From positions 21,244 through 85,243 of the IMG/VR virus record IMGVR_UViG_3300009788_000098: 64,000 bases of DNA; one strand, 5' to 3'. The notes under the pieces are model-generated. The model was given only the letters and a program-made list of their open reading frames with translations, was not told where the DNA came from and did no database searches. Source of the DNA: a virus. The translations under genes were made by a program, and so were the position numbers. The number at the start of each line of letters is the position of its first letter. Position 1 is the first letter of the stretch. Of this stretch, positions 1 to 64,000 are shown piece by piece.

Positions 1-65
1 GGTGAGGCTTGACCCTGTAACATAAAGTTGGTACAATTTATATATTCTAAACCTCGGAGGTAACA

Positions 66-347
66 ATGGAAAATCTTTTATTGTCAGTAAGTGGAATGAA
101 CGAATATGTAGTTTTGGGGATCGCAGCCTTTGTCGTATTCCTTGTTGTAAGGACACTCAATTTTTTTGGGTATCTCAGCACAGGAACAATGAAGCGCATT
201 GGAGTACTCGTTGGTAGTGCAGTAACGTCTAACATGCTGTGCGAGGCTGAGAAGGTCTTGAGCGCGGTTGTTATCGGGTTGCTGTCAGTTGGCTTCAATG
301 AGCTGGTGACATTTATCGGGAAGGTCAAGATAAGTAAAAAAGCGTAA
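66..347 (+). CDS. small two-helix membrane protein (holin-like, unassigned)
   Basis: A 93-residue protein with two hydrophobic stretches, about residues 15-37 and 65-87, joined by a short polar loop, and a lysine-rich C-terminus (KISKKA). A GGAGGT ribosome site sits 5 bases before the ATG. Size and topology resemble small phage holins, but there is no family signature and the endolysin is 9 kb away, so the role is open. It is the first gene of a run of small plus-strand accessory ORFs. Confidence 0.65.
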   Translation: MENLLLSVSGMNEYVVLGIAAFVVFLVVRTLNFFGYLSTGTMKRIGVLVGSAVTSNMLCEAEKVLSAVVIGLLSVGFNELVTFIGKVKISKKA

Positions 348-426
348 GAGTCGGCAGCAAGCTATTGGGTTTGCGGGTGTCCCTCAACACCCGCATTTTG
401 GCAAGAAGTTTAGGTAAGGAGAAGGC

Positions 427-594
427 ATGAAAGTCATCAAAGTCAACAATCTGCGTGAGATCAAGGGGAAAAGATTGCACGTTGTTACTTGCGATGATGT
501 CAAGCGTGCAGTACGCAGGTTTGAGCATGTGTATGGAAAGAAGCCGAAGGTGGTGTACGATACCCCTAATGGGTTCTGTATGGTGGTGGAGTAG
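427..594 (+). CDS. 55-residue basic protein of unknown function
   Basis: Starts MKVIKVNNLREIKGKRLHVV after an AAGGAGAAGGC ribosome site. The product is basic with no cysteines or membrane segment. Its TAG stop is followed directly by the ATG of the next gene, so the two are probably translationally coupled. No family recognised. Confidence 0.6.
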   Translation: MKVIKVNNLREIKGKRLHVVTCDDVKRAVRRFEHVYGKKPKVVYDTPNGFCMVVE

Positions 595-948
595 ATGAAA
601 ATAAACAAATGTGACTTTTGTGAGAGACCTACCATGATTCATTTTGTGCCCGTAATTGACGGCAAAGATAAAATTATGTGTATGGACTGTACTATCAATA
701 CACTGAATGAGTTGCTGAAAGAAGCTGAGAGACTGAAAGAACAATGTCGCTGGATACCTGTTAGCGAAAGAGTGCCTAAAAGTAGCACGACAATGGTTGC
801 TCTTATAAATATTTATGAGTGTGATTGGAATACAATTGGCTGGCTTGATGAGGAAGAGGATGAAGGGTGGGCGACAGACGGTGGATTTGTTCCATTAGGC
901 CATTTTACCCATTGGCAACCCCTACCACCGCCCCCGGAGGATGAGTAA
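595..948 (+). CDS. DUF551-type phage protein with N-terminal zinc knuckle
   Basis: 117 residues. The N-terminus has CDFC and CMDC pairs (a probable zinc knuckle), followed by a short coiled coil (LNELLKEAERLKEQ). The C-terminal half matches the DUF551 pattern: WIPVSERVP near residue 53, then THWQPLPPPP at the end. DUF551 proteins are common in phages and have no known function. The stop overlaps the next ATG (TAATG). Confidence 0.8.
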   Translation: MKINKCDFCERPTMIHFVPVIDGKDKIMCMDCTINTLNELLKEAERLKEQCRWIPVSERVPKSSTTMVALINIYECDWNTIGWLDEEEDEGWATDGGFVPLGHFTHWQPLPPPPEDE

Positions 949-1118
949 TGGGCAAGTTTGGTAAAGGCACACCAGAACAATTGTTATGGAAAGCAGTAAA
1001 GCAAGTCCAATATGGATATTACTGTGATAATTACTCACCAAACTATTCATGGGGAAGAGTAGTGCGAGCACTGTTGGCAATTATAGCACGCATTCATAGT
1101 GAGCATATAGATGATTGA
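948..1118 (+). CDS. 56-residue protein of unknown function
   Basis: Begins at the ATG of a TAATG overlap with the DUF551 gene and ends 8 bases inside the glycosyltransferase gene. The product is Tyr-rich in the middle with a hydrophobic stretch RALLAIIARI near the C-terminus. No family recognised; support is the tight overlap on both sides. Confidence 0.55.
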   Translation: MGKFGKGTPEQLLWKAVKQVQYGYYCDNYSPNYSWGRVVRALLAIIARIHSEHIDD

Positions 1119-1974
1119 CATTCTCCTCTGTGCCCCGACCTATCGTTCTAGTACCGCTGCAATACGGATGATAGAGTCACTGCATCACATTGATGCTAAC
1201 GTGCTGTGCTTCATAACGGGGTCGAGAGAGGATGAGGAATTGTTGGTCATTGCTGACTACCTGGTTGGCAAAGATTTTCCTGTCATTCTAGCGTGCGCGG
1301 AGCGCAATTGTGCTGCCTTCAACCAGGCATGGGGGTTCGTGTGGGCAGTGAACAACGGATTACATGCCAAGTACGTATGCTGGATAGATGATGATGTAGA
1401 ATTTGTGCACAATGATGTTGCCATAATGCAGGCAATTGAGGGTGCTGAACCGTTTTCGTTGTTGTCTCTAGCATTACCTTGTGAGCCGCGGGAAAAAAAC
1501 AATCCAATTGGCGCTGGGTGGTTGGATGCGTGTGGTATCGTTGCAAAGTTCGAGGATTGTGTGAAATATGGTGTGAGGGATTCACAACCTGAAGCACCAT
1601 GGATATTCTACACTGAAGTAGAGTACATGCACCGTATGTGTTACTTTACAAACAGACCTACAGCTTCAAGTGTGGGTTGTTATTACTTGCATTATCAGCG
1701 CACCGATGCAGACCTCATTGAGAAGCGGGCTGAGACTGAGGCGGAGGCTTTCCACTATGCTGGTCGTTTCTGGAAGGACAAGTTTGACATTGATGTTCAC
1801 ATAGACCCGATTGGAGACCCTGATGTTTGGGGTGAGTTGTGGGCATTGTGTAATACTGGGTATAACTATAACTTTGAGAAACATCTGATATTTGATGGGC
1901 GGTGGGTTGATTGGGAAGACATTTATAACAGTTATAATGTAGAGATATTAAGAGGAGTACAACAAGATGAGTGA
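1111..1974 (+). CDS. glycosyltransferase-like protein (GT-A fold)
   Basis: 287 residues, starting MIDILLCAPTYRS, typical of the first strand of GT-A/GT2 enzymes. CWIDDDVEF near residue 90-98 is a DxD-type metal and nucleotide-sugar site. A distal DxE-like acid region (WIFYTEVEYMHR) follows. It probably transfers a sugar from a nucleotide donor; the acceptor is unknown. It lies apart from the two sugar clusters, among small accessory ORFs. Confidence 0.75.
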   Translation: MIDILLCAPTYRSSTAAIRMIESLHHIDANVLCFITGSREDEELLVIADYLVGKDFPVILACAERNCAAFNQAWGFVWAVNNGLHAKYVCWIDDDVEFVHNDVAIMQAIEGAEPFSLLSLALPCEPREKNNPIGAGWLDACGIVAKFEDCVKYGVRDSQPEAPWIFYTEVEYMHRMCYFTNRPTASSVGCYYLHYQRTDADLIEKRAETEAEAFHYAGRFWKDKFDIDVHIDPIGDPDVWGELWALCNTGYNYNFEKHLIFDGRWVDWEDIYNSYNVEILRGVQQDE

Positions 1975-2170
1975 AAAAGTAAAATGTGTATCGGTTTATC
2001 TTGATGGTTGTTACGGATATACTGTGCCAGCAAATCCAAAGGATATAGCCTGTATGCTTGATGGCGAATTGGACGGCATAGACCTTGGTGATGATGTGGT
2101 CATAGAGCTAAAAGTTGTTGGATTTACACAAGATGAAATAGATAACTTTGGCGAATTCGCAGGCTGGTGA
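1967..2170 (+). CDS. 67-residue acidic protein of unknown function
   Basis: Overlaps the end of the glycosyltransferase gene by 8 bases, with an AAGAGGAG ribosome site inside that gene. The acidic product (DGELDGIDLGDDVVIEL) has no recognised domain. Its TGA stop overlaps a GTG start of the next gene (GTGA), suggesting coupling. Confidence 0.6.
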   Translation: MSEKVKCVSVYLDGCYGYTVPANPKDIACMLDGELDGIDLGDDVVIELKVVGFTQDEIDNFGEFAGW

Positions 2171-2445
2171 ACAAGGGATTGGGCAGAGATATATGGTGGT
2201 GGATGATTGAATATATGTCCTGCACAAACTGCAACAAGAATACGATGAAAGTTACTATAACAACTGGAACAAAAGTGTTAGATTGTGGCACACTAAACAA
2301 AATAACTATCTGTAAATTCTCTTGTGAAGAATGTGGATGTTTACACGGAACGACATCAGTAAGTATCCCAAACTCAATTCCAGAAGCAGATATAGTTTTT
2401 GACAACTACATTTGCCACGAGAATATTGAGATGTTGAGTGATTGA
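2167..2445 (+). CDS. zinc-ribbon protein of unknown function
   Basis: About 92 residues with CTNC and CEEC pairs about 30 residues apart, a probable zinc ribbon. The GTG start at 2167 overlaps the upstream stop (GTGA). An ATG at 2203 or 2215 is an alternative and would remove an odd tryptophan-rich N-terminus. The end overlaps the decayed methyltransferase fragment at 2438. Confidence 0.55.
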   Translation: MNKGLGRDIWWWMIEYMSCTNCNKNTMKVTITTGTKVLDCGTLNKITICKFSCEECGCLHGTTSVSIPNSIPEADIVFDNYICHENIEMLSD

Positions 2446-2596
2446 GCTTGAGAACGGTTTCCAGTTGCACTTGGGGGACTGCCTTGAGGTGATAAAGAAC
2501 TTGCCTAACGAGAGTGTTGATTTAATTGTAACTGATCCTCCATATGGAGATAGTAACAGGAGTGTAAAATGGCACAACCAAAGAGAATTATTATAG
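2438..2596 (+). pseudogene. decayed 5' fragment of a DNA methyltransferase
   Basis: Reading from GTG, codons 2-16 give IELENGFQLHLGDCL and codons 33-37 give DPPYG, the same N-terminus and motif IV position as the intact methyltransferases at 3631 and 5687. Homology stops right after DPPYGDS. The frame then runs out of homology into ACAGGAGTGTAA (2556-2567) just before the next gene. The SAM-binding motif I and the rest of the enzyme are missing, so this cannot be an active methylase. Confidence 0.8.
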
Positions 2597-2988
2597 AGTA
2601 CGATAATGGGTGTGCGGATGTAATCGACCTTTTTGAGGGCTGCTATAGTATGGACTGGGGGTATGGAGAGATTGGAGGGTATCGGAACGTTGAAGGCATA
2701 ATGAGGTTTGTCATAAGAGGCACTGGCAGATTTCTTCGCAAACAAAAAGGTGACAAGTATTCTTGTAATCGGAAGGAAGAAACTATGAACGAAAAATTAA
2801 ACTTGAACAATTATTCAGAACTGTTTTTCAAAGTTCCAGTTGATAGCAAGATGACTTATGACGAAGCCAAACGACTTGTTGGCTGTATTTTGTACATAGA
2901 GGGAGGCGACGCGCTTGAGGTCACTTCTATTAGCGATGATGACGATTTCGTTTATATAAATGTGGAGAAAATAGATGAAGATAACTGA
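2569..2988 (+). CDS. 139-residue protein of unknown function
   Basis: Starts MAQPKRIIIEYDNG, 1 base after the ACAGGAGTGTAA segment that supplies its GGAG site. It may be two fused modules: an internal ATG at about residue 73 (MNEKLNLNNYSELF) has its own AAGGAAG site. The C-terminal half (SKMTYDEAKRLVGCILYIEG) is acidic. No family recognised. Confidence 0.55.
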   Translation: MAQPKRIIIEYDNGCADVIDLFEGCYSMDWGYGEIGGYRNVEGIMRFVIRGTGRFLRKQKGDKYSCNRKEETMNEKLNLNNYSELFFKVPVDSKMTYDEAKRLVGCILYIEGGDALEVTSISDDDDFVYINVEKIDEDN

Positions 2989-3142
2989 CATCAAGGTCGT
3001 TGACATTGATATTCCGTTCTTGAGGTGGGTTGGGATACTTATAAAAGTGACACTTGCTTCATTAGTAGTGTCAGTCATTGTGTTTGGTGTGCTGACAGTG
3101 CTGTTAGTTGCTGGCACGGTGTTTCTTGCGATGCTGGTATGA
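2975..3142 (+). CDS. single-pass membrane microprotein, 55 residues
   Basis: Overlaps the end of the previous gene by 14 bases. A polar N-terminus (MKITDIKVVDIDIP) precedes a hydrophobic span, residues 19-54. One of several short membrane peptides scattered through the plus-strand region. Function unknown. Confidence 0.55.
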   Translation: MKITDIKVVDIDIPFLRWVGILIKVTLASLVVSVIVFGVLTVLLVAGTVFLAMLV

Positions 3143-3161
3143 CTAGACTTCAGTAAAGTCC

Positions 3162-3190
3162 TTGACAAGAACACAGATTAATGGTATACT
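3162..3190 (+). promoter_or_regulatory. sigma70-type promoter
   Basis: TTGACA at 3162-3167, 17-base spacer, TATACT at 3185-3190. It lies upstream of the GTG-started gene at 3228, which has a GAAAGGAG ribosome site. Near-consensus on both boxes. Confidence 0.8.
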
Positions 3191-3227
3191 GTGTATAGAA
3201 ATATCCAACTAGTGAAAGGAGAAAGTT

Positions 3228-3602
3228 GTGAAAATTAGCAATAAATCACAGACCATACTCAAAGAAACGTTTGCTCAATACAAAGATGCAGACCCAGTAG
3301 ATTTCGGCATAAGCAAAACCCTATATGACCGTGCGGTGTTCCACATCTACCCTGTTGGAGATACCCTAAACGATGAGAACGAGGAATCAGCGGGCTACAC
3401 AACCTGTCTGCTGTTCGACCTCCATATTTATGACACTAAGAACATGCAAAAATACATACTATCCAACAGAGACGGTATAGACTTCATCGGTTTCGAGAAC
3501 GTAAAAGTCCACGTATTCAAAGACCAAAGCACGATGATTGCGGTGGACGTAGAGGAAATACAAATATGTAATCTCAAGCTAGTAACGGTAACTCACACAT
3601 GA
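3228..3602 (+). CDS. 124-residue protein of unknown function
   Basis: GTG start 8 bases after AAAGGAG, behind the promoter at 3162. The product (MKISNKSQTILKETFAQY...) is soluble, acidic, mostly predicted beta, with no recognised motif. It is the first gene of a transcript that probably includes the methyltransferase at 3631. Confidence 0.6.
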   Translation: MKISNKSQTILKETFAQYKDADPVDFGISKTLYDRAVFHIYPVGDTLNDENEESAGYTTCLLFDLHIYDTKNMQKYILSNRDGIDFIGFENVKVHVFKDQSTMIAVDVEEIQICNLKLVTVTHT

Positions 3603-3630
3603 GTGCAATAATTATAAAACGGACAACAAT

Positions 3631-4371
3631 ATGATTGAACTTAAAAATGGCTTCCATTTGCATCACGGGAATTGTCTTGAAACGACAACACGAATGCCAA
3701 ATAAAAGCATTGATCTGATAATAACTGATCCTCCCTATGGAGACAGCTACAAAAGTTGTTATCAGAATTATGACAATAGGGGAACAATACCCGTGAGAAT
3801 TGAGCGTGAAGATTATTTTCAAGAAATAGAAGGTGACGAAGAGGTTCCTACCGAGTATTTAATTGAATGTTATAGATTACTAAAAGATGCTTCTGCCATC
3901 TACATTTTTTGCAAATGGAACAAATGGCATATTCTTTTCCCCGCTGTAGAACAAGCAGGTTTCAAGATAAAGAATATGATTGTGATGAACAAAAACAATC
4001 ATGGAATGGGGGATTTGAAGGGTAGCTATGCCCCCAAGCATGAGCTTGTAATGTTTGCTACTAAAGGAAAGCATATTCTAAGGTACAAGATGCGACCTAA
4101 AGATGTAATAAGAGCAAAGGTTCTATACAGTGGCTCAAGAAGATTACATCCTAACCAAAAGCCTGTAGAGTGGATAATACCATTTATTTTACATTCATCA
4201 GATGAAAGCGACACGATACTAGATTTGTATATGGGTTCTGGGACAACTGGCGAAGCATGTGTCAACACCGCCAGGAATTTCGTGGGTATTGAGAAAGAGA
4301 AGAAATACTTTGATATAGCGGTAAAGCGCATCCGAAAAGCGCAAATGCAACCGTTGCTATTCCAACCTTAA
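3631..4371 (+). CDS. DNA adenine-N6/cytosine-N4 methyltransferase (beta-class order)
   Basis: 246 residues. Motif IV DPPYG at residues 33-37 is followed by a variable target-recognition region and then motif I, DLYMGSGTTGEA, near residue 190. The order IV-TRD-I fits beta-class amino-methyltransferases. It ends with AQMQPLLFQP, almost the same tail as the methylases at 5687 and 41937. It probably protects phage DNA from host restriction. No restriction partner is adjacent. Confidence 0.9.
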   Translation: MIELKNGFHLHHGNCLETTTRMPNKSIDLIITDPPYGDSYKSCYQNYDNRGTIPVRIEREDYFQEIEGDEEVPTEYLIECYRLLKDASAIYIFCKWNKWHILFPAVEQAGFKIKNMIVMNKNNHGMGDLKGSYAPKHELVMFATKGKHILRYKMRPKDVIRAKVLYSGSRRLHPNQKPVEWIIPFILHSSDESDTILDLYMGSGTTGEACVNTARNFVGIEKEKKYFDIAVKRIRKAQMQPLLFQP

Positions 4372-4455
4372 CAACTCCAACTCCTCTGGAATATTTAAGA
4401 TTAGAAGTGCATTTTCACCCTGTGCAGATGGGCAAGAATGGGGTAGAATACGTGT

Positions 4456-4575
4456 ACTATGAAAAGCAGTAAGGCAATGTCGATAACTATTGAAAGTTCC
4501 CCGTGTCCGTGGTCTGGCAAGGTCGCCCCTTACCTTACTGCTTTGGCCTTCTGACCACGAACAAGGGGAATTTGC
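4456..4575 (+). ncRNA. candidate structured RNA: large H-type pseudoknot upstream of the Rep-like gene
   Basis: Helix P1 is 11 perfect base pairs, 4464-4474 with 4533-4543 (AAGCAGTAAGG/CCTTACTGCTT). Helix P2 joins the P1 loop to the downstream flank: GTGGTC 4509-4514 with GACCAC 4553-4558, TTCCCC 4497-4502 with GGGGAA 4565-4570, AAA 4493-4495 with TTT 4571-4573, with a 6x6 internal loop and one bulged G. The order P1-P2-P1'-P2' is a pseudoknot. A TAGAAT -10 box at 4444-4449 (no good -35) would start transcription near 4456. It could be a riboregulator of the gene at 4621, an independent RNA, or an origin structure. Confidence 0.6.
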
Positions 4576-4620
4576 TTATTGATTTTAGTCCCAACAGGAA
4601 GGAGATAGGGAGTATTTTTT

Positions 4621-5568
4621 ATGGAAATGGTAAAAGAAGAGTTCAATTTGGTGGAGTTGCTGGAGGGCAGCTACGGTGACTATCGGGAGGCGGAGCCAGA
4701 ACCAGACAACTGGTTTGACTTATTGGATGACCGCGTCTTTGAGGTTACCAGTGATATGGAAGACGCTCTCAGAGACATGGACAGACGGAAAGAGCTGGAT
4801 GAACGGCGTTTATCTCGTATAGCTGACTGTGGGAACTGGGCTTATTGGTTTGATCCGCACGCCGGGTCAATGAAAACGTATAAGTTTCGTTGTGACCTGT
4901 TCCGTGAGTGTCCAAAGTGCTTGGAGCAGAGAGCTAAGGCTGAATTCAAGCAGTGGCGAAAGGTAATGTACGAGCCAGTTGCCCACTTCACAATGGATAG
5001 TGGTGAAACGGATAGTTGGCTACGTAAAGCTGGCGCAAAGAAGAGTGATTATGTCAGATACCCACAGAAAGACGGGACTGATGTGTTACTCGTGCAAAGA
5101 GATTTAATTCCTGACGCATCACTCGTCGGCCCTGAATGGTATCACCAACAGGATTGGACAAAGATTATGGACACGCCTGAAGGTCGTAACCGTTCTGGAA
5201 CGCTGCACGCTGGCCCACCCCCAAGTGGTAAGGAAGAGTACACGGTTATCACGACCATGCAATTCCTCACAACCGCTGATTGGGTAGTGACAGCAGAAGC
5301 TATGCGACAGGTCATTGAGGACACAGGACATTATCGCCCTACAGAACCTCAACATGTTGTATCTTGTCTCACAGATCGCACGAACAAGACTGTTGCGAAG
5401 CTTTTAGCTGCTGGCTATGAGATCACGATCTACAAGAAGAAGTTCAAGCTGATACACAGTAAGATTTCGTGGGATAATATAGATATACATACGGAAAATC
5501 TTACCAAAGTTCCGCTTCATGTATTGCACAAAAGACGGCAAAAACGGCTCGTCGCAGGTCTAATCTAG
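4621..5568 (+). CDS. Rep-like zinc-finger protein (putative replication initiator)
   Basis: 315 residues. A cysteine cluster, C70, C91, C97 and C100 (RCDLFRECPKCLEQRAKAEF), resembles the zinc finger found near the N-terminus of rolling-circle plasmid/phage Rep proteins. I do not see a clear HUH motif or a catalytic tyrosine motif, so the assignment is tentative. The ATG is about 10 bases from AAGGAGAT. Upstream is the pseudoknot, which could regulate it or mark an origin. Alternative: an uncharacterised phage zinc protein. Confidence 0.5.
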   Translation: MEMVKEEFNLVELLEGSYGDYREAEPEPDNWFDLLDDRVFEVTSDMEDALRDMDRRKELDERRLSRIADCGNWAYWFDPHAGSMKTYKFRCDLFRECPKCLEQRAKAEFKQWRKVMYEPVAHFTMDSGETDSWLRKAGAKKSDYVRYPQKDGTDVLLVQRDLIPDASLVGPEWYHQQDWTKIMDTPEGRNRSGTLHAGPPPSGKEEYTVITTMQFLTTADWVVTAEAMRQVIEDTGHYRPTEPQHVVSCLTDRTNKTVAKLLAAGYEITIYKKKFKLIHSKISWDNIDIHTENLTKVPLHVLHKRRQKRLVAGLI

Positions 5569-5577
5569 CAAATTAGC

Positions 5578-5614
5578 CTACTTAGTCCATAAGTAGCGAT
5601 AGTTGAAGGTCAAC
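5578..5614 (+). other. two short hairpins between the Rep-like gene and the methyltransferase
   Basis: CTACTTA 5578-5584 pairs with TAAGTAG 5590-5596 (7 bp, 5-base loop), followed by GTTGA 5602-5606 with TCAAC 5610-5614 (loop AGG). No T-run follows, so a classical intrinsic terminator is unlikely. They may stabilise the 3' end of the upstream message. Confidence 0.4.
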
Positions 5615-5651
5615 CGATGGTGGAAAGTAACAGGGAGATAGGTAAACTGAC

Positions 5652-5680
5652 TTGCATATTTTGTCAAGATATGGTATTAT
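5652..5680 (+). promoter_or_regulatory. promoter of the 5687 methyltransferase (predicted leaderless)
   Basis: TTGCAT 5652-5657, 17-base spacer, TATTAT 5675-5680. The ATG lies 6 bases after the -10 box, so transcription should start at or next to the start codon. No Shine-Dalgarno is present. The block from TGTCAAGAT to TAGTGTA recurs almost unchanged at about 7117-7141. Confidence 0.75.
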
Positions 5681-5686
5681 AGTGTA

Positions 5687-6319
5687 ATGATTGAATTAGA
5701 TAGTGGTTTCCAATTGCATTTGGGAGATTGTTTACAAATTATGAAGGGTATGCCTGGTGGTTCTGTGGATGCGGTGGTTACCGACCCGCCGTATGGAATA
5801 GGACGAGTATGGAAAGGCGGTGCTTCATGTGGTTGGGCATCCGCACAGAAACAGACATCCAAAAGGAACGAATGGGATGATAAACCACCCTCAAAAGAAG
5901 TATTTGATACTATTCTGTCCACTGGCAACACGGTGATTATATGGGGCGGGAATTACTTTGAATTGCCTACATCTCGCGGGTGGCTTGTATGGGTAAAGCC
6001 AGAGAGGGGCTTCACATTATCCGAGGCTGAGTTAGCATGGACTAATATGGATATGCCAATGAGAGTATTTGAGCATCGGCGCTCTGATAGAGGGCGTGTC
6101 CATCCTACACAGAAACCGCTTGGTTTAATGAAGTGGTGTATAACAAAATACACAAAAGAGAGCGACACCGTCCTCGATCCCTTTATGGGCAGTGGAACAA
6201 CGGGAGTAGCCTGTCACTTGACGGGACGTAACTTTATCGGCATTGAAATTGATCCTGATTACTTTGCCATAGCAGAGAAACGCATTCGAGAAGTGCAGAT
6301 GCAACCGTTATTATTTTGA
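5687..6319 (+). CDS. DNA adenine-N6/cytosine-N4 methyltransferase
   Basis: 210 residues, shorter than its paralogue at 3631. Motif IV DPPYG is at residues 33-37 and motif I LDPFMGSGTTGVA is near the C-terminus, then NFIGIEIDPDYF and the shared tail QMQPLLF. Beta-class motif order. Expressed from its own promoter without an untranslated leader. The first 16 residues (MIELDSGFQLHLGDCL) are nearly the same as in three other loci in the window, so the N-terminal module has been copied repeatedly. Confidence 0.9.
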   Translation: MIELDSGFQLHLGDCLQIMKGMPGGSVDAVVTDPPYGIGRVWKGGASCGWASAQKQTSKRNEWDDKPPSKEVFDTILSTGNTVIIWGGNYFELPTSRGWLVWVKPERGFTLSEAELAWTNMDMPMRVFEHRRSDRGRVHPTQKPLGLMKWCITKYTKESDTVLDPFMGSGTTGVACHLTGRNFIGIEIDPDYFAIAEKRIREVQMQPLLF

Positions 6320-6330
6320 AAGGAGAAGTT

Positions 6331-6534
6331 ATGAACGTTATGAACGGAGGATACCCAATGCCAGATGAATTTGACCCCGATAACCTAGATACTGATAGAC
6401 AGTTGACAGAGGTACTGGAAGAACAGAACAAAGAATTGAAAGCCGAGGTTGAGAGGCTGAAGAAATTATTGAAAGAAGCAATTTATCGCACCGATGCGCC
6501 TGCTGGTGAAGATTGTCTAGGGTGGCAAGGCTAA
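6331..6534 (+). CDS. short coiled-coil protein
   Basis: 67 residues from the ATG at 6331, 6 bases after AAAGGAG. An ATG at 6358 has its own GGAGG and is an alternative. The centre is a coiled coil (LEEQNKELKAEVERLKKLLK). Similar coiled-coil segments occur in the ORFs at 595 and 6708. No function known. Confidence 0.55.
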   Translation: MNVMNGGYPMPDEFDPDNLDTDRQLTEVLEEQNKELKAEVERLKKLLKEAIYRTDAPAGEDCLGWQG

Positions 6535-6546
6535 AGAGTGGCGGAA

Positions 6547-6663
6547 ATGAATCCTATATTTGCCTACATAATTACAGTTGCCGTGTGTAGTATAATATTC
6601 ACCGTGCTTCTCACCATCTTCATTTATTGCGGCCTTGAAGAAGACTGGGGAGATTGGGATTGA
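6547..6663 (+). CDS. 38-residue single-pass membrane peptide
   Basis: MNPIFAYIITVAVCSIIFTV begins one membrane span to about residue 28, then an acidic tail EEDWGDWD. The stop is immediately followed by the ATG of the methyltransferase remnant at 6664. Too short for homology claims. Confidence 0.45.
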   Translation: MNPIFAYIITVAVCSIIFTVLLTIFIYCGLEEDWGDWD

Positions 6664-6711
6664 ATGGTTGAACTAGAGAACGGATTTCAGTTGTACAGGA
6701 GTGTAAGATGA
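6664..6711 (+). pseudogene. second decayed methyltransferase start (16 codons)
   Basis: ATG-started frame MVELENGFQL matches the first ten residues of the methyltransferases at 3631 and 5687 and the fragment at 2438. It then jumps to ACAGGAGTGTAA (6695-6706) and stops over the start of the next gene. The same 12-base junction ends the other fragment at 2567, again 1 base before an ATG. Confidence 0.7.
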
Positions 6712-7073
6712 GGATACCGATAAAAGCGTTGAAGGAGATTGCAAAGAAATATAGCCTTTCTCACATTATTTTATTTGCTTATCACCCGAATAGTAAAGAA
6801 CACCATATCGCCTCTTATGGCAAATCACTGGAGGGGTGTTCCCAAGCAGCAGATTTTAGCAATACGTTAAGGGAAGCGCTAGGATGGCCTGAAGCATTAC
6901 TTGTACAACCATCACGAGTAAAGAAATTGCAAGTCGAGGTTGAGGGGTTGAAGGAATTATTAAAACAAGTTGCTCAGCATGTTAGTACTGATAATATTGG
7001 AGCCGGGTCAGCTTTAGTTTGTGACACTCTTCAAAAATTGATGAGAGACAATTATTTTTATGAACAAAAATAG
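6708..7073 (+). CDS. 121-residue protein of unknown function
   Basis: Starts MRIPIKALKEIAKKYSLSHI over the stop of the methyltransferase remnant. A coiled-coil segment (KKLQVEVEGLKELLKQV) sits in the C-terminal half. The first half, with conserved-looking HIILFAYHPNSKEHHIASYG, resembles small soluble phage proteins, but I cannot name a family. Confidence 0.6.
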   Translation: MRIPIKALKEIAKKYSLSHIILFAYHPNSKEHHIASYGKSLEGCSQAADFSNTLREALGWPEALLVQPSRVKKLQVEVEGLKELLKQVAQHVSTDNIGAGSALVCDTLQKLMRDNYFYEQK

Positions 7074-7093
7074 CTTCTGATACCCGGAAGGAA
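7066..7093 (+). repeat. 28-bp direct repeat, copy 1
   Basis: AAAAATAGCTTCTGATACCC followed by GGAAGGAA, identical to 8833-8860. Both copies span the stop codon (TAG) of an ORF and the following ribosome-site region. It looks like a recombination joint between accessory cassettes. Confidence 0.85.
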
Positions 7094-7106
7094 GTGAGTG
7101 GCTTGC

Positions 7107-7135
7107 TTGACACAACTGTCAAGATGTGGTATTAT
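7107..7135 (+). promoter_or_regulatory. sigma70-type promoter
   Basis: TTGACA 7107-7112, 17-base spacer, TATTAT 7130-7135. It drives the leader and small genes from 7297. The spacer and -10 region match the promoter at 5652 almost base for base, so the two are duplicates. Confidence 0.85.
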
Positions 7136-7141
7136 AGTGTA

Positions 7142-7275
7142 GCATATGATATAAAGCGGTAACCACACCGTCAAGTGGGTGGAAAGCCCACACCTCCCCC
7201 TTACCCTGTTGGGAATTGGATGGCAGTTATAGTAGCTTACTGAGTGCGAACCTCAACCATCCAACTACAAGGACA
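7142..7275 (+). ncRNA. structured 5' leader or small RNA
   Basis: About 150 bases lie between the promoter at 7107 and the gene at 7297, with no ORF but clear pairing. GTGGGT 7175-7180 pairs with GCCCAC 7186-7191 over a GGAAA loop, GGTAA 7158-7162 with TTACC 7201-7205, and TTGGATGG 7216-7223 with CCATCCAA 7257-7264. Like the element at 4456 it has an AAGC-GTAA block and a CCCCTTACC block. It may be a riboregulator of the zinc-ribbon genes downstream. Confidence 0.45.
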
Positions 7276-7296
7276 CCGTTGAACGAAGGAGAAACC

Positions 7297-7485
7297 ATGA
7301 TTGACTTGCAATATGTACACAAATGTCCACGATGTAATAATCTTTACTCTGATGAACGATTGTGGGAGCTTATTACAAATATGAAAACACCCGATGCTCT
7401 CATAAAAGAGTATAAGATTGACGCATGTCCTGTATGTGTTGTAACAAAAGGCATTATAAAGGTAGTGAAATCATTTCAGGAATGA
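7297..7485 (+). CDS. 62-residue zinc-ribbon protein
   Basis: Start MIDLQYVHKCPRCNNLY, 6 bases after GAAGGAG. CPRC and CPVC pairs form a probable zinc ribbon. First gene after the structured leader; the next gene follows after 11 bases. Function unknown. Confidence 0.6.
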   Translation: MIDLQYVHKCPRCNNLYSDERLWELITNMKTPDALIKEYKIDACPVCVVTKGIIKVVKSFQE

Positions 7486-7496
7486 AGGAGAAGATA

Positions 7497-7694
7497 ATGG
7501 GAACAATGACTTTATTTATATGTGATTTGTGTGGCAAAAAGTGCGAGGGCAAACTTTCGGAATACCCACTTAAAGATGACTTCTGCTACATTGACTTTCG
7601 TTCACTTGGCGAAAAACGTAGAGTAGAAAATATTCTTGCGTGTGACAGATGTATGAATGAATTTGATAAGCTGTTAGCTACACTAAGGACATAA
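7497..7694 (+). CDS. 65-residue zinc-binding protein
   Basis: Starts MGTMTLFICDLCGKKCEGKL after AAGGAGAAGATA. CDLC near the N-terminus and CDRC near residue 52 form a likely zinc site. Same operon as the 7297 and 7697 genes. No named family. Confidence 0.6.
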   Translation: MGTMTLFICDLCGKKCEGKLSEYPLKDDFCYIDFRSLGEKRRVENILACDRCMNEFDKLLATLRT

Positions 7695-7696
7695 CC

Positions 7697-8062
7697 ATGA
7701 TAACATTCCGAACGGGAGACGTAGTTGAGATCAACAATGTGCCAGGCAAAGTTGTACGCACAAAGAGTAGGCAGCTCATTGTAGAGCCGTTACCGAAGTA
7801 CACCTATGCCAATGGGGTCATGCAGTTTGACGAGGAGGACATAGAGCAAGCAGGGAAGTTCTTGGAAATCACATTCATGCGCTTGCACACCGAAATAACG
7901 AACCTGATATCGCTGGTTGAGCTTGCATTGCGAGCTGATGTGCAATATAAACAGCACTACATATATCTGTTAGCGCAAGCAATTGGGGTTGAGATGGGCG
8001 GTATTGATAGAGGTGAGATACCGCACTATGAGGAGGAAGAAGACAATGGCGAGGACAGTTAG
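7697..8062 (+). CDS. 121-residue protein of unknown function
   Basis: The N-terminus (MITFRTGDVVEINNVPGKVV) looks like a small SH3-like beta barrel. It is followed by a helical middle and a very acidic tail (HYEEEEDNGEDS). The start is 2 bases after the previous stop. It overlaps the next gene by 17 bases. Confidence 0.6.
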   Translation: MITFRTGDVVEINNVPGKVVRTKSRQLIVEPLPKYTYANGVMQFDEEDIEQAGKFLEITFMRLHTEITNLISLVELALRADVQYKQHYIYLLAQAIGVEMGGIDRGEIPHYEEEEDNGEDS

Positions 8063-8339
8063 TTCTATGAGATGTTTGACGCTCATGTCAACTTCAGACC
8101 GATATTATCCTAAGTTTGCCCAGTTCTCGTTTTACGAAGTGCGTTCTGGGCTACCTAGAGATAACTGGCCTGCTGGGACTATATTTCGGGATGGGCGTGG
8201 GCATTTGCGACATGTTCGGAGAGGTAAGAAAGGCGGGTTGATACTGGTGAAGGGGGGCGGGAGGTCGGATGGACATAAGAGGACACTTGATGATGGTGGT
8301 CATAGCTTGCTTATTAGTGGGACTGGCGGGATGTGCTGA
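8046..8339 (+). CDS. 97-residue basic protein of unknown function
   Basis: Start MARTVSSMRCLTLMSTSDRY behind a GAGGAAGAAG site. The product is glycine- and basic-rich (RRGKKGGLILVKGGGRS). Its last 70 bases overlap the lipoprotein gene in another frame. Support is moderate, from gene spacing and ribosome site only. Confidence 0.45.
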   Translation: MARTVSSMRCLTLMSTSDRYYPKFAQFSFYEVRSGLPRDNWPAGTIFRDGRGHLRHVRRGKKGGLILVKGGGRSDGHKRTLDDGGHSLLISGTGGMC

Positions 8340-8715
8340 CCCAGTGGTATTTGAAGCAGTTCGAGACACAGTCGGGCTGCAAGAAGCAACATTGGGTATG
8401 TGGTCAACTGAGTTGTTTTACGATGGGGCACATTACTTTGGAGTAACCCCGCTCTCTCAACAGACGTATTGGATACGGTCTACAATTGAGGGCGTGATTA
8501 CAGACTGCGGGGTGAACGGGAATATCTGCAACATTGCCGATGTGCCAATGACCGGTGTTGAATGGCATATGTTGCCGGAAACAGTCAAGGCGGGAATGGT
8601 GAATTTTGTTCTGACTGTGATTGACAATGCACAGTACGTGAACGCCTGGTTGATGATTATACCAGTAGGCGAGTTTGATATCTTTGATGTAATAGCACCG
8701 AGAGAGAAGACGTGA
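8269..8715 (+). CDS. phage lipoprotein with signal peptide
   Basis: 148 residues. A short basic start is followed by a hydrophobic core (MMVVIACLLVG) and a lipobox L19-A20-G21-C22, so residue 22 should be lipidated and the protein exported. The mature part has two further cysteines (DCGVNGNIC). It lies near the endolysin, so a role at the envelope in lysis or superinfection exclusion is possible. No family recognised. Confidence 0.7.
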   Translation: MDIRGHLMMVVIACLLVGLAGCADPVVFEAVRDTVGLQEATLGMWSTELFYDGAHYFGVTPLSQQTYWIRSTIEGVITDCGVNGNICNIADVPMTGVEWHMLPETVKAGMVNFVLTVIDNAQYVNAWLMIIPVGEFDIFDVIAPREKT

Positions 8716-8732
8716 TGGTTATTAATAAGTGA

Positions 8733-8840
8733 ATGATGAGCAAAACAATTACGTGTAAAAAATGCAGATGGATTTTTGATGGTCGATGGTGTCCAAAGTG
8801 TGGTTGGGATAGAGCGTCAAAATATGAGGAAGAAAAATAG
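8733..8840 (+). CDS. 35-residue zinc-ribbon peptide
   Basis: MMSKTITCKKCRWIFDGRWC then PKCGWDRASKYEEEK. CKKC and CPKC pairs 8 residues apart are a complete minimal zinc ribbon. The start may be the second ATG at 8736. Its stop codon lies inside repeat copy 2. Confidence 0.5.
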   Translation: MMSKTITCKKCRWIFDGRWCPKCGWDRASKYEEEK

Positions 8841-8860
8841 CTTCTGATACCCGGAAGGAA
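8833..8860 (+). repeat. 28-bp direct repeat, copy 2
   Basis: Identical to 7066-7093, again bridging a TAG stop and the next ribosome site. Sequences on both sides differ between the copies. Confidence 0.85.
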
Positions 8861-8872
8861 AGGAGAATGATG

Positions 8873-9067
8873 ATGACTGATATGTATATTGTTGAAATTG
8901 ATGACAGGAGATATGAGATAGCTCTTGAGGTTGCGGAATTGATAAAAGGTCAAGGGGAAGAGCTCGAGGAGTTGAAGACTGAGAATGAAAGTTATAAACT
9001 TCAATGTGATATGCTGCAAAAATTAGTAAGGGCAACTTCAAAGGAATTGAAGGAAAGCGAGGACTAA
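8873..9067 (+). CDS. 64-residue coiled-coil protein
   Basis: Three ATGs stand in tandem (8867, 8870, 8873). The third is 7 bases after AAGGAG and is the best start. The sequence MTDMYIVEIDDRRYEIALEV leads into a heptad-rich coiled coil (ELEELKTENESYKLQCDMLQ). It sits directly upstream of the endolysin. Function unknown. Confidence 0.6.
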   Translation: MTDMYIVEIDDRRYEIALEVAELIKGQGEELEELKTENESYKLQCDMLQKLVRATSKELKESED

Positions 9068-9068
9068 A

Positions 9069-9824
9069 ATGACTGATAGAGTAATAGGACTGGATGTGTC
9101 CCGTTGGCAGGACAATCCCTACACCCCACAGGAGATTGACTTTGTAAAAGCGCGCGAGAATGGAACTGATTTTGTGTTCATCCGTGCCGGATTGGATAAC
9201 ACGGTAGACATAAACTTTGCCGATGCGTGGAGGGATGCGAAGAAGGCAGGGCTGTTGCGGGGGAGCTATTGGTATTATGATTACCGGTTCAATGCCTGGG
9301 CACAGTCCCAGAAGTATATTGGCACACTAGACGGTGATTATGGCGAGTTACCCCTGGTCGTTGATTTAGAAAAGAAGCGGGGCACAAAATATCCGAATCG
9401 CATGGCTTATCTTGTTGGCATCAAGGATTTCTTAGAAGGGCTAGAATTGCACATATCTGATAACCACTCAATAATGATTTATCTCAACCGCGGACTGATA
9501 AACTATCTCAAGCCCATACCTGAATGGCTGTTGGCATATGACCTTTGGATAGCCTGGTACCCGAACGCCTGGGCAAGGTTGCGGAATAGACAGCCCAAGG
9601 TATCACCATGGAAAAGGTACACGCTATGGCAGCACACAGATAGAGCGGATGGTCACGCATATGGCATGGAAAGTCGCCAGGTAGACGAGAACTACTTCAA
9701 CGGTTCATGGGAAGAGTTGCAGAACTACGCCACACATATCTCAATTGAGCCACCTACACCGCAACCGCCTACAGAGCTAACTAACCAGGAGAAGTTAGAC
9801 AGGCTATGGGAGATGCACCAGTAA
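9069..9824 (+). CDS. GH25-family lysozyme (endolysin)
   Basis: 251 residues. The GH25 signature GLDVSRWQ has the first catalytic Asp at D9, and the second acidic pair is in PLVVDLEKK (D99, E101). WQHTD and DENYFNGSW near residues 188-216 complete the barrel. It cleaves the N-acetylmuramic acid-GlcNAc bond of peptidoglycan to release phage. A proline-rich linker (PPTPQPPTE) and a short C-terminal helix may bind the wall or other subunits. A one-helix peptide follows at 9844. Confidence 0.93.
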   Translation: MTDRVIGLDVSRWQDNPYTPQEIDFVKARENGTDFVFIRAGLDNTVDINFADAWRDAKKAGLLRGSYWYYDYRFNAWAQSQKYIGTLDGDYGELPLVVDLEKKRGTKYPNRMAYLVGIKDFLEGLELHISDNHSIMIYLNRGLINYLKPIPEWLLAYDLWIAWYPNAWARLRNRQPKVSPWKRYTLWQHTDRADGHAYGMESRQVDENYFNGSWEELQNYATHISIEPPTPQPPTELTNQEKLDRLWEMHQ

Positions 9825-9843
9825 TGTGTTATAATGGTACACT

Positions 9844-9933
9844 ATGGACACAAAATTATGGGACACAATACTATGCGTGATATTCGTGATTGCGGTTGTG
9901 GTGATAATTGTGCTTGCGGTGCTGGTGACATAG
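9844..9933 (+). CDS. 29-residue membrane peptide downstream of the endolysin
   Basis: MDTKLWDT then a 21-residue hydrophobic helix (ILCVIFVIAVVVIIVLAVLV). A TATAAT box at 9830-9835 lies 8 bases before the ATG. Position next to the lysin fits a pinholin or lysis helper, but this is inference from context. Confidence 0.45.
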   Translation: MDTKLWDTILCVIFVIAVVVIIVLAVLVT

Positions 9934-9934
9934 C

Positions 9935-10870
9935 ATGAAGATACTAATCACCGGCGGCGCAGGGTTCATTGGATCACACGTTGCAGACGTACTTGTCAGG
10001 CGTGGCGATAGAGTATTCACCATTGACAATTATACTACTGGGCGCTTTGAGAATACTAATGAAAGAACATTCGTCTTCGATGATAATATTGCCAATGGGC
10101 TTGCTGTCAGGGAGATATTTGAGAGCATTCGCCCCGATGTAGTTGTCCATGCTGCTGCGTCTTATGATGATCCTGATAATTGGTTCAGGGATGCAACAAC
10201 CAACGTGTGCGGGACTATCAATGCGGTCAAGATAAGTGATACATTTGATGTAAAGCGGTTTGTATATCTACAGACCGCACTGTGCTATGGGCTAAAACCA
10301 GAGACGCAACCCATCCCGATTGACCATGTCCTAAACCCAGTTGGCAGTTTCGCAATTTCCAAAGTGGCAGGCGAGAGATACGTGATGGAGAGCGACCTTG
10401 ATTGGGTATCGTTAAGGTTAGCTAACGTCTACGGGCCGAGAAGCGTGAGTGGGCCTGTACCGGCGTTCTGGAAGCGATTGAGCGAAGGCAAAGAGTGTTT
10501 TGTAGCGGATAGTCGTAGGGACTTCATCTATGTTGATGACGTGATACGTGTGATTGTGAAAGCTATCGACGGAAAGGGGGAAAGTGGTGTGTACCACGTG
10601 GCAACTGGACAAGATTGTCCGATACTAACATTGTATCAAGAGATAGTAGCTGCAATGGGATTGGATATGCCCGACCCTGAAGTGCAGAAACGAAGCCCTG
10701 ATGACGCGGCCACTATACTGCTAGATGCAACTGAAACAAGGGTGGACTTTGACTGGGATGCCGTGACACCACTGGACTTCGGTGTGCGGAAGGCAATTGC
10801 TTGGTACGAGGAGTGGGGTGTTGAGAAGACGTTTACGCATCTGGGCGACAAGGATAATGGGAACCACTGA
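9935..10870 (+). CDS. NAD-dependent sugar epimerase/dehydratase (extended SDR)
   Basis: 311 residues. The Rossmann motif GGAGFIG is at residues 7-13 and is followed by D31, which favours NAD(H). The sugar-nucleotide SDR layout follows, including the RDFIYVDDV box near residue 193. The catalytic YxxxK reads F139-A-I-S-K143, so the usual catalytic tyrosine is phenylalanine. Substrate is probably an NDP-sugar used with the cluster 3 kb downstream. Either the chemistry is altered or another residue supplies the proton. Confidence 0.85.
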   Translation: MKILITGGAGFIGSHVADVLVRRGDRVFTIDNYTTGRFENTNERTFVFDDNIANGLAVREIFESIRPDVVVHAAASYDDPDNWFRDATTNVCGTINAVKISDTFDVKRFVYLQTALCYGLKPETQPIPIDHVLNPVGSFAISKVAGERYVMESDLDWVSLRLANVYGPRSVSGPVPAFWKRLSEGKECFVADSRRDFIYVDDVIRVIVKAIDGKGESGVYHVATGQDCPILTLYQEIVAAMGLDMPDPEVQKRSPDDAATILLDATETRVDFDWDAVTPLDFGVRKAIAWYEEWGVEKTFTHLGDKDNGNH

Positions 10871-10881
10871 GGGAGAATAGT

Positions 10882-11145
10882 ATGACAGAAGAAGCACTAA
10901 TAAGTATTCTTATGGGTACGCCAATCATAACGGAAGATTGTACTATCAAGCGTATTGATATACAGAAACACCCCTGCCCCTACTGCCACGGCATCACGTA
11001 TGACGACAGTCGAGGGCATTGTTGCGGGTGCGGTGCGCCACGAGAACAAGAGAAACCACCGCGAGGGCTTACGTTGATGAAGGGCGTTGAGAGTGCCACG
11101 CTCAAAGACGCGATGCTATCAGCTTGGTGGGAAGTTGCCAAGTAA
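10882..11145 (+). CDS. 87-residue zinc-ribbon phage protein
   Basis: CPYC near residue 32 and CCGCG near residue 47 form a zinc ribbon, followed by a basic linker and a C-terminal helix (LKDAMLSAWWEVAK). GGGAGAATAGT precedes the ATG. Function unknown. Confidence 0.6.
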   Translation: MTEEALISILMGTPIITEDCTIKRIDIQKHPCPYCHGITYDDSRGHCCGCGAPREQEKPPRGLTLMKGVESATLKDAMLSAWWEVAK

Positions 11146-11154
11146 CACACAAAC

Positions 11155-11206
11155 CGCCCCACATGAGCGGGGCAGCTTGCGCCAAAGTTTCCTTTGGGTG
11201 GGGGAT
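11155..11206 (+). terminator. hairpins after the zinc-ribbon gene (possible weak terminator)
   Basis: GCCCC and GGGGC arms enclose 8 bases near 11156-11173, then CCAAAG/CTTTGG encloses a TTTC loop near 11180-11196. Neither is followed by a clean T-run, so termination is uncertain. Confidence 0.35.
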
Positions 11207-11249
11207 TATAGGATTTTAACACACAAGTAGAAATTTGTCAAGGAGAGAT

Positions 11250-11534
11250 ATGGTAGACGAATTGTCAGATGTAATGGGAAAGAAGTTGGTTGATGCTGAA
11301 GGATATGTGCCTGAAGGTGACGATTTACATTTTGAGATTACCAAGTTTATTTTTGAGGATGGAACAGAAGCATTTGCTGAGGGTAGCCACGATACTGTAT
11401 CGTTGTCATCATATTCTAAAAACAATGAGTATGAATTATCCAATGAAAATCTTGAGAAATGGCAAATATGTAATAATTGCGGAAATAGAATGATGTACGA
11501 TGGCAATAAATGGATATGTAGTGCATGGGTATAG
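11250..11534 (+). CDS. 94-residue acidic protein with C-terminal zinc ribbon
   Basis: Start MVDELSDVMGKKLVDAEGYV, directly after AAGGAGAGAT. The tail holds CNNCG and a final cysteine (WICSAW), an incomplete zinc ribbon. The end overlaps the helicase start by 10 bases, so the two are probably co-translated. Confidence 0.55.
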   Translation: MVDELSDVMGKKLVDAEGYVPEGDDLHFEITKFIFEDGTEAFAEGSHDTVSLSSYSKNNEYELSNENLEKWQICNNCGNRMMYDGNKWICSAWV

Positions 11535-12343
11535 CAATACCAGACAACCCCAGCGACATAGGCGTTCCCCACAATGAGTGGCGACGAGGACAGCGTTCTC
11601 TATTGGAGTCCTTTATACATAGCAAGGCAGAGTACGTCTTTACAGAAATTCCAACGGGCACGGGCAAGAGCGGGGTTGCGTGTGCTCTAGGTCACTACAA
11701 CAACGTCACGGTCTGCGTACACACATTGGCACTACTCACCCAATACGAGAACCAGTACGGGTTTTCAGTCGTGCGTGGCAAGCAAGAATACAATTGTGCT
11801 AATGTTGAGAAGGTTGATGCTTGGAGAGGGTTGCACAAGATAGTCCCGACTGTTGCTGATTGCACTTATAGTCCTATGAACAATTGTGAGTATTATTCTT
11901 ATTGCCCTTATCCACGTGCTAAACACCGTGCAACGCTTGCGGAACGATCCGCTTGTACCTATCGCTACATGGCATTGTCTGAGAGGATGCAAAATCGTAA
12001 CGGGTTTTTAGTATTTGATGAAGCTCACGATGCAGCAGAGGAGCTTATTGCTTTCAATCAGTTTGAGCTTGTCAACCGCAGATTGCAGAAGCATAAATTG
12101 CCATTGTTTCCTATACAAGAGTTTGGGGAAGATAACAAAGGGGATGTTGTGACACCTGTAGAACGAGGGGCGTTGCACAGATGGTTGCGTGAGTGTATCG
12201 GTCTGCTCAAAGTTGAAGCAGGTGACGAGAGCCGTGAAGCTGCTACAAGGAAACGCATGGAGAGCAGATTCATACGTATCGGTGGCGAGATAGCATCTGA
12301 TGATTGGTTCTTGCATATCACGGACAAAGGCTTCACTGTTTAG
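11525..12343 (+). CDS. DinG/XPD-like superfamily 2 helicase, N-terminal half
   Basis: 272 residues up to a TAG at 12341. Walker A is P43-TGTGKS-49 and the Walker B/DEAH box is VFDEAH around D165. Cysteines C113, C121, C127 and C144 between them sit where XPD/DinG helicases bind a 4Fe-4S cluster. The frame continues past the TAG without interruption into motifs V-VI at 12347-13102, so this is one enzyme cut by a single amber codon. Other genes here end normally in TAG, so genome-wide TAG reassignment is not supported. Confidence 0.8.
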   Translation: MGIAIPDNPSDIGVPHNEWRRGQRSLLESFIHSKAEYVFTEIPTGTGKSGVACALGHYNNVTVCVHTLALLTQYENQYGFSVVRGKQEYNCANVEKVDAWRGLHKIVPTVADCTYSPMNNCEYYSYCPYPRAKHRATLAERSACTYRYMALSERMQNRNGFLVFDEAHDAAEELIAFNQFELVNRRLQKHKLPLFPIQEFGEDNKGDVVTPVERGALHRWLRECIGLLKVEAGDESREAATRKRMESRFIRIGGEIASDDWFLHITDKGFTV

Positions 12344-12346
12344 GCA

Positions 12347-13102
12347 TTGAGTGCGCGCAGGATTGCGACCATAGTATCTGAGAAGAAAAGGCGTAAGTTG
12401 CTGATGAGTGCTACAATTGGCAAGCCGGCTCCCCTTGCGGGGGCATTAGGGATTAAGAACTATCAATCATATTCGCTTCCCCATCCTGTACCAGCTAAAT
12501 ACCGCCCTGTAGATGATTTAGGTGTGCCACGCATGACGCATCGTAATCTTGTACAGCAAGGTGATGGTCTGTTTGATGTGCAGGCAGGGTGCATCTGGGA
12601 GTGGGTTAGTATGTTTCCGAAACACTGGCGTGGTGTTATACTGACAACCAGTTACTATAAGATAGAACAAATAGCTAAACGATCACAGGGCAGAGGTCGC
12701 AGGTTGCTTGTCCAAGAACGGGGGGTGAAGGTCGGTGACGTAGTGAAACAGTTCATCAGCGATATGCGAGACGGCGATGTTATGATTGGCACAATACAAG
12801 GCATGGGAACGGGCATTGATTTGTTTGGCGACATTGCTCGGTGGTTGGTCATTGCTGGTGTTCCGCATGTAAACCCGACTGATAGGTATATGAAAGCTAG
12901 ACGTGACAAGGACGGGGGAGCGCACTATCAACGTTGGTTGACGTACAATGCGGTTGTACAGGCAGCAGGGCGTATCAGCAGGGGCGAACTGTTAGATGAC
13001 GGCTCGTTTATGACGAACTATGTTGCGATTGCTGATGGGTCTGCGATGACGGCTACTGCGTTGAGGTTCTATCCTGAGTGGTTCAAGGAAGCAATACAAT
13101 AA
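12347..13102 (+). pseudogene. DinG/XPD-like helicase, C-terminal half after in-frame amber
   Basis: Same frame as 11525-12343. It contains LLMSATIG (motif III-like), VMIGTIQGMGTGIDL (motif V region) and QAAGRISRG (motif VI). The nearest start would be a TTG with no ribosome site, so independent translation is unlikely. Either amber readthrough restores the full helicase of about 525 residues, or the gene is newly inactivated. The coding quality after the stop is intact, which argues for recent or functional interruption. Confidence 0.7.
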
Positions 13103-13131
13103 TTGACATTCAAACCAAAACATGCTATACT
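13103..13131 (+). promoter_or_regulatory. promoter just upstream of a terminator
   Basis: TTGACA 13103-13108, 17-base spacer, TATACT 13126-13131. Transcription from about 13138 would meet the terminator at 13155-13177 almost at once. It could make a very short RNA or feed the sugar operon when termination fails. Confidence 0.65.
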
Positions 13132-13135
13132 CCTA

Positions 13136-13155
13136 TAATCACCCCCCCCACTAGC
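13136..13155 (+). repeat. 20-bp element shared with 59693-59712
   Basis: TAATCACCCCCCCCACTAGC occurs identically at 59693-59712. Both copies are intergenic, after the stop of a plus-strand gene and before a strong promoter. Role unknown. Confidence 0.8.
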
Positions 13156-13177
13156 CCTGCCCGTTGGCGGGGTTTTT
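13155..13177 (+). terminator. intrinsic terminator
   Basis: CCCTGCC 13155-13161 pairs with GGCGGGG 13166-13172 (one G-T wobble) over a CGTT loop, followed by TTTTT at 13173-13177. It closes the helicase transcript and insulates the sugar operon. Confidence 0.85.
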
Positions 13178-13202
13178 GGGTGTGCAGTCATTGACTTATT
13201 CA

Positions 13203-13231
13203 TTGACTTATCGCATAGCATGTGGTATACT
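13203..13231 (+). promoter_or_regulatory. promoter of the sugar operon
   Basis: TTGACT 13203-13208, 17-base spacer, TATACT 13226-13231, about 40 bases before the first gene. The -35 lies in a 12-base tandem duplication (CATTGACTTATT/CATTGACTTATC). Confidence 0.85.
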
Positions 13232-13269
13232 GAAATAGTAGCCCAATACTGTTGGGCAAGGAGAATTCT

Positions 13270-13896
13270 ATGAAAGACACATCAGTCATAATTTTGTGTG
13301 CAGGTCATCAAGAACGATGGGGCGATATATCTTGTAAGCATCTTGTGCCGATTGACAAAGAACCGTTGCTGTTTCGGACTGTGAAGCAATGCAAGAAGAT
13401 ATTTGGGGTTGAGCCTGTAGTTGCTACGCAGAATCCTTTGCTTGATAAGTTGTCTCGGCATAAGGGGTATGAATCTCATATACCGTTTATGTGCAGGTGG
13501 ACAGTTGAGACGCTTTCAAGCACTCTTGACCAGATTATATATTATCCAGGCGGAAATCCATTACCGATAATGATTGTGTTATTAGGTGATGTTTATTATA
13601 CTGATGTCACATTGAGGGTTATCAAGAAGGGCAATACATTAGTCTATGGCGATTCGTATGAAATATATGGGTTGAAACTTTGCAATCATAATAGGGCTAG
13701 AGTTGCCTTAAAGAAAGCAATTGCACATGCTGAAGAAGGGGGCACAGGTAAGCTGTGGGAGTTCTACCGTGCTTATATTGATATTCCCATGATGCCTCAT
13801 GTTGAGTGGTTGGATGTAGAGTTCACGTTTATTGATGATGAGACACAGGACTTTGATACTTATGAAGAATATAAACAGTTTATTGCAAATAGGTAG
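13270..13896 (+). CDS. nucleotidyltransferase-like protein
   Basis: 208 residues from the ATG behind CAAGGAGAATTCT. The N-terminus (SVIILCAGHQERWG) matches the first strand and loop of sugar-nucleotidyl/MobA-like transferases, and KHLVPID provides the usual lysine-proline element. LLGDVYYTD near residue 104 is the metal-site region. It probably activates a sugar phosphate or similar small molecule. First gene of the 15-kb sugar operon. Confidence 0.75.
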   Translation: MKDTSVIILCAGHQERWGDISCKHLVPIDKEPLLFRTVKQCKKIFGVEPVVATQNPLLDKLSRHKGYESHIPFMCRWTVETLSSTLDQIIYYPGGNPLPIMIVLLGDVYYTDVTLRVIKKGNTLVYGDSYEIYGLKLCNHNRARVALKKAIAHAEEGGTGKLWEFYRAYIDIPMMPHVEWLDVEFTFIDDETQDFDTYEEYKQFIANR

Positions 13897-13916
13897 ATTT
13901 AGATGTTGGTTGCGCT

Positions 13917-13994
13917 ATGTTCCGAACAGGATTATTGGATTTATTCTTTGGAACACTTCTCATAGTTTCATTTATCGTATTGCCAAACATGTAA
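13917..13994 (+). CDS. 25-residue membrane peptide
   Basis: MFRTGLLDLFFGTLLIVSFI then VLPNM. It is almost entirely one helix. Its TAA overlaps the next ATG (TAATG). The evidence is hydrophobicity and the overlap only. Confidence 0.35.
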   Translation: MFRTGLLDLFFGTLLIVSFIVLPNM

Positions 13995-14128
13995 TGTGGC
14001 TTAAGACAGGTCATTATTGTGTGCTCTACAAGGACATAGCAGGAAGTACTGGAAAAGTTAGATGGTATCGGTGGGAGAAAGCCAGCAAACAATGTTCACT
14101 TCTTATCCCAGAAAGGTACAGGACATGA
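13994..14128 (+). CDS. 44-residue basic protein
   Basis: Starts MWLKTGHYCVLYKDIAGSTG in a TAATG overlap and ends over the ATG of the next gene (ATGA). Basic and aromatic. No family; kept because it is coupled on both sides. Confidence 0.4.
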   Translation: MWLKTGHYCVLYKDIAGSTGKVRWYRWEKASKQCSLLIPERYRT

Positions 14129-14850
14129 AAGTCATTATCCTTGCAGGCGGACGTGGTACAAGGTTAGGGCATGAGACAGATCGTATCCCTAAGCCGATGG
14201 TTGAGATTGGGGGGAAACCAATACTATGGCATATTATGAAGCACTATGCTCACTATGGGTTTAGTGAGTTTGTGGTTGCGGGGGGCTATCAAGTTGATAT
14301 AATCAAGCATTATATTTGGGACAGAGGGTGGAATAGCGATAGTGGTGTTTACCAAGTTGATGAGAATTTTGATGTACAGGTTATTGATACTGGCTTAGAT
14401 ACGCAAACAGGTGAGCGCATCAAGAGGTTGCAGCCCCTTATAGATGATACATTCATGGTTACATACGGTGACGGGGTAAGCAATGTCAAATTGGATAATC
14501 TCATCGCGTATCATGGCACTCACCCCTATACAGCAACCATGACAGCGGTACGCCCTCCATCTAAGTTTGGTGTGCCGAAAATCAACGAGCTTGGTTTCGT
14601 GGAAGAGTTTGCCGAGAAGCCGCGCGGGTGGATAAATGGCGGGTTCTTTGTATTTGAGCCAAGCCTGTTTGAGTATTTAGAAGACGGGGCATCTCTGGAA
14701 CAGCACACGTTATCAACACTTGCGCGCGAAGGTCAGTTGCTTGCATACAATCATTACGACTTCTGGCAATGTATGGATACGCCACATGATCGTGATAAGT
14801 TGCGTGAACTTTGGGATAGCGGTAATGCGCCGTGGAGGATATGGGAATGA
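14125..14850 (+). CDS. rfbF: glucose-1-phosphate cytidylyltransferase
   Basis: 241 residues; typical family length about 255. Nucleotide-binding LAGGRGTRL is at residues 5-13, then KPMVEIGGKPILWHIM. VTYGDGVSNV carries the metal-site Asp, and the C-terminus DFWQCMDTPHDRDKLREL plus SGNAPWRIW is the family signature of CDP-glucose pyrophosphorylases. The reaction is CTP plus glucose-1-phosphate to CDP-glucose, the entry to CDP-deoxysugars. It implies that the operon builds CDP-linked sugars. Confidence 0.92.
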   Translation: MKVIILAGGRGTRLGHETDRIPKPMVEIGGKPILWHIMKHYAHYGFSEFVVAGGYQVDIIKHYIWDRGWNSDSGVYQVDENFDVQVIDTGLDTQTGERIKRLQPLIDDTFMVTYGDGVSNVKLDNLIAYHGTHPYTATMTAVRPPSKFGVPKINELGFVEEFAEKPRGWINGGFFVFEPSLFEYLEDGASLEQHTLSTLAREGQLLAYNHYDFWQCMDTPHDRDKLRELWDSGNAPWRIWE

Positions 14851-15053
14851 AGCGCGGTGATGCTCTCGACTACATCGTTGACATGCTCAATAGGGAAATC
14901 AAGAAACTCATTCCCAGAGCTGACATGGAGAAGAACCATGGTTGGTTTAGCGAAGCAGGGCGTATGGCATATAAGAAGCGTGGAAAATTGCAGGAAGTAC
15001 GTAAAGCAATGCTTGCAATACCGCGCATAAAACAGATGGAGTTATTTGAATGA
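14847..15053 (+). CDS. 68-residue basic helical protein
   Basis: Start in an ATGA overlap with rfbF (MKRGDALDYIVDMLNREIKK). Lysine-rich, predicted helical, no cysteines. Ends in an overlap with the next membrane peptide. Unknown function inside the sugar operon. Confidence 0.55.
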   Translation: MKRGDALDYIVDMLNREIKKLIPRADMEKNHGWFSEAGRMAYKKRGKLQEVRKAMLAIPRIKQMELFE

Positions 15054-15160
15054 ATAGTCCTATATATTGTATTCCCGAGCATGTCTTGTTTTTTACATTG
15101 CTTATAGGATTTGTTATAGTTTTCGTTGTTGGGTACGGGTTAGGAGTTTCTAGGAAATGA
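15050..15160 (+). CDS. 36-residue membrane peptide
   Basis: MNSPIYCIPEHVLFFTLLIG begins a helix that continues as FVIVFVVGYGLGV. ATGA overlaps at both ends. Same style as the microproteins at 6547, 9844 and 13917. Confidence 0.4.
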   Translation: MNSPIYCIPEHVLFFTLLIGFVIVFVVGYGLGVSRK

Positions 15161-16197
15161 AAGTTTTAGTTACAGGACATAACGGTTACATAGGATCAGT
15201 CCTCGTTCCGATGTTACAGGAACATGGACACACAGTTGTCGGCATGGATGCTGATTGGTTCAAGGATTGCCTATTCACAGTTCCTCAATACAAATTGCAG
15301 GAAACAAAGCGTGACATTCGTACAGTCCATGATGAGAACGAACTCAAAGGTTACGATGCTATCATCTACCTTGCTAATTTGTGTAATGACCCGCTTGGCT
15401 GGCTCAATCCAACGCTCACCTACAAAATCAATCACGCCTGGTCAATGCGGTTTGCATACCGTGCCATGCTTGCAGGAGTTGAGAGATTTGTGTTTGCTTC
15501 CTCGTGTAGCGTGTATGGCAACGCAGATGGAGTTGTGGATGAGAGTTCTGAACTCAATCCGCTCACGCCTTACGCAGGTGCTAAATTTCGCATGGAGGAC
15601 AGTTTAGATGAATTCGGTGCAAGAGCACAAATGCTAAACCTTCCCTTCACGCCAGTATCATTACGCAACGCAACTGTCTATGGTGTTTCCCCTAGACTTC
15701 GCACAGACATTGTGGTCAATGATCTTGTGAAATCAGCATACGTAACAGGCAAGGTGACATTGTTGAGTGACGGCACGGCTATGCGTCCATTGGTGCATGT
15801 GCGGGATGTGTGCAGAGTCTTCGTCCTTGCGTTAGAAGCCCCGAAAGATGTTGTCCATAGACAGAAGTTCAATATCGGTTCTGAGAACCTTGCTGTACTG
15901 GAAATTGCCAAGATTGTTGCGAACATTACGGAAGCCGAGGTAGAGATTGGAACTAGCGGTGCAGACACACGTAGTTATGAAGTTGATTTTAGCAAGGCGA
16001 AACGCCAATTGAACTTCAAGCCTAATTGGGAGGCATGGGATGGTGTTGAAGAACTGTGGGATGCGTTTGAGGCAACATGCGTTGATGGGGTTCTTGCAGG
16101 ACATCCTATTGAGTGGTACAAGTTCAACCGCCTAAAGCGTATTCAATATCTGCAAGAATCTGAACAGATTGATTATAAGTTGTTTTGGAAGGAGTAA
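15157..16197 (+). CDS. NAD-dependent sugar epimerase/dehydratase (extended SDR)
   Basis: 346 residues. GHNGYIG at residues 7-13 is the Rossmann loop, FASSCSVYG holds the catalytic Ser, and PYAGAK is the YxxxK site. RPLVHVRDV is the usual substrate-loop box. It acts on an NDP-sugar, as a 4-epimerase, 4,6-dehydratase or 4-reductase. No separate RfbG is present, so one of the three SDRs here probably makes the 4-keto-6-deoxy intermediate. Confidence 0.87.
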   Translation: MKVLVTGHNGYIGSVLVPMLQEHGHTVVGMDADWFKDCLFTVPQYKLQETKRDIRTVHDENELKGYDAIIYLANLCNDPLGWLNPTLTYKINHAWSMRFAYRAMLAGVERFVFASSCSVYGNADGVVDESSELNPLTPYAGAKFRMEDSLDEFGARAQMLNLPFTPVSLRNATVYGVSPRLRTDIVVNDLVKSAYVTGKVTLLSDGTAMRPLVHVRDVCRVFVLALEAPKDVVHRQKFNIGSENLAVLEIAKIVANITEAEVEIGTSGADTRSYEVDFSKAKRQLNFKPNWEAWDGVEELWDAFEATCVDGVLAGHPIEWYKFNRLKRIQYLQESEQIDYKLFWKE

Positions 16198-16200
16198 GAA

Positions 16201-16440
16201 GTGACAAAAGTATTGCATAATGTGTGTGATATATGTGGAAAAGACAGATTATGGAATGGTATTGCGGGATGGGCAGTTTTGAAACTGAAACCCAAAACTG
16301 AAGATGATAAAAAGACTTTGCTGTTTCAAGAATATTACAAGAATTACAGACAGTACTCTAGCAAAATGGATATATGTTATGTATGTACAAAAGAGTTTAT
16401 TGCTTGGTTAGCAAATCGAAAGCGGAAGGAACTGCAATGA
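16201..16440 (+). CDS. 79-residue zinc-binding protein
   Basis: GTG start right after the epimerase stop. CDICG near residue 10 and CYVC near residue 60 form a split zinc ribbon. The end overlaps the C-methyltransferase start (ATGA). Unknown role. Confidence 0.55.
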   Translation: MTKVLHNVCDICGKDRLWNGIAGWAVLKLKPKTEDDKKTLLFQEYYKNYRQYSSKMDICYVCTKEFIAWLANRKRKELQ

Positions 16441-17591
16441 ACTGTCGCTCATGTAACAGCACCGATTTACAACTCATCCTGGACTTGGGCGAGATGCCAT
16501 TGGCAAACGCCCTGCTAGAAACCCCCGATCAACTCTGCAAAAAATATCCACTAGACGTGTGGTTCTGCAACGATTGCACATTGGTACAAATTAGCGAGAC
16601 TGTTGCACCTGAGATACTGTTCAGTGACTATGCGTACTTTAGCTCGTACTCGGATACGGTTGTGCAGAATGCGGCAGAGTTAGTAGAACACGTGATGTGG
16701 AAATATGAACCCCAAACTGTAGTTGAGATTGGGAGCAACGATGGGTACTTGTTGCAACACTATCCAGAGGATATAAAGATACTTGGCTTTGAGCCAGCAG
16801 AGAACATTGCGAAGGTCGCTAATGCAAAAGGTATTAGCACAGATGCCTCGTTTTTTACCAAGCGGGTAGCACAAATCTTGTGTGTTATGCCAGCGGATAT
16901 TATCCATGCCAACAATGTCCTCGCTCATGTAGCAGACCTGAATGACTTCGTTGAGGGTATTGCAATACTTCTCGCAGACAATGGGACAGTCATTATCGAA
17001 GTCCCTCACGTCAAGGAATTAGTAACGCATTGCGAATTCGACACCATCTACCACGAACATCTATGCTACTTCTCAATATCGGCTATCCACAACTTGTTGC
17101 AACGACACGGGCTACACATTCATGCTGTTGAACCAATTCCCATTCACGGTGGGTCAATACGCATATTTGCCATGAAACGACCAAGTAGCTTCAAGATAGT
17201 ACACGATGAGACCTCATTGCCCAGTTATTACAAGGGGTTTGCAGAGGCGGTTGTTTGGTACAGAAATCACTTCAAGAAGTTCCTTGATGATTTGAGACAT
17301 GTCTGTGGCCCGATTGTTGCTTATGGTGCTGCCGCCAAGGGTGCGGTATTGCTGAACTATTGTGGCGTTGGTGCAGAGATACTGGATTATATAGTTGACC
17401 GAAGTCCACACAAGCAGGGGAAGTACATGCCGGGGGTACGATTGCCAATCTTTCCTGTGGAGATGCTGCTAGAAGATCAGCCTAACTATTGCCTTATCCT
17501 TGCGTGGAACCATGCTGATGAGATAATGAAGCAACTGTCAGAATATAAGGGGAAGTTCATTATTCCAATACCGAATGTGAGGGTTGTATGA
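16437..17591 (+). CDS. NDP-sugar C-methyltransferase
   Basis: 384 residues. The N-terminal zinc module has C3, C6 and FCNDC. The SAM site VVEIGSNDGYLL follows, and the C-terminal domain (IVAYGAAAKGAVLLNY, then VDRSPHKQGKYMPG) is the hallmark of branched-sugar C-methyltransferases such as the TylC3/NovU type. It adds a methyl group to a ring carbon, usually next to the keto group, of a 4-keto-6-deoxy NDP-sugar. It implies a branched sugar. A second related enzyme is at 20073. Confidence 0.88.
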   Translation: MNCRSCNSTDLQLILDLGEMPLANALLETPDQLCKKYPLDVWFCNDCTLVQISETVAPEILFSDYAYFSSYSDTVVQNAAELVEHVMWKYEPQTVVEIGSNDGYLLQHYPEDIKILGFEPAENIAKVANAKGISTDASFFTKRVAQILCVMPADIIHANNVLAHVADLNDFVEGIAILLADNGTVIIEVPHVKELVTHCEFDTIYHEHLCYFSISAIHNLLQRHGLHIHAVEPIPIHGGSIRIFAMKRPSSFKIVHDETSLPSYYKGFAEAVVWYRNHFKKFLDDLRHVCGPIVAYGAAAKGAVLLNYCGVGAEILDYIVDRSPHKQGKYMPGVRLPIFPVEMLLEDQPNYCLILAWNHADEIMKQLSEYKGKFIIPIPNVRVV

Positions 17592-18109
17592 AGTTCATTG
17601 AGACCGAATTTGATGGCGTGTGGCTTATCAAGGCTGAACAACACTGGGACTTGCGTGGTGGCTTTGCTCGTGGCTTCTGCGCGAGAGAGTTTGAAGAACA
17701 CAACTTGCCTACTAAAATTGTCCAGACTAATTGGGCGTATGACCACAGAGAAGGAACTTGGCGTGGGCTACATTATCAAGTTGCCCCTCATAAAGAAGCC
17801 AAACTTATTGTGCCGGTGAACAGAATACACGATATTATTATTGACCTGCGCCCCAAGTCGGATACTTACATGGAGTGGGGTTCATTCGTGCTTACAGGGC
17901 GTACTATGCTCTACGTTCCAGAAGGGTTTGCGCATGGTCATCAGGCAATGGAAGATAATGTGCGTATCTTCTACCACATGTTCAACTATTATAATCCTGA
18001 ACATAAGAGGGGAATACGGCATGATGATTCAGCATTCAGAATGTGGTTGCCACTAGAGATTACAGCAATGTCTTTGCAAGACAAGCATTGGCCTAACTAT
18101 GAAGCGTAG
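17588..18109 (+). CDS. rfbC: dTDP-4-dehydrorhamnose 3,5-epimerase-like enzyme
   Basis: 173 residues, near the family length of about 180. WRGLHYQ has the catalytic His, D84-region IIIDLRPKS, and YVPEGFAHGHQ holds the catalytic Tyr. It epimerises C3 and/or C5 of a 4-keto-6-deoxy NDP-sugar in a cupin fold. Next to a CDP-glucose enzyme it may act on a CDP-linked substrate. Overlaps its neighbours by 4 and 11 bases. Confidence 0.9.
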   Translation: MKFIETEFDGVWLIKAEQHWDLRGGFARGFCAREFEEHNLPTKIVQTNWAYDHREGTWRGLHYQVAPHKEAKLIVPVNRIHDIIIDLRPKSDTYMEWGSFVLTGRTMLYVPEGFAHGHQAMEDNVRIFYHMFNYYNPEHKRGIRHDDSAFRMWLPLEITAMSLQDKHWPNYEA

Positions 18110-19235
18110 CATACCTATCGCTGGCCCGTGGATTACCCAGAAGGAAATAGACTATGTTGCCGATGCTGTTGCAAATGCGTGGTATCAAGATGCCGGTATT
18201 TACCATGTGCGCTTTGAGAATGCGTTTGCAGAGTACGTTGGGCGCAAACATGCAATAGCACTCCCGACATGCACATCTGCAATTCACCTTGCACTATTAG
18301 CATTGGGAGTTGGCAAGGGCGATGAGGTTATTGTTCCTGAACTAACGTGGATTGCAACAGCAGCTCCCATTACTTATGTCGGTGCGACACCTGTGTTCTG
18401 CGATGTGGACAAAGATACGTGGTGCATGGACGTTGAGGCTTTGAAGATAGCAATAACACCAAGGACCAAGGCTATTATCCCTGTTGATCTCTACGGTGGG
18501 ATGCCCGACTATGATGAGATATTGAAGATTGCCAAGAAGCATAACATTGCTGTCATTGAAGACGCAGCCCAAGCTATCGGGTCTGAGTACAAGAAGCACA
18601 AAGCAGGCTCGTTTGGAACAGTTAGTTGCTTCTCGTTTCATGGTAGCAAGACGATGACTACGGGCGAGGGTGGAATGTTGGTTACTGACATGGACGAGGT
18701 ATATAACCGCGCATTACATTATCGTGACCATTGCCGTGAGGGTATATCATATCGAAGCGATGCAATCGGATACAAATATAAGATGTCATCCATGCAAGCG
18801 GCATTGGGGTTGGCACAGTTGGAGCGCATTGATGAGTTAGTTGAGAAGAAACTTAAATTGGCTGAATGGTATACTGATAGATTATGGAAGTGCAAAAAGA
18901 TAATTTGTTGGAACTTGGAAGCTTCTCACACGAAGAACTCGTATTGGATGACTTCAATCGTTATAGACTCTGATGAATATAATAATCCTGAGATATATCG
19001 AAACGAAGTGATGGAAGCATTAAAGGAAAGAAACATAGGTGTTCGTCCCGTGTTTTATCCACTGAGTCGCTTAGCAGCCTATGGTGCTTATTCTAAAGGT
19101 GAATACGTTAGTTATCGCAGTCCAAATGCCGACTATATAGGTCGGCGTGGTATCAGCCTTCCCTCAGCACTATGTCTGACAGAAGAAGATGTTGATTACG
19201 TGTGCAAGAACCTGCTGGAGATATTAGATGCGTAA
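18099..19235 (+). CDS. DegT/DnrJ/EryC1-type sugar aminotransferase
   Basis: 378 residues. The PLP lysine is K184 in SFHGSKTMTTGEGG; D155 in VIEDAAQAIG binds the pyridine nitrogen; TCTSAIHLAL binds phosphate. Type I fold, perosamine-synthetase-like. It moves an amino group to a keto-sugar nucleotide, so the product is probably an amino-sugar. It overlaps rfbC by 11 bases and the next reductase by 8. Confidence 0.92.
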   Translation: MKRSIPIAGPWITQKEIDYVADAVANAWYQDAGIYHVRFENAFAEYVGRKHAIALPTCTSAIHLALLALGVGKGDEVIVPELTWIATAAPITYVGATPVFCDVDKDTWCMDVEALKIAITPRTKAIIPVDLYGGMPDYDEILKIAKKHNIAVIEDAAQAIGSEYKKHKAGSFGTVSCFSFHGSKTMTTGEGGMLVTDMDEVYNRALHYRDHCREGISYRSDAIGYKYKMSSMQAALGLAQLERIDELVEKKLKLAEWYTDRLWKCKKIICWNLEASHTKNSYWMTSIVIDSDEYNNPEIYRNEVMEALKERNIGVRPVFYPLSRLAAYGAYSKGEYVSYRSPNADYIGRRGISLPSALCLTEEDVDYVCKNLLEILDA

Positions 19236-20076
19236 GATACTCGTTACAGGTGCAACTGGCTTCATCGGGAGGCAATGTTTGCAGTATCTAAACGACTATG
19301 AGGTTCATGCAACTTACTTGAGTGGTTGGAAATCAGAACGGTGGTTGACAACAGATGTTGTTTGGTATTGGGCAGATTTGCTAAATGATGCAAAATCTAT
19401 TATAGAGACAGTACGCCCAACTCACCTCTTGCACTTCGCATGGTTTATGGAACACGGGAAGTACTGGACTTCTGAAAAGAACTTGATATGGTTGCAGGCA
19501 AGTACAAACTTGCTACGTGCCTTTGCAGATAATGGTGGTCAACGTGTCGTGATAGCAGGTAGTTGTGCGGAGTTCGGTAAGTCCCTATACGGTATCTGCA
19601 AACATTCGCTTCAATTAGTCACAAGTGCATATTGCAAAGCGAGAGGTATTAGCAGTGCTTGGGGACGAATATTCTTTCCATACGGCGCTTATGAGAGACC
19701 TCAGCGGTTAGTACCTTACGTTATAAATAATCTACTACAAAACAAGGAAGCACTTTGCACAAGTGGCACTCAGGTTCGGGATTTGGTGTATGTATCTGAT
19801 GTCGCCAAGGCATTTGTAGACATTCTCAACTCGGACGTTCAGGGTGTTGTAAATATAGGTTCGGGAACAGGGACACCAATAAAGGAAGTTGTGACCACGA
19901 TTGGCAAATTGTTGCAACGGGAGGAGCTTATCAAACTATGTGCAGTTCCTGACCGACCTGATGAGACTGGAATTATCATTGCGAACAATAGTTGCTTGCA
20001 GGATATTGGCTGGTCACCTGAGTTTGATTTAGAGATTGGCATACAGAAAGCGATAGACTACTGGACATCAAAATGA
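19228..20076 (+). CDS. NAD(P)-dependent sugar reductase/epimerase (SDR)
   Basis: 282 residues. GATGFIG at residues 7-13, IAGSCAEFG near residue 112, and YGICK as YxxxK. The short length and the RDLVYVSDV box fit a 4-ketoreductase or epimerase acting late in deoxysugar synthesis. Overlaps the next methyltransferase by 4 bases. Confidence 0.85.
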   Translation: MRKILVTGATGFIGRQCLQYLNDYEVHATYLSGWKSERWLTTDVVWYWADLLNDAKSIIETVRPTHLLHFAWFMEHGKYWTSEKNLIWLQASTNLLRAFADNGGQRVVIAGSCAEFGKSLYGICKHSLQLVTSAYCKARGISSAWGRIFFPYGAYERPQRLVPYVINNLLQNKEALCTSGTQVRDLVYVSDVAKAFVDILNSDVQGVVNIGSGTGTPIKEVVTTIGKLLQREELIKLCAVPDRPDETGIIIANNSCLQDIGWSPEFDLEIGIQKAIDYWTSK

Positions 20077-21176
20077 ATTGTCCTGTTTGCCAATCCAATC
20101 AAACAACTCTTTTTATTCAACGAGAGTCTGTTCCTGTTCATCAGAACGTTGTGATAAGGAGTTTGCAAGAAGCACGGAACGCCCCTGTAGGGACATTGGA
20201 ACTCGTTGTTTGCGAGAGGTGTGGCTTTATCTTCAACCGTGCATTTGACCCTGCGGCAATGAACTATGAAGAACACTATGACAATAATCAAAATTACTCT
20301 TGCGTATTTCAGGAGCATGTTGCAGATCGAGCACGTTATCTGAACGAGAATATCAAGAACAGTGTGATAATCGAGATTGGGTGCGGGAATGGGGAGTTCT
20401 TGAGACAGTTAGTTTCAGATAGCAACATAGGATATGGCATTGACCCCGCTTACACTGGCTTGATGTCTGAGAAACGGGCGACGTTCAAGAGAAGCTATTT
20501 CAGCCCAGATGTAGTTGATGTTCTCGCAGATGTGGTTATATGTCGCCATGTCATTGAGCATATTCAAGACCCACTGCGTTTACTCAATGACATTAAACAG
20601 GTGGCAAAGGACTCAGCTAGAATATTTATTGAGACTCCCAACGCTTCGTGGATTCTTCGCAATCAGGCTTCTTGGGACTTTTTCTATGAGCATTGTTCGT
20701 ATTTCTCGGCAGAGTCATTGACGTGTGCGCTCAACAGTGCGGGCATTAAGGCAGACCGATTGCACAACGTGTTTGATGGTCAATACTTATGGCTAGAAGC
20801 ATCGTTGCCTGGCGACAGCAAACAGGGCATTCCCGAAACTGCTATACCTGTGCTTGCTCACGAATATGTCAGCAATAAAGATAGGCTAATAGATAACCAC
20901 ACTGCCATCTGGGGAGCTGGGGCGAAAGGTGTGACTTTTGCAAACTTGATTGATCCAGAGATGAAGCGGATAAGTTGCGTAGTTGATATAAATCCTAATA
21001 AGCAAGGTTGTTTTATTCCTTGTTCTGGTCATCCGATAATCAGCTATGCCGAGTTGGGGGATTACCATGTGGAAACGATAATAAATATGAATCCGAATTA
21101 CTTTGACGAGAACGAAGCTATACTGCACGACATGAAATTTGATATTGATTTGATAGGGGTTGAGGAGTTGCTATGA
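20073..21176 (+). CDS. second SAM-dependent sugar methyltransferase
   Basis: 367 residues. Zinc pairs CPVC and CERC at the N-terminus, SAM loop IIEIGCGNGEFL near residue 95, and a C-terminal AIWGAGAKGVTFAN with VVDINPNKQG. Same three-part build as the enzyme at 16437, but clearly diverged. It may methylate another carbon or an oxygen of the same sugar. Confidence 0.83.
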   Translation: MNCPVCQSNQTTLFIQRESVPVHQNVVIRSLQEARNAPVGTLELVVCERCGFIFNRAFDPAAMNYEEHYDNNQNYSCVFQEHVADRARYLNENIKNSVIIEIGCGNGEFLRQLVSDSNIGYGIDPAYTGLMSEKRATFKRSYFSPDVVDVLADVVICRHVIEHIQDPLRLLNDIKQVAKDSARIFIETPNASWILRNQASWDFFYEHCSYFSAESLTCALNSAGIKADRLHNVFDGQYLWLEASLPGDSKQGIPETAIPVLAHEYVSNKDRLIDNHTAIWGAGAKGVTFANLIDPEMKRISCVVDINPNKQGCFIPCSGHPIISYAELGDYHVETIINMNPNYFDENEAILHDMKFDIDLIGVEELL

Positions 21177-21901
21177 GCGAATTTGAGAAAGAAGTGCAGG
21201 ACAATATCGCGCGACTGGGTGCAGATAATGTTGCTAAGAAGATGGGATATGAGTGGATAGAACGTGTTGCTCCCAATGGCTACATGCACAACTTCACCTG
21301 GTTGGGGTTGCCGATTATTCAATTACCACAAGACATTATCGCATTGCAGGAAATCATCTGGCGCACATACCCCGATGTGATAGTTGAGCTAGGGATAGCG
21401 CGTGGGGGCGGATTAGCATTCTACGCATCTATGCTAGAATTGAACGGTGGTGGCAGGGTTATTGGAGTTGACATTGACATCAGGGAACCCAATAGGATAG
21501 CCATTGAAGACCACGCAATGTGGGGGGCAATAGAGATGATAGAGGGATCATCGACAGACATACGTGTCGTGAAAGAGGTGAAAGAACTCATCGACACTTA
21601 CGATAGAGTTATGGTGTGCTTGGACAGCCACCACACACACGAACACGTCTTGCGAGAACTAGAATTGTACTCTCCGTTGGTAACAAGAGGATGCTACCTT
21701 GTGGTATTCGACACCTGGTTAGAGGATTTGGCGACAGGAACGTTCCCAGACCGTCCGTGGGGAAAGGGGAACAATCCCAAGACTGCTGTGTGGGAATTTT
21801 TTGGAACTGGTGCAGGAAAACGGTTTGAGTTTGACAAGCGCATACAGAACAAGTTGGTGATGACCAGTAACCCTGATGGATATTTGAGGTGTGTGAAATG
21901 A
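21173..21901 (+). CDS. CmcI/rhamnosyl O-methyltransferase-family protein
   Basis: 242 residues. VIVELGIARGGGLAFYASML is the SAM-binding loop of the cephalosporin hydroxylase (CmcI) family, and VDIDIRE plus CLDSHHTHEHV complete the pattern. Members are SAM-dependent O-methyltransferases. It probably caps a hydroxyl on the sugar. Overlaps neighbours by 4 bases on both sides. Confidence 0.85.
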   Translation: MSEFEKEVQDNIARLGADNVAKKMGYEWIERVAPNGYMHNFTWLGLPIIQLPQDIIALQEIIWRTYPDVIVELGIARGGGLAFYASMLELNGGGRVIGVDIDIREPNRIAIEDHAMWGAIEMIEGSSTDIRVVKEVKELIDTYDRVMVCLDSHHTHEHVLRELELYSPLVTRGCYLVVFDTWLEDLATGTFPDRPWGKGNNPKTAVWEFFGTGAGKRFEFDKRIQNKLVMTSNPDGYLRCVK

Positions 21902-22890
21902 GATTTAGCATCGTAATCCCCAACCGCAACCGCGAAGATACGCTCCACTACACGTTGCAGACCTGCATTGAACAAGCCAACTTTGACGACTATGAAATTG
22001 TAGTCTACGACAATGCAAGTGATCCTCCAGCAGAAGTCAGACCTAGATGCACTCTCTACCGTGGCGAGGAACCACTCTCAATGACACGAAGTTGGGAAGC
22101 TGCTGTAGGATACGCTAAGGGTGACTACATTATCGTTGTTGGCAGTGATGATGGGATGATACCCCATGCTCTGCATGATATTGATGAAGTGCTAACCGCA
22201 TTACACAACCCCCCTCTCTTGCGCTGGAATAGATGTTACTACACGTGGGCTAATGCTACCCAAATAGCACTGCCTCCTCAACTGGGGGTGTTGCAGTTAG
22301 TCAAGGATGGTAGTTCGCGTATGCTCGATGCTAAGAAGCTGATTGATGCTGTAGCGCGCGGCAAGATGGATTATACGTTCCTGCCCATGCTTTACACAGC
22401 GGCCATTAGGAGAGATTTGCTAGACACAATGAGAGAACGAACAGGGAGTGTGTTTCATTCGGTGTGTCCTGACATATTTTCGGGGTTTGCTTTTGCGTCT
22501 CTAGTAGACACAGTTCCGTGTATCAACAAGGCAATGACTATCAGCGGTGGAGGCAATAGGTCAACGGGCTTTCATGTCATGGCTATTCCTTACGGCGAGA
22601 TTAGCAAGGAATTTCTTGCCCTGAACAGACAGGATGGGCTTGTGTTGAATCACCGTATCCCAGAGGGGTATTATGACCGCTTGGATGGGGGTTTGCAAGG
22701 TAGTTATTACACAGTTTATGATTTGGGTCTGATTGATTGGGATATAGCAGATACGCCAGAGAAGTTTACAGATATGCCTGCCTTTGATGGTCGGCGCGCA
22801 AATATGCGTGCTACTGACGTGTACCATGCTTCGATAATATGTGGGCGTGAGTTACAGTTTGAGCCTGATTTGAATTTTGTGGAGTGGTGA
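21898..22890 (+). CDS. GT2 glycosyltransferase, copy 1
   Basis: 330 residues. RFSIVIPNRNRED opens a GT-A fold. IVVYDNAS and VVGSDDGMIPHA give the nucleotide and DxD-type metal sites. Tandem with a clear paralogue at 22892: both share the RWNRCYYTWANA/RWRRCYYTWANA stretch and end in NFVEW/EFVEW. Probably transfers the operon's sugar. Confidence 0.88.
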   Translation: MRFSIVIPNRNREDTLHYTLQTCIEQANFDDYEIVVYDNASDPPAEVRPRCTLYRGEEPLSMTRSWEAAVGYAKGDYIIVVGSDDGMIPHALHDIDEVLTALHNPPLLRWNRCYYTWANATQIALPPQLGVLQLVKDGSSRMLDAKKLIDAVARGKMDYTFLPMLYTAAIRRDLLDTMRERTGSVFHSVCPDIFSGFAFASLVDTVPCINKAMTISGGGNRSTGFHVMAIPYGEISKEFLALNRQDGLVLNHRIPEGYYDRLDGGLQGSYYTVYDLGLIDWDIADTPEKFTDMPAFDGRRANMRATDVYHASIICGRELQFEPDLNFVEW

Positions 22891-22891
22891 A

Positions 22892-23881
22892 ATGCCTAGA
22901 TTTAGCATCGTAATCCCCGCCCGTAATCGGCACCATACGTTAGCATACACACTCAAAACGTGTCTTGCGTGTGAGTACGACAACTACGAAATAATCGTAT
23001 ACGACAATGCAAGCATACCTCCGCTTGAAGTCCCAAGTGGCGTTACCCTCTACCGTGGCGAGAAGGCACTTTCCGTAACACGAAGCTGGAACGAGGCTGT
23101 CCTGCGCGCTACAGGAGAATACATCATTCTCTTTGGTAACGACGATGGCATTATTCCTTACGCTCTGCGCGACTTGGATACTATCCTAACGACAATGGGT
23201 AATCCGCCACTGCTCCGCTGGCGTAGGTGCTATTACACATGGGCTAATGCCGATATGATAGGATTGCCACACCAGCGGGGAATTTTGCAACTGTCTATAG
23301 GCGGCACTCCACGCATACTAAACTCTAAGAAACTGATAAGCGCCGCAGTGCAACTCAAGATAGATTACACCTATTTGCCAATGCTGTACACGGCGACTAT
23401 CAGGCGTGACCTAGTAGAAGAGCTATATGAGCGCACAGGATATGTATTTCACTCTCTCGCACCAGACCTGTTCTCAGGGTTTGCTTTTGCGGCAATGGTG
23501 GACAAAGTGCCATCAATTACTAAGCCCATGACCATCAATGCCGGAAGCAACGAATCAACAGGTGTTAACGTGTTGGCTTTTGGCAAAACGGGGAAAGAGT
23601 CAGAGCTTCATAAGGAATTTATAAGGTTGAATTACCAGGATGGATTGATACCTGCTAATCACATGACAAAACAAGAGCTGACACGACAAGCAGAATTTGA
23701 GAGGTGCTTTCGTATCATAGGAGAGTTGGGGTTGATAGACCATGACCCTGTGCCGTTCTCCGATGTGCCGGAGTTTGATGGAACAATTGAAGAAGTGTAT
23801 GCAAACGATGTGTTTGAGGCATCGCAGATATGTGGGGAGAGATTAGATACGCCGTATAGTTTGGAATTTGTGGAGTGGTAA
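22892..23881 (+). CDS. GT2 glycosyltransferase, copy 2
   Basis: 329 residues; start MPRFSIVIPARNR 1 base after the stop of copy 1. FGNDDGIIPYA is the metal-site loop. About half of the residues match copy 1 by eye, so this is a tandem duplication followed by divergence. Two related enzymes suggest two successive linkages or two acceptors. Confidence 0.88.
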   Translation: MPRFSIVIPARNRHHTLAYTLKTCLACEYDNYEIIVYDNASIPPLEVPSGVTLYRGEKALSVTRSWNEAVLRATGEYIILFGNDDGIIPYALRDLDTILTTMGNPPLLRWRRCYYTWANADMIGLPHQRGILQLSIGGTPRILNSKKLISAAVQLKIDYTYLPMLYTATIRRDLVEELYERTGYVFHSLAPDLFSGFAFAAMVDKVPSITKPMTINAGSNESTGVNVLAFGKTGKESELHKEFIRLNYQDGLIPANHMTKQELTRQAEFERCFRIIGELGLIDHDPVPFSDVPEFDGTIEEVYANDVFEASQICGERLDTPYSLEFVEW

Positions 23882-25441
23882 ATGAACATCGTATTCGTTG
23901 AGTTGCTGAAAACACCACTGGACAATATCCTCGCACATTTTGAAGGTAAGCATGTGATAGCTGAGACTGTCTGTGTCCCATTGGGCATTATGTATCTGTC
24001 AGCTTACATTAAAGAAAACAACGATGTAGAACAAGTAGGGCTTATTGATTATCCGTTGATACCGCTCAGTGACTACAACGACTTAGACGAGTACATACTT
24101 GCTGGCATAAAGTCTATAGATTTCAGGCCAGATTTCATTGCTATCTCGCTCAATTACACTACCGCACATCACTTCTTTCTTGCCGTTTTGGAACAACTCA
24201 AGGCTTGTTGGCCTGATGCTACAACTGTGGTCGGTGGCACGCACGCTACATTCTACACAGAGGGCATTGCCAAGAAGGTTGACTTCGTAATTGGGGGCGA
24301 GGGGGAACTTAGCTTCTCAGAGTTCATACGAGAATATCCCTATGTTGAGGACATACCAGGTGTTACACAACTCACAATGTCAGAAGCGGTATCAGACCTT
24401 GACACCATTCCAGACTGGGACTTGATAGATGTGGAAGCATATCGCAAGAGTGCTGGTATCCACCCGCGAGATGGTAGAAGGCGAGAGTACGAAGCTATGA
24501 TCCTGACTTCGCGCGGCTGTCCAATCGGGTGTAAGTTTTGTGCTAATTACATCATACACGGGCGCAAGATGCGTTTGCGTTCAACAGAAAGCGTACTAGC
24601 AGAAATGAAGGAACTGCGTACTCGGTATGGGTTCAACCGTTTTGTCATATTCGATGACTACTTCGGTGGCAAGAAGAGGATACTAGAACTGCTGAACAGG
24701 GTTGTGGAAGAAGGGTTTGTTGTTACTGGTTACCCTAATGGTCTACACGTCAACTCCTTGGATAAGCAGATGCTCAATGCTATGATAGAAGCTGGCATGG
24801 AAGTAGCGACAATTGCTATTGAGTCCGGTTCACAGCACATACAGGACTATCTGAACAACAAGGTAGACTTGGACAAAGCCAAGGAATTGGTAAGCTACCT
24901 GTATCGCAGAGGCATCATTGTTCGCATCTATATGATGTTAGGCTTCCCTGGTGAGACTAAGGAACGGATGTTCGAGACTATAGATTATGCGAAGCAACTA
25001 GACGCAGACTGGGTTCACTTCGCGATAGCGACACCGCTCTTGGGTACTGAGATGCACAGGGAGTTTACAGAGATGGGATGTCTGCGAGATAATCCTGACA
25101 GATGGCGTGTAGCGTCGCGTATGCACAGGGACTTTGATACGCTTGAGATATCTGCGACTGAACTCAATGATTTGATGTATCTGGCTAATCTGGAAGTCAA
25201 TTTCGTTTACAATACCAATATAGAAAAGGGCAATTGGCAGAGAGCGAGAGACTTGTTTGAAGGCATTCTGAAACTCTATCCGCATCATATAATTGCACTA
25301 GATGGCATAATGCGCTGTAATACGAAATTGGGCTATAATAGTATGGGAGAGTTTTGGCAAATAGCAAATTTGGTTGCTAATGATGAGAGAGCAGGGGAAA
25401 TGAGACAGAAATATAGTTATCTTATGAGATATTTCCCATGA
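23882..25441 (+). CDS. B12-binding-domain radical SAM protein, copy 1
   Basis: 519 residues. The N-terminal B12-like Rossmann domain includes VVGGTHATFYTEG. The radical SAM cluster CPIGCKFC is near residue 215, preceded by TSRG, and TIAIESGSQHIQD and IYMMLGFPGETKE are further barrel elements. A C-terminal helical repeat-like part follows. Such enzymes often do methylation, rearrangement or C-C chemistry on unactivated positions. Substrate unknown. Confidence 0.88.
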   Translation: MNIVFVELLKTPLDNILAHFEGKHVIAETVCVPLGIMYLSAYIKENNDVEQVGLIDYPLIPLSDYNDLDEYILAGIKSIDFRPDFIAISLNYTTAHHFFLAVLEQLKACWPDATTVVGGTHATFYTEGIAKKVDFVIGGEGELSFSEFIREYPYVEDIPGVTQLTMSEAVSDLDTIPDWDLIDVEAYRKSAGIHPRDGRRREYEAMILTSRGCPIGCKFCANYIIHGRKMRLRSTESVLAEMKELRTRYGFNRFVIFDDYFGGKKRILELLNRVVEEGFVVTGYPNGLHVNSLDKQMLNAMIEAGMEVATIAIESGSQHIQDYLNNKVDLDKAKELVSYLYRRGIIVRIYMMLGFPGETKERMFETIDYAKQLDADWVHFAIATPLLGTEMHREFTEMGCLRDNPDRWRVASRMHRDFDTLEISATELNDLMYLANLEVNFVYNTNIEKGNWQRARDLFEGILKLYPHHIIALDGIMRCNTKLGYNSMGEFWQIANLVANDERAGEMRQKYSYLMRYFP

Positions 25442-26973
25442 AAGTTTTATTGGGTGACCTGCGCCACAAGACCATAGGCGCACACTCCATGCTTGTGCCG
25501 CTAGGAATTGGGTACGTTGCTGCGTATGCTAAGGACAGAAACGCAATAGAAATCCGTATGCGTACTGACCCAGAACTTGCACTACAAGACATCACAGATT
25601 GGCAGCCAGACGTTATCGGGTTGGCGAACTTTGTCTGGAACGCGGGACTCAACGAAATGGTTTACACATATGCCAAGGAACTCAACCCGAAAGTGGTAAC
25701 CGTTGGCGGGGGGCCAGAGTTTTCTACAGGTTGTGACTTCTACGCCTATTACGAGGGGGAGGTGGCATTTACAGAGCTAATTAGAAACCTCATTGCAGGC
25801 ATGGATGCACCGCACCGAGGGTTTGCCCCTGGGGGTGTGCCATTGCCACGCATCAAAAATCTTGACACTATCCCATCCCCCTACCTTGCTGGACTTTTAG
25901 ATCAATGGCTTGATGGCACTCATATTCCTATAATACAAACAACTCGTGGATGTCCATACAGTTGTGGTTTTTGCAAGGAGGGTGCGGATGACCATCGCAC
26001 GGTTGCTCGTTTTAGTTTAGAGCGTGTCAAAGAAGAACTCAACTATATCGCAGATAAGTTGCCAGAACTGCCCGAGCTTCAGATTGCAGATAGTAATTTC
26101 GGTCTATCGAGGCACGATGAGGATGTAGCAATGCACTTGCGTTGGTTGCAGGACAATCGCAACTGGTGGCCTGTTATCAAGGCAGGAACTCACCGTGTCA
26201 ACGATAGAGTTGTACGCATTGCGTCAATAGTGCGGAACAAGCTAGTGGCAGCAGGATCATTACAGTCGCTCAACGAGGAAACCTTACATATCATCAGCCG
26301 CGAGAATGTTCCCTTTGAGGAATATTGCAAGCACGCTGAGACATTCAAGAAGCAGCACAATCCGCTCATTGCAGAGCTGATTGTGCCATTGCCAGCAGAG
26401 ACAAAGAAGTCGTTCTTTACGGGAGTAAGGAAGATGATGGGTGCGTCCATAAACAACTTCTATCCGTACACACTCATGTTTCTGAAAGGGACGGCTATTT
26501 GCGAGATGCGCGAGAAGTACAGTATGGTGTCACGGTTTAGACTGTTGCCCAACCAATTTGGGGAATACAACGGGAAGAAAGTCTTTGAACTAGAAGAAGT
26601 GTGCGTTGCCACAAATACAATGTCATTTGAAGATTACTTGGACTGTCGTGGGTTCATGTTTGTTTGTCTCCTGTTGATGGACGCACGATTAGGTTGGTTC
26701 AGGCAGGACATTGATGATTATTTCAGCTTTGCAGTTCAGTTCTGGGAAGAGTTGCCGAACACAGATACTACTTTTGCTAGAATATATAAGGACTTTATGC
26801 TAGAAGCTAAGACAGAACTGTGGGATACGCGAGAAGCGTTTGTTGAACATTTCTCAAAGGATGAGAATTACGAACTATTGCTACAGGGCAATCTTGGGGA
26901 TAACCTCTTCCGCAAGTACAGGGCAATAGGATTTATCTCTCTTATAGATACGCTTTATGAGGCAGCAAAATGA
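25438..26973 (+). CDS. B12-binding-domain radical SAM protein, copy 2
   Basis: 511 residues. VTVGGGPEFSTG belongs to the N-terminal B12-type domain; the cluster motif is TTRGCPYSCGFC near residue 170. Overlaps copy 1 by 4 bases and the ATP-grasp gene by 4. Similar domain order to copy 1 but low identity. The pair next to an ATP-grasp ligase suggests tailoring beyond ordinary deoxysugar chemistry. Confidence 0.87.
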   Translation: MKVLLGDLRHKTIGAHSMLVPLGIGYVAAYAKDRNAIEIRMRTDPELALQDITDWQPDVIGLANFVWNAGLNEMVYTYAKELNPKVVTVGGGPEFSTGCDFYAYYEGEVAFTELIRNLIAGMDAPHRGFAPGGVPLPRIKNLDTIPSPYLAGLLDQWLDGTHIPIIQTTRGCPYSCGFCKEGADDHRTVARFSLERVKEELNYIADKLPELPELQIADSNFGLSRHDEDVAMHLRWLQDNRNWWPVIKAGTHRVNDRVVRIASIVRNKLVAAGSLQSLNEETLHIISRENVPFEEYCKHAETFKKQHNPLIAELIVPLPAETKKSFFTGVRKMMGASINNFYPYTLMFLKGTAICEMREKYSMVSRFRLLPNQFGEYNGKKVFELEEVCVATNTMSFEDYLDCRGFMFVCLLLMDARLGWFRQDIDDYFSFAVQFWEELPNTDTTFARIYKDFMLEAKTELWDTREAFVEHFSKDENYELLLQGNLGDNLFRKYRAIGFISLIDTLYEAAK

Positions 26974-27944
26974 ATATCTTGGTAGCTGGAATTGGCGGGG
27001 CTTCTTTAGGGACTGAGATTATAAAGAGCTTGCAACACGCTGGCAAGTACACTGTGTACGGTTGTGACATTTCCGAGTACGCCTATGGGCATTTTCAGGG
27101 GATACAGACCTTCAATGTGTCCAAGGAAAGGTATATCGAAGACGTGAAAGCAATATGCAAGCGTTATGATATTGATGCGATTATACCAGGCGCAGAGGGG
27201 TCGTTGAAGTTGCTGATAGAAGCAACAATCAATGCGCATATAGCATCTAACTCATTGGAAGTAGTTGACATTTGTTCAAACAAAGATATGTTATTTAGGC
27301 GGCTCAAACGATTGAAATTGCCAACACCATTTACAACTGTTATCACTAATCCTATTCAAGTGTTAGACGTTCCATATCCGTGTGTTATAAAACCTGCTAC
27401 AGGGACAGGAGGCAGTCACCTTGTATTCTTGGCATCTGCCACAGAGGAAGCTGTCTTGTATACTAGTTATGTTCTGAAACACACAGAAATAGTTATGTTG
27501 CAAGAGTACATCCCACTGGACGAAGGTGAATTCACAGTTGGTGTTCTAACGCTGGGCAACAAGACACATTCTATTGCAATGCAACGTCTATTCCACTCTA
27601 AATTATCTATCAGAAGCGAGACAGAACATGGTCTAATCTCCAGTGGGTATAGCCAGGGTGTCATTGACGACTTCCCCGAAATAAGAAAGCAGGCAGAGGT
27701 CTACGCACAAGCACTAGGGAGTACAGGGCCGATGAACATCCAGGGGCGTGTCAAAGATGGTGTTCTATACCCGTTTGAAATCAACCCACGGTTCTCGGCA
27801 TCGACTTACTTGCGTACTCTAGCGGGATTCAACGAGATTGACATGTATTTGCAGTTCGTGCTGAATGAGGTTAGTCCACCTGAAACACCTATCAAGCGTG
27901 GTCTTTATTTGCGTAGTTTTACAGAAGTAGTGACGGAAAAATGA
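26970..27944 (+). CDS. ATP-grasp ligase (carbamoyl-phosphate-synthetase-like fold)
   Basis: 324 residues. An N-terminal preATP-grasp Rossmann part (MNILVAGIGGASLG), the phosphate loop KPATGTGGSHLVF near residue 138, LQEYIPLDEGEFTV, and metal ligands in PFEINPRFSAST. These enzymes join a carboxylate to an amine or thiol using ATP. It might attach an acyl or amino-acid group to an amino-sugar, but the substrates are unknown. Confidence 0.85.
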   Translation: MNILVAGIGGASLGTEIIKSLQHAGKYTVYGCDISEYAYGHFQGIQTFNVSKERYIEDVKAICKRYDIDAIIPGAEGSLKLLIEATINAHIASNSLEVVDICSNKDMLFRRLKRLKLPTPFTTVITNPIQVLDVPYPCVIKPATGTGGSHLVFLASATEEAVLYTSYVLKHTEIVMLQEYIPLDEGEFTVGVLTLGNKTHSIAMQRLFHSKLSIRSETEHGLISSGYSQGVIDDFPEIRKQAEVYAQALGSTGPMNIQGRVKDGVLYPFEINPRFSASTYLRTLAGFNEIDMYLQFVLNEVSPPETPIKRGLYLRSFTEVVTEK

Positions 27945-28135
27945 AATACTCAAGAGCAGTCAAGTTGGCAGTTGAGTGCATTGACAAAGAAATCCAACGC
28001 GGGGCTGTTGAAGCCAACTTGCATGATATATACAAAGCAACGTATTCTGCCGCTGTTAGATTGTCCAAGCGCCGTAAGGCACTGAAAGAGGCGAAAGAAT
28101 GCTTGCTTGGTCAACTACCGCTATCAAGGTCTTGA
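27941..28135 (+). CDS. 64-residue basic helical protein
   Basis: Start in an ATGA overlap with the ATP-grasp gene (MKYSRAVKLAVECIDKEIQR). Lysine-rich, similar in style to the 14847 product. Last gene of the sugar operon; its stop lies within the next promoter's -35 region. Confidence 0.55.
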   Translation: MKYSRAVKLAVECIDKEIQRGAVEANLHDIYKATYSAAVRLSKRRKALKEAKECLLGQLPLSRS

Positions 28136-28160
28136 CAATTTGCATACAATAGTGTATAAT
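28132..28160 (+). promoter_or_regulatory. consensus sigma70 promoter
   Basis: TTGACA 28132-28137, 17-base spacer, TATAAT 28155-28160; both boxes are perfect. An AAAGGAG ribosome site follows. This is one of the two best promoters in the window. Confidence 0.9.
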
Positions 28161-28180
28161 AGGGGAAAGGAGAACAAACT

Positions 28181-28492
28181 ATGATTGAACCGAAACAAAC
28201 CAGGAGACCGCTCCGAGATCGTGACGAGAAGTGTACAGAGGTAAAAAAGATAGTCCGTGTGTACATGACAGAACAGGGTGGCGTACAGGTATCGTTGCGC
28301 ATGTTCGCTGAGATGCTGAACGAGCCGTTTACAGAGCAAGGGCTGACAGGGTGTTCGCATCAGACTATCCATAACTGGATACATCAGAAGCACCTCCCGT
28401 TACCCCGCTGGATGGAACAGTTGAAATACTTTGCACAGCCCGAAGATTGGCAGTACAAGTTTGCTTGCGATCTTGAGATGGCAGCAATCTAA
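28181..28492 (+). CDS. possible HTH DNA-binding regulator
   Basis: 103 residues. The part VSLRMFAEMLNEP then HQTIHNWIHQKHLP reads like helix-turn-helix with a recognition helix, and the N-terminus is basic (PKQTRRPLRDRDEK). Its own consensus promoter and position at the junction of the sugar operon and the virion genes fit a regulator, but no family is certain. The stop overlaps the next ATG. Confidence 0.5.
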   Translation: MIEPKQTRRPLRDRDEKCTEVKKIVRVYMTEQGGVQVSLRMFAEMLNEPFTEQGLTGCSHQTIHNWIHQKHLPLPRWMEQLKYFAQPEDWQYKFACDLEMAAI

Positions 28493-28650
28493 TGGCTACA
28501 GCAATCTTCAAGTGTACGTGTACCAATCCCTATCAAGACCGTATATACGGTATTGGCAAACGCGTCTACAACAGCAAGAAAGAGGGCGGTCAATGGCGTT
28601 GCACAGTGTGCAAGAAAGAGTACACGGGCAAGGTAGAACAGTTGTCCTAA
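28492..28650 (+). CDS. 52-residue zinc-ribbon protein
   Basis: MATAIFKCTCTNPYQDRIYG, then KCTC and CTVCKKEYTG as a zinc ribbon. It reads like the short zinc-ribbon proteins common near phage DNA-binding genes. Overlaps the previous stop by 1 base. Confidence 0.6.
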   Translation: MATAIFKCTCTNPYQDRIYGIGKRVYNSKKEGGQWRCTVCKKEYTGKVEQLS

Positions 28651-28655
28651 AAACA

Positions 28656-28684
28656 TTGTCCTAATGGAAATAGTATGTTACAAT
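28656..28684 (+). promoter_or_regulatory. promoter of the 28692 gene (predicted leaderless)
   Basis: TTGTCC 28656-28661, 17-base spacer, TACAAT 28679-28684. The ATG at 28692 is 7 bases further on, so the start codon is at the predicted +1. The earlier ATG at 28683 overlaps the -10 box and cannot be used from this promoter. Confidence 0.65.
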
Positions 28685-28691
28685 GGGGGTC

Positions 28692-28925
28692 ATGCCGAAG
28701 TATTTTATCAGATATATCAACCTAGTACATAAACTCCCCCCGTTGAATGACCAGCGCCATAGGCAGATACTACACGATACTTACCAAGCTATTGACAAGC
28801 CAGATGAGGTGCTGGAACTTGATGAGTTGATTGGGGAGTTACAAGGGTTGGGGGATGTGAGCGTTGCAGAACTGCTAACGAAACTGTCTATCTTCGTTTA
28901 CATGTCGATGGACAAAACCAACTAA
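28692..28925 (+). CDS. 77-residue acidic helical protein
   Basis: MPKYFIRYINLVHKLPPLND, then leucine/acid-rich helices (LELDELIGELQGLGDVSVAE). No ribosome site. Its stop overlaps the end of the first minus-strand virion-block gene, so the plus and minus operons converge here with no spacer. Confidence 0.6.
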   Translation: MPKYFIRYINLVHKLPPLNDQRHRQILHDTYQAIDKPDEVLELDELIGELQGLGDVSVAELLTKLSIFVYMSMDKTN

Positions 28926-29314
28926 CCATCTAATTCTTCAGGACGCGGGTGAGGCTCAATGTCGTGTGAGCGCAATTGTTCAATAAGCTCGTCAATGTAT
29001 TCTTCATAGTGACGTTGCCTAGTCTGCAATCGTTTGACACGAGCATCTAGTTTAGCAGTCTTGGCCTGTTCAACCTTGAAGTTGATATTCAGTTCATTAG
29101 TCGTGGTTATGAGGTGCGTTACTTGCTCTTGTAGCTCATCTATGATGCCGCGGTAGGTATCCCCCTGTATCTGTGTTACCTCAGCCTCAATCTTCTTGAT
29201 GTCAACAGGTTGTTTTCGCACATTGATGAATATTTGTACTGCCTGTGCGATAAGTGCCACTACCCCCGATATACCACCAATTATTATTGCTAACATGCTC
29301 GTTTCATTGTTCAT
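28922..29314 (-). CDS. membrane-anchored coiled-coil protein (holin/BhlA-like)
   Basis: 130 residues from MNNETSMLAII, behind GAGGACACT. One N-terminal membrane helix, residues 6-28, and then a long coiled coil to residue 120. This layout is seen in BhlA-like and other phage holin-type proteins. It is the last gene of the virion block, a common place for holins, but its endolysin is elsewhere. Confidence 0.55.
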   Translation of the reverse strand: MNNETSMLAIIIGGISGVVALIAQAVQIFINVRKQPVDIKKIEAEVTQIQGDTYRGIIDELQEQVTHLITTTNELNINFKVEQAKTAKLDARVKRLQTRQRHYEEYIDELIEQLRSHDIEPHPRPEELDG

Positions 29315-29346
29315 AGTGTCCTCTATTATAGCACTCATTTGTGTAG

Positions 29347-29592
29347 TTATGTACCCTTTAAAATTGCCACATCTACTTCTAGCACAGTAACGCGTTCTGA
29401 CAAAGTTGGAACATATGGCAATGGCTCTGGCGGGAAATCAGTTAATTTTCCATCAACAATAGTGTGTGTTTTAAAGTCTGGGATATATTCTAGTTGAATA
29501 ATTGCTTCATTTTCTCCGCATTCTCCGACTTCTCCAAAATTGCCTTCTAAAAGTTTGCCTGAAACTGTGTTGTATCTAATATTAGCTTTCAT
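29347..29592 (-). CDS. 81-residue protein downstream of tail-fibre genes
   Basis: MKANIRYNTVSGKLLEGNFG starts behind GAGGAATTATAGTT. A short C-terminal heptad (LSERVTVLEVDVAILKG) could trimerise. Position after the fibre genes is typical of small XkdX-like or fibre-accessory proteins. Function unproven. Confidence 0.55.
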   Translation of the reverse strand: MKANIRYNTVSGKLLEGNFGEVGECGENEAIIQLEYIPDFKTHTIVDGKLTDFPPEPLPYVPTLSERVTVLEVDVAILKGT

Positions 29593-29594
29593 AA

Positions 29595-30596
29595 CTATAA
29601 TTCCTCTATATAGCCAATTGCATAAAGATAAGCATCACAAGAAGCATTTAATACTTTATACATTAGTGCTTGGTTTGGGCTAAGAGGCAAAAAACCACTT
29701 GAAGTAGTTTGGAAACCTCCTACAGCAAATAGCAATCCTGTGAGATCAGGTGATTCGATGGGTTTTACATAAACTAAAGCTTGGTTAACTGCTGCGGCAG
29801 GAGGAAAATCAGCAAATAGCAACAAAAACGAGCGCAAACTATATGGAGGAATATAGTTAGAAGCAGCTACTCTTGTCCAAGCAACAGAACTTCCTGCTGC
29901 AAGTATTATAACGGGGTCTCTGGCATCGTGAGAGACGAATCCACACATATTTCTTTGAAATTTCATTATCTGCGTACTTGCATTTAATCTAATTGCACCT
30001 ACGCATCTATACCATGTGCCGTTTACTTTTCTATATCTTGGCACTCCGTGAACAATTGTAAGATAATCATTGTCCGCTGCATCTACATCGTTGACCTCAA
30101 CTGTAATATTGTTTCCCACGGTATCTATGGAAATGACTGTCCACCCCCCTCTAACAGTAGAGAATGTGATATCTGTCCATCCTCGGAGTATGTCGCCCGG
30201 CTCAACATCGTTTTCGCCTGTATCATTATCATAGCTTAATATCACGGCATTAGCAGCAGGGTTTGCATCTAGTTGAGCATCAAATACAGTTGTCTCAATA
30301 GTCGTGGGATACAGAGGTGGTTCATCGTACAGCAATGCTGCCCATCTGTTATCGCTATCATTGTATACATATACATACAGCCATGTATCAGCAGCACTTA
30401 AATCAGCCCCGCCAATATAACTCGCTCCTACGCCAATATCTAATTCATCTGTATCATTAGCTTCTGTTAGCGGAAAGCCCGACATGCTTATTTCCCCTTT
30501 CATCACACGAATTTTATCTGTGTCCGTATAGTAAGGTAACACCCCATCTCGGTAGTGCAAGTTGATATTATTTACTGCATTTTGGTACACTGTCAT
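29595..30596 (-). CDS. tail or fibre-associated virion protein
   Basis: 333 residues, rich in Asp, Asn and aromatic residues, with beta-type sequence throughout and no enzyme motif. Start MTVYQNAVNNINLHYRDGVL overlaps the stop of the gene upstream by one base. Genes in this position usually encode distal tail or receptor-binding proteins. No family named. Confidence 0.6.
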   Translation of the reverse strand: MTVYQNAVNNINLHYRDGVLPYYTDTDKIRVMKGEISMSGFPLTEANDTDELDIGVGASYIGGADLSAADTWLYVYVYNDSDNRWAALLYDEPPLYPTTIETTVFDAQLDANPAANAVILSYDNDTGENDVEPGDILRGWTDITFSTVRGGWTVISIDTVGNNITVEVNDVDAADNDYLTIVHGVPRYRKVNGTWYRCVGAIRLNASTQIMKFQRNMCGFVSHDARDPVIILAAGSSVAWTRVAASNYIPPYSLRSFLLLFADFPPAAAVNQALVYVKPIESPDLTGLLFAVGGFQTTSSGFLPLSPNQALMYKVLNASCDAYLYAIGYIEEL

Positions 30597-31675
30597 TATA
30601 TTACCTGTAGATTTCCAATCGAACTAAGAACGACCCAAGTTGTGTCCGCGGTAATACATAGAAGTTCTACTGCATCATATTGTAGAGAAGAGTCCAGACT
30701 TCCTCCCGCGCCCGCAGTTGTACTCAAACTTCCATAATGTATTGTTTCACCTGCGTTCTGAGCAACTCGCCATCCGCCAGCACCTTTGCCTGCAATTCTT
30801 ACTATTGATCCTAGAGCGGCGACATTGGGCAATGTTACAGTTACCAACGCGGCGTTGTTGCAAATATAACCATTGTCAACGGCAGCGGCTTGTGCTACGC
30901 CCACAACTTCGTTCCAGGTTATGCCACCACCAGTACCCAAGTTTTGACTCATTGCACGCCATCTGCTTGACGTAGTATCGTACTGCAATATGGTCATGCC
31001 GTCATCTTCTAGCGTTATATCGTCAGTAAGTGCAAATCTGTTAGCCGCCGCTGATGCTACATCCTCGTCTGTCAGTGTAAGGTCATTTGCACCGATATTG
31101 TGGATAATCAGTATCCTGCCATCAGAGCCACCTTGCAAACCAGTAATACTCCATGCGGCGTTAGTTGACAACCTTAGCGTAGATGCACTTGCTAAGTTAG
31201 CAGGGTTGTAGTCATCTTCATCAGCAACTATCTGCGCAGGTGTAATGTCCCCACTGAACTGCCATCCATCAGTAGCGTCTACTGTCGTATTCGTGTCGCT
31301 TGAGAGCGAGTCTAGGCTAATATCGCCCACATTTGTAATGTCGAAGTCTCCGTGTGACTGGTTAGCAACCCATGTTACAGTTCCATCATCTAGTATTGCA
31401 TTGGCAGGCCCAACTGAAAGACTGTGCCATGCTCCGTTATAGAATATCTTATACGTGAAGTCGTTGCTATTGTATACCCTGCGCCCATCCCAACTATTGC
31501 CAGCCCCATAGTCGCCAGCAGTAGTCTTAATTTCTATGTCATCACGAGCGATCATGCCTTCAACCAGTACAAGGCGCTTCTTCAAATCGACCACCTGTTG
31601 AACAAGTGACTTCGCGACGTTAGTTTGATCCTCACGTCGCCTTTCAGTTGCAAAATCTGAGAACTGGTCTGTCAT
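30596..31675 (-). CDS. tail-fibre protein with trimeric beta domain
   Basis: 359 residues; start MTDQFSDFATERRREDQTNV, 1 base after the previous stop. An N-terminal coiled coil (VAKSLVQQVVDLKKRLVLVE) precedes a glycine-rich beta region. The stretch NRFALTDDITLEDDG then YDTTSSRWRAMSQN is common in phage fibre and tail proteins. Probable receptor-binding fibre. Confidence 0.7.
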   Translation of the reverse strand: MTDQFSDFATERRREDQTNVAKSLVQQVVDLKKRLVLVEGMIARDDIEIKTTAGDYGAGNSWDGRRVYNSNDFTYKIFYNGAWHSLSVGPANAILDDGTVTWVANQSHGDFDITNVGDISLDSLSSDTNTTVDATDGWQFSGDITPAQIVADEDDYNPANLASASTLRLSTNAAWSITGLQGGSDGRILIIHNIGANDLTLTDEDVASAAANRFALTDDITLEDDGMTILQYDTTSSRWRAMSQNLGTGGGITWNEVVGVAQAAAVDNGYICNNAALVTVTLPNVAALGSIVRIAGKGAGGWRVAQNAGETIHYGSLSTTAGAGGSLDSSLQYDAVELLCITADTTWVVLSSIGNLQVI

Positions 31676-31676
31676 A

Positions 31677-32828
31677 TTATTTGTCCATGAACTCTGTGCG
31701 AATAATCTCGCCTTCGGCATTTTGCGAGACTGTGGCTTGCAAACTTACCAACTTCTTTGAAGCTGAGTAATCCTTGTAGCGAACTGTTACCAAATCTCCC
31801 CAAGTGTAGTGTTTGCCATAGTAAGTAGCTTCCGTTTGCAATACATCAAAAGTCAGCATCTCGTCAAACTTGCCTTCTTCTAATCTAGCTTCTGCTGCCG
31901 AGGTTAGTTGTCCTGACTGATCGTCACCCGAAGTTGCCGTGTTGACAATCATCTCAATTCTGTTCCAAGGCGAATCGTTTATATCAACACTTGTTGCAAG
32001 TTCAATTTGCTGTGCCGCGTCTGTTCCCCTTCCTAGTGCGTAAACAGCAGTTATCTCGTTTGTTCTGTCCTGTTTCAACATAGGAGTGTCCATGTTGGCA
32101 AAATCAGTAGAGAATATTACAGGGTCATTGCTGTCAGGGTTTCCCTGTGTGCGATCTGTTCCTCTCTGTCCCGCGTAGGTGCGAAACTCAAACACTGCAT
32201 TTCCAGCACTTACGATATCAAAATCAATCACATTGCTGTTCTCAACAGTAAACAGACCAATACGTTGCAACGTCGCAAGAAGATTATCGTTCTCCATGCT
32301 ATCTTCCCACGTTGGGCCGCCAGCACCATCTGCTTGGACTATCAGCCCTGGGTATACATTGCTTGCTATCCTGCCAGCTCCCACCAAGGCATCAGCCCCG
32401 ATGTTCTCAATAACTAACTCTTTCATCACAGTTTCGGCAACAGCGTTCTTGGTCGCCTCTGCTGTGCCTGCGCGCCACATGATATATGCCCGTCTAGCAA
32501 GGTCGAGATAGCTAAATCCATATGCAACAAACGAGTCCTTATCGTTTACAGGTTGCAAGAGATCATTGGTTGACCGATGGAGACCTTCCCATTCTTTATA
32601 CCACGGGAGGTCAACTTTTAGATTTTGTCTCCATATCTCAATTTGCCCGTCCAGCTCAAACAAATCAACACGGCTATCGTTGCCGTCAATCTCAAGGCGC
32701 ATGTTCCCCCTGTTATTTACTTTGTGCGCAAATGCTAACGAGCGCCAAGCATCAAACTCTGCAACCAGAAGCCCCCCTTGGTCTTTGAGGCGCACCTTAT
32801 ACTCAGCTTGACCGGGCGAACTTGGCAT
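31677..32828 (-). CDS. tail hub protein (siphovirus ReqiPepy6 Gp37-like)
   Basis: 383 residues. The YKVRLKDQGGLLVAEFDAW start, the cross-strand middle, and the ending YYGKHYTWGDLVTVRYKDYS with a basic tail fit the Gp37-like baseplate-hub family of siphoviruses. It should sit at the tail tip and link tube to fibres. Downstream of the Dit and tape-measure genes as expected. Confidence 0.75.
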   Translation of the reverse strand: MPSSPGQAEYKVRLKDQGGLLVAEFDAWRSLAFAHKVNNRGNMRLEIDGNDSRVDLFELDGQIEIWRQNLKVDLPWYKEWEGLHRSTNDLLQPVNDKDSFVAYGFSYLDLARRAYIMWRAGTAEATKNAVAETVMKELVIENIGADALVGAGRIASNVYPGLIVQADGAGGPTWEDSMENDNLLATLQRIGLFTVENSNVIDFDIVSAGNAVFEFRTYAGQRGTDRTQGNPDSNDPVIFSTDFANMDTPMLKQDRTNEITAVYALGRGTDAAQQIELATSVDINDSPWNRIEMIVNTATSGDDQSGQLTSAAEARLEEGKFDEMLTFDVLQTEATYYGKHYTWGDLVTVRYKDYSASKKLVSLQATVSQNAEGEIIRTEFMDK

Positions 32829-32831
32829 GTT

Positions 32832-34121
32832 TTAGTGTTCGCCTGTTAGTGTCCATCCTGCCTGTTCGGAAGTTCCACCGTTATCACCATAGAATGTTGA
32901 GTTACCTGCACCACTGTTCTGTGTGATAACTTGTGCATAGTGATATCCAATTCCAGTAAATTGAACCCAACTTGCACTCATATGTTCCATTGAACCAGCA
33001 ACATTGATAACACCTGTGCTAGATTCGGTTGGCACAAAAGCTACTCCATCTGATGTAACAGAACATTTTGGATTTTCGTCTTCAGCAAGCATATGAACAA
33101 CCGCATTTTTAGAAACTGCACCAACTATTCCACCTATCAAGAAATGGAACTGCCATGCAGTCGCACCACCATTAGCAGCAACCCACGCAGCATTGTTGAG
33201 TAACCAATTATCAGTTGCGTCACGCCTGTAGTCGGTGTACCCAATGCGATTGTACATATTCCACAAGAATCTTCCTTGTACAGTTGGATGGTCATTGAAT
33301 TCTACAGAAGCATCCGTTCTAACAGTTCCAAGATATAATCGTGTAATGTCAGCAGTTTCGACAAGTGCACCATCGCTCCACGAGATTGCATCAGCACGCG
33401 CTACATCACTTGCCCAAGCAGCACTAAATTCTAATGCTAAATTCTCGTTAGCATCTAAATATCCAAACACATCATAGTTTGTATTAATTGCCAATGCGCC
33501 ATTTCCAATGCTCGGTTCAGTGAAATTGATTGTTCTCCATCCGCCACGCGCATCAGGAAGCGTAATCAGATTCCCTGAATAGGGTGTGAAGTATAAAGTT
33601 GTTTGCGCCGTTCTGGTCGGCTGATTAGGAACACCTGTTAGAAGTGACAATCTTCCTTGTACATGTCGCGGGAAAGGAGCAAATTTACGCGTATCAACTA
33701 GATTAGTAACATTTCCAGCAGCGTCCAAGTCAAATTGTGCTAGTGGTATCTCCCACAACACTCCATCATCGTGTGTCAATGCACCTATGCGCGTATCTAC
33801 TCTTACAGTCTGAGTAGCCCAGTCTTTTGCCAGCACAGTGAGATATGCTCCCGCCGCGGCAGCAGGCATCACTTCATCTACACTGGCAGTGTTGATATAA
33901 TATGTCCCATCTACCCATGCGGCACCAGAATTTACATGAATGCTATCAGGCGGCACAGCAGTAGTGGTAACTTCTAAACTGTTCAATACGCCACTCAGCA
34001 CGCCAGTATTGCTCAAGTTTTGTGCCTGTGAATGGCTATATAATGTGCCCCATTCTTGGAACGTGTAAGGGCCAGCGTCGCCTAGTGCGTCGTCAAACCA
34101 AGGGTATGAATTCTCTGCCAT
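32832..34121 (-). CDS. baseplate/receptor-binding virion protein
   Basis: 429 residues, behind TAGGAGATAGATT. The N-terminus (HVNSGAAWVDGTYYINTASV and VRVDTRIGALTHDDGV) resembles the upper baseplate-protein layout seen before fibres. It is rich in Asn, Thr and Gly with beta periodicity. No enzyme motif. Likely part of the tip complex. Confidence 0.65.
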   Translation of the reverse strand: MAENSYPWFDDALGDAGPYTFQEWGTLYSHSQAQNLSNTGVLSGVLNSLEVTTTAVPPDSIHVNSGAAWVDGTYYINTASVDEVMPAAAAGAYLTVLAKDWATQTVRVDTRIGALTHDDGVLWEIPLAQFDLDAAGNVTNLVDTRKFAPFPRHVQGRLSLLTGVPNQPTRTAQTTLYFTPYSGNLITLPDARGGWRTINFTEPSIGNGALAINTNYDVFGYLDANENLALEFSAAWASDVARADAISWSDGALVETADITRLYLGTVRTDASVEFNDHPTVQGRFLWNMYNRIGYTDYRRDATDNWLLNNAAWVAANGGATAWQFHFLIGGIVGAVSKNAVVHMLAEDENPKCSVTSDGVAFVPTESSTGVINVAGSMEHMSASWVQFTGIGYHYAQVITQNSGAGNSTFYGDNGGTSEQAGWTLTGEH

Positions 34122-34131
34122 AATCTATCTC

Positions 34132-35067
34132 CTAGATACCTATGTATCTGTCAAACCAGCTCATTGTAATTGCAGTATTCTCATTAATATTAGACCCGCT
34201 TACGTTAATTGTATTCAGCCCATCGGTGGCAGTGGGGTCAACCTCCAACCTGAAATTGGCTAAATCGCTATCAGTTGATAGAAAACCTATCAAGTTGTCT
34301 CCATTGTTGTCTACAACGGTTTTGTTTCCGAACTCCAAACTTATTGTTGCTATTACACCGGCATTAATTGTTGTGTTCAATTCTATTTTGGTGTTGATAG
34401 TGGCATTGGTAATAGATGGGTTCGTAATTGGCCCCGTGATGACAATAAGCGGAAATGTTTTGTACGTCCCAACTGTGGTAACACTTGTGCTCAATTGAAT
34501 ATCATCACTGTTAAACACAATTCCATCAGCGTCAAATGTTATCGGAAATACCAATTCGCCAAGTGCGACAAAGTTGACAAAACTTGCCGATTCCTGAATG
34601 GGGTTGAACAATACAGGATCGTGTGCAATAAACTGCACGACTGGCTGAACACTAAATTCATCCCATTTTGCCGGGTTGTCATTGAACTGTAGTCCACTGC
34701 TGATAAGAACATTCAAGTCGCGTTGCGAGTTATCGGGCAATCTTTTCCGCAATATTCCAGTAGCGAATTCTGTAAGTGATTGCCTGTTAGGGCGCGTGAC
34801 ATTCAGTAATTCGGCACGCATGTCCCAATACTCTTGCCGAGAACATCCGTTGTGTCTATGAATAAGCGTCAAAGTGCGTGGCTCAAGTACAAAGCCCAGT
34901 ACAGTTTCGCCATCTTGGAAAGGGCCACGTTGTGTTCTGTAATTGATGCGTGGTAGACCTAGCCCATTCGTTCCTGAGATAACGAATTTCTCCACACCAT
35001 CGCGAAACTTGTACATCTCGCCGTCTGGTGCAATATACTCATCAAATTCTACTAGGGGTTGTCTCAT
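34132..35067 (-). CDS. distal tail (Dit-like) protein
   Basis: 311 residues. The N-terminal domain (YKFRDGVEKFVISGTNGLGL, then GPFQDGETVLGFVLEPRTL) matches the siphovirus tail-component/Dit fold. The C-terminal beta part repeats TTINAGVIATIS-like strands. It follows the tape measure with a 4-base overlap, the normal Dit location. It links the tube end to the hub. Confidence 0.8.
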   Translation of the reverse strand: MRQPLVEFDEYIAPDGEMYKFRDGVEKFVISGTNGLGLPRINYRTQRGPFQDGETVLGFVLEPRTLTLIHRHNGCSRQEYWDMRAELLNVTRPNRQSLTEFATGILRKRLPDNSQRDLNVLISSGLQFNDNPAKWDEFSVQPVVQFIAHDPVLFNPIQESASFVNFVALGELVFPITFDADGIVFNSDDIQLSTSVTTVGTYKTFPLIVITGPITNPSITNATINTKIELNTTINAGVIATISLEFGNKTVVDNNGDNLIGFLSTDSDLANFRLEVDPTATDGLNTINVSGSNINENTAITMSWFDRYIGI

Positions 35068-37448
35068 AGTGCTGCCACCAATGCCATATCATCTACAATT
35101 TGTTGTGGCGATTGAAGCTTGAAATAGTTAGCGTTGATAGTGAAGGATGAACTTTTATCAACTGCGCCACCTGACGCGCCAGATGCAGGCATTACAGCTC
35201 CAGTTGCTTGTATAGTCTGCCCAGCCATGTTTACAATCGCATCATTAGCCATTGTTGTTGCATCCATTATGCCTTTAGCAAAACCTTTTACTATGTTTTG
35301 CCCGATTTCAGCAAACACTTTGGATGGAGAAGCTATGCCAAGTATATTTTTTATCCATTGTAATGAACCTAAAAACACAGACACAATTGAGTTCCAAAGT
35401 CCATGCAATTTGTCGAGTACTTTTATTTTGATAACATCCCACCAAAAAGCGGCATCATTTCGTATGGACGACCATATGCCGACCAAAAAACTTATTACCC
35501 CTGAGAGTACATTAACAGCATCGTTTCTAGCCTTTGCAGCCCATTGCACAACAGATGCGTGAATGCCTCTCCACCAATTATCTGCTCCTGTAATGACTTT
35601 ACTCCATATTGCAGCAAAAGAAGCGGGAAGAGTACTAAACAATGTTAGTAATTCTCTAATTGCAAATACTGAATTGTTAAATATTCCAATCCAAAACTGC
35701 TTGAATGATTCTTTTATAGCATCTTCTATTGCTTGCAATTGTACAAGAGTATTGAACACTTCTAGTATGACAGTGACGACATCTATTGCTGATGCAATTG
35801 CTCCAGTAATATCAGCGAACAAGTTAAATTCCGGGTTTACTATTCTTAATGTTTCTCCCAAGTTGCTAATTGCAGTAGTTAGACCAAGTAGCGAGGAAGC
35901 CATTGTATCAAATACTTGTGCAACTTCTTCATCACTTAACCCGAACATTTCTCCTATTTCGGCAAAAATGCGCGCAATACCCATTTCAGGGCCGAATTCA
36001 TCAAAAGTTGCTGTTATATTTGAAATAGCGTCTGATATTTCTCCTATTCCAAATGCAATACTAGCCGCAATATTAGCCATGACGAGTTGTATTCTAGCAG
36101 GTGTAAGTTCCCCAAATCCCAGTGCTACTGACACCTCGCTCAGAGCGGGAAGCAAATCGTCTCTGATAGAGTCTTTGATTGTAGTGATAAAGCGCGGAAC
36201 TTCTTGTGTCATTGCATCCAAAAAGCCAAATGAACTCTCAACGTCAATGCCAGACAAGTCCATGAACGCCTCAACCATGTTCAGGCCAACCTCTATTGCG
36301 AGGTCGCGGAACTGATTTTTGACAATCTGAATTTTGGATTGCATTGTATCAAAGCGAATATTAGCCTCACGTGTACGAGCCACATTATCAGCAACCGCTT
36401 GCTCCACGCCGATGAGGGCATCGGTAAGAATATCAGCATTGCCGGCCAATCCCAAGAAAGTTCTCAACTGCCTGATACTTGCTATCTGCAATTCGCCAAG
36501 AGTTATGGCAGCCCTAGAACCTTCTAATGAAACTCCTTGGATAAACTTGTCAAATGCCTGAACCGGGTCTGCTCTCCAGGCTGTAGCGAATTCATTTGCA
36601 CTCATACCTGCAACCTCGGCAAATGCTTGCATCATCTCCCCGCCTTCTGCCACAGCGGTATTTATCTTGATTAATGCTATAGCAATAGCAGAACCACCAG
36701 CTTCAGTTTGAATACCAGCACGCAACATAGCTGCGGAAAGAGCAAGCGCATCGGCTTCAGTTCCACCAACAATCGCCATTGCGCCTGCAATGTTTTTTGA
36801 ACCGAGCAGAATTCTATCTTCGGCTACACCAAAGTTATTGCCCAAGAATATCAACCCAGATGATGTTCTATCTATAGAATCGACTAATTCATCCCCTGTG
36901 GCCCCAAACACAGTAGCCAACTGTGCCAATCCTACAGCGGCTTCCTCTGCAGTCAACTTAGTAGCTACGCCGACTTCAGCGATGATTTTTGTAAATTTGG
37001 GAATGTCTTTGGCAACAACGTTAAACTGCCCACCTATCGCCGCAATATCGGCAAGTTCTTCAACTGTGAGCGGCACTTGCTTAGACAGATCACGAAGTCC
37101 TTGAAACACTTCCTCGCCCAACCCAGTAAGGGCAAATATGCCAGTACCCAAATCTTGTGTTGTTTTCAGAACACCAGCAAACGCACTCTCAACACTAATG
37201 GCAGATGCAACTGACAACTTTCCAAGGTTGAGAATTGCTTTGCCCATAAGTTCAACTGCGTCTGTAACTACTTGCGCTGCAAACTCAATAGGTGCAAGAG
37301 CAAGATCAAACGCTTTGAAAGCGACAGCAGCAGTAAGACCGGCAATACCACCGCTGGCAAGTGCTCTGTTCATACTGCCCATGCCAGAAATGAACTTGCC
37401 AAGTCCTCTTATCTCTGCTATTGCGCCTACTGGGGTGAAGTTTGCCAT
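35064..37448 (-). CDS. tail tape-measure protein
   Basis: 794 residues, alanine-rich and helical, with several hydrophobic segments in the middle and C-terminal parts. The region LTVEELADIAAIGGQFNV, FTKIIAEVGVATKLTAEEAA and the SPSKVFAEIGQNIVKGFAKG box are hallmarks of TP901-type tape measures. It sets tail length; at about 0.15 nm per residue the tail would be near 120 nm. It follows the two-frame chaperone gene. Confidence 0.93.
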   Translation of the reverse strand: MANFTPVGAIAEIRGLGKFISGMGSMNRALASGGIAGLTAAVAFKAFDLALAPIEFAAQVVTDAVELMGKAILNLGKLSVASAISVESAFAGVLKTTQDLGTGIFALTGLGEEVFQGLRDLSKQVPLTVEELADIAAIGGQFNVVAKDIPKFTKIIAEVGVATKLTAEEAAVGLAQLATVFGATGDELVDSIDRTSSGLIFLGNNFGVAEDRILLGSKNIAGAMAIVGGTEADALALSAAMLRAGIQTEAGGSAIAIALIKINTAVAEGGEMMQAFAEVAGMSANEFATAWRADPVQAFDKFIQGVSLEGSRAAITLGELQIASIRQLRTFLGLAGNADILTDALIGVEQAVADNVARTREANIRFDTMQSKIQIVKNQFRDLAIEVGLNMVEAFMDLSGIDVESSFGFLDAMTQEVPRFITTIKDSIRDDLLPALSEVSVALGFGELTPARIQLVMANIAASIAFGIGEISDAISNITATFDEFGPEMGIARIFAEIGEMFGLSDEEVAQVFDTMASSLLGLTTAISNLGETLRIVNPEFNLFADITGAIASAIDVVTVILEVFNTLVQLQAIEDAIKESFKQFWIGIFNNSVFAIRELLTLFSTLPASFAAIWSKVITGADNWWRGIHASVVQWAAKARNDAVNVLSGVISFLVGIWSSIRNDAAFWWDVIKIKVLDKLHGLWNSIVSVFLGSLQWIKNILGIASPSKVFAEIGQNIVKGFAKGIMDATTMANDAIVNMAGQTIQATGAVMPASGASGGAVDKSSSFTINANYFKLQSPQQIVDDMALVAAL

Positions 37449-37449
37449 A

Positions 37450-37716
37450 CTATCTCTTCTTGCGCTTGCTGTCTGCTTTCATCTTTTTATTTTGTGCGTC
37501 TTGAGCATGGTTTTCAATTAGCCCATGCAAGCGATATCGTGCTATTACATTCGCTTTGAGCCATATCGGATAATCGCCCGCTTCCCATCTCTCTATGTCT
37601 AGTCTAGCACTGATGCAGGCTTCGTATTCCTCAAAGTACATTGAATAAGTAATACCTGTATTGACTCTGCCGAGAATATGAGCATCTTCAATCGGGTCGC
37701 CATGTCTACGAACGTT
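37450..37716 (-). CDS. tail assembly chaperone, frameshift extension
   Basis: 89 codons open in the +1 frame relative to the 38245 gene, from the slippery region to the stop. The ATG at 37641 could start a 63-residue protein, but the frame is open and coding-like upstream of it (RRHGDPIEDAHILGRVNTGI). The layout fits the G-T type extension that binds the tape measure. The tail is lysine-rich (KKMKADSKRKKR). Confidence 0.65.
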   Translation of the reverse strand, partial: NVRRHGDPIEDAHILGRVNTGITYSMYFEEYEACISARLDIERWEAGDYPIWLKANVIARYRLHGLIENHAQDAQNKKMKADSKRKKR

Positions 37717-38245
37717 GAAAGGATTCTATTGCGTTATCTACATCCTCCTGTTTCAGTGCGGCCATTGCGCTGAGGCGGAGAATAATATCGGCATTGGCTA
37801 TTACGTACTTCTTATACCAGAACTCTCGTTCGTACTCATCCTCTGGATCGCGGTCAACCAACTTTATAAGTTTCAGATTGTGCAACCATCCATCATCTTC
37901 TGAAATGTCAGATAGCAACTCAATCCCGAACAGTACTACCGCGTCCAAGCCAACTTGCTCCAGTTTTACCTCATAGTCTTTCATTGCTTGTGCGTAGTCG
38001 GGACACATTGGGTTTTCCATGTACTTTGTTGGATCATCGGGCGCGTCTGGGTGTGGAACGAGAGGTATTTGCGGTTCTGGTATTCGCAACTGTGCCTCTC
38101 GCACTACGTAAGAAGCAACAGGATGCAACTTCACCTGTACCCCGCTGGAAAGCGTGATAATAGCATCCTGTGCTTGGTCATGTTCTTTCTTGACTGCTAC
38201 AACCGGATTGGTTGTTGGTTTATTATTCAATTGTTTGTCGTTCAT
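37706..38245 (-). CDS. tail assembly chaperone (G-like)
   Basis: 179 residues. Located between the tail-tube gene and the tape measure, the classical place for lambda G-like chaperones. Acidic (IELLSDISEDDGWLHNLKLI, DRDPEDEYEREFWYKK). The reading frame ends in TTT-CAA-CGT-TCG-TAG; a +1 slip at TTT-C would enter the 37450 frame. Confidence 0.75.
   Translation of the reverse strand: MNDKQLNNKPTTNPVVAVKKEHDQAQDAIITLSSGVQVKLHPVASYVVREAQLRIPEPQIPLVPHPDAPDDPTKYMENPMCPDYAQAMKDYEVKLEQVGLDAVVLFGIELLSDISEDDGWLHNLKLIKLVDRDPEDEYEREFWYKKYVIANADIILRLSAMAALKQEDVDNAIESFQRS
37717..37720 (-). other. putative +1 programmed frameshift site
   Basis: On the minus strand the mRNA reads UCC-UUU-CAA-CGU-UCG-UAG. 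tRNA-Phe can move from UUU to UUC (+1) just before the stop. The +1 frame is blocked by a TAG shortly upstream (CAATAG) and open downstream, so the shift must happen in this 20-base window. A -2 shift would give the same frame. Confidence 0.6.
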
Positions 38246-38313
38246 TTGTTATACTCCTCTCGGTGTGAGATTAGCCCCTTGCTAGGGGATTATTGTTGTT
38301 TGGTCAGTAATGG

Positions 38314-39822
38314 TTAGTCGCCACCAATTACGATGAACCCATCCGTTGCATCAAATCCCAGACCGAAGCCTGCGACGAAATCAACATCAAACGGGCACAC
38401 AACCAGGGCGTTAATCCTGTCGTTATTGGGCATAGCATTGGCTGCTCCACGAGGGGTCAGCGTCCAGCTGTTTCCGCCATCAATACTAACGTAGATTTCA
38501 CCTTTGGTATCAACTGTTGCAGCGACCCACATAACGCTATCAGATGACATAGCAATGTCAGTGATTGCAGTCGGGGCTACGCCAGGCAACGTGATTGCTA
38601 CCCAAGGTGATATGCCTGCGTCCAGTGTGTAAGCAAACGTGCCATCATCTGCACCTGCAAACCACTCGACTTCAGACTTGACTAAGATAGCAAGTAGGTC
38701 AGTACCCCAACCAACAGGTGATTGCAATACTTGGCCGACTATATCATTGTCAATGGTTACAATCGTGCCATCTTCACCAACAGCGACTGCGAACTCGTCA
38801 GAGAGCAGGTCAACGTCTAGTAACCTGCCAGTTGTCGCTATGCCAGCATCAACAACTACTACACCGGCTGGGGGATTGGTGATTTTGTACACATAACCAC
38901 TGTTACCAACAATGTAGCCAACATTGCCCACGCTGTCAATAGCCTCAGGTGCTCCACCGACTACGTAGCCAGCAGTTGATTGCACCCAATCAGGGTCTTG
39001 GATACCGTCTAACTCATCGGCATCCACAATGTGCATCTCGTCAGCGGCAATAGCTACTATCACTACTGCATATCCGGCAACGCACGCTATACCTACAGGG
39101 CTGTTTGCGACCTCAACGGTATCTATGTCTTCCATATACCATGTCGATCCACCATCAAGAGTGTAGATAATCTGAGATGGTGTTCCGGCAGAGCCGCCTT
39201 CTGTCAACGTAATACCCATGAACTTCTGGCAACCGTCTGATAGTTCTGCACACTCGCCGCAAGACGGATTGTCACACCGCGCAGCATCTACTACCTCATT
39301 GATTATGCCACCGGGGGTGCGGTCTGCATACTTGACTGGAACGTACTCATACGCTCTAATTCCTGAGATATCAATGGTTTCGTCAACTTTGGAATTCTCA
39401 CCTGGTTCAAGTGTACCCAATGGGTCTGTAGAATAAGACTCAAAGGTTACTGCTTCCCAAATCAGGGCCTTCTCAAAATCATTGAAGACGCCAGGAGCAG
39501 CACAATTGCCAAGGTGTAGCTGAACGTCGTGAGCACATTTGCGCATAGCAAGCGTCAATACTCTGCTCTTGACATCACGGGGGTAGCGACCCATCAAACT
39601 GGTTGACGGACGCTCTTCCTCATCACGAACTGAGCCTGTTTCAATGAAGTCTCCATAGCGGTCTTTGCTCGGTTCATAAATCGGGGTTGTGCCACCAAAG
39701 TTCTTTTCCATCCCTTCCATTTTCAGGTAGTACAGGAATTCAGGTTCACGATCTGCGCGCGCACGACCTTCTATGATCCAAACTCTAGTGAATGCACTTG
39801 CGAGGGGGTTTCTTTTACCCAT
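38314..39822 (-). CDS. major tail-tube-type protein fused to a beta-propeller
   Basis: 502 residues; start MGKRNPLASAFTRVW. The first 170 residues lie where the tail-tube protein is expected (directly before the chaperone) and read like a tube domain. A cysteine patch (CDNPSCGECAEL) follows. The rest is a repeated blade pattern with BNR-like Asp boxes such as YTLDGGSTWY and VSIDGGNSWT, and repeated GYVVGGAP/GYIVGNSG strands, like Ycf48/sialidase propellers. It probably displays carbohydrate-binding propellers along the tail. Confidence 0.75.
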   Translation of the reverse strand: MGKRNPLASAFTRVWIIEGRARADREPEFLYYLKMEGMEKNFGGTTPIYEPSKDRYGDFIETGSVRDEEERPSTSLMGRYPRDVKSRVLTLAMRKCAHDVQLHLGNCAAPGVFNDFEKALIWEAVTFESYSTDPLGTLEPGENSKVDETIDISGIRAYEYVPVKYADRTPGGIINEVVDAARCDNPSCGECAELSDGCQKFMGITLTEGGSAGTPSQIIYTLDGGSTWYMEDIDTVEVANSPVGIACVAGYAVVIVAIAADEMHIVDADELDGIQDPDWVQSTAGYVVGGAPEAIDSVGNVGYIVGNSGYVYKITNPPAGVVVVDAGIATTGRLLDVDLLSDEFAVAVGEDGTIVTIDNDIVGQVLQSPVGWGTDLLAILVKSEVEWFAGADDGTFAYTLDAGISPWVAITLPGVAPTAITDIAMSSDSVMWVAATVDTKGEIYVSIDGGNSWTLTPRGAANAMPNNDRINALVVCPFDVDFVAGFGLGFDATDGFIVIGGD

Positions 39823-39830
39823 TAGTCCTC

Positions 39831-40112
39831 CTATTTATTCTCTTTGTACATATTGGATATCCTGCGGGTGACGATCTGTTGGACAGCACTCCGTAACAGA
39901 TTATAGCCACCGGCTTGCAGGTCATCGAGGCTAATGAGACCTCGTTGAACAAGTAGATTGTTCAGTTCTTTCATCATTTCAACACAATCAATCTCGGCAA
40001 GGTCAGGCGGGTTGCATGGCACTCCCTTATGTGCGTCTAACGATGACATCCCGTCCTTAACCCAAGACTGTCGTAACCAACCATTTTCATCTTCGTAAAT
40101 TGTCAATCTCAT
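39831..40112 (-). CDS. 93-residue head-tail region protein
   Basis: MRLTIYEDENGWLRQSWVKD, then mostly helix. It lies between the connector-type protein and the tail tube, where tail-completion and head-tail joining proteins are usually found. No family recognised. Confidence 0.6.
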   Translation of the reverse strand: MRLTIYEDENGWLRQSWVKDGMSSLDAHKGVPCNPPDLAEIDCVEMMKELNNLLVQRGLISLDDLQAGGYNLLRSAVQQIVTRRISNMYKENK

Positions 40113-40124
40113 CTCGCATCCTTC

Positions 40125-41486
40125 CTACGCCGCAACTGCACTCACTCGCAGTAGTCTAGGGCGCATATTGTGCAAACTTCGATACACCTCTACCTCTCCT
40201 TGGCGCGTGCCAAAGGGGTTGTTCAGTATTTCAGGGGGCGTAAATATAACGTTTACATCGCCGCCCGACTCGGCAAGGTTGCGTGAGTAATAGGTAACTG
40301 CCTGTGCTATAGGCTGAATTGGTCTTGCTTCTCCGCCACACGGCATACGGGCTGTTGCTAGGTGAGCGATGTTGCGTGCTAGTGCTCTATCTAGTTCTGT
40401 ACAGTTTCTCTCGTTCAGCCAGTTCTGGTTCAGTTCGCCACATTTGTACCATATTTTGACAGCATCAGGTTCGCGACACTCAGTCCAGTTTACTTTCTCC
40501 CACTGGGAGTTGGTTGTGCTGTAATCCGCAGGCGAGAGTGACACAAAGCCACCCTCGGCATCGCGAACTGTCAGACAACCGTCTTGAGCAATGAGTGAAC
40601 AGGATGTGCAACCTATGCCCCCACAAGCCGTGCAACATATCGGGCTAACGCCACCACCTTCGTGTTCCCAGAGGAACTGAGCACTGTTCTCTGTGCTATC
40701 TGTGTACTCTCGGCGTACTTCAACCTCATCAACGTAGCTTGCTGCTGGGGTTGCGTCTATGGCTGTTACTTGCCCCTTGGGAATAGCGTCCCACAGAGAG
40801 GGGAGGATCATCTTCCAGCTCTCAACTGTGATTGTTGCAATGCCACCTGTGATTGCCACTGAGCGCAACGGGCGTATCTCCCATGCTGGGTCGCCGCTGT
40901 GGTTTGCAAAGTACAATCGTAGTTCACAGGGGTCTGTTGCAGTTACCGTCTGGGTGATAGTTGCTAACGAGTTCCATCCATCAGTAGCCGTAGCCATTGA
41001 GTATACGAGTACAGAAGTTGCTGGGCCGAGGAGTACGGGTGTGCCTTCCAAGTCCGCATTACGTCTGCCACCAGCAATTATCTTGCCCCAGTTGGTCTTT
41101 ACGCCTTTCATCTGTCCATGAGCACCGACACCCCCACCGTAGAGTTCTACACGGTTCTCACGGGGATATTTGTGATATTCTTGTGAAATCCACACAGGAG
41201 AAGGCCAGTAGCCCAGAAATTCTGCAATGTCGTACTCAGCTTGTTGAATTATGCGTGCTAAGTCCTCTCGACTTATATTGCCAGGATTTTGGTAGCCGAA
41301 CTGTTTCCAGATAGGTCGTCCATCTACCATGTCCCCTGCGCCAGCGGCGATGTTGACACCGTAACTCGTGAACGGTTCTGGGGAGACCTGAGGAAGTCGC
41401 GCACCGTTGAAATGCAACGGGTTCAGCCCCATAATCTGCGCGTATGTGTCTAGCGGTAAGAGTGTGTATATATCTGCTCGCGCCAT
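40125..41486 (-). CDS. head-tail connector/virion structural protein with cysteine cluster
   Basis: 453 residues. The N-terminal half (LARIIQQAEYDIAEFLGYWP) resembles gp6-type head-tail connectors. A dense cysteine motif, PICCTACGGIGCTSCSL, at about residue 282 suggests a structural zinc or disulfide knot. Remainder beta-rich. Probably joins capsid and tail. The insertion of a metal knuckle is unusual. Confidence 0.6.
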   Translation of the reverse strand: MARADIYTLLPLDTYAQIMGLNPLHFNGARLPQVSPEPFTSYGVNIAAGAGDMVDGRPIWKQFGYQNPGNISREDLARIIQQAEYDIAEFLGYWPSPVWISQEYHKYPRENRVELYGGGVGAHGQMKGVKTNWGKIIAGGRRNADLEGTPVLLGPATSVLVYSMATATDGWNSLATITQTVTATDPCELRLYFANHSGDPAWEIRPLRSVAITGGIATITVESWKMILPSLWDAIPKGQVTAIDATPAASYVDEVEVRREYTDSTENSAQFLWEHEGGGVSPICCTACGGIGCTSCSLIAQDGCLTVRDAEGGFVSLSPADYSTTNSQWEKVNWTECREPDAVKIWYKCGELNQNWLNERNCTELDRALARNIAHLATARMPCGGEARPIQPIAQAVTYYSRNLAESGGDVNVIFTPPEILNNPFGTRQGEVEVYRSLHNMRPRLLRVSAVAA

Positions 41487-41488
41487 TG

Positions 41489-41800
41489 TTACTCCACAAT
41501 TGATTCAACTATAATTGCGACTGTGCTGAGTGCAAACGGTATACAGAACAAAACTGTTGCTTCAGGAAAACGAGCGTAAGCAATGGTAACTATAACTCCA
41601 AACCATATACTGTTGCACCAAATACATGTCAATCCTTTAGCAAACTGGTTTCTACCATACGGTTTACTTTCTTCATCGTACTCAACACCAACAAGATGCC
41701 GAAACTTCTCAAATACCTCATAAGGGCCATCCTCGTGAGCTACCAGAGAAGAAATTCGCCATACAGCCAGTGCAATTAGAATAAACATGACAAATTTCAT
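41489..41800 (-). CDS. DUF1360-like membrane protein
   Basis: 103 residues from MKFVMFILIALAVWRISSLV. EDGPYEVFEKFRHLVG then LTCIWCNSIWFGV is the DUF1360 pattern, with a CxxC near the second helix. Two or three membrane segments. The same family occurs in phages and Bacillus spore-coat operons; role unknown. It sits behind a promoter, leader and terminator. Confidence 0.7.
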   Translation of the reverse strand: MKFVMFILIALAVWRISSLVAHEDGPYEVFEKFRHLVGVEYDEESKPYGRNQFAKGLTCIWCNSIWFGVIVTIAYARFPEATVLFCIPFALSTVAIIVESIVE

Positions 41801-41829
41801 CTTAATAGTCCAAATTACAATCAAAAAAA

Positions 41830-41881
41830 ACCGAGTGTGCTTCCTGCACGCTCGGTGTGAACGTTATATTTCTATTCAGTT
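41830..41881 (-). terminator. leader with intrinsic terminator (attenuator-like)
   Basis: On the minus strand the order is AACTGAATAGAA (41881-41870), TAACGTTCAC (41866-41857), then an 11-bp hairpin (41856-41846 with 41840-41830, one wobble, 5-base loop) and an eight-T run. It ends about 30 bases before the gene at 41800. The same two 5' blocks precede the terminator at 52045-52080. Confidence 0.8.
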
Positions 41882-41899
41882 GTCTGTTCAACTGTCTGT

Positions 41900-41928
41900 A
41901 TTATAGCACCATTGGTGCAAATATTCAA
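41900..41928 (-). promoter_or_regulatory. minus-strand promoter before the attenuator
   Basis: TTGAAT at 41928-41923, 17-base spacer, TATAAT at 41905-41900. Transcription would start near 41893 and reach the terminator after about 50 bases. It lies between the methyltransferase stop and the connector block. Confidence 0.75.
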
Positions 41929-41936
41929 GGATGAAA

Positions 41937-42620
41937 TCAGAATAAGAGTGGTTGCATCTGCGCTTCTGCTATGCGTTTTTGGGCTATGTCAAAGTAGTCG
42001 GGGTCAATTTCGATGCCAATAAACTTACGATTATGCTTAACTGAGGCCACACCTGCTGAGCATGAACCCATTGTGAAATCTAATACCGTATCGCCAATTT
42101 CTGTGCTGTCAAGTATCAGCTTTTCTATCAGCGGAACGGGTTTCTCGTTTGGATGTAGCAAGTCATTAGGCATAACCCGTCGCTGATTTATAATTGTTCT
42201 TGGTCTCTTTCGGGGAAAGACAAATCCATCTTTAATGGCAAACAGTATGCTTTCATGTTGCGGGGCATATTCACTATTTAAGTCGCCCATGCCATGAACA
42301 ATCTTATTCCATATAATTTGTGATTTTACATCAAATCCCGATGAAACAATCTCATTTAGAAATGCTTGTTGCTTATCCCATCTGTAAAATACATAGATAG
42401 CTTTTCTTGTTATTCTATAAGCATCTTTTCCCCACCCCAAAAACGGTTCTTTATCATTCCTTATCTTGGGTTTCCACTGCGTTTTGTCAGAGCGCCTGGC
42501 GCTCTGATAGTCTATTCCGTAAGGAGGGTCTACGATTGTCACGTCTGCGGAATTATCAGACATGTTTTGCATAATATCTAAACAGTCACCCAAATGCAGC
42601 TGACAGCTGTTTTCTATCAC
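41937..42620 (-). CDS. DNA methyltransferase (N6-A/N4-C) with altered SAM motif
   Basis: 227 residues, GTG start overlapping the end of the triple glycosyltransferase gene. Motif IV DPPYG is at residues 31-35. Motif I reads DFTMGSCSAGVA, where paralogues have GSGTTG. Tail AQMQPLLF as in the plus-strand copies. The changed glycine may weaken SAM binding, or the enzyme may have adapted. Part of the minus-strand glycosylation block. Confidence 0.85.
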   Translation of the reverse strand: MIENSCQLHLGDCLDIMQNMSDNSADVTIVDPPYGIDYQSARRSDKTQWKPKIRNDKEPFLGWGKDAYRITRKAIYVFYRWDKQQAFLNEIVSSGFDVKSQIIWNKIVHGMGDLNSEYAPQHESILFAIKDGFVFPRKRPRTIINQRRVMPNDLLHPNEKPVPLIEKLILDSTEIGDTVLDFTMGSCSAGVASVKHNRKFIGIEIDPDYFDIAQKRIAEAQMQPLLF

Positions 42621-45600
42621 GACAGATTCGTTCTATCCAGCGGATTAGGGGGAGGGACTTCAAACTTGAACCCCAGAGCGTCAATAATCCGTTGTGCCTT
42701 TATTGCTCCAATGCCGTGTAGTTGCTGCAATCCATCTGCGCCCAATGCCAACACGCCTTCTTGTGTCGTTATGCCTATGGTTTCTAATTGTTCTGCAATT
42801 GCAGGTGATATACCTGGCAGGGAACGCAAGTCTGATATCTGTGCTGTTTCAACAGGGGCAACAGGTCGTTGCATAATTTCTTCAATGGTCTTAAGTTTAG
42901 GGACATCTGGTTGAACATCTGGCTGGGCAACTTCTTGAGCAACCTCTTGAGCAAGTTCTTGGGCAGGCTCGGTGACACTTTCTTGAGCAGACGCTTGGAC
43001 AATTGGCTGGACATCCATCTCTATCAACTGTGGCACACCAGGCATATCAACTATTTCTGCTATCTCAATAGCCACATCCTGTATTGTTGCGGGGATAGGA
43101 GTAAAAAAGTGTGGCTGTGCTTCAACATCCGATCTATGAACAAGGAACTCTGCTCCGCCACCCTTATGACCATATCGTGTTCCTGTCGCAGCACCAACCA
43201 CTTTTTGATTACCCTTATTGGGATGTGTATACTTGCACATCAAAAAGTTATCATCTTCGCTACGCATCTTTTCCACCGTAGCAGAATTATCATTTATCAC
43301 ATTCAAATTTGGCCTGGATGTGCGTCTGCCGCCACAACCACTACAACTTTTAGCCACAGGAACCTCCTTTAGTACTCTCTCTGAATATTGTAACATTTTT
43401 ACAGCAATACGTCTACCCTGTTCTGTGTGCTTGCTTGCCTTTTCACGCCGTGTGCCAGTGTGCATCTTGTAACTTATTAGCTGTTCTGGCAATCTGACAT
43501 AACAATAGTTGCGTGCCATCACCCAGTGGTAGAGAACGTCTTCAAAACTCTCCATAGTTTCGTCAAATCCACCAATAGCCATATGCCATGCTTTAGGTAC
43601 AAGACAGGTAACAAGACACCAATGGAATGGCTTTGCGTAATCAGCCCCCTTTTTCTCAGGTTGCCGTTGTGCCCTCTCACAGTCATAGTCAGCAGACCTG
43701 CCTGAGATTGTGGCGATATTAGTACGCGTATTGTAATGAAGAACCTCTTCTGCTTTGAAGTTCTTTTTCAAATCCTCATCAGTTGTCACATGAGAACTTA
43801 CGTAGTCTGTGTAGACAATTGCACCCTCGTCTTGGAAGGCAAACAGACACTTTTCCAGAAACTCAGGGGCGAATTGGTCATCAGCGTCCAAGAATACGAG
43901 GAATGGCGCACGGGCATGTTCTGCCCCTCTGTTACGTGCGTACCCTGGCCCTTTGCTGCCAGTTTTGACAAGGCGCACATAGGGATATGCGACCAGTTCA
44001 GGCTCGTTGGGGCTATCCCATGCCAGAACCACCTCCCACAAGCGGTAAGTCTGTGACTCAACACTGTCGAGAGCGTTATAGACTTCCTTTTCGTGTCCTT
44101 CACCAACAGGTATAACGATACTCACAACAGGTTCATCATACTGACGTACAGGGTGAGATGCGCGTTTTTCAGGAGGTGTAGTACGGCAGGCAAACGGGAA
44201 CTTCTTATCCTTTGCGTGGGGGTGCATACTTAGCCAGCGTGGTTCAGTAAGTTCGTCAGAATGTTGCCCCTTGTTGCCCGAAACCATACCTGTACCCAGA
44301 CTGTAGATGAATAGACCAGCCTTGGTGACTTGTCTGACCCCATAACCGATTGCCATGATGCGCGTCCAGAGGTCTGCATCTTCTGATCCTGCGCCAAGAG
44401 GGGCATAACGTGACTTATATCCCCCTGTGCGCTCCCATGCTTTCTTGCGGACAACACAACATGTGGGGACTTGATTATGACCACGTGCGTTGTCTTTGGA
44501 ACGATAGGTGAATTGTAAGTCGTAGTTACAATCGGAAGGCCATGTAGTCAGTCCTTCTTTGCCATCAGCCTTTATGCCCCAGATACCCGTGTATGCGATA
44601 CCCAATGATGGGTCTTTCTCTAGCTCTGGCAAACATGCTTCTAAGAACTTGGGTGCTATCTTATCGTCAGCATCAATGCAACATATGTATTCGCCTCGTG
44701 CTTCTTCTATACCACGATTGCGGGCTACGGCTACCCCACTGTTCCGCTGTGCAATGTAGCGCACATTCTGGTATTTTTGTGCCAGTGCTGTAGCGACTTC
44801 AGAGGTATTATCTGTACTACCATCGTCAACTATGATAATCTCAAGTGCGGGACGTGCTTGTTCCAGTGCGCTTACAACTGCGCGTTCCAACATGTTCGCG
44901 TAATTGTAGACTGGAACTATCACAGATACCTGCCCCTTGTACGGATGTGGTTTCATTGCAAGGCGGTAGATACCAGCAACCTGTTCTGCAATGACCTCCC
45001 ACTTGTATTCCTTAGACATCTCACGTCCGTTCTTGCCCAGAGTGTCGCGGTGTTCAATACAGTACGCAAGACCACGAGCGAAGTCATCTATGTCATTAGG
45101 GCGTGCAAGGTAGCCATTTCTCCCATGTTCAATTAGCTCTTTATTCCCTCCCCACGCAAAGCCCAGAACTGGTACAGCAGCGGCCATTGCTTCTAGCACT
45201 CCAATGCCAAAGGTCTCTTTTGTGGTAGACAGATAGACCGTTGCTTGTTCAACGAGCTTCTTCATTTCAGCATGGGGGCGCAATCCTATCTCTTTGATAT
45301 TGGGCAAGTTCTTATTATACCCAACTGGCAAGAATGTTGTCAGATAGCGTATACCTTTCACCTTTTCAGCAAGTTGCACCATGGGAGTAGGGTCACACAC
45401 GTCACGGTTGCGGTTCTTGTTCCACAGCACGTAATCACCGTGTTCCTGCACATTCCATTCTTCCACCTCTATTCCGTGCGGGACAATATGGGGATCAATG
45501 CGCATATCGCGGCGTATGGTCTCTGCAACCCACTCTGTAGGGACTGTGACCTCTCTAGCATGGCGCAGGGCTTCTATAACGTTGCGGTTGGCGTTGTATT

Positions 45601-45835
45601 CTGGGGCTGTGCATTGGTAGTCGCTCGACCAATATAAGCCGTGGCTGTGACAAATATCAGCTTGCTTACCCGTAGTCCCCGCGTGTGCTGCTAACAAATC
45701 AAAGCTAGATGCCGCTTTAGGAACAAGTTCAACTCCATAGCTAGGCAAGTACTGAAAATATGCTTGGATGCACCGGCGAATGCCACTCTCGTGCTTGCTA
45801 TAGTCGTCCCTATGCGGAATCATCATCACTTTCAT
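42617..45835 (-). CDS. triple glycosyltransferase fused to a helix-hairpin-helix domain
   Basis: 1072 residues. Residues 1-295: GT4-like half (TVPTEWVAETIRRD, then TFGIGVLEAMAAAVPVLGF). About 300-545: GT2 domain (VIVPVYNYANMLERAVV, IDADDK). About 580-860: second GT2 (VSIVIPVGEG, VFLDADDQFAP). Near 865: SCSGCGGRR zinc knuckle. About 955-1000: Gln/Val/Pro linker. About 1005-1060: two HhH motifs (RSLPGISPAIAEQLETIGIT, QQLHGIGAIKAQRIIDALG). It probably builds a glycan; HhH domains usually bind DNA. Confidence 0.9.
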   Translation of the reverse strand: MKVMMIPHRDDYSKHESGIRRCIQAYFQYLPSYGVELVPKAASSFDLLAAHAGTTGKQADICHSHGLYWSSDYQCTAPEYNANRNVIEALRHAREVTVPTEWVAETIRRDMRIDPHIVPHGIEVEEWNVQEHGDYVLWNKNRNRDVCDPTPMVQLAEKVKGIRYLTTFLPVGYNKNLPNIKEIGLRPHAEMKKLVEQATVYLSTTKETFGIGVLEAMAAAVPVLGFAWGGNKELIEHGRNGYLARPNDIDDFARGLAYCIEHRDTLGKNGREMSKEYKWEVIAEQVAGIYRLAMKPHPYKGQVSVIVPVYNYANMLERAVVSALEQARPALEIIIVDDGSTDNTSEVATALAQKYQNVRYIAQRNSGVAVARNRGIEEARGEYICCIDADDKIAPKFLEACLPELEKDPSLGIAYTGIWGIKADGKEGLTTWPSDCNYDLQFTYRSKDNARGHNQVPTCCVVRKKAWERTGGYKSRYAPLGAGSEDADLWTRIMAIGYGVRQVTKAGLFIYSLGTGMVSGNKGQHSDELTEPRWLSMHPHAKDKKFPFACRTTPPEKRASHPVRQYDEPVVSIVIPVGEGHEKEVYNALDSVESQTYRLWEVVLAWDSPNEPELVAYPYVRLVKTGSKGPGYARNRGAEHARAPFLVFLDADDQFAPEFLEKCLFAFQDEGAIVYTDYVSSHVTTDEDLKKNFKAEEVLHYNTRTNIATISGRSADYDCERAQRQPEKKGADYAKPFHWCLVTCLVPKAWHMAIGGFDETMESFEDVLYHWVMARNYCYVRLPEQLISYKMHTGTRREKASKHTEQGRRIAVKMLQYSERVLKEVPVAKSCSGCGGRRTSRPNLNVINDNSATVEKMRSEDDNFLMCKYTHPNKGNQKVVGAATGTRYGHKGGGAEFLVHRSDVEAQPHFFTPIPATIQDVAIEIAEIVDMPGVPQLIEMDVQPIVQASAQESVTEPAQELAQEVAQEVAQPDVQPDVPKLKTIEEIMQRPVAPVETAQISDLRSLPGISPAIAEQLETIGITTQEGVLALGADGLQQLHGIGAIKAQRIIDALGFKFEVPPPNPLDRTNLS

Positions 45836-46626
45836 TTTGCTATCCTAAACGCTATCAAACTATCAACTTGCAATATCAATTCGCAACTCGGTGCTACCAG
45901 CTCATCAATCGCAATCTTCACTTCAGGCCACTCAACGTTGTCATGTTCATTGTCCCCGTAGTCGTCAAATGCAATGATACCGCCAGGTGTAATGCGGGGA
46001 AGCCATGTGTCAATATCGCCACGCACGCCCTCTCTGCTGTGATCGCCGTCAACGAACACCATGTTAATCTTGTCAGTACCCGTGAGAAGTCTCACGTTGC
46101 CTGCGGACACTGTTTTGCTGTCTTGTAATATCTGGTAGTGACGACCTTGTATGTCTATTCCGACAAGCGCATTGAGTTCTCCTTGCAATGAGCCTAATGC
46201 GCCATCCTGGTTGACATCAATGGTGCAAACACTAACATCAGAACGAGTCTCTAACATGGCGACAGACGATGTGCCTGCTCCTGCACCGATGTTGATAATT
46301 AGTGGTGCGGGAGGGAGTGTTATAACTAGCCCCTTTATGCCTAATACTTCCTTTTCAGTAAGGTAGCCAAATGCGTTTGATAATTCAATTGCTTTGCTCA
46401 TTTTCACCTCGGTCAGTAGATGCCAGAACTTGCGTACCTGGTCACGGTCACTCTCTTTCTCTTTTTCTGTCAGTTGTTCATAGGAAGTGTTAGCTTGCCT
46501 TAGCCAACGTGACATTTGCTCAGGGGAGAATAATGTGCCGTCTGCTTGTTCAGACATATAGTTTATCCAATGCGCCCAAATATCGTGCTGTGCGCTTGCA
46601 AGTTTCTCAAATAGCACACTATCCAT
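45832..46626 (-). CDS. class I SAM-dependent methyltransferase
   Basis: 264 residues. SAM loop INIGAGAGTSSVAML near residue 112, IDVNQDG acid after strand 2, and VDGDHSREGVRGDIDTW, typical of Methyltransf_24-like sugar or small-molecule methylases. Overlaps both neighbours. Probably modifies a glycan in this block. Confidence 0.83.
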   Translation of the reverse strand: MDSVLFEKLASAQHDIWAHWINYMSEQADGTLFSPEQMSRWLRQANTSYEQLTEKEKESDRDQVRKFWHLLTEVKMSKAIELSNAFGYLTEKEVLGIKGLVITLPPAPLIINIGAGAGTSSVAMLETRSDVSVCTIDVNQDGALGSLQGELNALVGIDIQGRHYQILQDSKTVSAGNVRLLTGTDKINMVFVDGDHSREGVRGDIDTWLPRITPGGIIAFDDYGDNEHDNVEWPEVKIAIDELVAPSCELILQVDSLIAFRIAK

Positions 46627-47338
46627 TGTTTTCTACCTTTGGTGGCACTTCTTTGGGTAACCACCGCTTTATCTTCTCCAAGTGTTCAGCGGGTATTCTG
46701 TCAGTACAAACCTGCCCCGTGCCAACATTTGAGCCATTGGTGTACCTGATAGGGTTCTGACGTGTGCCGAGAACCAACATCTCACGCTCATTGACAACTG
46801 ATGTGCCCTGCATTTCTACCTCCCACGGGTTCCAGTCAGGCATTAGAACGGTCAATAACAGTTCTTTATTCCATATTGCAGCTTGTAATGACATTTCATA
46901 CGGTGAACCGGGCGCATGAATGAGATCATAGTGTCCGTAGGGCTCGTAGTCTCTCATCCCGCCAGCATATAACCTGTCCATCGTCAAGTCCATGCGGAGA
47001 ACTAGAGGGTTGATACACATGTATTCTAACAGTGTAACTACTCCCCTTACATCCACAGTCCTGTTCAACCAGTAATCGTCCAGCAATAGCACGACAAGTT
47101 GCTCTGGGATACTGTTGAGATATTTGACAAACCCATTTGTCCACTTCTCTTTAGGCCAACCGTCCGCAAGGTTGACAGGTACAGGCGTGAAGTTCTCTGG
47201 AAGGGCGAACGGGGGAAGGGACTCGCACAGGACATCTACCGGCTGTTGAGCAGACCAATAGACGTTGAACAGATATGCCATTGGGCGTAGTGCCCACATT
47301 TGTTTATCGCATGTTGTTACGAGTACTTTGTAGTTCAT
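46619..47338 (-). CDS. glycosyltransferase-like protein
   Basis: 239 residues. MNYKVLVTTCDKQMWALRPM starts a Rossmann-type strand, and VVLLLDDYWLNR near residue 90 looks like a DxD-type site. The rest (YAGGMRDYEPYG) has no strong motif. Its place among methyltransferases and the triple glycosyltransferase supports a sugar role. Confidence 0.65.
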   Translation of the reverse strand: MNYKVLVTTCDKQMWALRPMAYLFNVYWSAQQPVDVLCESLPPFALPENFTPVPVNLADGWPKEKWTNGFVKYLNSIPEQLVVLLLDDYWLNRTVDVRGVVTLLEYMCINPLVLRMDLTMDRLYAGGMRDYEPYGHYDLIHAPGSPYEMSLQAAIWNKELLLTVLMPDWNPWEVEMQGTSVVNEREMLVLGTRQNPIRYTNGSNVGTGQVCTDRIPAEHLEKIKRWLPKEVPPKVENNG

Positions 47339-47348
47339 CCACTATTCC

Positions 47349-47870
47349 TCATCGGCACATCCATATTGTGCGGTAAGCATCACGGTCTACCACATGTGTT
47401 CTGCCAAGCGGCTTAGCATACTCAAAGTGCCTCAATAAGAGGTTGAGCATCTGTTCGTCATTAGAGATACCGGTATTGAATGGTTCTGGCTCGTATCGGA
47501 CTTCGATGAGTGAAATCTTGAAGTTGTCTGCCATCCATTGTAGAGTTGCAGGGATATCATTGAGATAGGCAAGAACACTAAAACACATGCAAATATCAGC
47601 TTGTGCAAGAATAATAACACTACCTTTAACAAGTTCATTGATATCTATGTTCATCAACTCAATATCTTTAGTGCTTGATACAAACAACTCAACCTCATCT
47701 ATTCCTTTCACCCACTTCGCGCCAGCTATGTGAGCACGCCATGTAAAATCGCCATATCCACACCCCAAGTCAATTACACGTTTCTTCCGAAAGTTCACTG
47801 CTTGCGAGATAGGTCGCCACATATCATTGGCACGAGTATTATAGTCAGTTTGTTCTATGATGTTTTGCAT
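47349..47870 (-). CDS. small class I SAM-dependent methyltransferase
   Basis: 173 residues. VIDLGCGYGDFTWRA near residue 33 is the SAM loop, and IDEVELF is the acidic end of strand 2. Minimal Rossmann methylase with no added domain. Overlaps the next upstream gene by 16 bases. Substrate unknown. Confidence 0.8.
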   Translation of the reverse strand: MQNIIEQTDYNTRANDMWRPISQAVNFRKKRVIDLGCGYGDFTWRAHIAGAKWVKGIDEVELFVSSTKDIELMNIDINELVKGSVIILAQADICMCFSVLAYLNDIPATLQWMADNFKISLIEVRYEPEPFNTGISNDEQMLNLLLRHFEYAKPLGRTHVVDRDAYRTIWMCR

Positions 47871-48109
47871 ACTACAGTTCCAGTTGACTCTGTCAATTTG
47901 CCTTCTTTATATGAATAAGCACCTGCTTCAAAACTAGATATCGGAACATAATCAACCTTTCCATCCAGATAAGTTAGTTGATAACACAACCTGCGAGGGA
48001 GGTTTTCAGGAGTGCAATAGTAAACCCCAGTAATTATAGGGTAGAAATCACTATCACTTCTATATGCGTACCTATGTTCTGGTTTTGCAAGTACTTGTTC
48101 AATTCTCAT
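47855..48109 (-). CDS. 84-residue protein of unknown function
   Basis: Start MRIEQVLAKPEHRYAYRSDS, overlapping the kinase-like gene by 4 bases. Beta-rich, Tyr-rich (VYYCTPENLPRRLCYQLTYL). Coupled on both sides in the glycosylation block. No family recognised. Confidence 0.55.
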   Translation of the reverse strand: MRIEQVLAKPEHRYAYRSDSDFYPIITGVYYCTPENLPRRLCYQLTYLDGKVDYVPISSFEAGAYSYKEGKLTESTGTVVCKTS

Positions 48110-48597
48110 TGTTTGCACAGTTGCTCCCACGTCTTGTTTATCCAGTATTCGTCATTCGGGGGTCTTTTGTCAGGTCTTGGGTCACATGCCAACCGACTCT
48201 CTGCCCAGTCGATGATATAGGGATGATTGTCCTTTACTATCACAGCAGCAGTAGTAAGATCGCCATGCCTGATGCCATACGCTCCCAATTCCCCCAATAT
48301 TCTCTGCTTGTGTTGCATAAACTTGTCTACATCTGTCACAGGTTGACTTTCTCCTAAATCATCCATAGCAATTGTAAATCTGTCCAGTCGCATGGCTCTT
48401 GGAACATAACCTGTGTGCTGTAACCTTCGCAGAATATATATCTCATTCTGTATCAAAAAGGGAATAGAGCGTTTATATATTTCCCCTTTGCCGCGCCACA
48501 CTATGCTAATGCCGTTGTCAGACAGTTTCTCAACCACCGCAAGCAGTGTCAGCTCATCGGGCGCAAACTCGTGTATCAGTTCTAACCAACGGTTCAT
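48106..48597 (-). CDS. small kinase/phosphotransferase-like protein
   Basis: 163 residues; start in an ATGA overlap (MNRWLELIHEFAPDE). GIRHGDLTTAAVIVKDNHPY, then IIDWAES, matches the HxD catalytic loop and DFG-like metal site of RIO/APH-type kinases. The N-lobe is short (about 60 residues), with ILRRLQHTGYVPRA after it. It may phosphorylate a sugar or small molecule. Confidence 0.7.
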   Translation of the reverse strand: MNRWLELIHEFAPDELTLLAVVEKLSDNGISIVWRGKGEIYKRSIPFLIQNEIYILRRLQHTGYVPRAMRLDRFTIAMDDLGESQPVTDVDKFMQHKQRILGELGAYGIRHGDLTTAAVIVKDNHPYIIDWAESRLACDPRPDKRPPNDEYWINKTWEQLCKQ

Positions 48598-48857
48598 GGG
48601 TTCTCCCAGCTCCATTCTGTAGCTAATTCTTTATGCCAATCATAGTTAGCACATGAACCAAGCAAGACGCAAACAAGGTCACCGTTAGAAATAGCTACTA
48701 TCTCTGCCCATTTGTGATACCAGTATTCTTTCTCTACTGCTTCTGCCAATTGCTTTGCTTCTTCAATAGTTGAACTAACACCACGATAGTCTGCCACTAT
48801 ATTTGGTAGTCTAATTTCGTCGTGCTGATAACAGAACTTTACAAATACGTAATACAT
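48594..48857 (-). CDS. 87-residue protein, first gene of the minus-strand glycosylation block
   Basis: MYYVFVKFCYQHDEIRLPNI, start behind AAGGAGAACAT and the promoter at 48876. Mixed alpha/beta with a helix (SSTIEEAKQLAEAVEKEYWY). No known family. Translationally coupled to the kinase-like gene. Confidence 0.6.
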   Translation of the reverse strand: MYYVFVKFCYQHDEIRLPNIVADYRGVSSTIEEAKQLAEAVEKEYWYHKWAEIVAISNGDLVCVLLGSCANYDWHKELATEWSWENP

Positions 48858-48875
48858 ATGTTCTCCTTCGCATGT

Positions 48876-48904
48876 ATTGTAACAATTCTTGTCCAATTTG
48901 TCAA
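48876..48904 (-). promoter_or_regulatory. minus-strand promoter of the glycosylation block
   Basis: TTGACA at 48904-48899, 17-base spacer, TACAAT at 48881-48876. It gives the block between the capsid gene and the connector genes its own transcription, as expected for a moron-like insertion. Confidence 0.85.
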
Positions 48905-48919
48905 GATAAACGGTAATGC

Positions 48920-48946
48920 CCCCTGACATTTCTGCCAGAGGGCAAG
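48920..48946 (-). terminator. hairpin after the major capsid gene
   Basis: On the minus strand GCCCTCTGGC and GTCAGGGGGC form a 10-bp stem (two wobbles) around AGAAAT. It follows the capsid stop by about 40 bases. No T-run follows, so termination may be partial, letting some late transcripts continue. Confidence 0.55.
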
Positions 48947-48986
48947 GAAGGAGAAAGTGCAAAATGTTACTGCAACATTATGCCCA

Positions 48987-50444
48987 TTAGTTCCAGACTG
49001 CGTAGAAGGTGTCTTGCCCACGTATGGATAGACCACCATCAGCGAAGTAGGAGCTTGCAGGATCGCTAGAGCGTAGATGCTGAAGCGGCACGTATTTCAC
49101 ATTCTGTATCTTTCCAGCTAACTGAGGGGTAACGAGAATGACGCGCTGTTCAGATTTCAAGGCCAATTCGTAACAGAACCTTGTCTGGGACAGTGCCCAT
49201 TCGTAAATCCCATCATCAGTCCAGAACGTTTGCATGTTCCGCAACAGAGCTATATTAGCCTGTGCGATGCCATCGTTATAGTCAAGATGTTCACGCTTTG
49301 TAGCGAGAATGGTTCCACCGCGCGCCTTGATGGGCACGAAGTAGATGGAACTAGCATATTCGCTAGCGTTGAGATTGCTGGAGTCATTTGTGCCGTTAGC
49401 TTCATAGATGCCATCATCTACAATAACGGGATAGTTTCGACCATTGATGTCGATTGTCATGCCAGACCGCATTGCATCACGGTCTCTCATGTTCTCTCGT
49501 CCGTCAATTACGGTGCGTGAACCCGCACCAACAACACTATTCGCACAGCGATTGGTGTTGTACTGACAAGGCCAGATTTCGGTCAGCACCTGCCACAGTT
49601 CGGGGCGCATCACCCACACCCAGTCAACGGGCAACATGCCCATTCTGCGTGCGTTGAAATAGATGTACCATTCGAGCATAGACATGTACTCAACGATTGA
49701 AGGCGCAGTGCCCTCAACGTCAGCATAGCCAAAATCCTTCACGTCAGAGTCCATCGCAGAACATGCAACATTAGTGTACTTGTCAACGTAACCTGTTGCA
49801 ATCAGTGCGTCCAAACCAGCGAACTCAGTACCCCACTTGTCGTTGGTTCCGAACACGCCCTGCCACATGGTATAGTTGAGTTTCCGTTCAGCGTTAATGC
49901 CAGCGGTGACCATTGCTGCGGCGGTTATGATGGACAAAATCTGTCTTGTCTTGCCCTCCAAACCACGAGGTTCGAGCTTAGTTAGCCCAAGCACCTCTCC
50001 TGCCACACGCAGGTCTTTGAAGTCGCCACGATGTAACCGGCGCATTGTGTTATTGAACTCAATAGTGGGAGTATCGACACGAAGCAGACCGAACCTTGCG
50101 GTCTGGTCACAAGACTTCATGTGTCCGAAAGCGGCGGGGTCACAGGCATTTGCTAATGCGGTCTGCACACCACCATCTGTATCGGTAAAACCAGTAATTG
50201 TTGAATATGTTGGGTCTTCGTCCACACTTGCAATCATCGGAAGGACTGGAGCAATACCCACGGGGCGGATGTGTGCAGTGACAACATCACGCTCTGTAGT
50301 TCTGCTAAACATTCCACCTAACCCGTGTAACTGGTTAGCCGTCTGTACAGTGGACACAGTATCATGCTTCTGCTCAAGGGCTTTCATAAACAGAAGGTTC
50401 TGATTCTCCAACGCTTCAGTTAGTGCATTTAATTCGTCAGACAT
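48987..50444 (-). CDS. major capsid protein
   Basis: 485 residues, directly after the protease/scaffold gene. N-terminal helix, then GIAPVLPMIASVDEDPTY and the domain with NARRMGMLPVDWVWVMRPE, GRENMRDRDAMRSG, VDDGIYEANG. The C-terminal LRSSDPASSYFADGG is typical of large HK97-fold capsids. Order (portal, protease, scaffold, capsid) supports it. It forms the head shell. Confidence 0.85.
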   Translation of the reverse strand: MSDELNALTEALENQNLLFMKALEQKHDTVSTVQTANQLHGLGGMFSRTTERDVVTAHIRPVGIAPVLPMIASVDEDPTYSTITGFTDTDGGVQTALANACDPAAFGHMKSCDQTARFGLLRVDTPTIEFNNTMRRLHRGDFKDLRVAGEVLGLTKLEPRGLEGKTRQILSIITAAAMVTAGINAERKLNYTMWQGVFGTNDKWGTEFAGLDALIATGYVDKYTNVACSAMDSDVKDFGYADVEGTAPSIVEYMSMLEWYIYFNARRMGMLPVDWVWVMRPELWQVLTEIWPCQYNTNRCANSVVGAGSRTVIDGRENMRDRDAMRSGMTIDINGRNYPVIVDDGIYEANGTNDSSNLNASEYASSIYFVPIKARGGTILATKREHLDYNDGIAQANIALLRNMQTFWTDDGIYEWALSQTRFCYELALKSEQRVILVTPQLAGKIQNVKYVPLQHLRSSDPASSYFADGGLSIRGQDTFYAVWN

Positions 50445-50452
50445 TATACCTC

Positions 50453-51037
50453 CTATCGTACCTGCCCAGGAAGTGTCCCTGTCAGAATATCTACCAGGCC
50501 ACCTTCAAGCGGGTCATTAGTATCGCTCATCATGGTCTCTTCAGGGCCATCTTTAGCCAACTTTGTGCGACCATCGAGCTTTGCTTCATCGGCTTCTGTT
50601 GCACTGAACCACTGCAATTGCTTTCCCAAGATGACATCTGCGAACAACGCGGACTGAGAAACAGCAGGGGTGTTAGCGAGAGTGTGTTTGACCTGTTCCT
50701 CTATGTCTTTCTCTTTCTGGGCAACGGCTTCTGCGACAGGTGCAATCTTCTCGTCAACCATCGTACTAATCTGTTCAGCGAACTGTTTGCCGAATGCTTC
50801 AAAAACAGACTTCAACTGAGCAACTTGATCCTCAGTAAACGCCTGCTCATCCTCGCCTGCGCCCTTCTCAGGGTCAGACTCGGGGGGGTCTGATGGTGCA
50901 TCCTCTTCCTTGCGCTCCATACCAAGGTTATCAGCCATGTCAGAAACACCTTTCAGGCTTTCTGCCAGAGCATTGAGGTCAGCTTCAGAAAAACCATCAT
51001 CAATAAGTTGCTGTCGTTTTTCATCTGTTAATGCCAT
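50453..51037 (-). CDS. in-frame internal scaffold protein
   Basis: An ATG at 51037 follows AAAGGAGG by 5 bases, in the same frame as the large gene. It would give a separate 194-residue acidic scaffold (MALTDEKRQQLIDDGFSEAD), like lambda C/Nu3. Coiled-coil part VAQLKSVFEAFGKQFAEQIS. This is inference from the ribosome site and the domain boundary. Confidence 0.65.
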   Translation of the reverse strand: MALTDEKRQQLIDDGFSEADLNALAESLKGVSDMADNLGMERKEEDAPSDPPESDPEKGAGEDEQAFTEDQVAQLKSVFEAFGKQFAEQISTMVDEKIAPVAEAVAQKEKDIEEQVKHTLANTPAVSQSALFADVILGKQLQWFSATEADEAKLDGRTKLAKDGPEETMMSDTNDPLEGGLVDILTGTLPGQVR

Positions 51038-52015
51038 ATTTACCTCCTTTAGTATCGTAAATCCGGCTAGTTTATTAGCGGCAGCCCAAGCAGGGAGAGG
51101 GCTAATTTCTTTAGTTACGTGTTGAATGATTATGGTGGGGTCTTCATCGGAGCGTTTGATATACTGTGCTGGCATACCGTGCGAAACTCCCCACGCTACA
51201 TCACTATTCTGTATGGCAGTCGCTATTGGCTCGGCAATTTTGTTGAAATAGCCCGCCGCAACTGCACAACCGCTTTCTTCGTCATAGGCTACGGTGGTAG
51301 CCTTCCCCAATACCAGTTCAGGACAATGCCACAGCCATAGTTCTGGAAGTGGTGTTTCGCCTTTATCAACCATCTGCACAAAGCCTTTATGGGACTCTGA
51401 TGCGATGATTTCGGGCGGACTGTCCTCGTCACGGATGTTGTTACTGTAAGACGCAATCCACAACATCTGACCATCTTTTCCTTTGAGTATCGTAAATGTA
51501 TTTCTGTTCTTCCCCGCATTTTGCTTCTCTTTTTTGCTAACCAATTTTTTGCCCACCAAGCCAGAGAGACGCTTCATAAAGCCACTGAATACGTTTCGTA
51601 TACCCTTATCATTGTCGATTTCCTCATCAGCAATGACATTATCAACCATCGGCGAAATCATACTTGTAAGTTCCTTGACTTTCTTTTCTTGTTTCTCTAT
51701 TGCTTCTTCCATCGCCTCATACGAAGCATAAGAAATAAGCTCAATAGGTACTCCATTCACCTCGTCTACCTCTTTCTCGGCATCTAATTTTGTGTCAACC
51801 ACCTCTGCATATCCACTAGTTGTAACTGTACTTTCACTCATCTTGAACTCCTTCTTCTCAGCAGTAATCTTTTCGGCAATAATCAAAGCTGCTATCTGTG
51901 CAGTTGCCTTATCACGCGTAGTATGGCAACCCGCCAGCTTGTTATCGGTTTTCTTAACAACAGCAAATGGTTTGCCTTTACATCGAGTATCATTTCTAAC
52001 TATTTTCCAAGGCAT
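50453..52015 (-). CDS. prohead protease-scaffold polyprotein
   Basis: 520 residues. The start (CKGKPFAVVKKTDNKLAGCH) is a common N-terminus of phage capsid-maturation proteins. The middle (VAWGVSHGMPAQYIKR, then TKEISPLPAW) resembles a phage maturation protease, with S/H candidates in WGVSHG. The C-terminal third is acidic, coiled and scaffold-like. Internal starts with good ribosome sites lie at 51841 and 51037. It should process and shape the head. Confidence 0.78.
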   Translation of the reverse strand: MPWKIVRNDTRCKGKPFAVVKKTDNKLAGCHTTRDKATAQIAALIIAEKITAEKKEFKMSESTVTTSGYAEVVDTKLDAEKEVDEVNGVPIELISYASYEAMEEAIEKQEKKVKELTSMISPMVDNVIADEEIDNDKGIRNVFSGFMKRLSGLVGKKLVSKKEKQNAGKNRNTFTILKGKDGQMLWIASYSNNIRDEDSPPEIIASESHKGFVQMVDKGETPLPELWLWHCPELVLGKATTVAYDEESGCAVAAGYFNKIAEPIATAIQNSDVAWGVSHGMPAQYIKRSDEDPTIIIQHVTKEISPLPAWAAANKLAGFTILKEVNMALTDEKRQQLIDDGFSEADLNALAESLKGVSDMADNLGMERKEEDAPSDPPESDPEKGAGEDEQAFTEDQVAQLKSVFEAFGKQFAEQISTMVDEKIAPVAEAVAQKEKDIEEQVKHTLANTPAVSQSALFADVILGKQLQWFSATEADEAKLDGRTKLAKDGPEETMMSDTNDPLEGGLVDILTGTLPGQVR

Positions 52016-52044
52016 CTTTTACCCCAGTTGGGGCAACAAAAAAA

Positions 52045-52105
52045 CGGACGCACCTTTCCCATTTTCAGGGGGTACGTCCGATGTGAACGTTAGTTCTATT
52101 CAGTT
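52045..52105 (-). terminator. leader with intrinsic terminator before the protease gene
   Basis: On the minus strand: AACTGAATAGAA (52105-52094), TAACGTTCAC (52092-52083), then a 10-bp hairpin (52080-52071 with 52054-52045) and a T-run (A-run 52038-52044 on plus). It starts 17 bases after the -10 box and ends about 25 bases before the gene at 52015. Same design as 41830-41881. Confidence 0.8.
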
Positions 52106-52111
52106 ATCTTG

Positions 52112-52140
52112 ATTTTACACGTTTATTTGTGTGTTGTCAA
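52112..52140 (-). promoter_or_regulatory. minus-strand promoter before the protease leader
   Basis: TTGACA at 52140-52135, 17-base spacer, TAAAAT at 52117-52112. It produces the attenuator-like leader. The operator-like site at 52151-52174 lies just upstream. Confidence 0.8.
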
Positions 52141-52150
52141 TACTCAATTT

Positions 52151-52174
52151 GGACAATTATAGTCCGAATTATCC
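52151..52174. promoter_or_regulatory. operator-like palindrome, copy 1
   Basis: GGACA at 52151-52155, 14 bases, TATCC at 52170-52174. One base differs from the perfect copies at 57638 and 60731. It lies between the 52179 gene and the promoter at 52112. A half-site GGACA follows at about 52182. Confidence 0.6.
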
Positions 52175-52178
52175 TGTT

Positions 52179-52454
52179 TCAGGACATTATCTTCTTGAAA
52201 ACAGCTTTTAGGGTGTACGCAAGCTCTTTCTCGGTCATTTCGTTCATTAACATATCAACGCTGACACCCAACTTGGGTTCTAGCGGGATGATTTCAGGTG
52301 GCAACCAGAAGAACGGGATGCCGTTCTGCACCATTACAAGAATGTGCATGAACGATATTCCCTCCTTTTGTTTCGCTGTTGATTGAATACGCAGGAACAG
52401 GTTGTTCCACTGCGGGTTGATTTGTCTCTTTGGTTTGATTGTGTGATCGTTCAT
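52179..52454 (-). CDS. 91-residue virion-region protein
   Basis: MNDHTIKPKRQINPQWNNLF behind GGAAGGAGAACC. Helical C-terminus (VDMLMNEMTEKELAYTLKAV). Between the gp10-like and protease genes. No family recognised. Confidence 0.6.
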   Translation of the reverse strand: MNDHTIKPKRQINPQWNNLFLRIQSTAKQKEGISFMHILVMVQNGIPFFWLPPEIIPLEPKLGVSVDMLMNEMTEKELAYTLKAVFKKIMS

Positions 52455-52465
52455 GGTTCTCCTTC

Positions 52466-52960
52466 CTAGAATAAATTGAAAGATGCTTTTGCCATTGCCT
52501 TTGCTGTATTCAGTTGAAACGGTATTGTTCTCTTTAGTCTGACAGCAATATCAAAGCGACGTGCTGTAATGCCTTTGCGAGGAGCTGACATAGCTCTACG
52601 TCCCCGCGCAACAACTCTGCCACCGCCCGCACGAGTATTTAGCCGAAGGACACGAGTCTTTGATTGCCAGTCATCTGACATGATTGCCCATCGTTCATCC
52701 GTTCCCCAGTTAAGCCAAGACATGCGTGCTTCATTTGTGAATGCACTCGCAATTAGCCTGCCACCCTTTATTTCTACCTTTTTGGTATATGTAGGTCTTT
52801 CAGAATGTCTTGGGTCAGAACCAGAAAAGTTGTCTGACACCTTGCGAAATTCTTTCTCAATTGCTTTGGTCTCCTTCTCAGCAACTTTCCGCAACTCCTT
52901 CTCGTATTTCGCAATATTCATCTTCTTGGGAATAATTGCTTTCAAACTTATTCGTGCCAT
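52466..52960 (-). CDS. HK97 gp10-like head-tail joining protein
   Basis: 164 residues, basic. A long N-terminal helix, then SAFTNEARMSWLNWGTDERW, similar to the FLNYGT motif of gp10-like tail-completion proteins, and a basic C-terminus. Position upstream of the protease is unusual for this family. Confidence 0.6.
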   Translation of the reverse strand: MARISLKAIIPKKMNIAKYEKELRKVAEKETKAIEKEFRKVSDNFSGSDPRHSERPTYTKKVEIKGGRLIASAFTNEARMSWLNWGTDERWAIMSDDWQSKTRVLRLNTRAGGGRVVARGRRAMSAPRKGITARRFDIAVRLKRTIPFQLNTAKAMAKASFNLF

Positions 52961-54457
52961 CTACATATCCATCAAGTCTAGTATTTCTAATATTCCCATT
53001 ACCTCAACTACTTCTTCCTCCCTGATATCGTCAAACAAGTCACGTGCAATCGTGCGTAGCAATCTGGGATTAGGTCGCCCACTGAGGTTGTGCATTCCTG
53101 CCGCTACTGCTGGTGCTGCCGTGTAGACTGTGGCAATTGCGCCACCGAAGCTCATTGCTCCTGCATCTGCCTGGAAAAACAAAATCCCGCCACCGGGGAT
53201 AAACAAAGTAGCAAGTACACCTACGAATGTTATTGCACCTGCGAATGATTTCACTCCTTGCTTGGCTACTGTGCCGACAAAGGTTATCGCGCCCGCCAGG
53301 GGTTTTAGCGTCTCTCTAGCTAATGTTCCTGTGAATGTAATTGCTCCGGCAAGGGCCTTTCCTGCACGTGCTAGAACTGTACCCGTGAACGTGATTGCGC
53401 CAGTGATAGCTTTTAGTATGGTAGTCTTGGTGAGAGTGCCTACAAAAGTACTTGCACCAGCGAGTACCTTGAGCGCCTTTCCTATTGCTGTACCGGCGAA
53501 AGTAATCGCTCCTGCAATAGATTTGAATGTCATCTTGATAGCGGTAAGGGCACCATTGAAGGTAATCGCACCTGTGATGTCGTCTGGTATAGTCTTTCTA
53601 GCAAGCGTTCCAACAAAGGTAGATGCGCCAGCTAGTGCTTTCAGAGCTTTGGCAAGGAATGTGCCAACGAAGGTAATTGCGCCTGCTATTGACTGAAACG
53701 CTATCTTCATGCCAGTGACAGCACCGGTGAATGTGATTGCACCTGTGATGTCGTCTGGTATAGTCTTTTTAGCGAGTGTGCCGATGAATGTAGATGCACC
53801 AGCTAAGGCTTTTTGCGCCTTGGCTTTTAGGTTGCCAATAAAGGTTATCTCGCCTGCAACTGCTTGAGGAAATACTGCTGCTTCTACAACATTGATTGAT
53901 GGTGTGTTGTCATAAGCGTTGAGAAGCGTGTTGTCAGCTTGCAACATCCTGACTTCGATATCATCGGCATTATCAACTTGTGCGCTGTCAATAATGAAAA
54001 CTAGCTCGAACTCAGTCTGGTAAGGTTCAGCTCCGGCACTACCATCGTTGCCAAGAGTGACAGCACCCAGTACGTTATTCTCATCCATCTCCCCTGCTGT
54101 CCATTGAGGTGCTGTAGCTGCTAATTGCTCAGTTGTTGCATCGCCATCATTGATAACCCACGTGGTATCTGCTGATGCTGTGAATTGAATAGGAGTTCCT
54201 GCCCCTATGTCAATCCATACGCCAAATCCCTCGCCGCCGTCCAGTCGATATTGGAATTTGAGCGTAAATGCTGCTGTTTCTGTTACCGTTCCCTGGTTGT
54301 CAACTGCAATCTGAAAACGGACACGCTTGATGACATCAACGTCAATGTTGCCACCAGTATTGAGAGCGTATAGCCACGTAGCTCCTGCTTCTCCGCCGTC
54401 ATCGTTGCGAATGCGGAAGAGTGCCTGTTTTATGGTTGGGGGAATTGCCTTACCCAT
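52961..54457 (-). CDS. virion protein with 13 GA-ITF-G tandem repeats
   Basis: 498 residues. Residues 1-200 are a beta domain (WLYALNTGGNIDVDVIKRVR). Residues about 200-440 carry 13 repeats of about 18 residues with core GA(I/S)TF-x-G(T/A)(L/V), e.g. AGASTFIGTLAKK. Strongly regular, alternating hydrophobic and small residues. A helical acidic tail follows (DIREEEVVEVMGILEILDLM). Probably a long beta solenoid or fibre on the head. Function unknown. Confidence 0.8.
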   Translation of the reverse strand: MGKAIPPTIKQALFRIRNDDGGEAGATWLYALNTGGNIDVDVIKRVRFQIAVDNQGTVTETAAFTLKFQYRLDGGEGFGVWIDIGAGTPIQFTASADTTWVINDGDATTEQLAATAPQWTAGEMDENNVLGAVTLGNDGSAGAEPYQTEFELVFIIDSAQVDNADDIEVRMLQADNTLLNAYDNTPSINVVEAAVFPQAVAGEITFIGNLKAKAQKALAGASTFIGTLAKKTIPDDITGAITFTGAVTGMKIAFQSIAGAITFVGTFLAKALKALAGASTFVGTLARKTIPDDITGAITFNGALTAIKMTFKSIAGAITFAGTAIGKALKVLAGASTFVGTLTKTTILKAITGAITFTGTVLARAGKALAGAITFTGTLARETLKPLAGAITFVGTVAKQGVKSFAGAITFVGVLATLFIPGGGILFFQADAGAMSFGGAIATVYTAAPAVAAGMHNLSGRPNPRLLRTIARDLFDDIREEEVVEVMGILEILDLMDM

Positions 54458-54818
54458 ATCTTCGTTCTCCCTTTAGATATGCGCTTTTCAGTTGCAACAT
54501 CTTCTCGTCCATTGATTGCATTATTTTCTTGAACTGTTGGTCGGGGATGTATCTGCCGAATACCACCTTGCGCCAGCCAGGACGTGTAAGATAGTCAAAC
54601 ATGCCAAACTGGTCACCACCGAACCACTGGTTATGTTCATACCAATAGAAGTCCTTCGTGAGTGAGAACCAACCAACATCCTCTCGGAACTGAATTACTG
54701 CTTGAACATCGTCCCAAGGAACATCCTGTGGATCAATATCTAGGTTACTGAGTGTTGACCCGTCCCCGTAGAATACTAGCCATTCAGGATTACCCACCAG
54801 CCGTACAAGTGAGGTCAT
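54450..54818 (-). CDS. 122-residue virion-region protein
   Basis: MTSLVRLVGNPEWLVFYGDG, then aromatic-rich beta segment (WYEHNQWFGGDQFGMFDYLT). Overlaps both neighbours by 8 and 29 bases. No family recognised. Confidence 0.6.
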   Translation of the reverse strand: MTSLVRLVGNPEWLVFYGDGSTLSNLDIDPQDVPWDDVQAVIQFREDVGWFSLTKDFYWYEHNQWFGGDQFGMFDYLTRPGWRKVVFGRYIPDQQFKKIMQSMDEKMLQLKSAYLKGERRYG

Positions 54819-55401
54819 ATGTAAATTGTATGCTATCGAGATTGACCACGTTGATTGCGCCGAATGTGTGCCTGTCCATCAAGGTCACTCCAGCAGCATT
54901 GTTGAATAATCCATGTTCAGTGATTGCAAACGGGCCAGCAAATGTGACAGTGCCGACACTCTCGTAGATTACAGGTGTGTTCTCAACCTGGTTCCCCACT
55001 GCTCTAGCACCACCGTAAGGAATTCCCAGACCAACATCACCAATAACAGCGCCACCTACACCAGTCCCGCAGTCATGGTGCTTATAATCTCCCCACGTTG
55101 CTGTTTCTGCGATCAATTCATCAACCATGTCCTGACAGAACGCGGTTGTGACTACGCCGTGTGCAACGATACCGAGGTCGTATGACCAACCGGTTAATTT
55201 AGTTACTTTTGCGCTGAGTTGCCCACGCATGATGACAATGCCTGTTAACTTTGTGAACAGTCCGGCAAGGTGATAGATGAACAAGTTCCATAGGTAATTG
55301 GGGCGCAACCTATTCTTGATTGTGTAAGATACTATATCAATATAAGCGGGTATCTTGCGTGCTTTTACTGAGCCTTTGCTCATTAGTTTTGACGATATCA
55401 T
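54790..55401 (-). CDS. head decoration/structural protein
   Basis: 203 residues. The ending (VGTVTFAGPFAITEHGLFNN, then LMDRHTFGAINVVNLDSIQF) is common in phage structural proteins near the capsid genes. An N-terminal basic helix. Directly after the portal gene. Probable head protein. Confidence 0.65.
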   Translation of the reverse strand: MISSKLMSKGSVKARKIPAYIDIVSYTIKNRLRPNYLWNLFIYHLAGLFTKLTGIVIMRGQLSAKVTKLTGWSYDLGIVAHGVVTTAFCQDMVDELIAETATWGDYKHHDCGTGVGGAVIGDVGLGIPYGGARAVGNQVENTPVIYESVGTVTFAGPFAITEHGLFNNAAGVTLMDRHTFGAINVVNLDSIQFTYDLTCTAGG

Positions 55402-55404
55402 TTA

Positions 55405-57606
55405 TTACTCCTTAGCTTTCCTTCTCTTTAATCCTATGATCTCACCCATCTCGTTGCGTTCAAGCTCAATGTCTTCGTTGATGCGTTCTTTCTCTTTCGG
55501 AACGTTAACCGTAATGGGTGGTGCGTTGATTTCTTGAGGTGATATATTGACCACCGGGGGCTTTTGTGGAGGGATATTGATTATAGGTGCGTCTTGTTTC
55601 GGGACATTGACCACTGGTGCTGAGACGTTTACAGTAGGCGTTTTCTGTTCAGGAATATTGACTGTAACCTGAGCAGGGGGAACGTCTACTGCAACAACTG
55701 TTGGCGGTTCAGGTTGGTCAAGGGCATCTTGTAATGCACCCAGTGCCTTCCTGATACTGCGTTTCTTAGATTTGCGACTGAATATACTCATTATGCCCTT
55801 TTTAAAATCTCTAGGACTATTCTCTTGGGATAGATTGGCTTCATCCGAAGGGCGAACACCTATCGCTGACTCATCTTCTGCGTTACTATCTGCCCCCTCA
55901 CGGACACCTTGCCGACCTTCAGATGTGATGCCTTGTGCTCGTTCTTGTGCAGATAACTCTTCTTCTTGAACGCTAAGGACTGTCTCATATTGTAGTTGTA
56001 GGTCTCGTAAAGCTGCCAAAGCCTCCCTCGCTCTGCGAGATGCGTTTTGTTTACTCTCATTGGCAATTACCTCCATGGCGACAGGGATTTGCTTCGATAT
56101 TGCGTCTAGCACATTATCAGGGTCGTTCCCGCGGATGTCCAGTGGGTCTGAGATGCCGGGGAGCGCCAAGATAGTTGTGTATTCAGGTTTTTCATTGTAG
56201 AATAGAGTTTCTAGTGGTTTCCCGTTAGGGAGACGACCATCGCCCAGTTCTAGTTCCGCAAACTGAGCAGTGCTAATCTCGCTCTCTCGCACCATGCGTT
56301 CTCGCTCTGCGCGCAAGTCTGTAACACCGACTGCAATGTCTTGCTTACGAGTGAGTGAACGCTCCTTGCGTATCTCAGCCCGTTGTCGATCTTGTGCATC
56401 GTCCTGATAATCAAACACCATCTTGAGATAAGGCGGGAGGAAATAGTTATTGAACATGTGTTCTGTTTGCTGGATAATCTGACCAGGGCCTTTGCCGCGC
56501 TGCTTGATGTGAGAGAGTAGTGCATCTGCCCTTGTAGCCCCACTTTGGGACTGAGGCCATAGTTCTCGTGCATCAACACCGAAGGCAAGGGCAATAGCTG
56601 CCATAGCGATGTCTGTGGATGACTGCTCATCAAAACCGTCCGGGAGTTCTGAGAGGTTGATTAGTGCAATGTCAGGTTCTTCAATGTCGGGGCTGCCGAT
56701 AATAGGCAACATGGCGAATCTGCGTAGACCACGACTGTCTGCAATGTTATCTGTAGTCTGTAGGGCTGTGCCAACTGATTCGGCGTCTAGTCCGCCTTTG
56801 ACTAATAGAATGCCACGTTTGGGACGTGAACCTAGCTTCTCTTCTTTGTAGACCGAAATGTCAAGCATATGTTGGGCGTAGGATGCGGCACGTGAAATAG
56901 CACTGAGTCCCACGCCTAGCATCTCAATGCGCTCTGAAGGAAGTTGGGAGTTATATGCAACTCTTGTCCAGTGTATCTTGCGAAGAGTGCCGTCTGTTCG
57001 TTGATAAACTACTGGATATTTGGGGTTAGAGGTACGCGTACAGCGATTCGGACTCATGTGTGCCACCGATATAGCAGGGCCGAGTAGAGGGCCGACCTTG
57101 TTCTTTGACAGATCGATGATCTCCATAAACCGTCCATTGTCTTGACCAAGCAGGGATTGTAACTGTTTGGAGAAGAATGGTATCCATCCCTCCCCAAACT
57201 CAGCTGATTCGTAAAGGCGGCGCTCAAAGCGAGATGCTTCTCGGAAGTGGGCAGTAATGGCAGGGTCTCGCGGCTCGATATGGAACGGGATTGTCGTTAG
57301 CTTGCTCACCATGGCATACATTGCGCCTGAGAGCAGGTTGACCGACTTCCAGAACTCTGTTAGCGAACTATCCCGCTGCCTTGACCACCACGGGGGAAGG
57401 GTATCAGATGCGAAGTAGAGATATGAGAGGTTGCTAAGCACTCCACCGCCAATTGGGGCTTCGCCTTTGGGACGTGCCTGTAAAGATTGTTGGCGTGCTT
57501 CCTCAACGAGAGGGATATTGGCTTTTACGACCTTGATAGCATTTTTTCCGTTACCACCACTCTCTGCAATCTTTATTGCTTCCTCAGCATCAAAAACACC
57601 TTTCAT
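55405..57606 (-). CDS. portal protein with C-terminal repeat tail
   Basis: 733 residues from MKGVFDAEEAIKIAESG (GGAG 7 bases before). The core matches phage portals: FWKSVNLLSGAMYAMVSKLT, HMSPNRCTRTSNPKYPVVY, AIALAFGVDARELWP, and helical wing TRADALLSHIKQRG. Residues about 640-715 hold a Pro/Val repeat (VVNVPKQDAP, IINIPPQKPP, VVNISPQE), which is unusual for portals. It forms the ring through which DNA enters. First gene of the virion operon. Confidence 0.88.
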   Translation of the reverse strand: MKGVFDAEEAIKIAESGGNGKNAIKVVKANIPLVEEARQQSLQARPKGEAPIGGGVLSNLSYLYFASDTLPPWWSRQRDSSLTEFWKSVNLLSGAMYAMVSKLTTIPFHIEPRDPAITAHFREASRFERRLYESAEFGEGWIPFFSKQLQSLLGQDNGRFMEIIDLSKNKVGPLLGPAISVAHMSPNRCTRTSNPKYPVVYQRTDGTLRKIHWTRVAYNSQLPSERIEMLGVGLSAISRAASYAQHMLDISVYKEEKLGSRPKRGILLVKGGLDAESVGTALQTTDNIADSRGLRRFAMLPIIGSPDIEEPDIALINLSELPDGFDEQSSTDIAMAAIALAFGVDARELWPQSQSGATRADALLSHIKQRGKGPGQIIQQTEHMFNNYFLPPYLKMVFDYQDDAQDRQRAEIRKERSLTRKQDIAVGVTDLRAERERMVRESEISTAQFAELELGDGRLPNGKPLETLFYNEKPEYTTILALPGISDPLDIRGNDPDNVLDAISKQIPVAMEVIANESKQNASRRAREALAALRDLQLQYETVLSVQEEELSAQERAQGITSEGRQGVREGADSNAEDESAIGVRPSDEANLSQENSPRDFKKGIMSIFSRKSKKRSIRKALGALQDALDQPEPPTVVAVDVPPAQVTVNIPEQKTPTVNVSAPVVNVPKQDAPIINIPPQKPPVVNISPQEINAPPITVNVPKEKERINEDIELERNEMGEIIGLKRRKAKE

Positions 57607-57637
57607 GCGTATCTCCTGTACCCACAAGGGGTAATTC

Positions 57638-57661
57638 GGACAATTTCAGTCTTATTTGTCC
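57638..57661. promoter_or_regulatory. operator-like palindrome, copy 2
   Basis: GGACA 57638-57642, 14 bases, TGTCC 57657-57661. It abuts the -10 box of the minus promoter and covers its predicted start site (about 57655), the classical place for a repressor. Confidence 0.75.
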
Positions 57662-57690
57662 ATTATAGCATACGCGGGTGATTATTACAA
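57662..57690 (-). promoter_or_regulatory. main virion-operon promoter
   Basis: TTGTAA at 57690-57685, 17-base spacer, TATAAT at 57667-57662. It drives the portal and downstream head genes. Its -35 and that of the divergent promoter form an inverted repeat, ATTACAA/TTGTAAT, 9 bases apart. Confidence 0.8.
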
Positions 57691-57699
57691 GATTGATTG

Positions 57700-57728
57700 T
57701 TGTAATTCTTCGTGGTGTATGATATAAT
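57700..57728 (+). promoter_or_regulatory. divergent promoter of the HNH gene
   Basis: TTGTAA 57700-57705, 17-base spacer, TATAAT 57723-57728. It faces away from the virion promoter. About 100 bases of leader precede the HNH gene. Confidence 0.75.
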
Positions 57729-57847
57729 ACAATTGACCTTGGGCAGATAAAATGAAATATGGAATAATCTTATAAGTTAGCTCCTTGTGCTGTTTGCCTT
57801 TGGTCAGGTATTTCATCAGTATAAGGAGTTTTCTATTGAGGTGTAAT

Positions 57848-58417
57848 ATGTATAAGGCAATAATGACGGAGATGAGAAAAACTGGATTGACATTGAAAGA
57901 AATAGGTCAGATTTTTGGAGAAAGAAAACAAAAAATACACTATATAGTTGGAAACACAGGAAGACTGACGCCGATACAACGTTTCTGGAAAAAAGTAAAT
58001 CGTTTAACATCTGATAATTGTTGGGAATGGACAGGGGCTAAACTTGCTACCAAATATGGAGGAATGGAGATTAATGGTAAACTAATTCGTGTCCATCGTT
58101 ATTCTTGGGAAATAGCCTTTGGCGAAATACCAAAAGGTTTGCATGTTCTTCATAAATGCGACAATCGATCTTGTGTAAATCCCAATCATCTGTGGTTGGG
58201 AACTCACCAAGACAATATGAGAGATCGAGATGAGAAAGGAAGAGGCAAGCCTGGGGGAAAAGAGGGAACTTCTCTTTTATCGCCTAATTTAGTGAGAGCA
58301 ATACGAAGACGGTACGAGAACGGGATGAACTATGCACAAATAGCAAGACTAGTTAAATACAACCCAGGTGCTATTCATCAAATTGTAAATCGCAAGACGT
58401 ACAAACATGTAATATAA
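57848..58417 (+). CDS. HNH endonuclease
   Basis: 189 residues. CWEWTGAKLATKYGGM, then VLHKCDNRSCVNPNHLWLGT, the phage HNH signature (His, Asn, His and zinc Cys), and a C-terminal HTH-like segment (MNYAQIARLVKYNPGAIHQI). The N-terminal MRKTGLTLKEIGQIFGERKQ is another HTH. A TTG at 57836, 7 bases after AAGGAG, is an alternative start. Homing or packaging nuclease. Confidence 0.85.
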   Translation: MYKAIMTEMRKTGLTLKEIGQIFGERKQKIHYIVGNTGRLTPIQRFWKKVNRLTSDNCWEWTGAKLATKYGGMEINGKLIRVHRYSWEIAFGEIPKGLHVLHKCDNRSCVNPNHLWLGTHQDNMRDRDEKGRGKPGGKEGTSLLSPNLVRAIRRRYENGMNYAQIARLVKYNPGAIHQIVNRKTYKHVI

Positions 58418-58473
58418 TATGTTTCTGTTCACTTGCCGTACAGATAGGCATTTTGGCAAGGGGTAATTCTACT

Positions 58474-58502
58474 TTGACTTACGATAGAGAGTATGGTAGA
58501 AT
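58474..58502 (+). promoter_or_regulatory. promoter of the cytosine methyltransferase (predicted leaderless)
   Basis: TTGACT 58474-58479, 17-base spacer, TAGAAT 58497-58502. The ATG at 58509 is 6 bases after the -10, so it should be at +1. Confidence 0.8.
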
Positions 58503-58508
58503 ACAAGT

Positions 58509-59639
58509 ATGAGATACGGTAGCCTGTTTTCAGGGATAGGTGGGTTTGATTTGGGCTTTGAGCGAGCAGGAATGGAATGTATATGGCAAGTTGAAATTGA
58601 TGAGCATTGCAACAAGGTGCTAGGAAAACATTTCCCAAATGTAAGGAGGCGCACAGATGTCAGAGAAGTCGGAAAAGGACTTGAACCAGTTGAGCTTATT
58701 TGCGGGGGCTTCCCCTGTCAAGACCTCTCCGTTGCCGGAAAGCGGAAGGGCTTGGTTGGAGAGCGATCAGGACTTTGGTTCGAGTTCCATAGAATTGTTG
58801 AAGAGCTTACTCCCAAGTGGGTTGTCATTGAGAATGTACCCGGTCTCCTCTCAAGCAACGGAGGGGAAGATTTTGCTATCATCCTTCAAGGGCTGGTCAA
58901 ATGCGGGTATGGCGTGTCGTGGAGGATACTGGACAGCCAGTATTTCGGAGTGGCACAGAGACGCAGACGTGTGTTCATTATCGGAAGTCTTGGAAACGGA
59001 CGTTCCGCAGAAGTATTATTTGAGTGCGAAAGCCTGTCAGGGAATCCTGCGAAGGGCAGAAAAACGAGGGAAGAAGATACCGAAAGAATTACATCGGGTT
59101 TTGGTCACTCAGGCGGGAAAACAGTCAAGCTAAATCCCATTGCTAACACGCTCAACGCACAAAGCGGAAGCAAAACAACAGCTATGATACAAGGAGTAGC
59201 TGTCATTCAACAAAATACTCGTGATGAAGTTAGAGTAGTGGGTGATGGCAAGATAGCAGGTGCATTACCAGCACAGCCAGGAATGAAACAACAAAATTAT
59301 GTAGTATTTGACTGGCAATCCGGCGGTGATGTCCGCCTAAATGTTTCAGACAAACATACAAGTGCATTACAAGCAAGTCAAACACCTGCTGTAGTCATTC
59401 CTGCATTTGATGGTCGTGCAGGCAGACAAACACTCAAATCACAACGGATACCAGAGGTGAGAAGTAGCCTACATGGTGTACGCCGACTAACCCCAACAGA
59501 GTGTGAGCGTCTACAAGCGTTTCCAGATGGGTGGACAGACAAGCAATCAGATACCCAACGCTACAAGCAGCTTGGAAATGCAGTAACGGTCAATGTGACT
59601 GAATGGATTGGCAAACGCATAGTTGCTCAAGTACTTTGA
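58509..59639 (+). CDS. dcm: DNA (cytosine-5)-methyltransferase
   Basis: 376 residues. Motif I LFSGIGGFDLGFERAG, motif IV GGFPCQDLS with the catalytic Cys, motif VI VIENVPGLLS, motif VIII QRRRRVFIIG, and motif X LGNAVTVNV. The middle (about residues 180-310) is the target-recognition region. It forms 5-methylcytosine, probably against restriction. No nuclease partner adjacent. A second gene lies inside in another frame. Confidence 0.95.
   Translation: MRYGSLFSGIGGFDLGFERAGMECIWQVEIDEHCNKVLGKHFPNVRRRTDVREVGKGLEPVELICGGFPCQDLSVAGKRKGLVGERSGLWFEFHRIVEELTPKWVVIENVPGLLSSNGGEDFAIILQGLVKCGYGVSWRILDSQYFGVAQRRRRVFIIGSLGNGRSAEVLFECESLSGNPAKGRKTREEDTERITSGFGHSGGKTVKLNPIANTLNAQSGSKTTAMIQGVAVIQQNTRDEVRVVGDGKIAGALPAQPGMKQQNYVVFDWQSGGDVRLNVSDKHTSALQASQTPAVVIPAFDGRAGRQTLKSQRIPEVRSSLHGVRRLTPTECERLQAFPDGWTDKQSDTQRYKQLGNAVTVNVTEWIGKRIVAQVL
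58657..59133 (+). CDS. nested gene in another frame of the methyltransferase
   Basis: 158 residues wholly inside the C5-methyltransferase gene, +1 frame. The ATG has AAGGAGG 7 bases upstream, the best ribosome site nearby. The C-terminal motif (QKYYLSAKACQGILRRAEKR) belongs, as far as I recall, to a phage protein family often found next to or over Dcm genes. Other parts: GWSNAGMACRGGYWTASISE. Function unknown. Confidence 0.75.
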   Translation: MSEKSEKDLNQLSLFAGASPVKTSPLPESGRAWLESDQDFGSSSIELLKSLLPSGLSLRMYPVSSQATEGKILLSSFKGWSNAGMACRGGYWTASISEWHRDADVCSLSEVLETDVPQKYYLSAKACQGILRRAEKRGKKIPKELHRVLVTQAGKQSS

Positions 59640-59692
59640 CTTATCTACGTGAGATTTTTGAGCAGATTAGACCCACAAGGGGTAAAAGCCCG

Positions 59693-59712
59693 TAATCACC
59701 CCCCCCACTAGC
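59693..59712 (+). repeat. 20-bp element shared with 13136-13155
   Basis: TAATCACCCCCCCCACTAGC, identical to 13136-13155, about 55 bases after the methyltransferase stop and upstream of the promoter at 59764. Confidence 0.8.
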
Positions 59713-59763
59713 GGGTGTTGCCATTGTGTCAACAAGGATGTGCGTTATTGACAGTTATTGCCC

Positions 59764-59792
59764 TTGACATCTAGTTTATAGTATGCTATACT
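59764..59792 (+). promoter_or_regulatory. strong promoter with no gene behind it
   Basis: TTGACA 59764-59769, 17-base spacer, TATACT 59787-59792. A second TTGACA lies at 59748. The next 250 bases contain hairpins but no ORF with a ribosome site. Confidence 0.75.
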
Positions 59793-59798
59793 AAATTA

Positions 59799-60040
59799 TT
59801 CTTCTCCTCCTTTCACGAAGAATGAGACGATCAGCCATGAGATTGGCAATGGTCGTCTCCTTGCTGTTAAATAATACATGCCCCCAAACTCATCGAGCAG
59901 GGGGCATGGGGCCAAAAATTTGCCCGGGCTTTGCCTGGGGTACCAGCGAAAGATATGCCTACATGGTTAGTAGGTTAGCCGCACCCACCCATACGGGTAG
60001 TATTCGACTGCGCTTCCGCAATATTATTGTATCATAACTT
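59799..60040 (+). ncRNA. candidate noncoding RNA with serial hairpins
   Basis: Predicted start near 59799. Hairpins: 59824-59859 (GAGACGATCA/TGGTCGTCTC with inner GCCA/TGGC), 59877-59908 (perfect 9 bp CATGCCCCC/GGGGGCATG), 59923-59939 (CCCGGGC/GCCTGGG with TTT loop), and small stems near 59990-60025. No tRNA cloverleaf. A 71-codon frame at 59822 lacks a ribosome site. Possibly an sRNA, a packaging or replication site, or a decoy. Confidence 0.5.
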
Positions 60041-60090
60041 TCAAGCTATTGCAATCTCTCGCGTTGTTTTACCTTCCCTATTTACAACAA

Positions 60091-60360
60091 TCATTGTGTA
60101 TGATTCTTTCCTCTAAACTTTTCTGCGTATTCAGTAGTAATACTTTCCAGTCGCTCCAAACTTATATGTTGCTTTCCTAGCACCCTTTGTAATATTTTAT
60201 ATACTTCCTCGTCGTCATCAAAATCAAAGTTATATCTTAGGTCACTTGTGTTCCCTTCAACTGCACTCCACAGGAATTTCAATAATTCAGCCCGCATCTC
60301 CGCATAGTATATTTCTCTCTTCATTAGGTCAACTTGGTTTTGCTTTCTAGGTTTGTTCAT
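60091..60360 (-). CDS. 89-residue protein of unknown function
   Basis: MNKPRKQNQVDLMKREIYYA after AAAGGAGAAAATA. Helical, acidic middle (YNFDFDDDEEVYKILQRVLG). Its start overlaps the end of the 60605 frame by one base. No family. Confidence 0.6.
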   Translation of the reverse strand: MNKPRKQNQVDLMKREIYYAEMRAELLKFLWSAVEGNTSDLRYNFDFDDDEEVYKILQRVLGKQHISLERLESITTEYAEKFRGKNHTQ

Positions 60361-60605
60361 TATTTTCTCCTTTTCTTTAAGGTTTTACAAGCACGCAATT
60401 CCCATGTTCTTTGCCTGTTTATCCAGTAGCTAATCATTTCGCTTTGACTTGCCACCCGGCAATCCCTACCGTGGCCCACATCTCCTATCTCATCAAAGTA
60501 TATCCTGGGTCTGGATACTAGCTGCCCCTTGGGGCAACTGTTACTCCTTCTACACCATGGTAGCCGAGCTAATAGTAGTATATCACGATTGTTGGTTAAA
60601 TGCAA
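60360..60605 (-). CDS. weakly supported basic protein
   Basis: About 81 codons from a TTG with no clear ribosome site; the true start may be further downstream. The C-terminus (EMISYWINRQRTWELRACKT) looks helical and coding-like, and the end overlaps the next gene. The promoter at 60679 lies upstream. Confidence 0.4.
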   Translation of the reverse strand: MHLTNNRDILLLARLPWCRRSNSCPKGQLVSRPRIYFDEIGDVGHGRDCRVASQSEMISYWINRQRTWELRACKTLKKRRK

Positions 60606-60678
60606 ACGCCCTCACGAATGAGAGCGCTTACATTAGTAGCTCAAAAGACAAAGCCGTTGCTAAGTCGAGGTTGACTAT

Positions 60679-60707
60679 AGTATACCACAATTTTCCCCCT
60701 ATTGCAA
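60679..60707 (-). promoter_or_regulatory. minus-strand promoter
   Basis: TTGCAA at 60707-60702, 17-base spacer, TATACT at 60684-60679. It drives the 60605 and 60360 genes. TTGCAA is palindromic and might also serve the divergent promoter, with a short 15-base spacer to TACAAT at 60723. Confidence 0.7.
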
Positions 60708-60730
60708 CTCGTACTCTTGCGGTACAATTA

Positions 60731-60754
60731 GGACACGAATTATCCGAATTGTCC
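60731..60754. promoter_or_regulatory. operator-like palindrome, copy 3
   Basis: GGACA 60731-60735, 14 bases, TGTCC 60750-60754, just after a TACAAT -10 box at 60723-60728 that precedes the virion gene at 60780. Inside is a tandem GAATTATCC/GAATTGTCC. Same position relative to -10 as copy 2. Confidence 0.75.
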
Positions 60755-60779
60755 CCGTGAAGGGGAAGGAGTCTACGAT

Positions 60780-61379
60780 ATGCCACCTACCAAGAGAAAA
60801 ATGGGTCAAGGGACTGTACAACCAATGGCTCTGTTCGCTGCTGATGGAACAGCTATTGACTTTGACCATGAACTAATTGCACAAGTACCAACCTCAATTC
60901 TCGTTCCTCACCGTGCTGTCCATTTAGGTGTCACATTCCTGGTGTGCTACAAATCGCCTGAAGGAAGTGAGATAGCCGACAATGCCAGCATTAACTTTAT
61001 TATTAACTCAAGATACTCAATGCACTTGTCTTTTCTAGGTGCTGCTGGCGGTGACGCTGAATTAGCACTTTGGGAAAATACAACCTATACCGACGGCTCG
61101 CTTATCTCGCCACTGAATATGAACCGTGATTCAGGAGCTTATCCCGATGTGGCGCGCAGAGACGTAACTGTAACAGCTTACGGAACTAACCTGCTCAACA
61201 TCTTCCTGCCCGGTGGTACTGGAGGCAACTCGTCAGGTGGAGTGTTGCGACTGGGAACTGAGTTTGTTCTAAGCGCCGATACAAACTACTTGCTGGAAAA
61301 CATCAACCGCGCAGGTCAGGCACAGTCCATGTCACTTCACGCAGAGTGGTACGAAGCAGAACGGGCCGTAATCCCCTAA
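60780..61379 (+). CDS. virion (capsid-fibre/decoration-type) protein
   Basis: 199 residues, GAAGGAG before the ATG. The part MHLSFLGAAGGDAELALWEN, then SPLNMNRDSGAYPDVARRDV, and RLGTEFVLSADTNYLLENIN with a C-terminal HAEWYEAERAVIP is common in phage proteins encoded near capsids. It stands alone on the plus strand but shares an operator with the virion operon. Probably an outer head protein. Confidence 0.7.
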   Translation: MPPTKRKMGQGTVQPMALFAADGTAIDFDHELIAQVPTSILVPHRAVHLGVTFLVCYKSPEGSEIADNASINFIINSRYSMHLSFLGAAGGDAELALWENTTYTDGSLISPLNMNRDSGAYPDVARRDVTVTAYGTNLLNIFLPGGTGGNSSGGVLRLGTEFVLSADTNYLLENINRAGQAQSMSLHAEWYEAERAVIP

Positions 61380-61433
61380 AATCATTCACAATCCCCTGCA
61401 AACAGGGGAAACCCCCTGTAAAGGGCGGGAATT

Positions 61434-61457
61434 GGACAAAAAAGGTCTTATTTATCC
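61434..61457. promoter_or_regulatory. operator-like palindrome, copy 4
   Basis: GGACA 61434-61438, 14 bases, TATCC 61453-61457, one base off the perfect form. An extra GGACA half-site is at about 61463. It lies between convergent genes, so it may be an accessory or looping site. Confidence 0.55.
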
Positions 61458-61460
61458 GAA

Positions 61461-61769
61461 TTAGGACACAATCTCAACCTTGTAGCCAAGTTCCTTCTCG
61501 ACCTCTTCCACAGTCATTTGTTTGGACGCGACTTCTGCATCGTATAAAACCGTGCGATATTCAGGTTTCCAGCACCAGCCAGAACCACCCAAAACCTTAA
61601 CTATCCGATATTGGGGAGCTTCTTTACAAAAGCTAAATATCTCTAGCCGATCCCACCCTCCTTTGTAAATCACCATGTCAGTACCCTGAATAGTATCTCG
61701 TACTATTAATCCAACTTGACCTTCATTTGTTACAATCATCATCCCCGATTTCAAATCTTCCATTTTCAT
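61461..61769 (-). CDS. 102-residue protein of unknown function
   Basis: MKMEDLKSGMMIVTNEGQVG, 8 bases after GGAG. SH3-like start followed by a beta segment (YKGGWDRLEIFSFCKEAPQY) and a helical end (TVEEVEKELGYKVEIVS). No named family. Confidence 0.6.
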   Translation of the reverse strand: MKMEDLKSGMMIVTNEGQVGLIVRDTIQGTDMVIYKGGWDRLEIFSFCKEAPQYRIVKVLGGSGWCWKPEYRTVLYDAEVASKQMTVEEVEKELGYKVEIVS

Positions 61770-61780
61770 AAGCATTTCTC

Positions 61781-61867
61781 CTATCCAAACTGCACAATAC
61801 AGTACGCAATCAGCCCGCATACTGCAACAATCACTACAATTATTAACAATACCGCTTCACCGCCCAT
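61781..61867 (-). CDS. 28-residue membrane peptide
   Basis: MGGEAVLLIIVVIVAVCGLI then AYCIVQFG. Almost entirely one hydrophobic helix. Ends just before the ribosome site of the 61769 gene. Low support. Confidence 0.4.
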   Translation of the reverse strand: MGGEAVLLIIVVIVAVCGLIAYCIVQFG

Positions 61868-61875
61868 GTCATTGG

Positions 61876-62370
61876 TCACAATAACAACTCCTCAAGCGAC
61901 TTCCGCCTCTTGCGACTTGGCTCATCTGCCGCATACCCAAGAGGAGTGAAGGCAATTGGCTCTACCCCCTGCGGCAATCCCAACACATCCCTCGCTACAG
62001 CAACATCAAAAGCTGCAACCCAACAAGTACCCAATCCAAGAGCAGTAGCAGCAAGAATGAGATGATCCATCGCGATGGCAACATCCACCAACATATAATT
62101 AGCCCCGTCACACTTCCGCACCCAAGCTTCCTCCTGCACACCACATATGCAAATAACAATCGGTGCCTGTACGAACCAGTCTCGGTTGAATATACGTCTC
62201 AATTCCTCACCACGCCCCCGCAACACCAACAACCGAAAAGGCTGCCTGTTAGCAGCAGTCGGAGCTAATATAGCAGCTTGCAACACCCTCTCCAAATCCT
62301 CATCCGACACAGCATCCCGGCGATAAGCACGGACACTGTAACGGTTTGTGATAAGTTCTTCAAATGTCAT
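61876..62370 (-). CDS. nitroreductase-family flavoprotein
   Basis: 164 residues, about 40 fewer than typical. NRYSVRAYRRDAVSDEDLER, then APTAANRQPFRLLVL is the FMN-binding signature. GLGTCWVAAFD and TPLGYAADEP complete the family pattern. Reduces nitro or quinone-like substrates with NAD(P)H. Uncommon in phages and probably a host-derived metabolic gene. Its start overlaps the stop of the 62669 gene by one base. Confidence 0.9.
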   Translation of the reverse strand: MTFEELITNRYSVRAYRRDAVSDEDLERVLQAAILAPTAANRQPFRLLVLRGRGEELRRIFNRDWFVQAPIVICICGVQEEAWVRKCDGANYMLVDVAIAMDHLILAATALGLGTCWVAAFDVAVARDVLGLPQGVEPIAFTPLGYAADEPSRKRRKSLEELLL

Positions 62371-62669
62371 TACCGATCCTTTATCAACGCATCAATATCG
62401 TGTTCAAAACTCTTTCTCTTTTTGTAATGCGTGACGATAGACTTTAGCAATAACTGCAATTGTCTCACTTCTTCAATTGACAAAGACACAAGTCGGCATC
62501 CTGCACTACCTCTCATTACTGATATCTCAATTTCTCTATCATGCTTTCCAGACGCAGATATTCTCATATCTCCAATGCTCGTGTTGGCACTGAACTCGCT
62601 TCCCCTTTCCCGCAATATCACAGGTTTAGATACGTTATTCATGTCTGGCATCACTGTGCTCACACTCAT
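62370..62669 (-). CDS. 99-residue protein of unknown function
   Basis: Start MSVSTVMPDMNNVSKPVILR (another possible ATG at 62651). Basic helix at the C-terminus (LKSIVTHYKKRKSFEHDIDA). Overlaps the zinc-ribbon gene by 35 bases. No family recognised. Confidence 0.5.
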   Translation of the reverse strand: MSVSTVMPDMNNVSKPVILRERGSEFSANTSIGDMRISASGKHDREIEISVMRGSAGCRLVSLSIEEVRQLQLLLKSIVTHYKKRKSFEHDIDALIKDR

Positions 62670-63126
62670 CTTTCGACCAGCATCTTTCGCAATAATTAGC
62701 AATGTGCATAATATCAACTGTGTAATCATCTGCCTGTTGGTGACATGTAATATGTTTTGCTATTCCAGAGATTATGGCTTCAAGACGACCAATTTCTTCT
62801 GCCAGCTCATTCTCAATGGGGCGCATTTCAAATATTTCTGTCTGTTTATCATCCTCCATGGTTTGAAATACGAACATTATGTAGCAGTTTTTGCACCTCA
62901 TCTTGCGTTCATCAATCCATTTATAGCCCTTCGCACCGCAAAATGGACATCGCATTTCTTGTATCTCACTCATTATTCTCCTTCCTTTCAGCAAACATCC
63001 TCTGCCTCCTACATCACGTCGCACCTGCCAATATAGCTTGATCCTCTTCCATTCACAATACTCAATATAACAAATCACAGCAAGCGTAATCGGGATATAC
63101 AAAATCGCTAACACAAAGAGTATCAT
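62635..63126 (-). CDS. membrane segment in frame with a zinc-ribbon protein
   Basis: 163 residues from MILFVLAILYIPITLAVICY, which has one membrane helix, then a basic linker, then MSEIQEMRCPFCGAKGYKWI with CPFC and CKNC (zinc ribbon) and a cysteine/His tail. The second part has its own ATG at 62973 after AAGGAAGGAG, so two products may be made from one frame. Confidence 0.6.
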   Translation of the reverse strand: MILFVLAILYIPITLAVICYIEYCEWKRIKLYWQVRRDVGGRGCLLKGRRIMSEIQEMRCPFCGAKGYKWIDERKMRCKNCYIMFVFQTMEDDKQTEIFEMRPIENELAEEIGRLEAIISGIAKHITCHQQADDYTVDIMHIANYCERCWSKDECEHSDARHE

Positions 63127-63245
63127 AACTGTCTTATGTCGTAGTAAATCTTGGAAATACAAATGCCAAGGAAAATACCTAGAGCCAGTCCTAAAAGTAC
63201 ACCAGAGCGATAAATCTCAAAAATTGTTGTTCCGAAATATTCCAT
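63123..63245 (-). CDS. 40-residue membrane peptide (leaderless)
   Basis: MEYFGTTIFEIYRSGVLLGL, then a hydrophobic helix and a short basic tail. Its ATG is 6 bases after a TATACT box. Overlaps the downstream ATG by 4 bases. Confidence 0.5.
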   Translation of the reverse strand: MEYFGTTIFEIYRSGVLLGLALGIFLGICISKIYYDIRQL

Positions 63246-63251
63246 ACTCAC

Positions 63252-63280
63252 AGTATAACACAGGTTGCACAGAAAGTCAA
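63252..63280 (-). promoter_or_regulatory. minus-strand promoter (leaderless)
   Basis: TTGACT at 63280-63275, 17-base spacer, TATACT at 63257-63252, 6 bases before the ATG at 63245. Confidence 0.8.
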
Positions 63281-63339
63281 GAGTGGGACAGTAGGGATCG
63301 GGAAAAGTGGTACGTGTAGTGAGTGACCACCCCACCACC

Positions 63340-63355
63340 TAGAACACATGTTCTA
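63340..63355. promoter_or_regulatory. LexA-like palindrome, copy 1
   Basis: TAGAACACATGTTCTA: TAGAACA and TGTTCTA arms around CA. It fits the Gram-positive LexA pattern GAAC-N4-GTTC. Identical at 63733. It bounds the G-rich segment on the left. Confidence 0.65.
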
Positions 63356-63389
63356 CGGAATCGATACGCGGTCTGCATGGTGTGCGGCT

Positions 63390-63540
63390 CGCGGGCAGGA
63401 CAGGACAGACGGGAGCGGGCAGGGCGTGGGTGTAGACAGGGCGTGAGGGCGTGGGTGTGGTAGTATAGCTGTCTACCGGGGTCGTTATAGATTGTAGGGT
63501 GTGGGCATGGCCGGGTGTGGGCGTGGGCGCCTCTGTATAG
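63390..63540 (+). other. G-rich segment with a G-quadruplex motif
   Basis: The plus strand is strongly G/GT-rich with few C. GGGAGCGGGCAGGGCGTGGG at 63411-63430 is a canonical quadruplex motif with loops of 3, 2 and 3 bases, and more GGG runs follow. No credible gene between 63340 and 63815. Confidence 0.7.
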
Positions 63541-63593
63541 TATAGATAAGTAAGTATAAAGGGTTCGTTATAAGGCTCGTGGTATAGGGTCTC

Positions 63594-63693
63594 TGTGTCA
63601 GGACTCGTGTCAGTGCCGTGTATACTCGCATTGTGTCAGGACTCGTGTTGTGGTATCGTGTCCTGGTATCATGGGCTCGTGTCCTGGTATCAT
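63594..63693 (+). repeat. two 17-bp repeat pairs
   Basis: TGTGTCAGGACTCGTGT at 63594-63610 and 63632-63648; TCGTGTCCTGGTATCAT at 63656-63672 and 63677-63693. They form an array in the noncoding segment between the two LexA-like boxes. Confidence 0.85.
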
Positions 63694-63732
63694 ACATATA
63701 TAATGAAGCAAGTTGACATTGTAAGAGGGAAT

Positions 63733-63748
63733 TAGAACACATGTTCTA
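63733..63748. promoter_or_regulatory. LexA-like palindrome, copy 2
   Basis: TAGAACACATGTTCTA, identical to 63340-63355. The next bases (CAGAA) also match with one change. A weaker relative, AGAACATCTGTGCT, is at 63763. Confidence 0.65.
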
Positions 63749-63814
63749 CAGAACGCCTGTCCAGAACATCTGTGCTAGGCTGCGTAAAATTGGCGTAAAG
63801 GCGCTGTGATTGCC

Positions 63815-63844
63815 TTGTCAAGGGCTATACTTATATCGTATACT
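63815..63844 (+). promoter_or_regulatory. promoter at the right end
   Basis: TTGTCA 63815-63820, 18-base spacer, TATACT 63839-63844; it precedes the gene at 63869. About 70 bases downstream of the second LexA-like box. Confidence 0.7.
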
Positions 63845-63868
63845 ATAGATAGTGAAAGGAGCAAGACT

Positions 63869-63997
63869 ATGACACAGAAACAAAAACTACAGCTTAAAAT
63901 GAAACTCCAACGGAAACACATTACGATATTGCGATCCATGGACAAACGGATTAACAGCGCTGATAATCGACTTGTTAGAATGTCAGGTGTACGCTAA
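63869..63997 (+). CDS. 42-residue basic protein
   Basis: MTQKQKLQLKMKLQRKHITI with Lys/Arg-rich helices, behind GAAAGGAGC. May bind nucleic acid, but too short to assign. More of the operon probably lies beyond the window edge. Confidence 0.55.
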   Translation: MTQKQKLQLKMKLQRKHITILRSMDKRINSADNRLVRMSGVR

Positions 63998-64000
63998 TGA

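What the first reader, a model, noticed from the sequence alone, without database searches (positions are those of the whole stretch)
52151..61457. Four copies of a GGACA-N14-TRTCC operator
Copies at 57638 and 60731 are perfect palindromes at the arms and each directly follows a -10 box, on opposite strands, ahead of the portal operon and of a separate virion gene. Copies at 52151 and 61434 differ by one base. Equal spacing and placement argue for one regulator that coordinates late genes. Its gene is not identified; the 28181 product is one candidate.
Basis: partly seen in the sequence, partly recalled or inferred. Interest (0 to 1): 0.75.

Follow-up and report, generated by a model that had tools for sequence, protein, structure and literature searches.

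The report
Shared three-part DNA element in phages
The four look-alike DNA sites are real, and they belong to a roughly 34-letter DNA element that also occurs in arrays in five other environmental phage sequences, probably as a docking site for one still unidentified DNA-binding protein.

Summary
GGACA-N14-TRTCC occurs at four loci in the window (0.14 strand-hits expected) and nowhere else in the 85,243-bp viral contig. Pattern scans found the same element, in 9-23 copies each, in five other viral contigs from other metagenomes; G000 shares only generic genes with them. Sixty-one aligned copies give a ~34-bp consensus made of three copies of one 9-bp half-site, AAWTYRGAC: two head-to-tail, one inverted. 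A matrix built without this contig still ranks its sites first and adds weaker ones at 41788 and 48880, so there are six. Mirror positions do not covary, so it is read as duplex DNA, not an RNA hairpin. In G005 one copy lies inside ungapped conserved coding sequence, so not every copy is an insert. The late-gene reading fails: structural relatives with 61%-identical portal lack the element, the other phages carry it among small accessory genes, and the proposed 28181 regulator has no detectable homologue there. Best reading: an operator for a multimeric DNA-binding protein, in this phage over three core promoters (repressor-like) and in gaps between transcription units. The protein and the host are unidentified.

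The parts
61434..61457 (-). element copy (24-bp core): GGATAAATAAGACCTTTTTTGTCC; convergent 3' gap, 3 bp after stop of gene 61461-61769
   Evidence: leave-one-out score 36.6 against best shuffle 13.6
52151..52174 (-). element copy: GGATAATTCGGACTATAATTGTCC; between stop of gene 52179-52454 and promoter of gene 50453
   Evidence: leave-one-out score 35.5
57638..57661 (-). element copy: GGACAAATAAGACTGAAATTGTCC; directly after -10 TATAAT of the portal operon, so about -6 to +18
   Evidence: leave-one-out score 32.9
60722..60754 (+). overlapping element registers (60722 + and 60731 -) directly after -10 TACAAT ahead of gene 60780-61379
   Evidence: leave-one-out score 20.7
41788..41811 (+). weaker element copy over the start codon of gene 41489-41800, just after an intrinsic terminator
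   Evidence: leave-one-out score 25.8; sequence
48880..48903 (-). weaker element copy between -35 TTGACA and -10 TACAAT of gene 48594-48857
   Evidence: leave-one-out score 18.1; promoter; sequence
57662..57690 (-). promoter TTGTAA-17-TATAAT ahead of the portal operon
52112..52140 (-). promoter TTGACA-17-TAAAAT downstream of the 52151 element
60723..60728 (+). -10 box TACAAT ahead of gene 60780
   Evidence: sequence; -35 poor
55405..57606 (-). putative portal gene, first gene of the operon behind the 57638 element
   Evidence: no family match; 61% identical relatives next to a terminase
60780..61379 (+). gene between the 60731 and 61434 elements, unknown function
   Evidence: phrog_5335, E 1.9e-9

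Best explanation
The sites are copies of one ~34-bp duplex DNA element, AAWTNGGAYAAWTNRGACCNNAWTTGTCCRAWTT, i.e. three 9-bp half-sites AAWTYRGAC: U1 and U2 head-to-tail, U3 inverted. It is most likely the binding site of a multimeric sequence-specific DNA-binding protein. In this phage the copies at 57638, 60731 and 48880 cover the core promoter or start point, so binding should block initiation. The copies at 52151, 61434 and 41788 lie in gaps between transcription units or at a gene start, where a bound protein could insulate neighbouring units or act as a roadblock. Because unrelated phages share the element and no regulator gene was found in common, the protein is more likely of the host, or picked up together with the sites, than a conserved phage late regulator. 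Shown: the element, its anatomy, its recurrence in six contigs, its position, no covariation. Inferred: a protein, repression, who encodes it.
For: Excess over chance. Same element in G001-G005: 24-bp matrix hits at score 15 or more were 9, 23, 9, 9, 19 for G000-G004 against 0.0-0.5 in shuffles; 23 hits with the 34-bp matrix in G005. Leave-one-contig-out matrices recover each set; the best shuffled score for this contig is 13.6 against 20.7-36.6 for the four reported sites. Three half-sites with the same consensus. No covariation of mirror positions. 74 of 92 copies lie outside called genes in contigs that are 80-90% coding. A G005 copy lies in ungapped conserved coding sequence of a GP88-type protein. 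Three copies in this phage cover -35/-10 or the start point.
Against: No binding protein identified; no family common to all six contigs, the widest being a GH25 lysin (5 of 6) and a C5 methylase (4 of 6). Two of the four reported copies do not overlap a promoter. Head-to-head pairs around phage-specific linkers (GGAGCTCC, GCCCATGGGC) look duplicated and are not explained by repression alone. No expression data.
Confidence: 0.55

Rival explanations
1. Mobile or self-copying palindromic repeat (REP/BIME or MITE-like) that has spread in non-coding DNA, with no regulatory role of its own.
For: Head-to-head pairs with phage-specific linkers, 11 GGAGCTCC in G001 and 5 GCCCATGGGC in G002; lineage-specific presence, absent at the syntenic gap of L007.
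Against: Members of a pair are diverged while half-site positions stay fixed; a G005 copy lies in ungapped conserved coding sequence; copies in this phage sit exactly on core promoters.
Confidence: 0.15
2. Binding site of an activator that coordinates late (virion) genes.
For: All six copies in this phage lie in or next to the minus-strand structural cluster and its head; the 52151 copy sits at an activator-like distance upstream of a promoter.
Against: Relatives with 61% identical portal and the same gene order lack it; in G001-G005 it lies among small accessory genes; two copies occlude the start point; no homologue of the 28181 product elsewhere.
Confidence: 0.1
3. Dispersed centromere (parC-like) sites bound by a ParR-type adaptor of an actin-based partition system.
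For: This contig encodes a ParM-like actin (ALP_N 5e-28, phrog_691 'partition protein' 7e-54; nearest solved pCBH ParM), and no iteron array was found beside it; repeated half-sites fit such adaptors.
Against: G001-G005 carry as many or more copies but no ParM by either model; copies sit at promoters; the putative adaptor is unproven (model pLDDT 56).
Confidence: 0.07
4. RNA hairpin acting as terminator, 3' stabiliser or leader element.
For: Arms are partly complementary; several copies follow stop codons.
Against: Mirror positions do not covary in 61 copies; at 57638 and 60731 the first arm would lie upstream of a standard transcription start; copies occur between divergent genes in G001.
Confidence: 0.04

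Closest known systems
Stoperators and operators of cluster A mycobacteriophages (L5-type repressor; PMC9283540, PMC6550527)
   Same: Many copies of one site for one protein across a phage genome, at promoters and in gaps between genes.
   Different: Stoperators are asymmetric single sites bound by a monomeric repressor (PMC9283540); here there are three 9-bp half-sites in ~34 bp, often paired head-to-head, no repressor found, and the sites are shared by unrelated phages.
Scattered centromere sites of linear plasmid-prophages such as N15
   Same: Several dispersed inverted-repeat sites in a phage genome (from general knowledge).
   Different: No matching partition protein common to the contigs; five of six lack the ParM actin by the models searched.
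REP/BIME palindromic repeats of bacterial genomes
   Same: Pairs of imperfect palindromes in inverted orientation in non-coding DNA (from general knowledge).
   Different: No transposase or insertion boundary found; half-sites are constrained, and one copy is inside conserved coding sequence.

Membership tests
Phage operator/stoperator set | multiple near-identical sites far above chance in one phage genome | tested here: met
Phage operator/stoperator set | sites at promoters or in gaps between genes | tested here: met
   74 of 92 outside called genes; promoter overlap at 57638, 60731, 48880
Phage operator/stoperator set | cognate repressor encoded by the phage | tested here: inconclusive
   no shared regulator family by phmmer or Pfam scans; an unrecognised one is not excluded
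Phage operator/stoperator set | protein binding and effect on transcription | not testable with these tools
   needs gel shift and reporter assays
ParMRC centromere | ParM-type actin in the same replicon | tested here: not met
   present in G000 only, no match in G001-G005
ParMRC centromere | iterons next to parMR | tested here: not met
   no iteron array found at record 16400-19990
Structured RNA element | covariation of paired positions | tested here: not met
   61 copies; z within +/-1.5 at mirror pairs inside the element, largest 2.7 in the far flank; no Rfam match
Mobile palindromic repeat (REP/MITE) | copies are insertions relative to empty sites | tested here: inconclusive
   G005 copy at 62042 lies in ungapped conserved coding sequence; syntenic gap of L007 lacks the element but shows no clean boundary

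The most novel reading that the evidence does not exclude
A so far undescribed, widespread regulatory or architectural DNA element of uncultivated phages, three AAWTYRGAC half-sites recognised by one host protein, that unrelated phages of the same host group have each acquired and laid out between their transcription units.
Probability: 0.35. Interest if true: 0.75.

Novelty: new variant of a known kind. Interest (0 to 1): 0.5.

Why it matters
A DNA element shared by phages that otherwise have little in common points to a common partner, probably in the host. Finding that protein would link these uncultivated phages to a host group and show a control layer acquired by convergence or transfer. 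The consensus is specific enough to be used as a search tool for such phages and as bait for the protein.

Tried and rejected
RNA-hairpin reading: rejected for lack of covariation and because the first arm is probably not transcribed at the two promoter copies. Chance: rejected. ParR/parC: considered after finding ParM, then demoted because five contigs lack it. Bacterial carriers: nine genome hits were single matches with no second copy in the whole genome, and 2 of 400 genomes in the phylum of one of them matched, once each; no host found. Cultured phages and plasmids: no convincing match. Helical phasing of neighbouring copies: only weak (p about 0.01-0.05), not claimed. Copy orientation relative to genes: explained by the head-to-head pairing, not claimed. 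Structure predictions of the 28181 product and the ParR candidate: too poor to use. Searches for closer relatives through the proteins at 60780, 42617 and 50453 found none. Literature searches found nothing on this motif, but the library is partial.

Full report
Observation. The window is bases 21244-85243 of an 85,243-bp IMG/VR viral contig, here G000. GGACA-N14-TRTCC occurs at four loci, 52151, 57638, 60731 and 61434; 6 strand-hits against 0.14 expected, reached by none of 100 shuffles, and not in the other 21 kb. The sequence statements of the finding hold, with one correction: only 57638 and 60731 follow a -10 box. 52151 lies between a stop codon and a TTGACA-17-TAAAAT promoter, and 61434 lies between convergent genes.

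The motif is larger. In one orientation the four copies read GGAYAAWTMRGAY-N6-TGTCC. Using such degenerate patterns on viral contigs brought in five further contigs with arrays: G001 (IMGVR_UViG_3300040801_002879, 87 kb), G002 (3300036885_000753, 18 kb), G003 (3300030325_000008, 90 kb), G004 (3300027917_000041, 72 kb) and G005 (3300010413_000039, 68 kb). With a 24-bp matrix at score 15 or more, G000-G004 have 9, 23, 9, 9 and 19 hits against 0.0-0.5 in shuffles; some hits in G000 are overlapping registers of one site. G005 has 23 with the 34-bp matrix. The arrays are mostly confined to one part of each contig.

Independence. G001, G002, G003 and G005 share genes with each other; G000 shares with them only generic ones (GH25 lysin, methylases and a few weak matches). 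A matrix built without G000 scores its sites 36.6 (61434), 35.5 (52151), 32.9 (57638), 25.8 (41788), 20.7 (60722/60731) and 18.1 (48880), against a best shuffled score of 13.6. So G000 has six copies. The first matrix was seeded with the G000 sites, so the choice of the other contigs is not independent of them; the number of copies in those contigs and the leave-one-out test are what carries the claim. 48880 lies between the -35 and -10 of gene 48594-48857; 41788 covers the start codon of gene 41489-41800, just after an intrinsic terminator.

Anatomy. Sixty-one aligned copies (G000-G004) give AAWTNGGAYAAWTNRGACCNNAWTTGTCCRAWTT. It consists of three copies of one 9-bp half-site, AAWTYRGAC: U1 and U2 adjacent head-to-tail, U3 inverted; the three base counts agree position by position. 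Mirror positions show no covariation, and W/W positions vary independently, so the constraint is on duplex sequence, not on a hairpin. In G001 most copies come in head-to-head pairs 44-46 bp apart around GGAGCTCC, in G002 around GCCCATGGGC. In G005 a copy at 62042 lies within conserved, ungapped coding sequence of a GP88-family protein (family), which argues against every copy being an insert.

Position. 74 of 92 copies lie outside called genes; ORFs were called by a simple script, so this count is approximate. In G000 the element covers the start region at 57638 (about -6 to +18 if transcription starts at the usual distance) and 60731, and the promoter spacer at 48880.

Conservation. L005-L008 encode a portal 61% identical to that of G000, and L007 keeps the order of the neighbouring structural genes, but none has the element. 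At the gap that corresponds to 52151, L007 keeps a promoter and the leader CGTTCACACCGAGCG but has no element. The element has therefore turned over within the structural lineage, while it recurs in unrelated phages.

Who binds it. No regulator family is common to the contigs. The 28181 product has no homologue in the other five. G000 encodes a ParM-like actin, but the other five do not by the same models, so a centromere role does not explain the set. The nine bacterial genomes that matched a pattern hold a single copy each, and 400 genomes of the phylum of one of them gave 2 single matches; the host is unknown.

Mechanism. The most likely reading is an operator for a multimeric DNA-binding protein, acting by occlusion at three G000 promoters and as a boundary or roadblock elsewhere. 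The element, its anatomy, its recurrence and its positions are shown; the protein, its origin and repression are inferred.

Noticed in passing
window 52030-52140 (-) and 41820-41930 (-); L007 10603-10763: Promoter-leader-terminator modules with a shared leader (ACTGAATAGAA..TAACGTTCACAYCG, then a hairpin and T-run) at two places; a relative keeps the CGTTCACACCGAGCG part at the syntenic gap. Possible attenuator or small RNA; no Rfam match.
   Followed up: partly
G000 record 18157-19137 (L009), upstream of the window: ParM-like actin (nearest solved: pCBH ParM) followed by a 105-aa ORF that could be its adaptor; no iteron array found beside it. Suggests a plasmid-like phase of the phage.
   Followed up: partly
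window 63340-63360 and 63733-63753: Palindrome TAGAACACATGTTCTA in two nearly identical copies near the contig end, resembling GAAC-N4-GTTC boxes.
   Followed up: no
window 57848-58417: HNH endonuclease with a C-terminal sigma-region-4-like helix-turn-helix between the portal operon and a C5 cytosine methylase (58509-59639).
   Followed up: no
window 6227-6319 and 41937-42029: Inverted 93-nt repeat, 81% complementary: two N6/N4 methylase paralogues on opposite strands; a third such methylase at 3631-4371.
   Followed up: no
L013 about 5400-11500 (G001): Promoters of small genes in G001 carry paired GTTAAC palindromes upstream of the -35, a second repeated motif of that phage.
   Followed up: no
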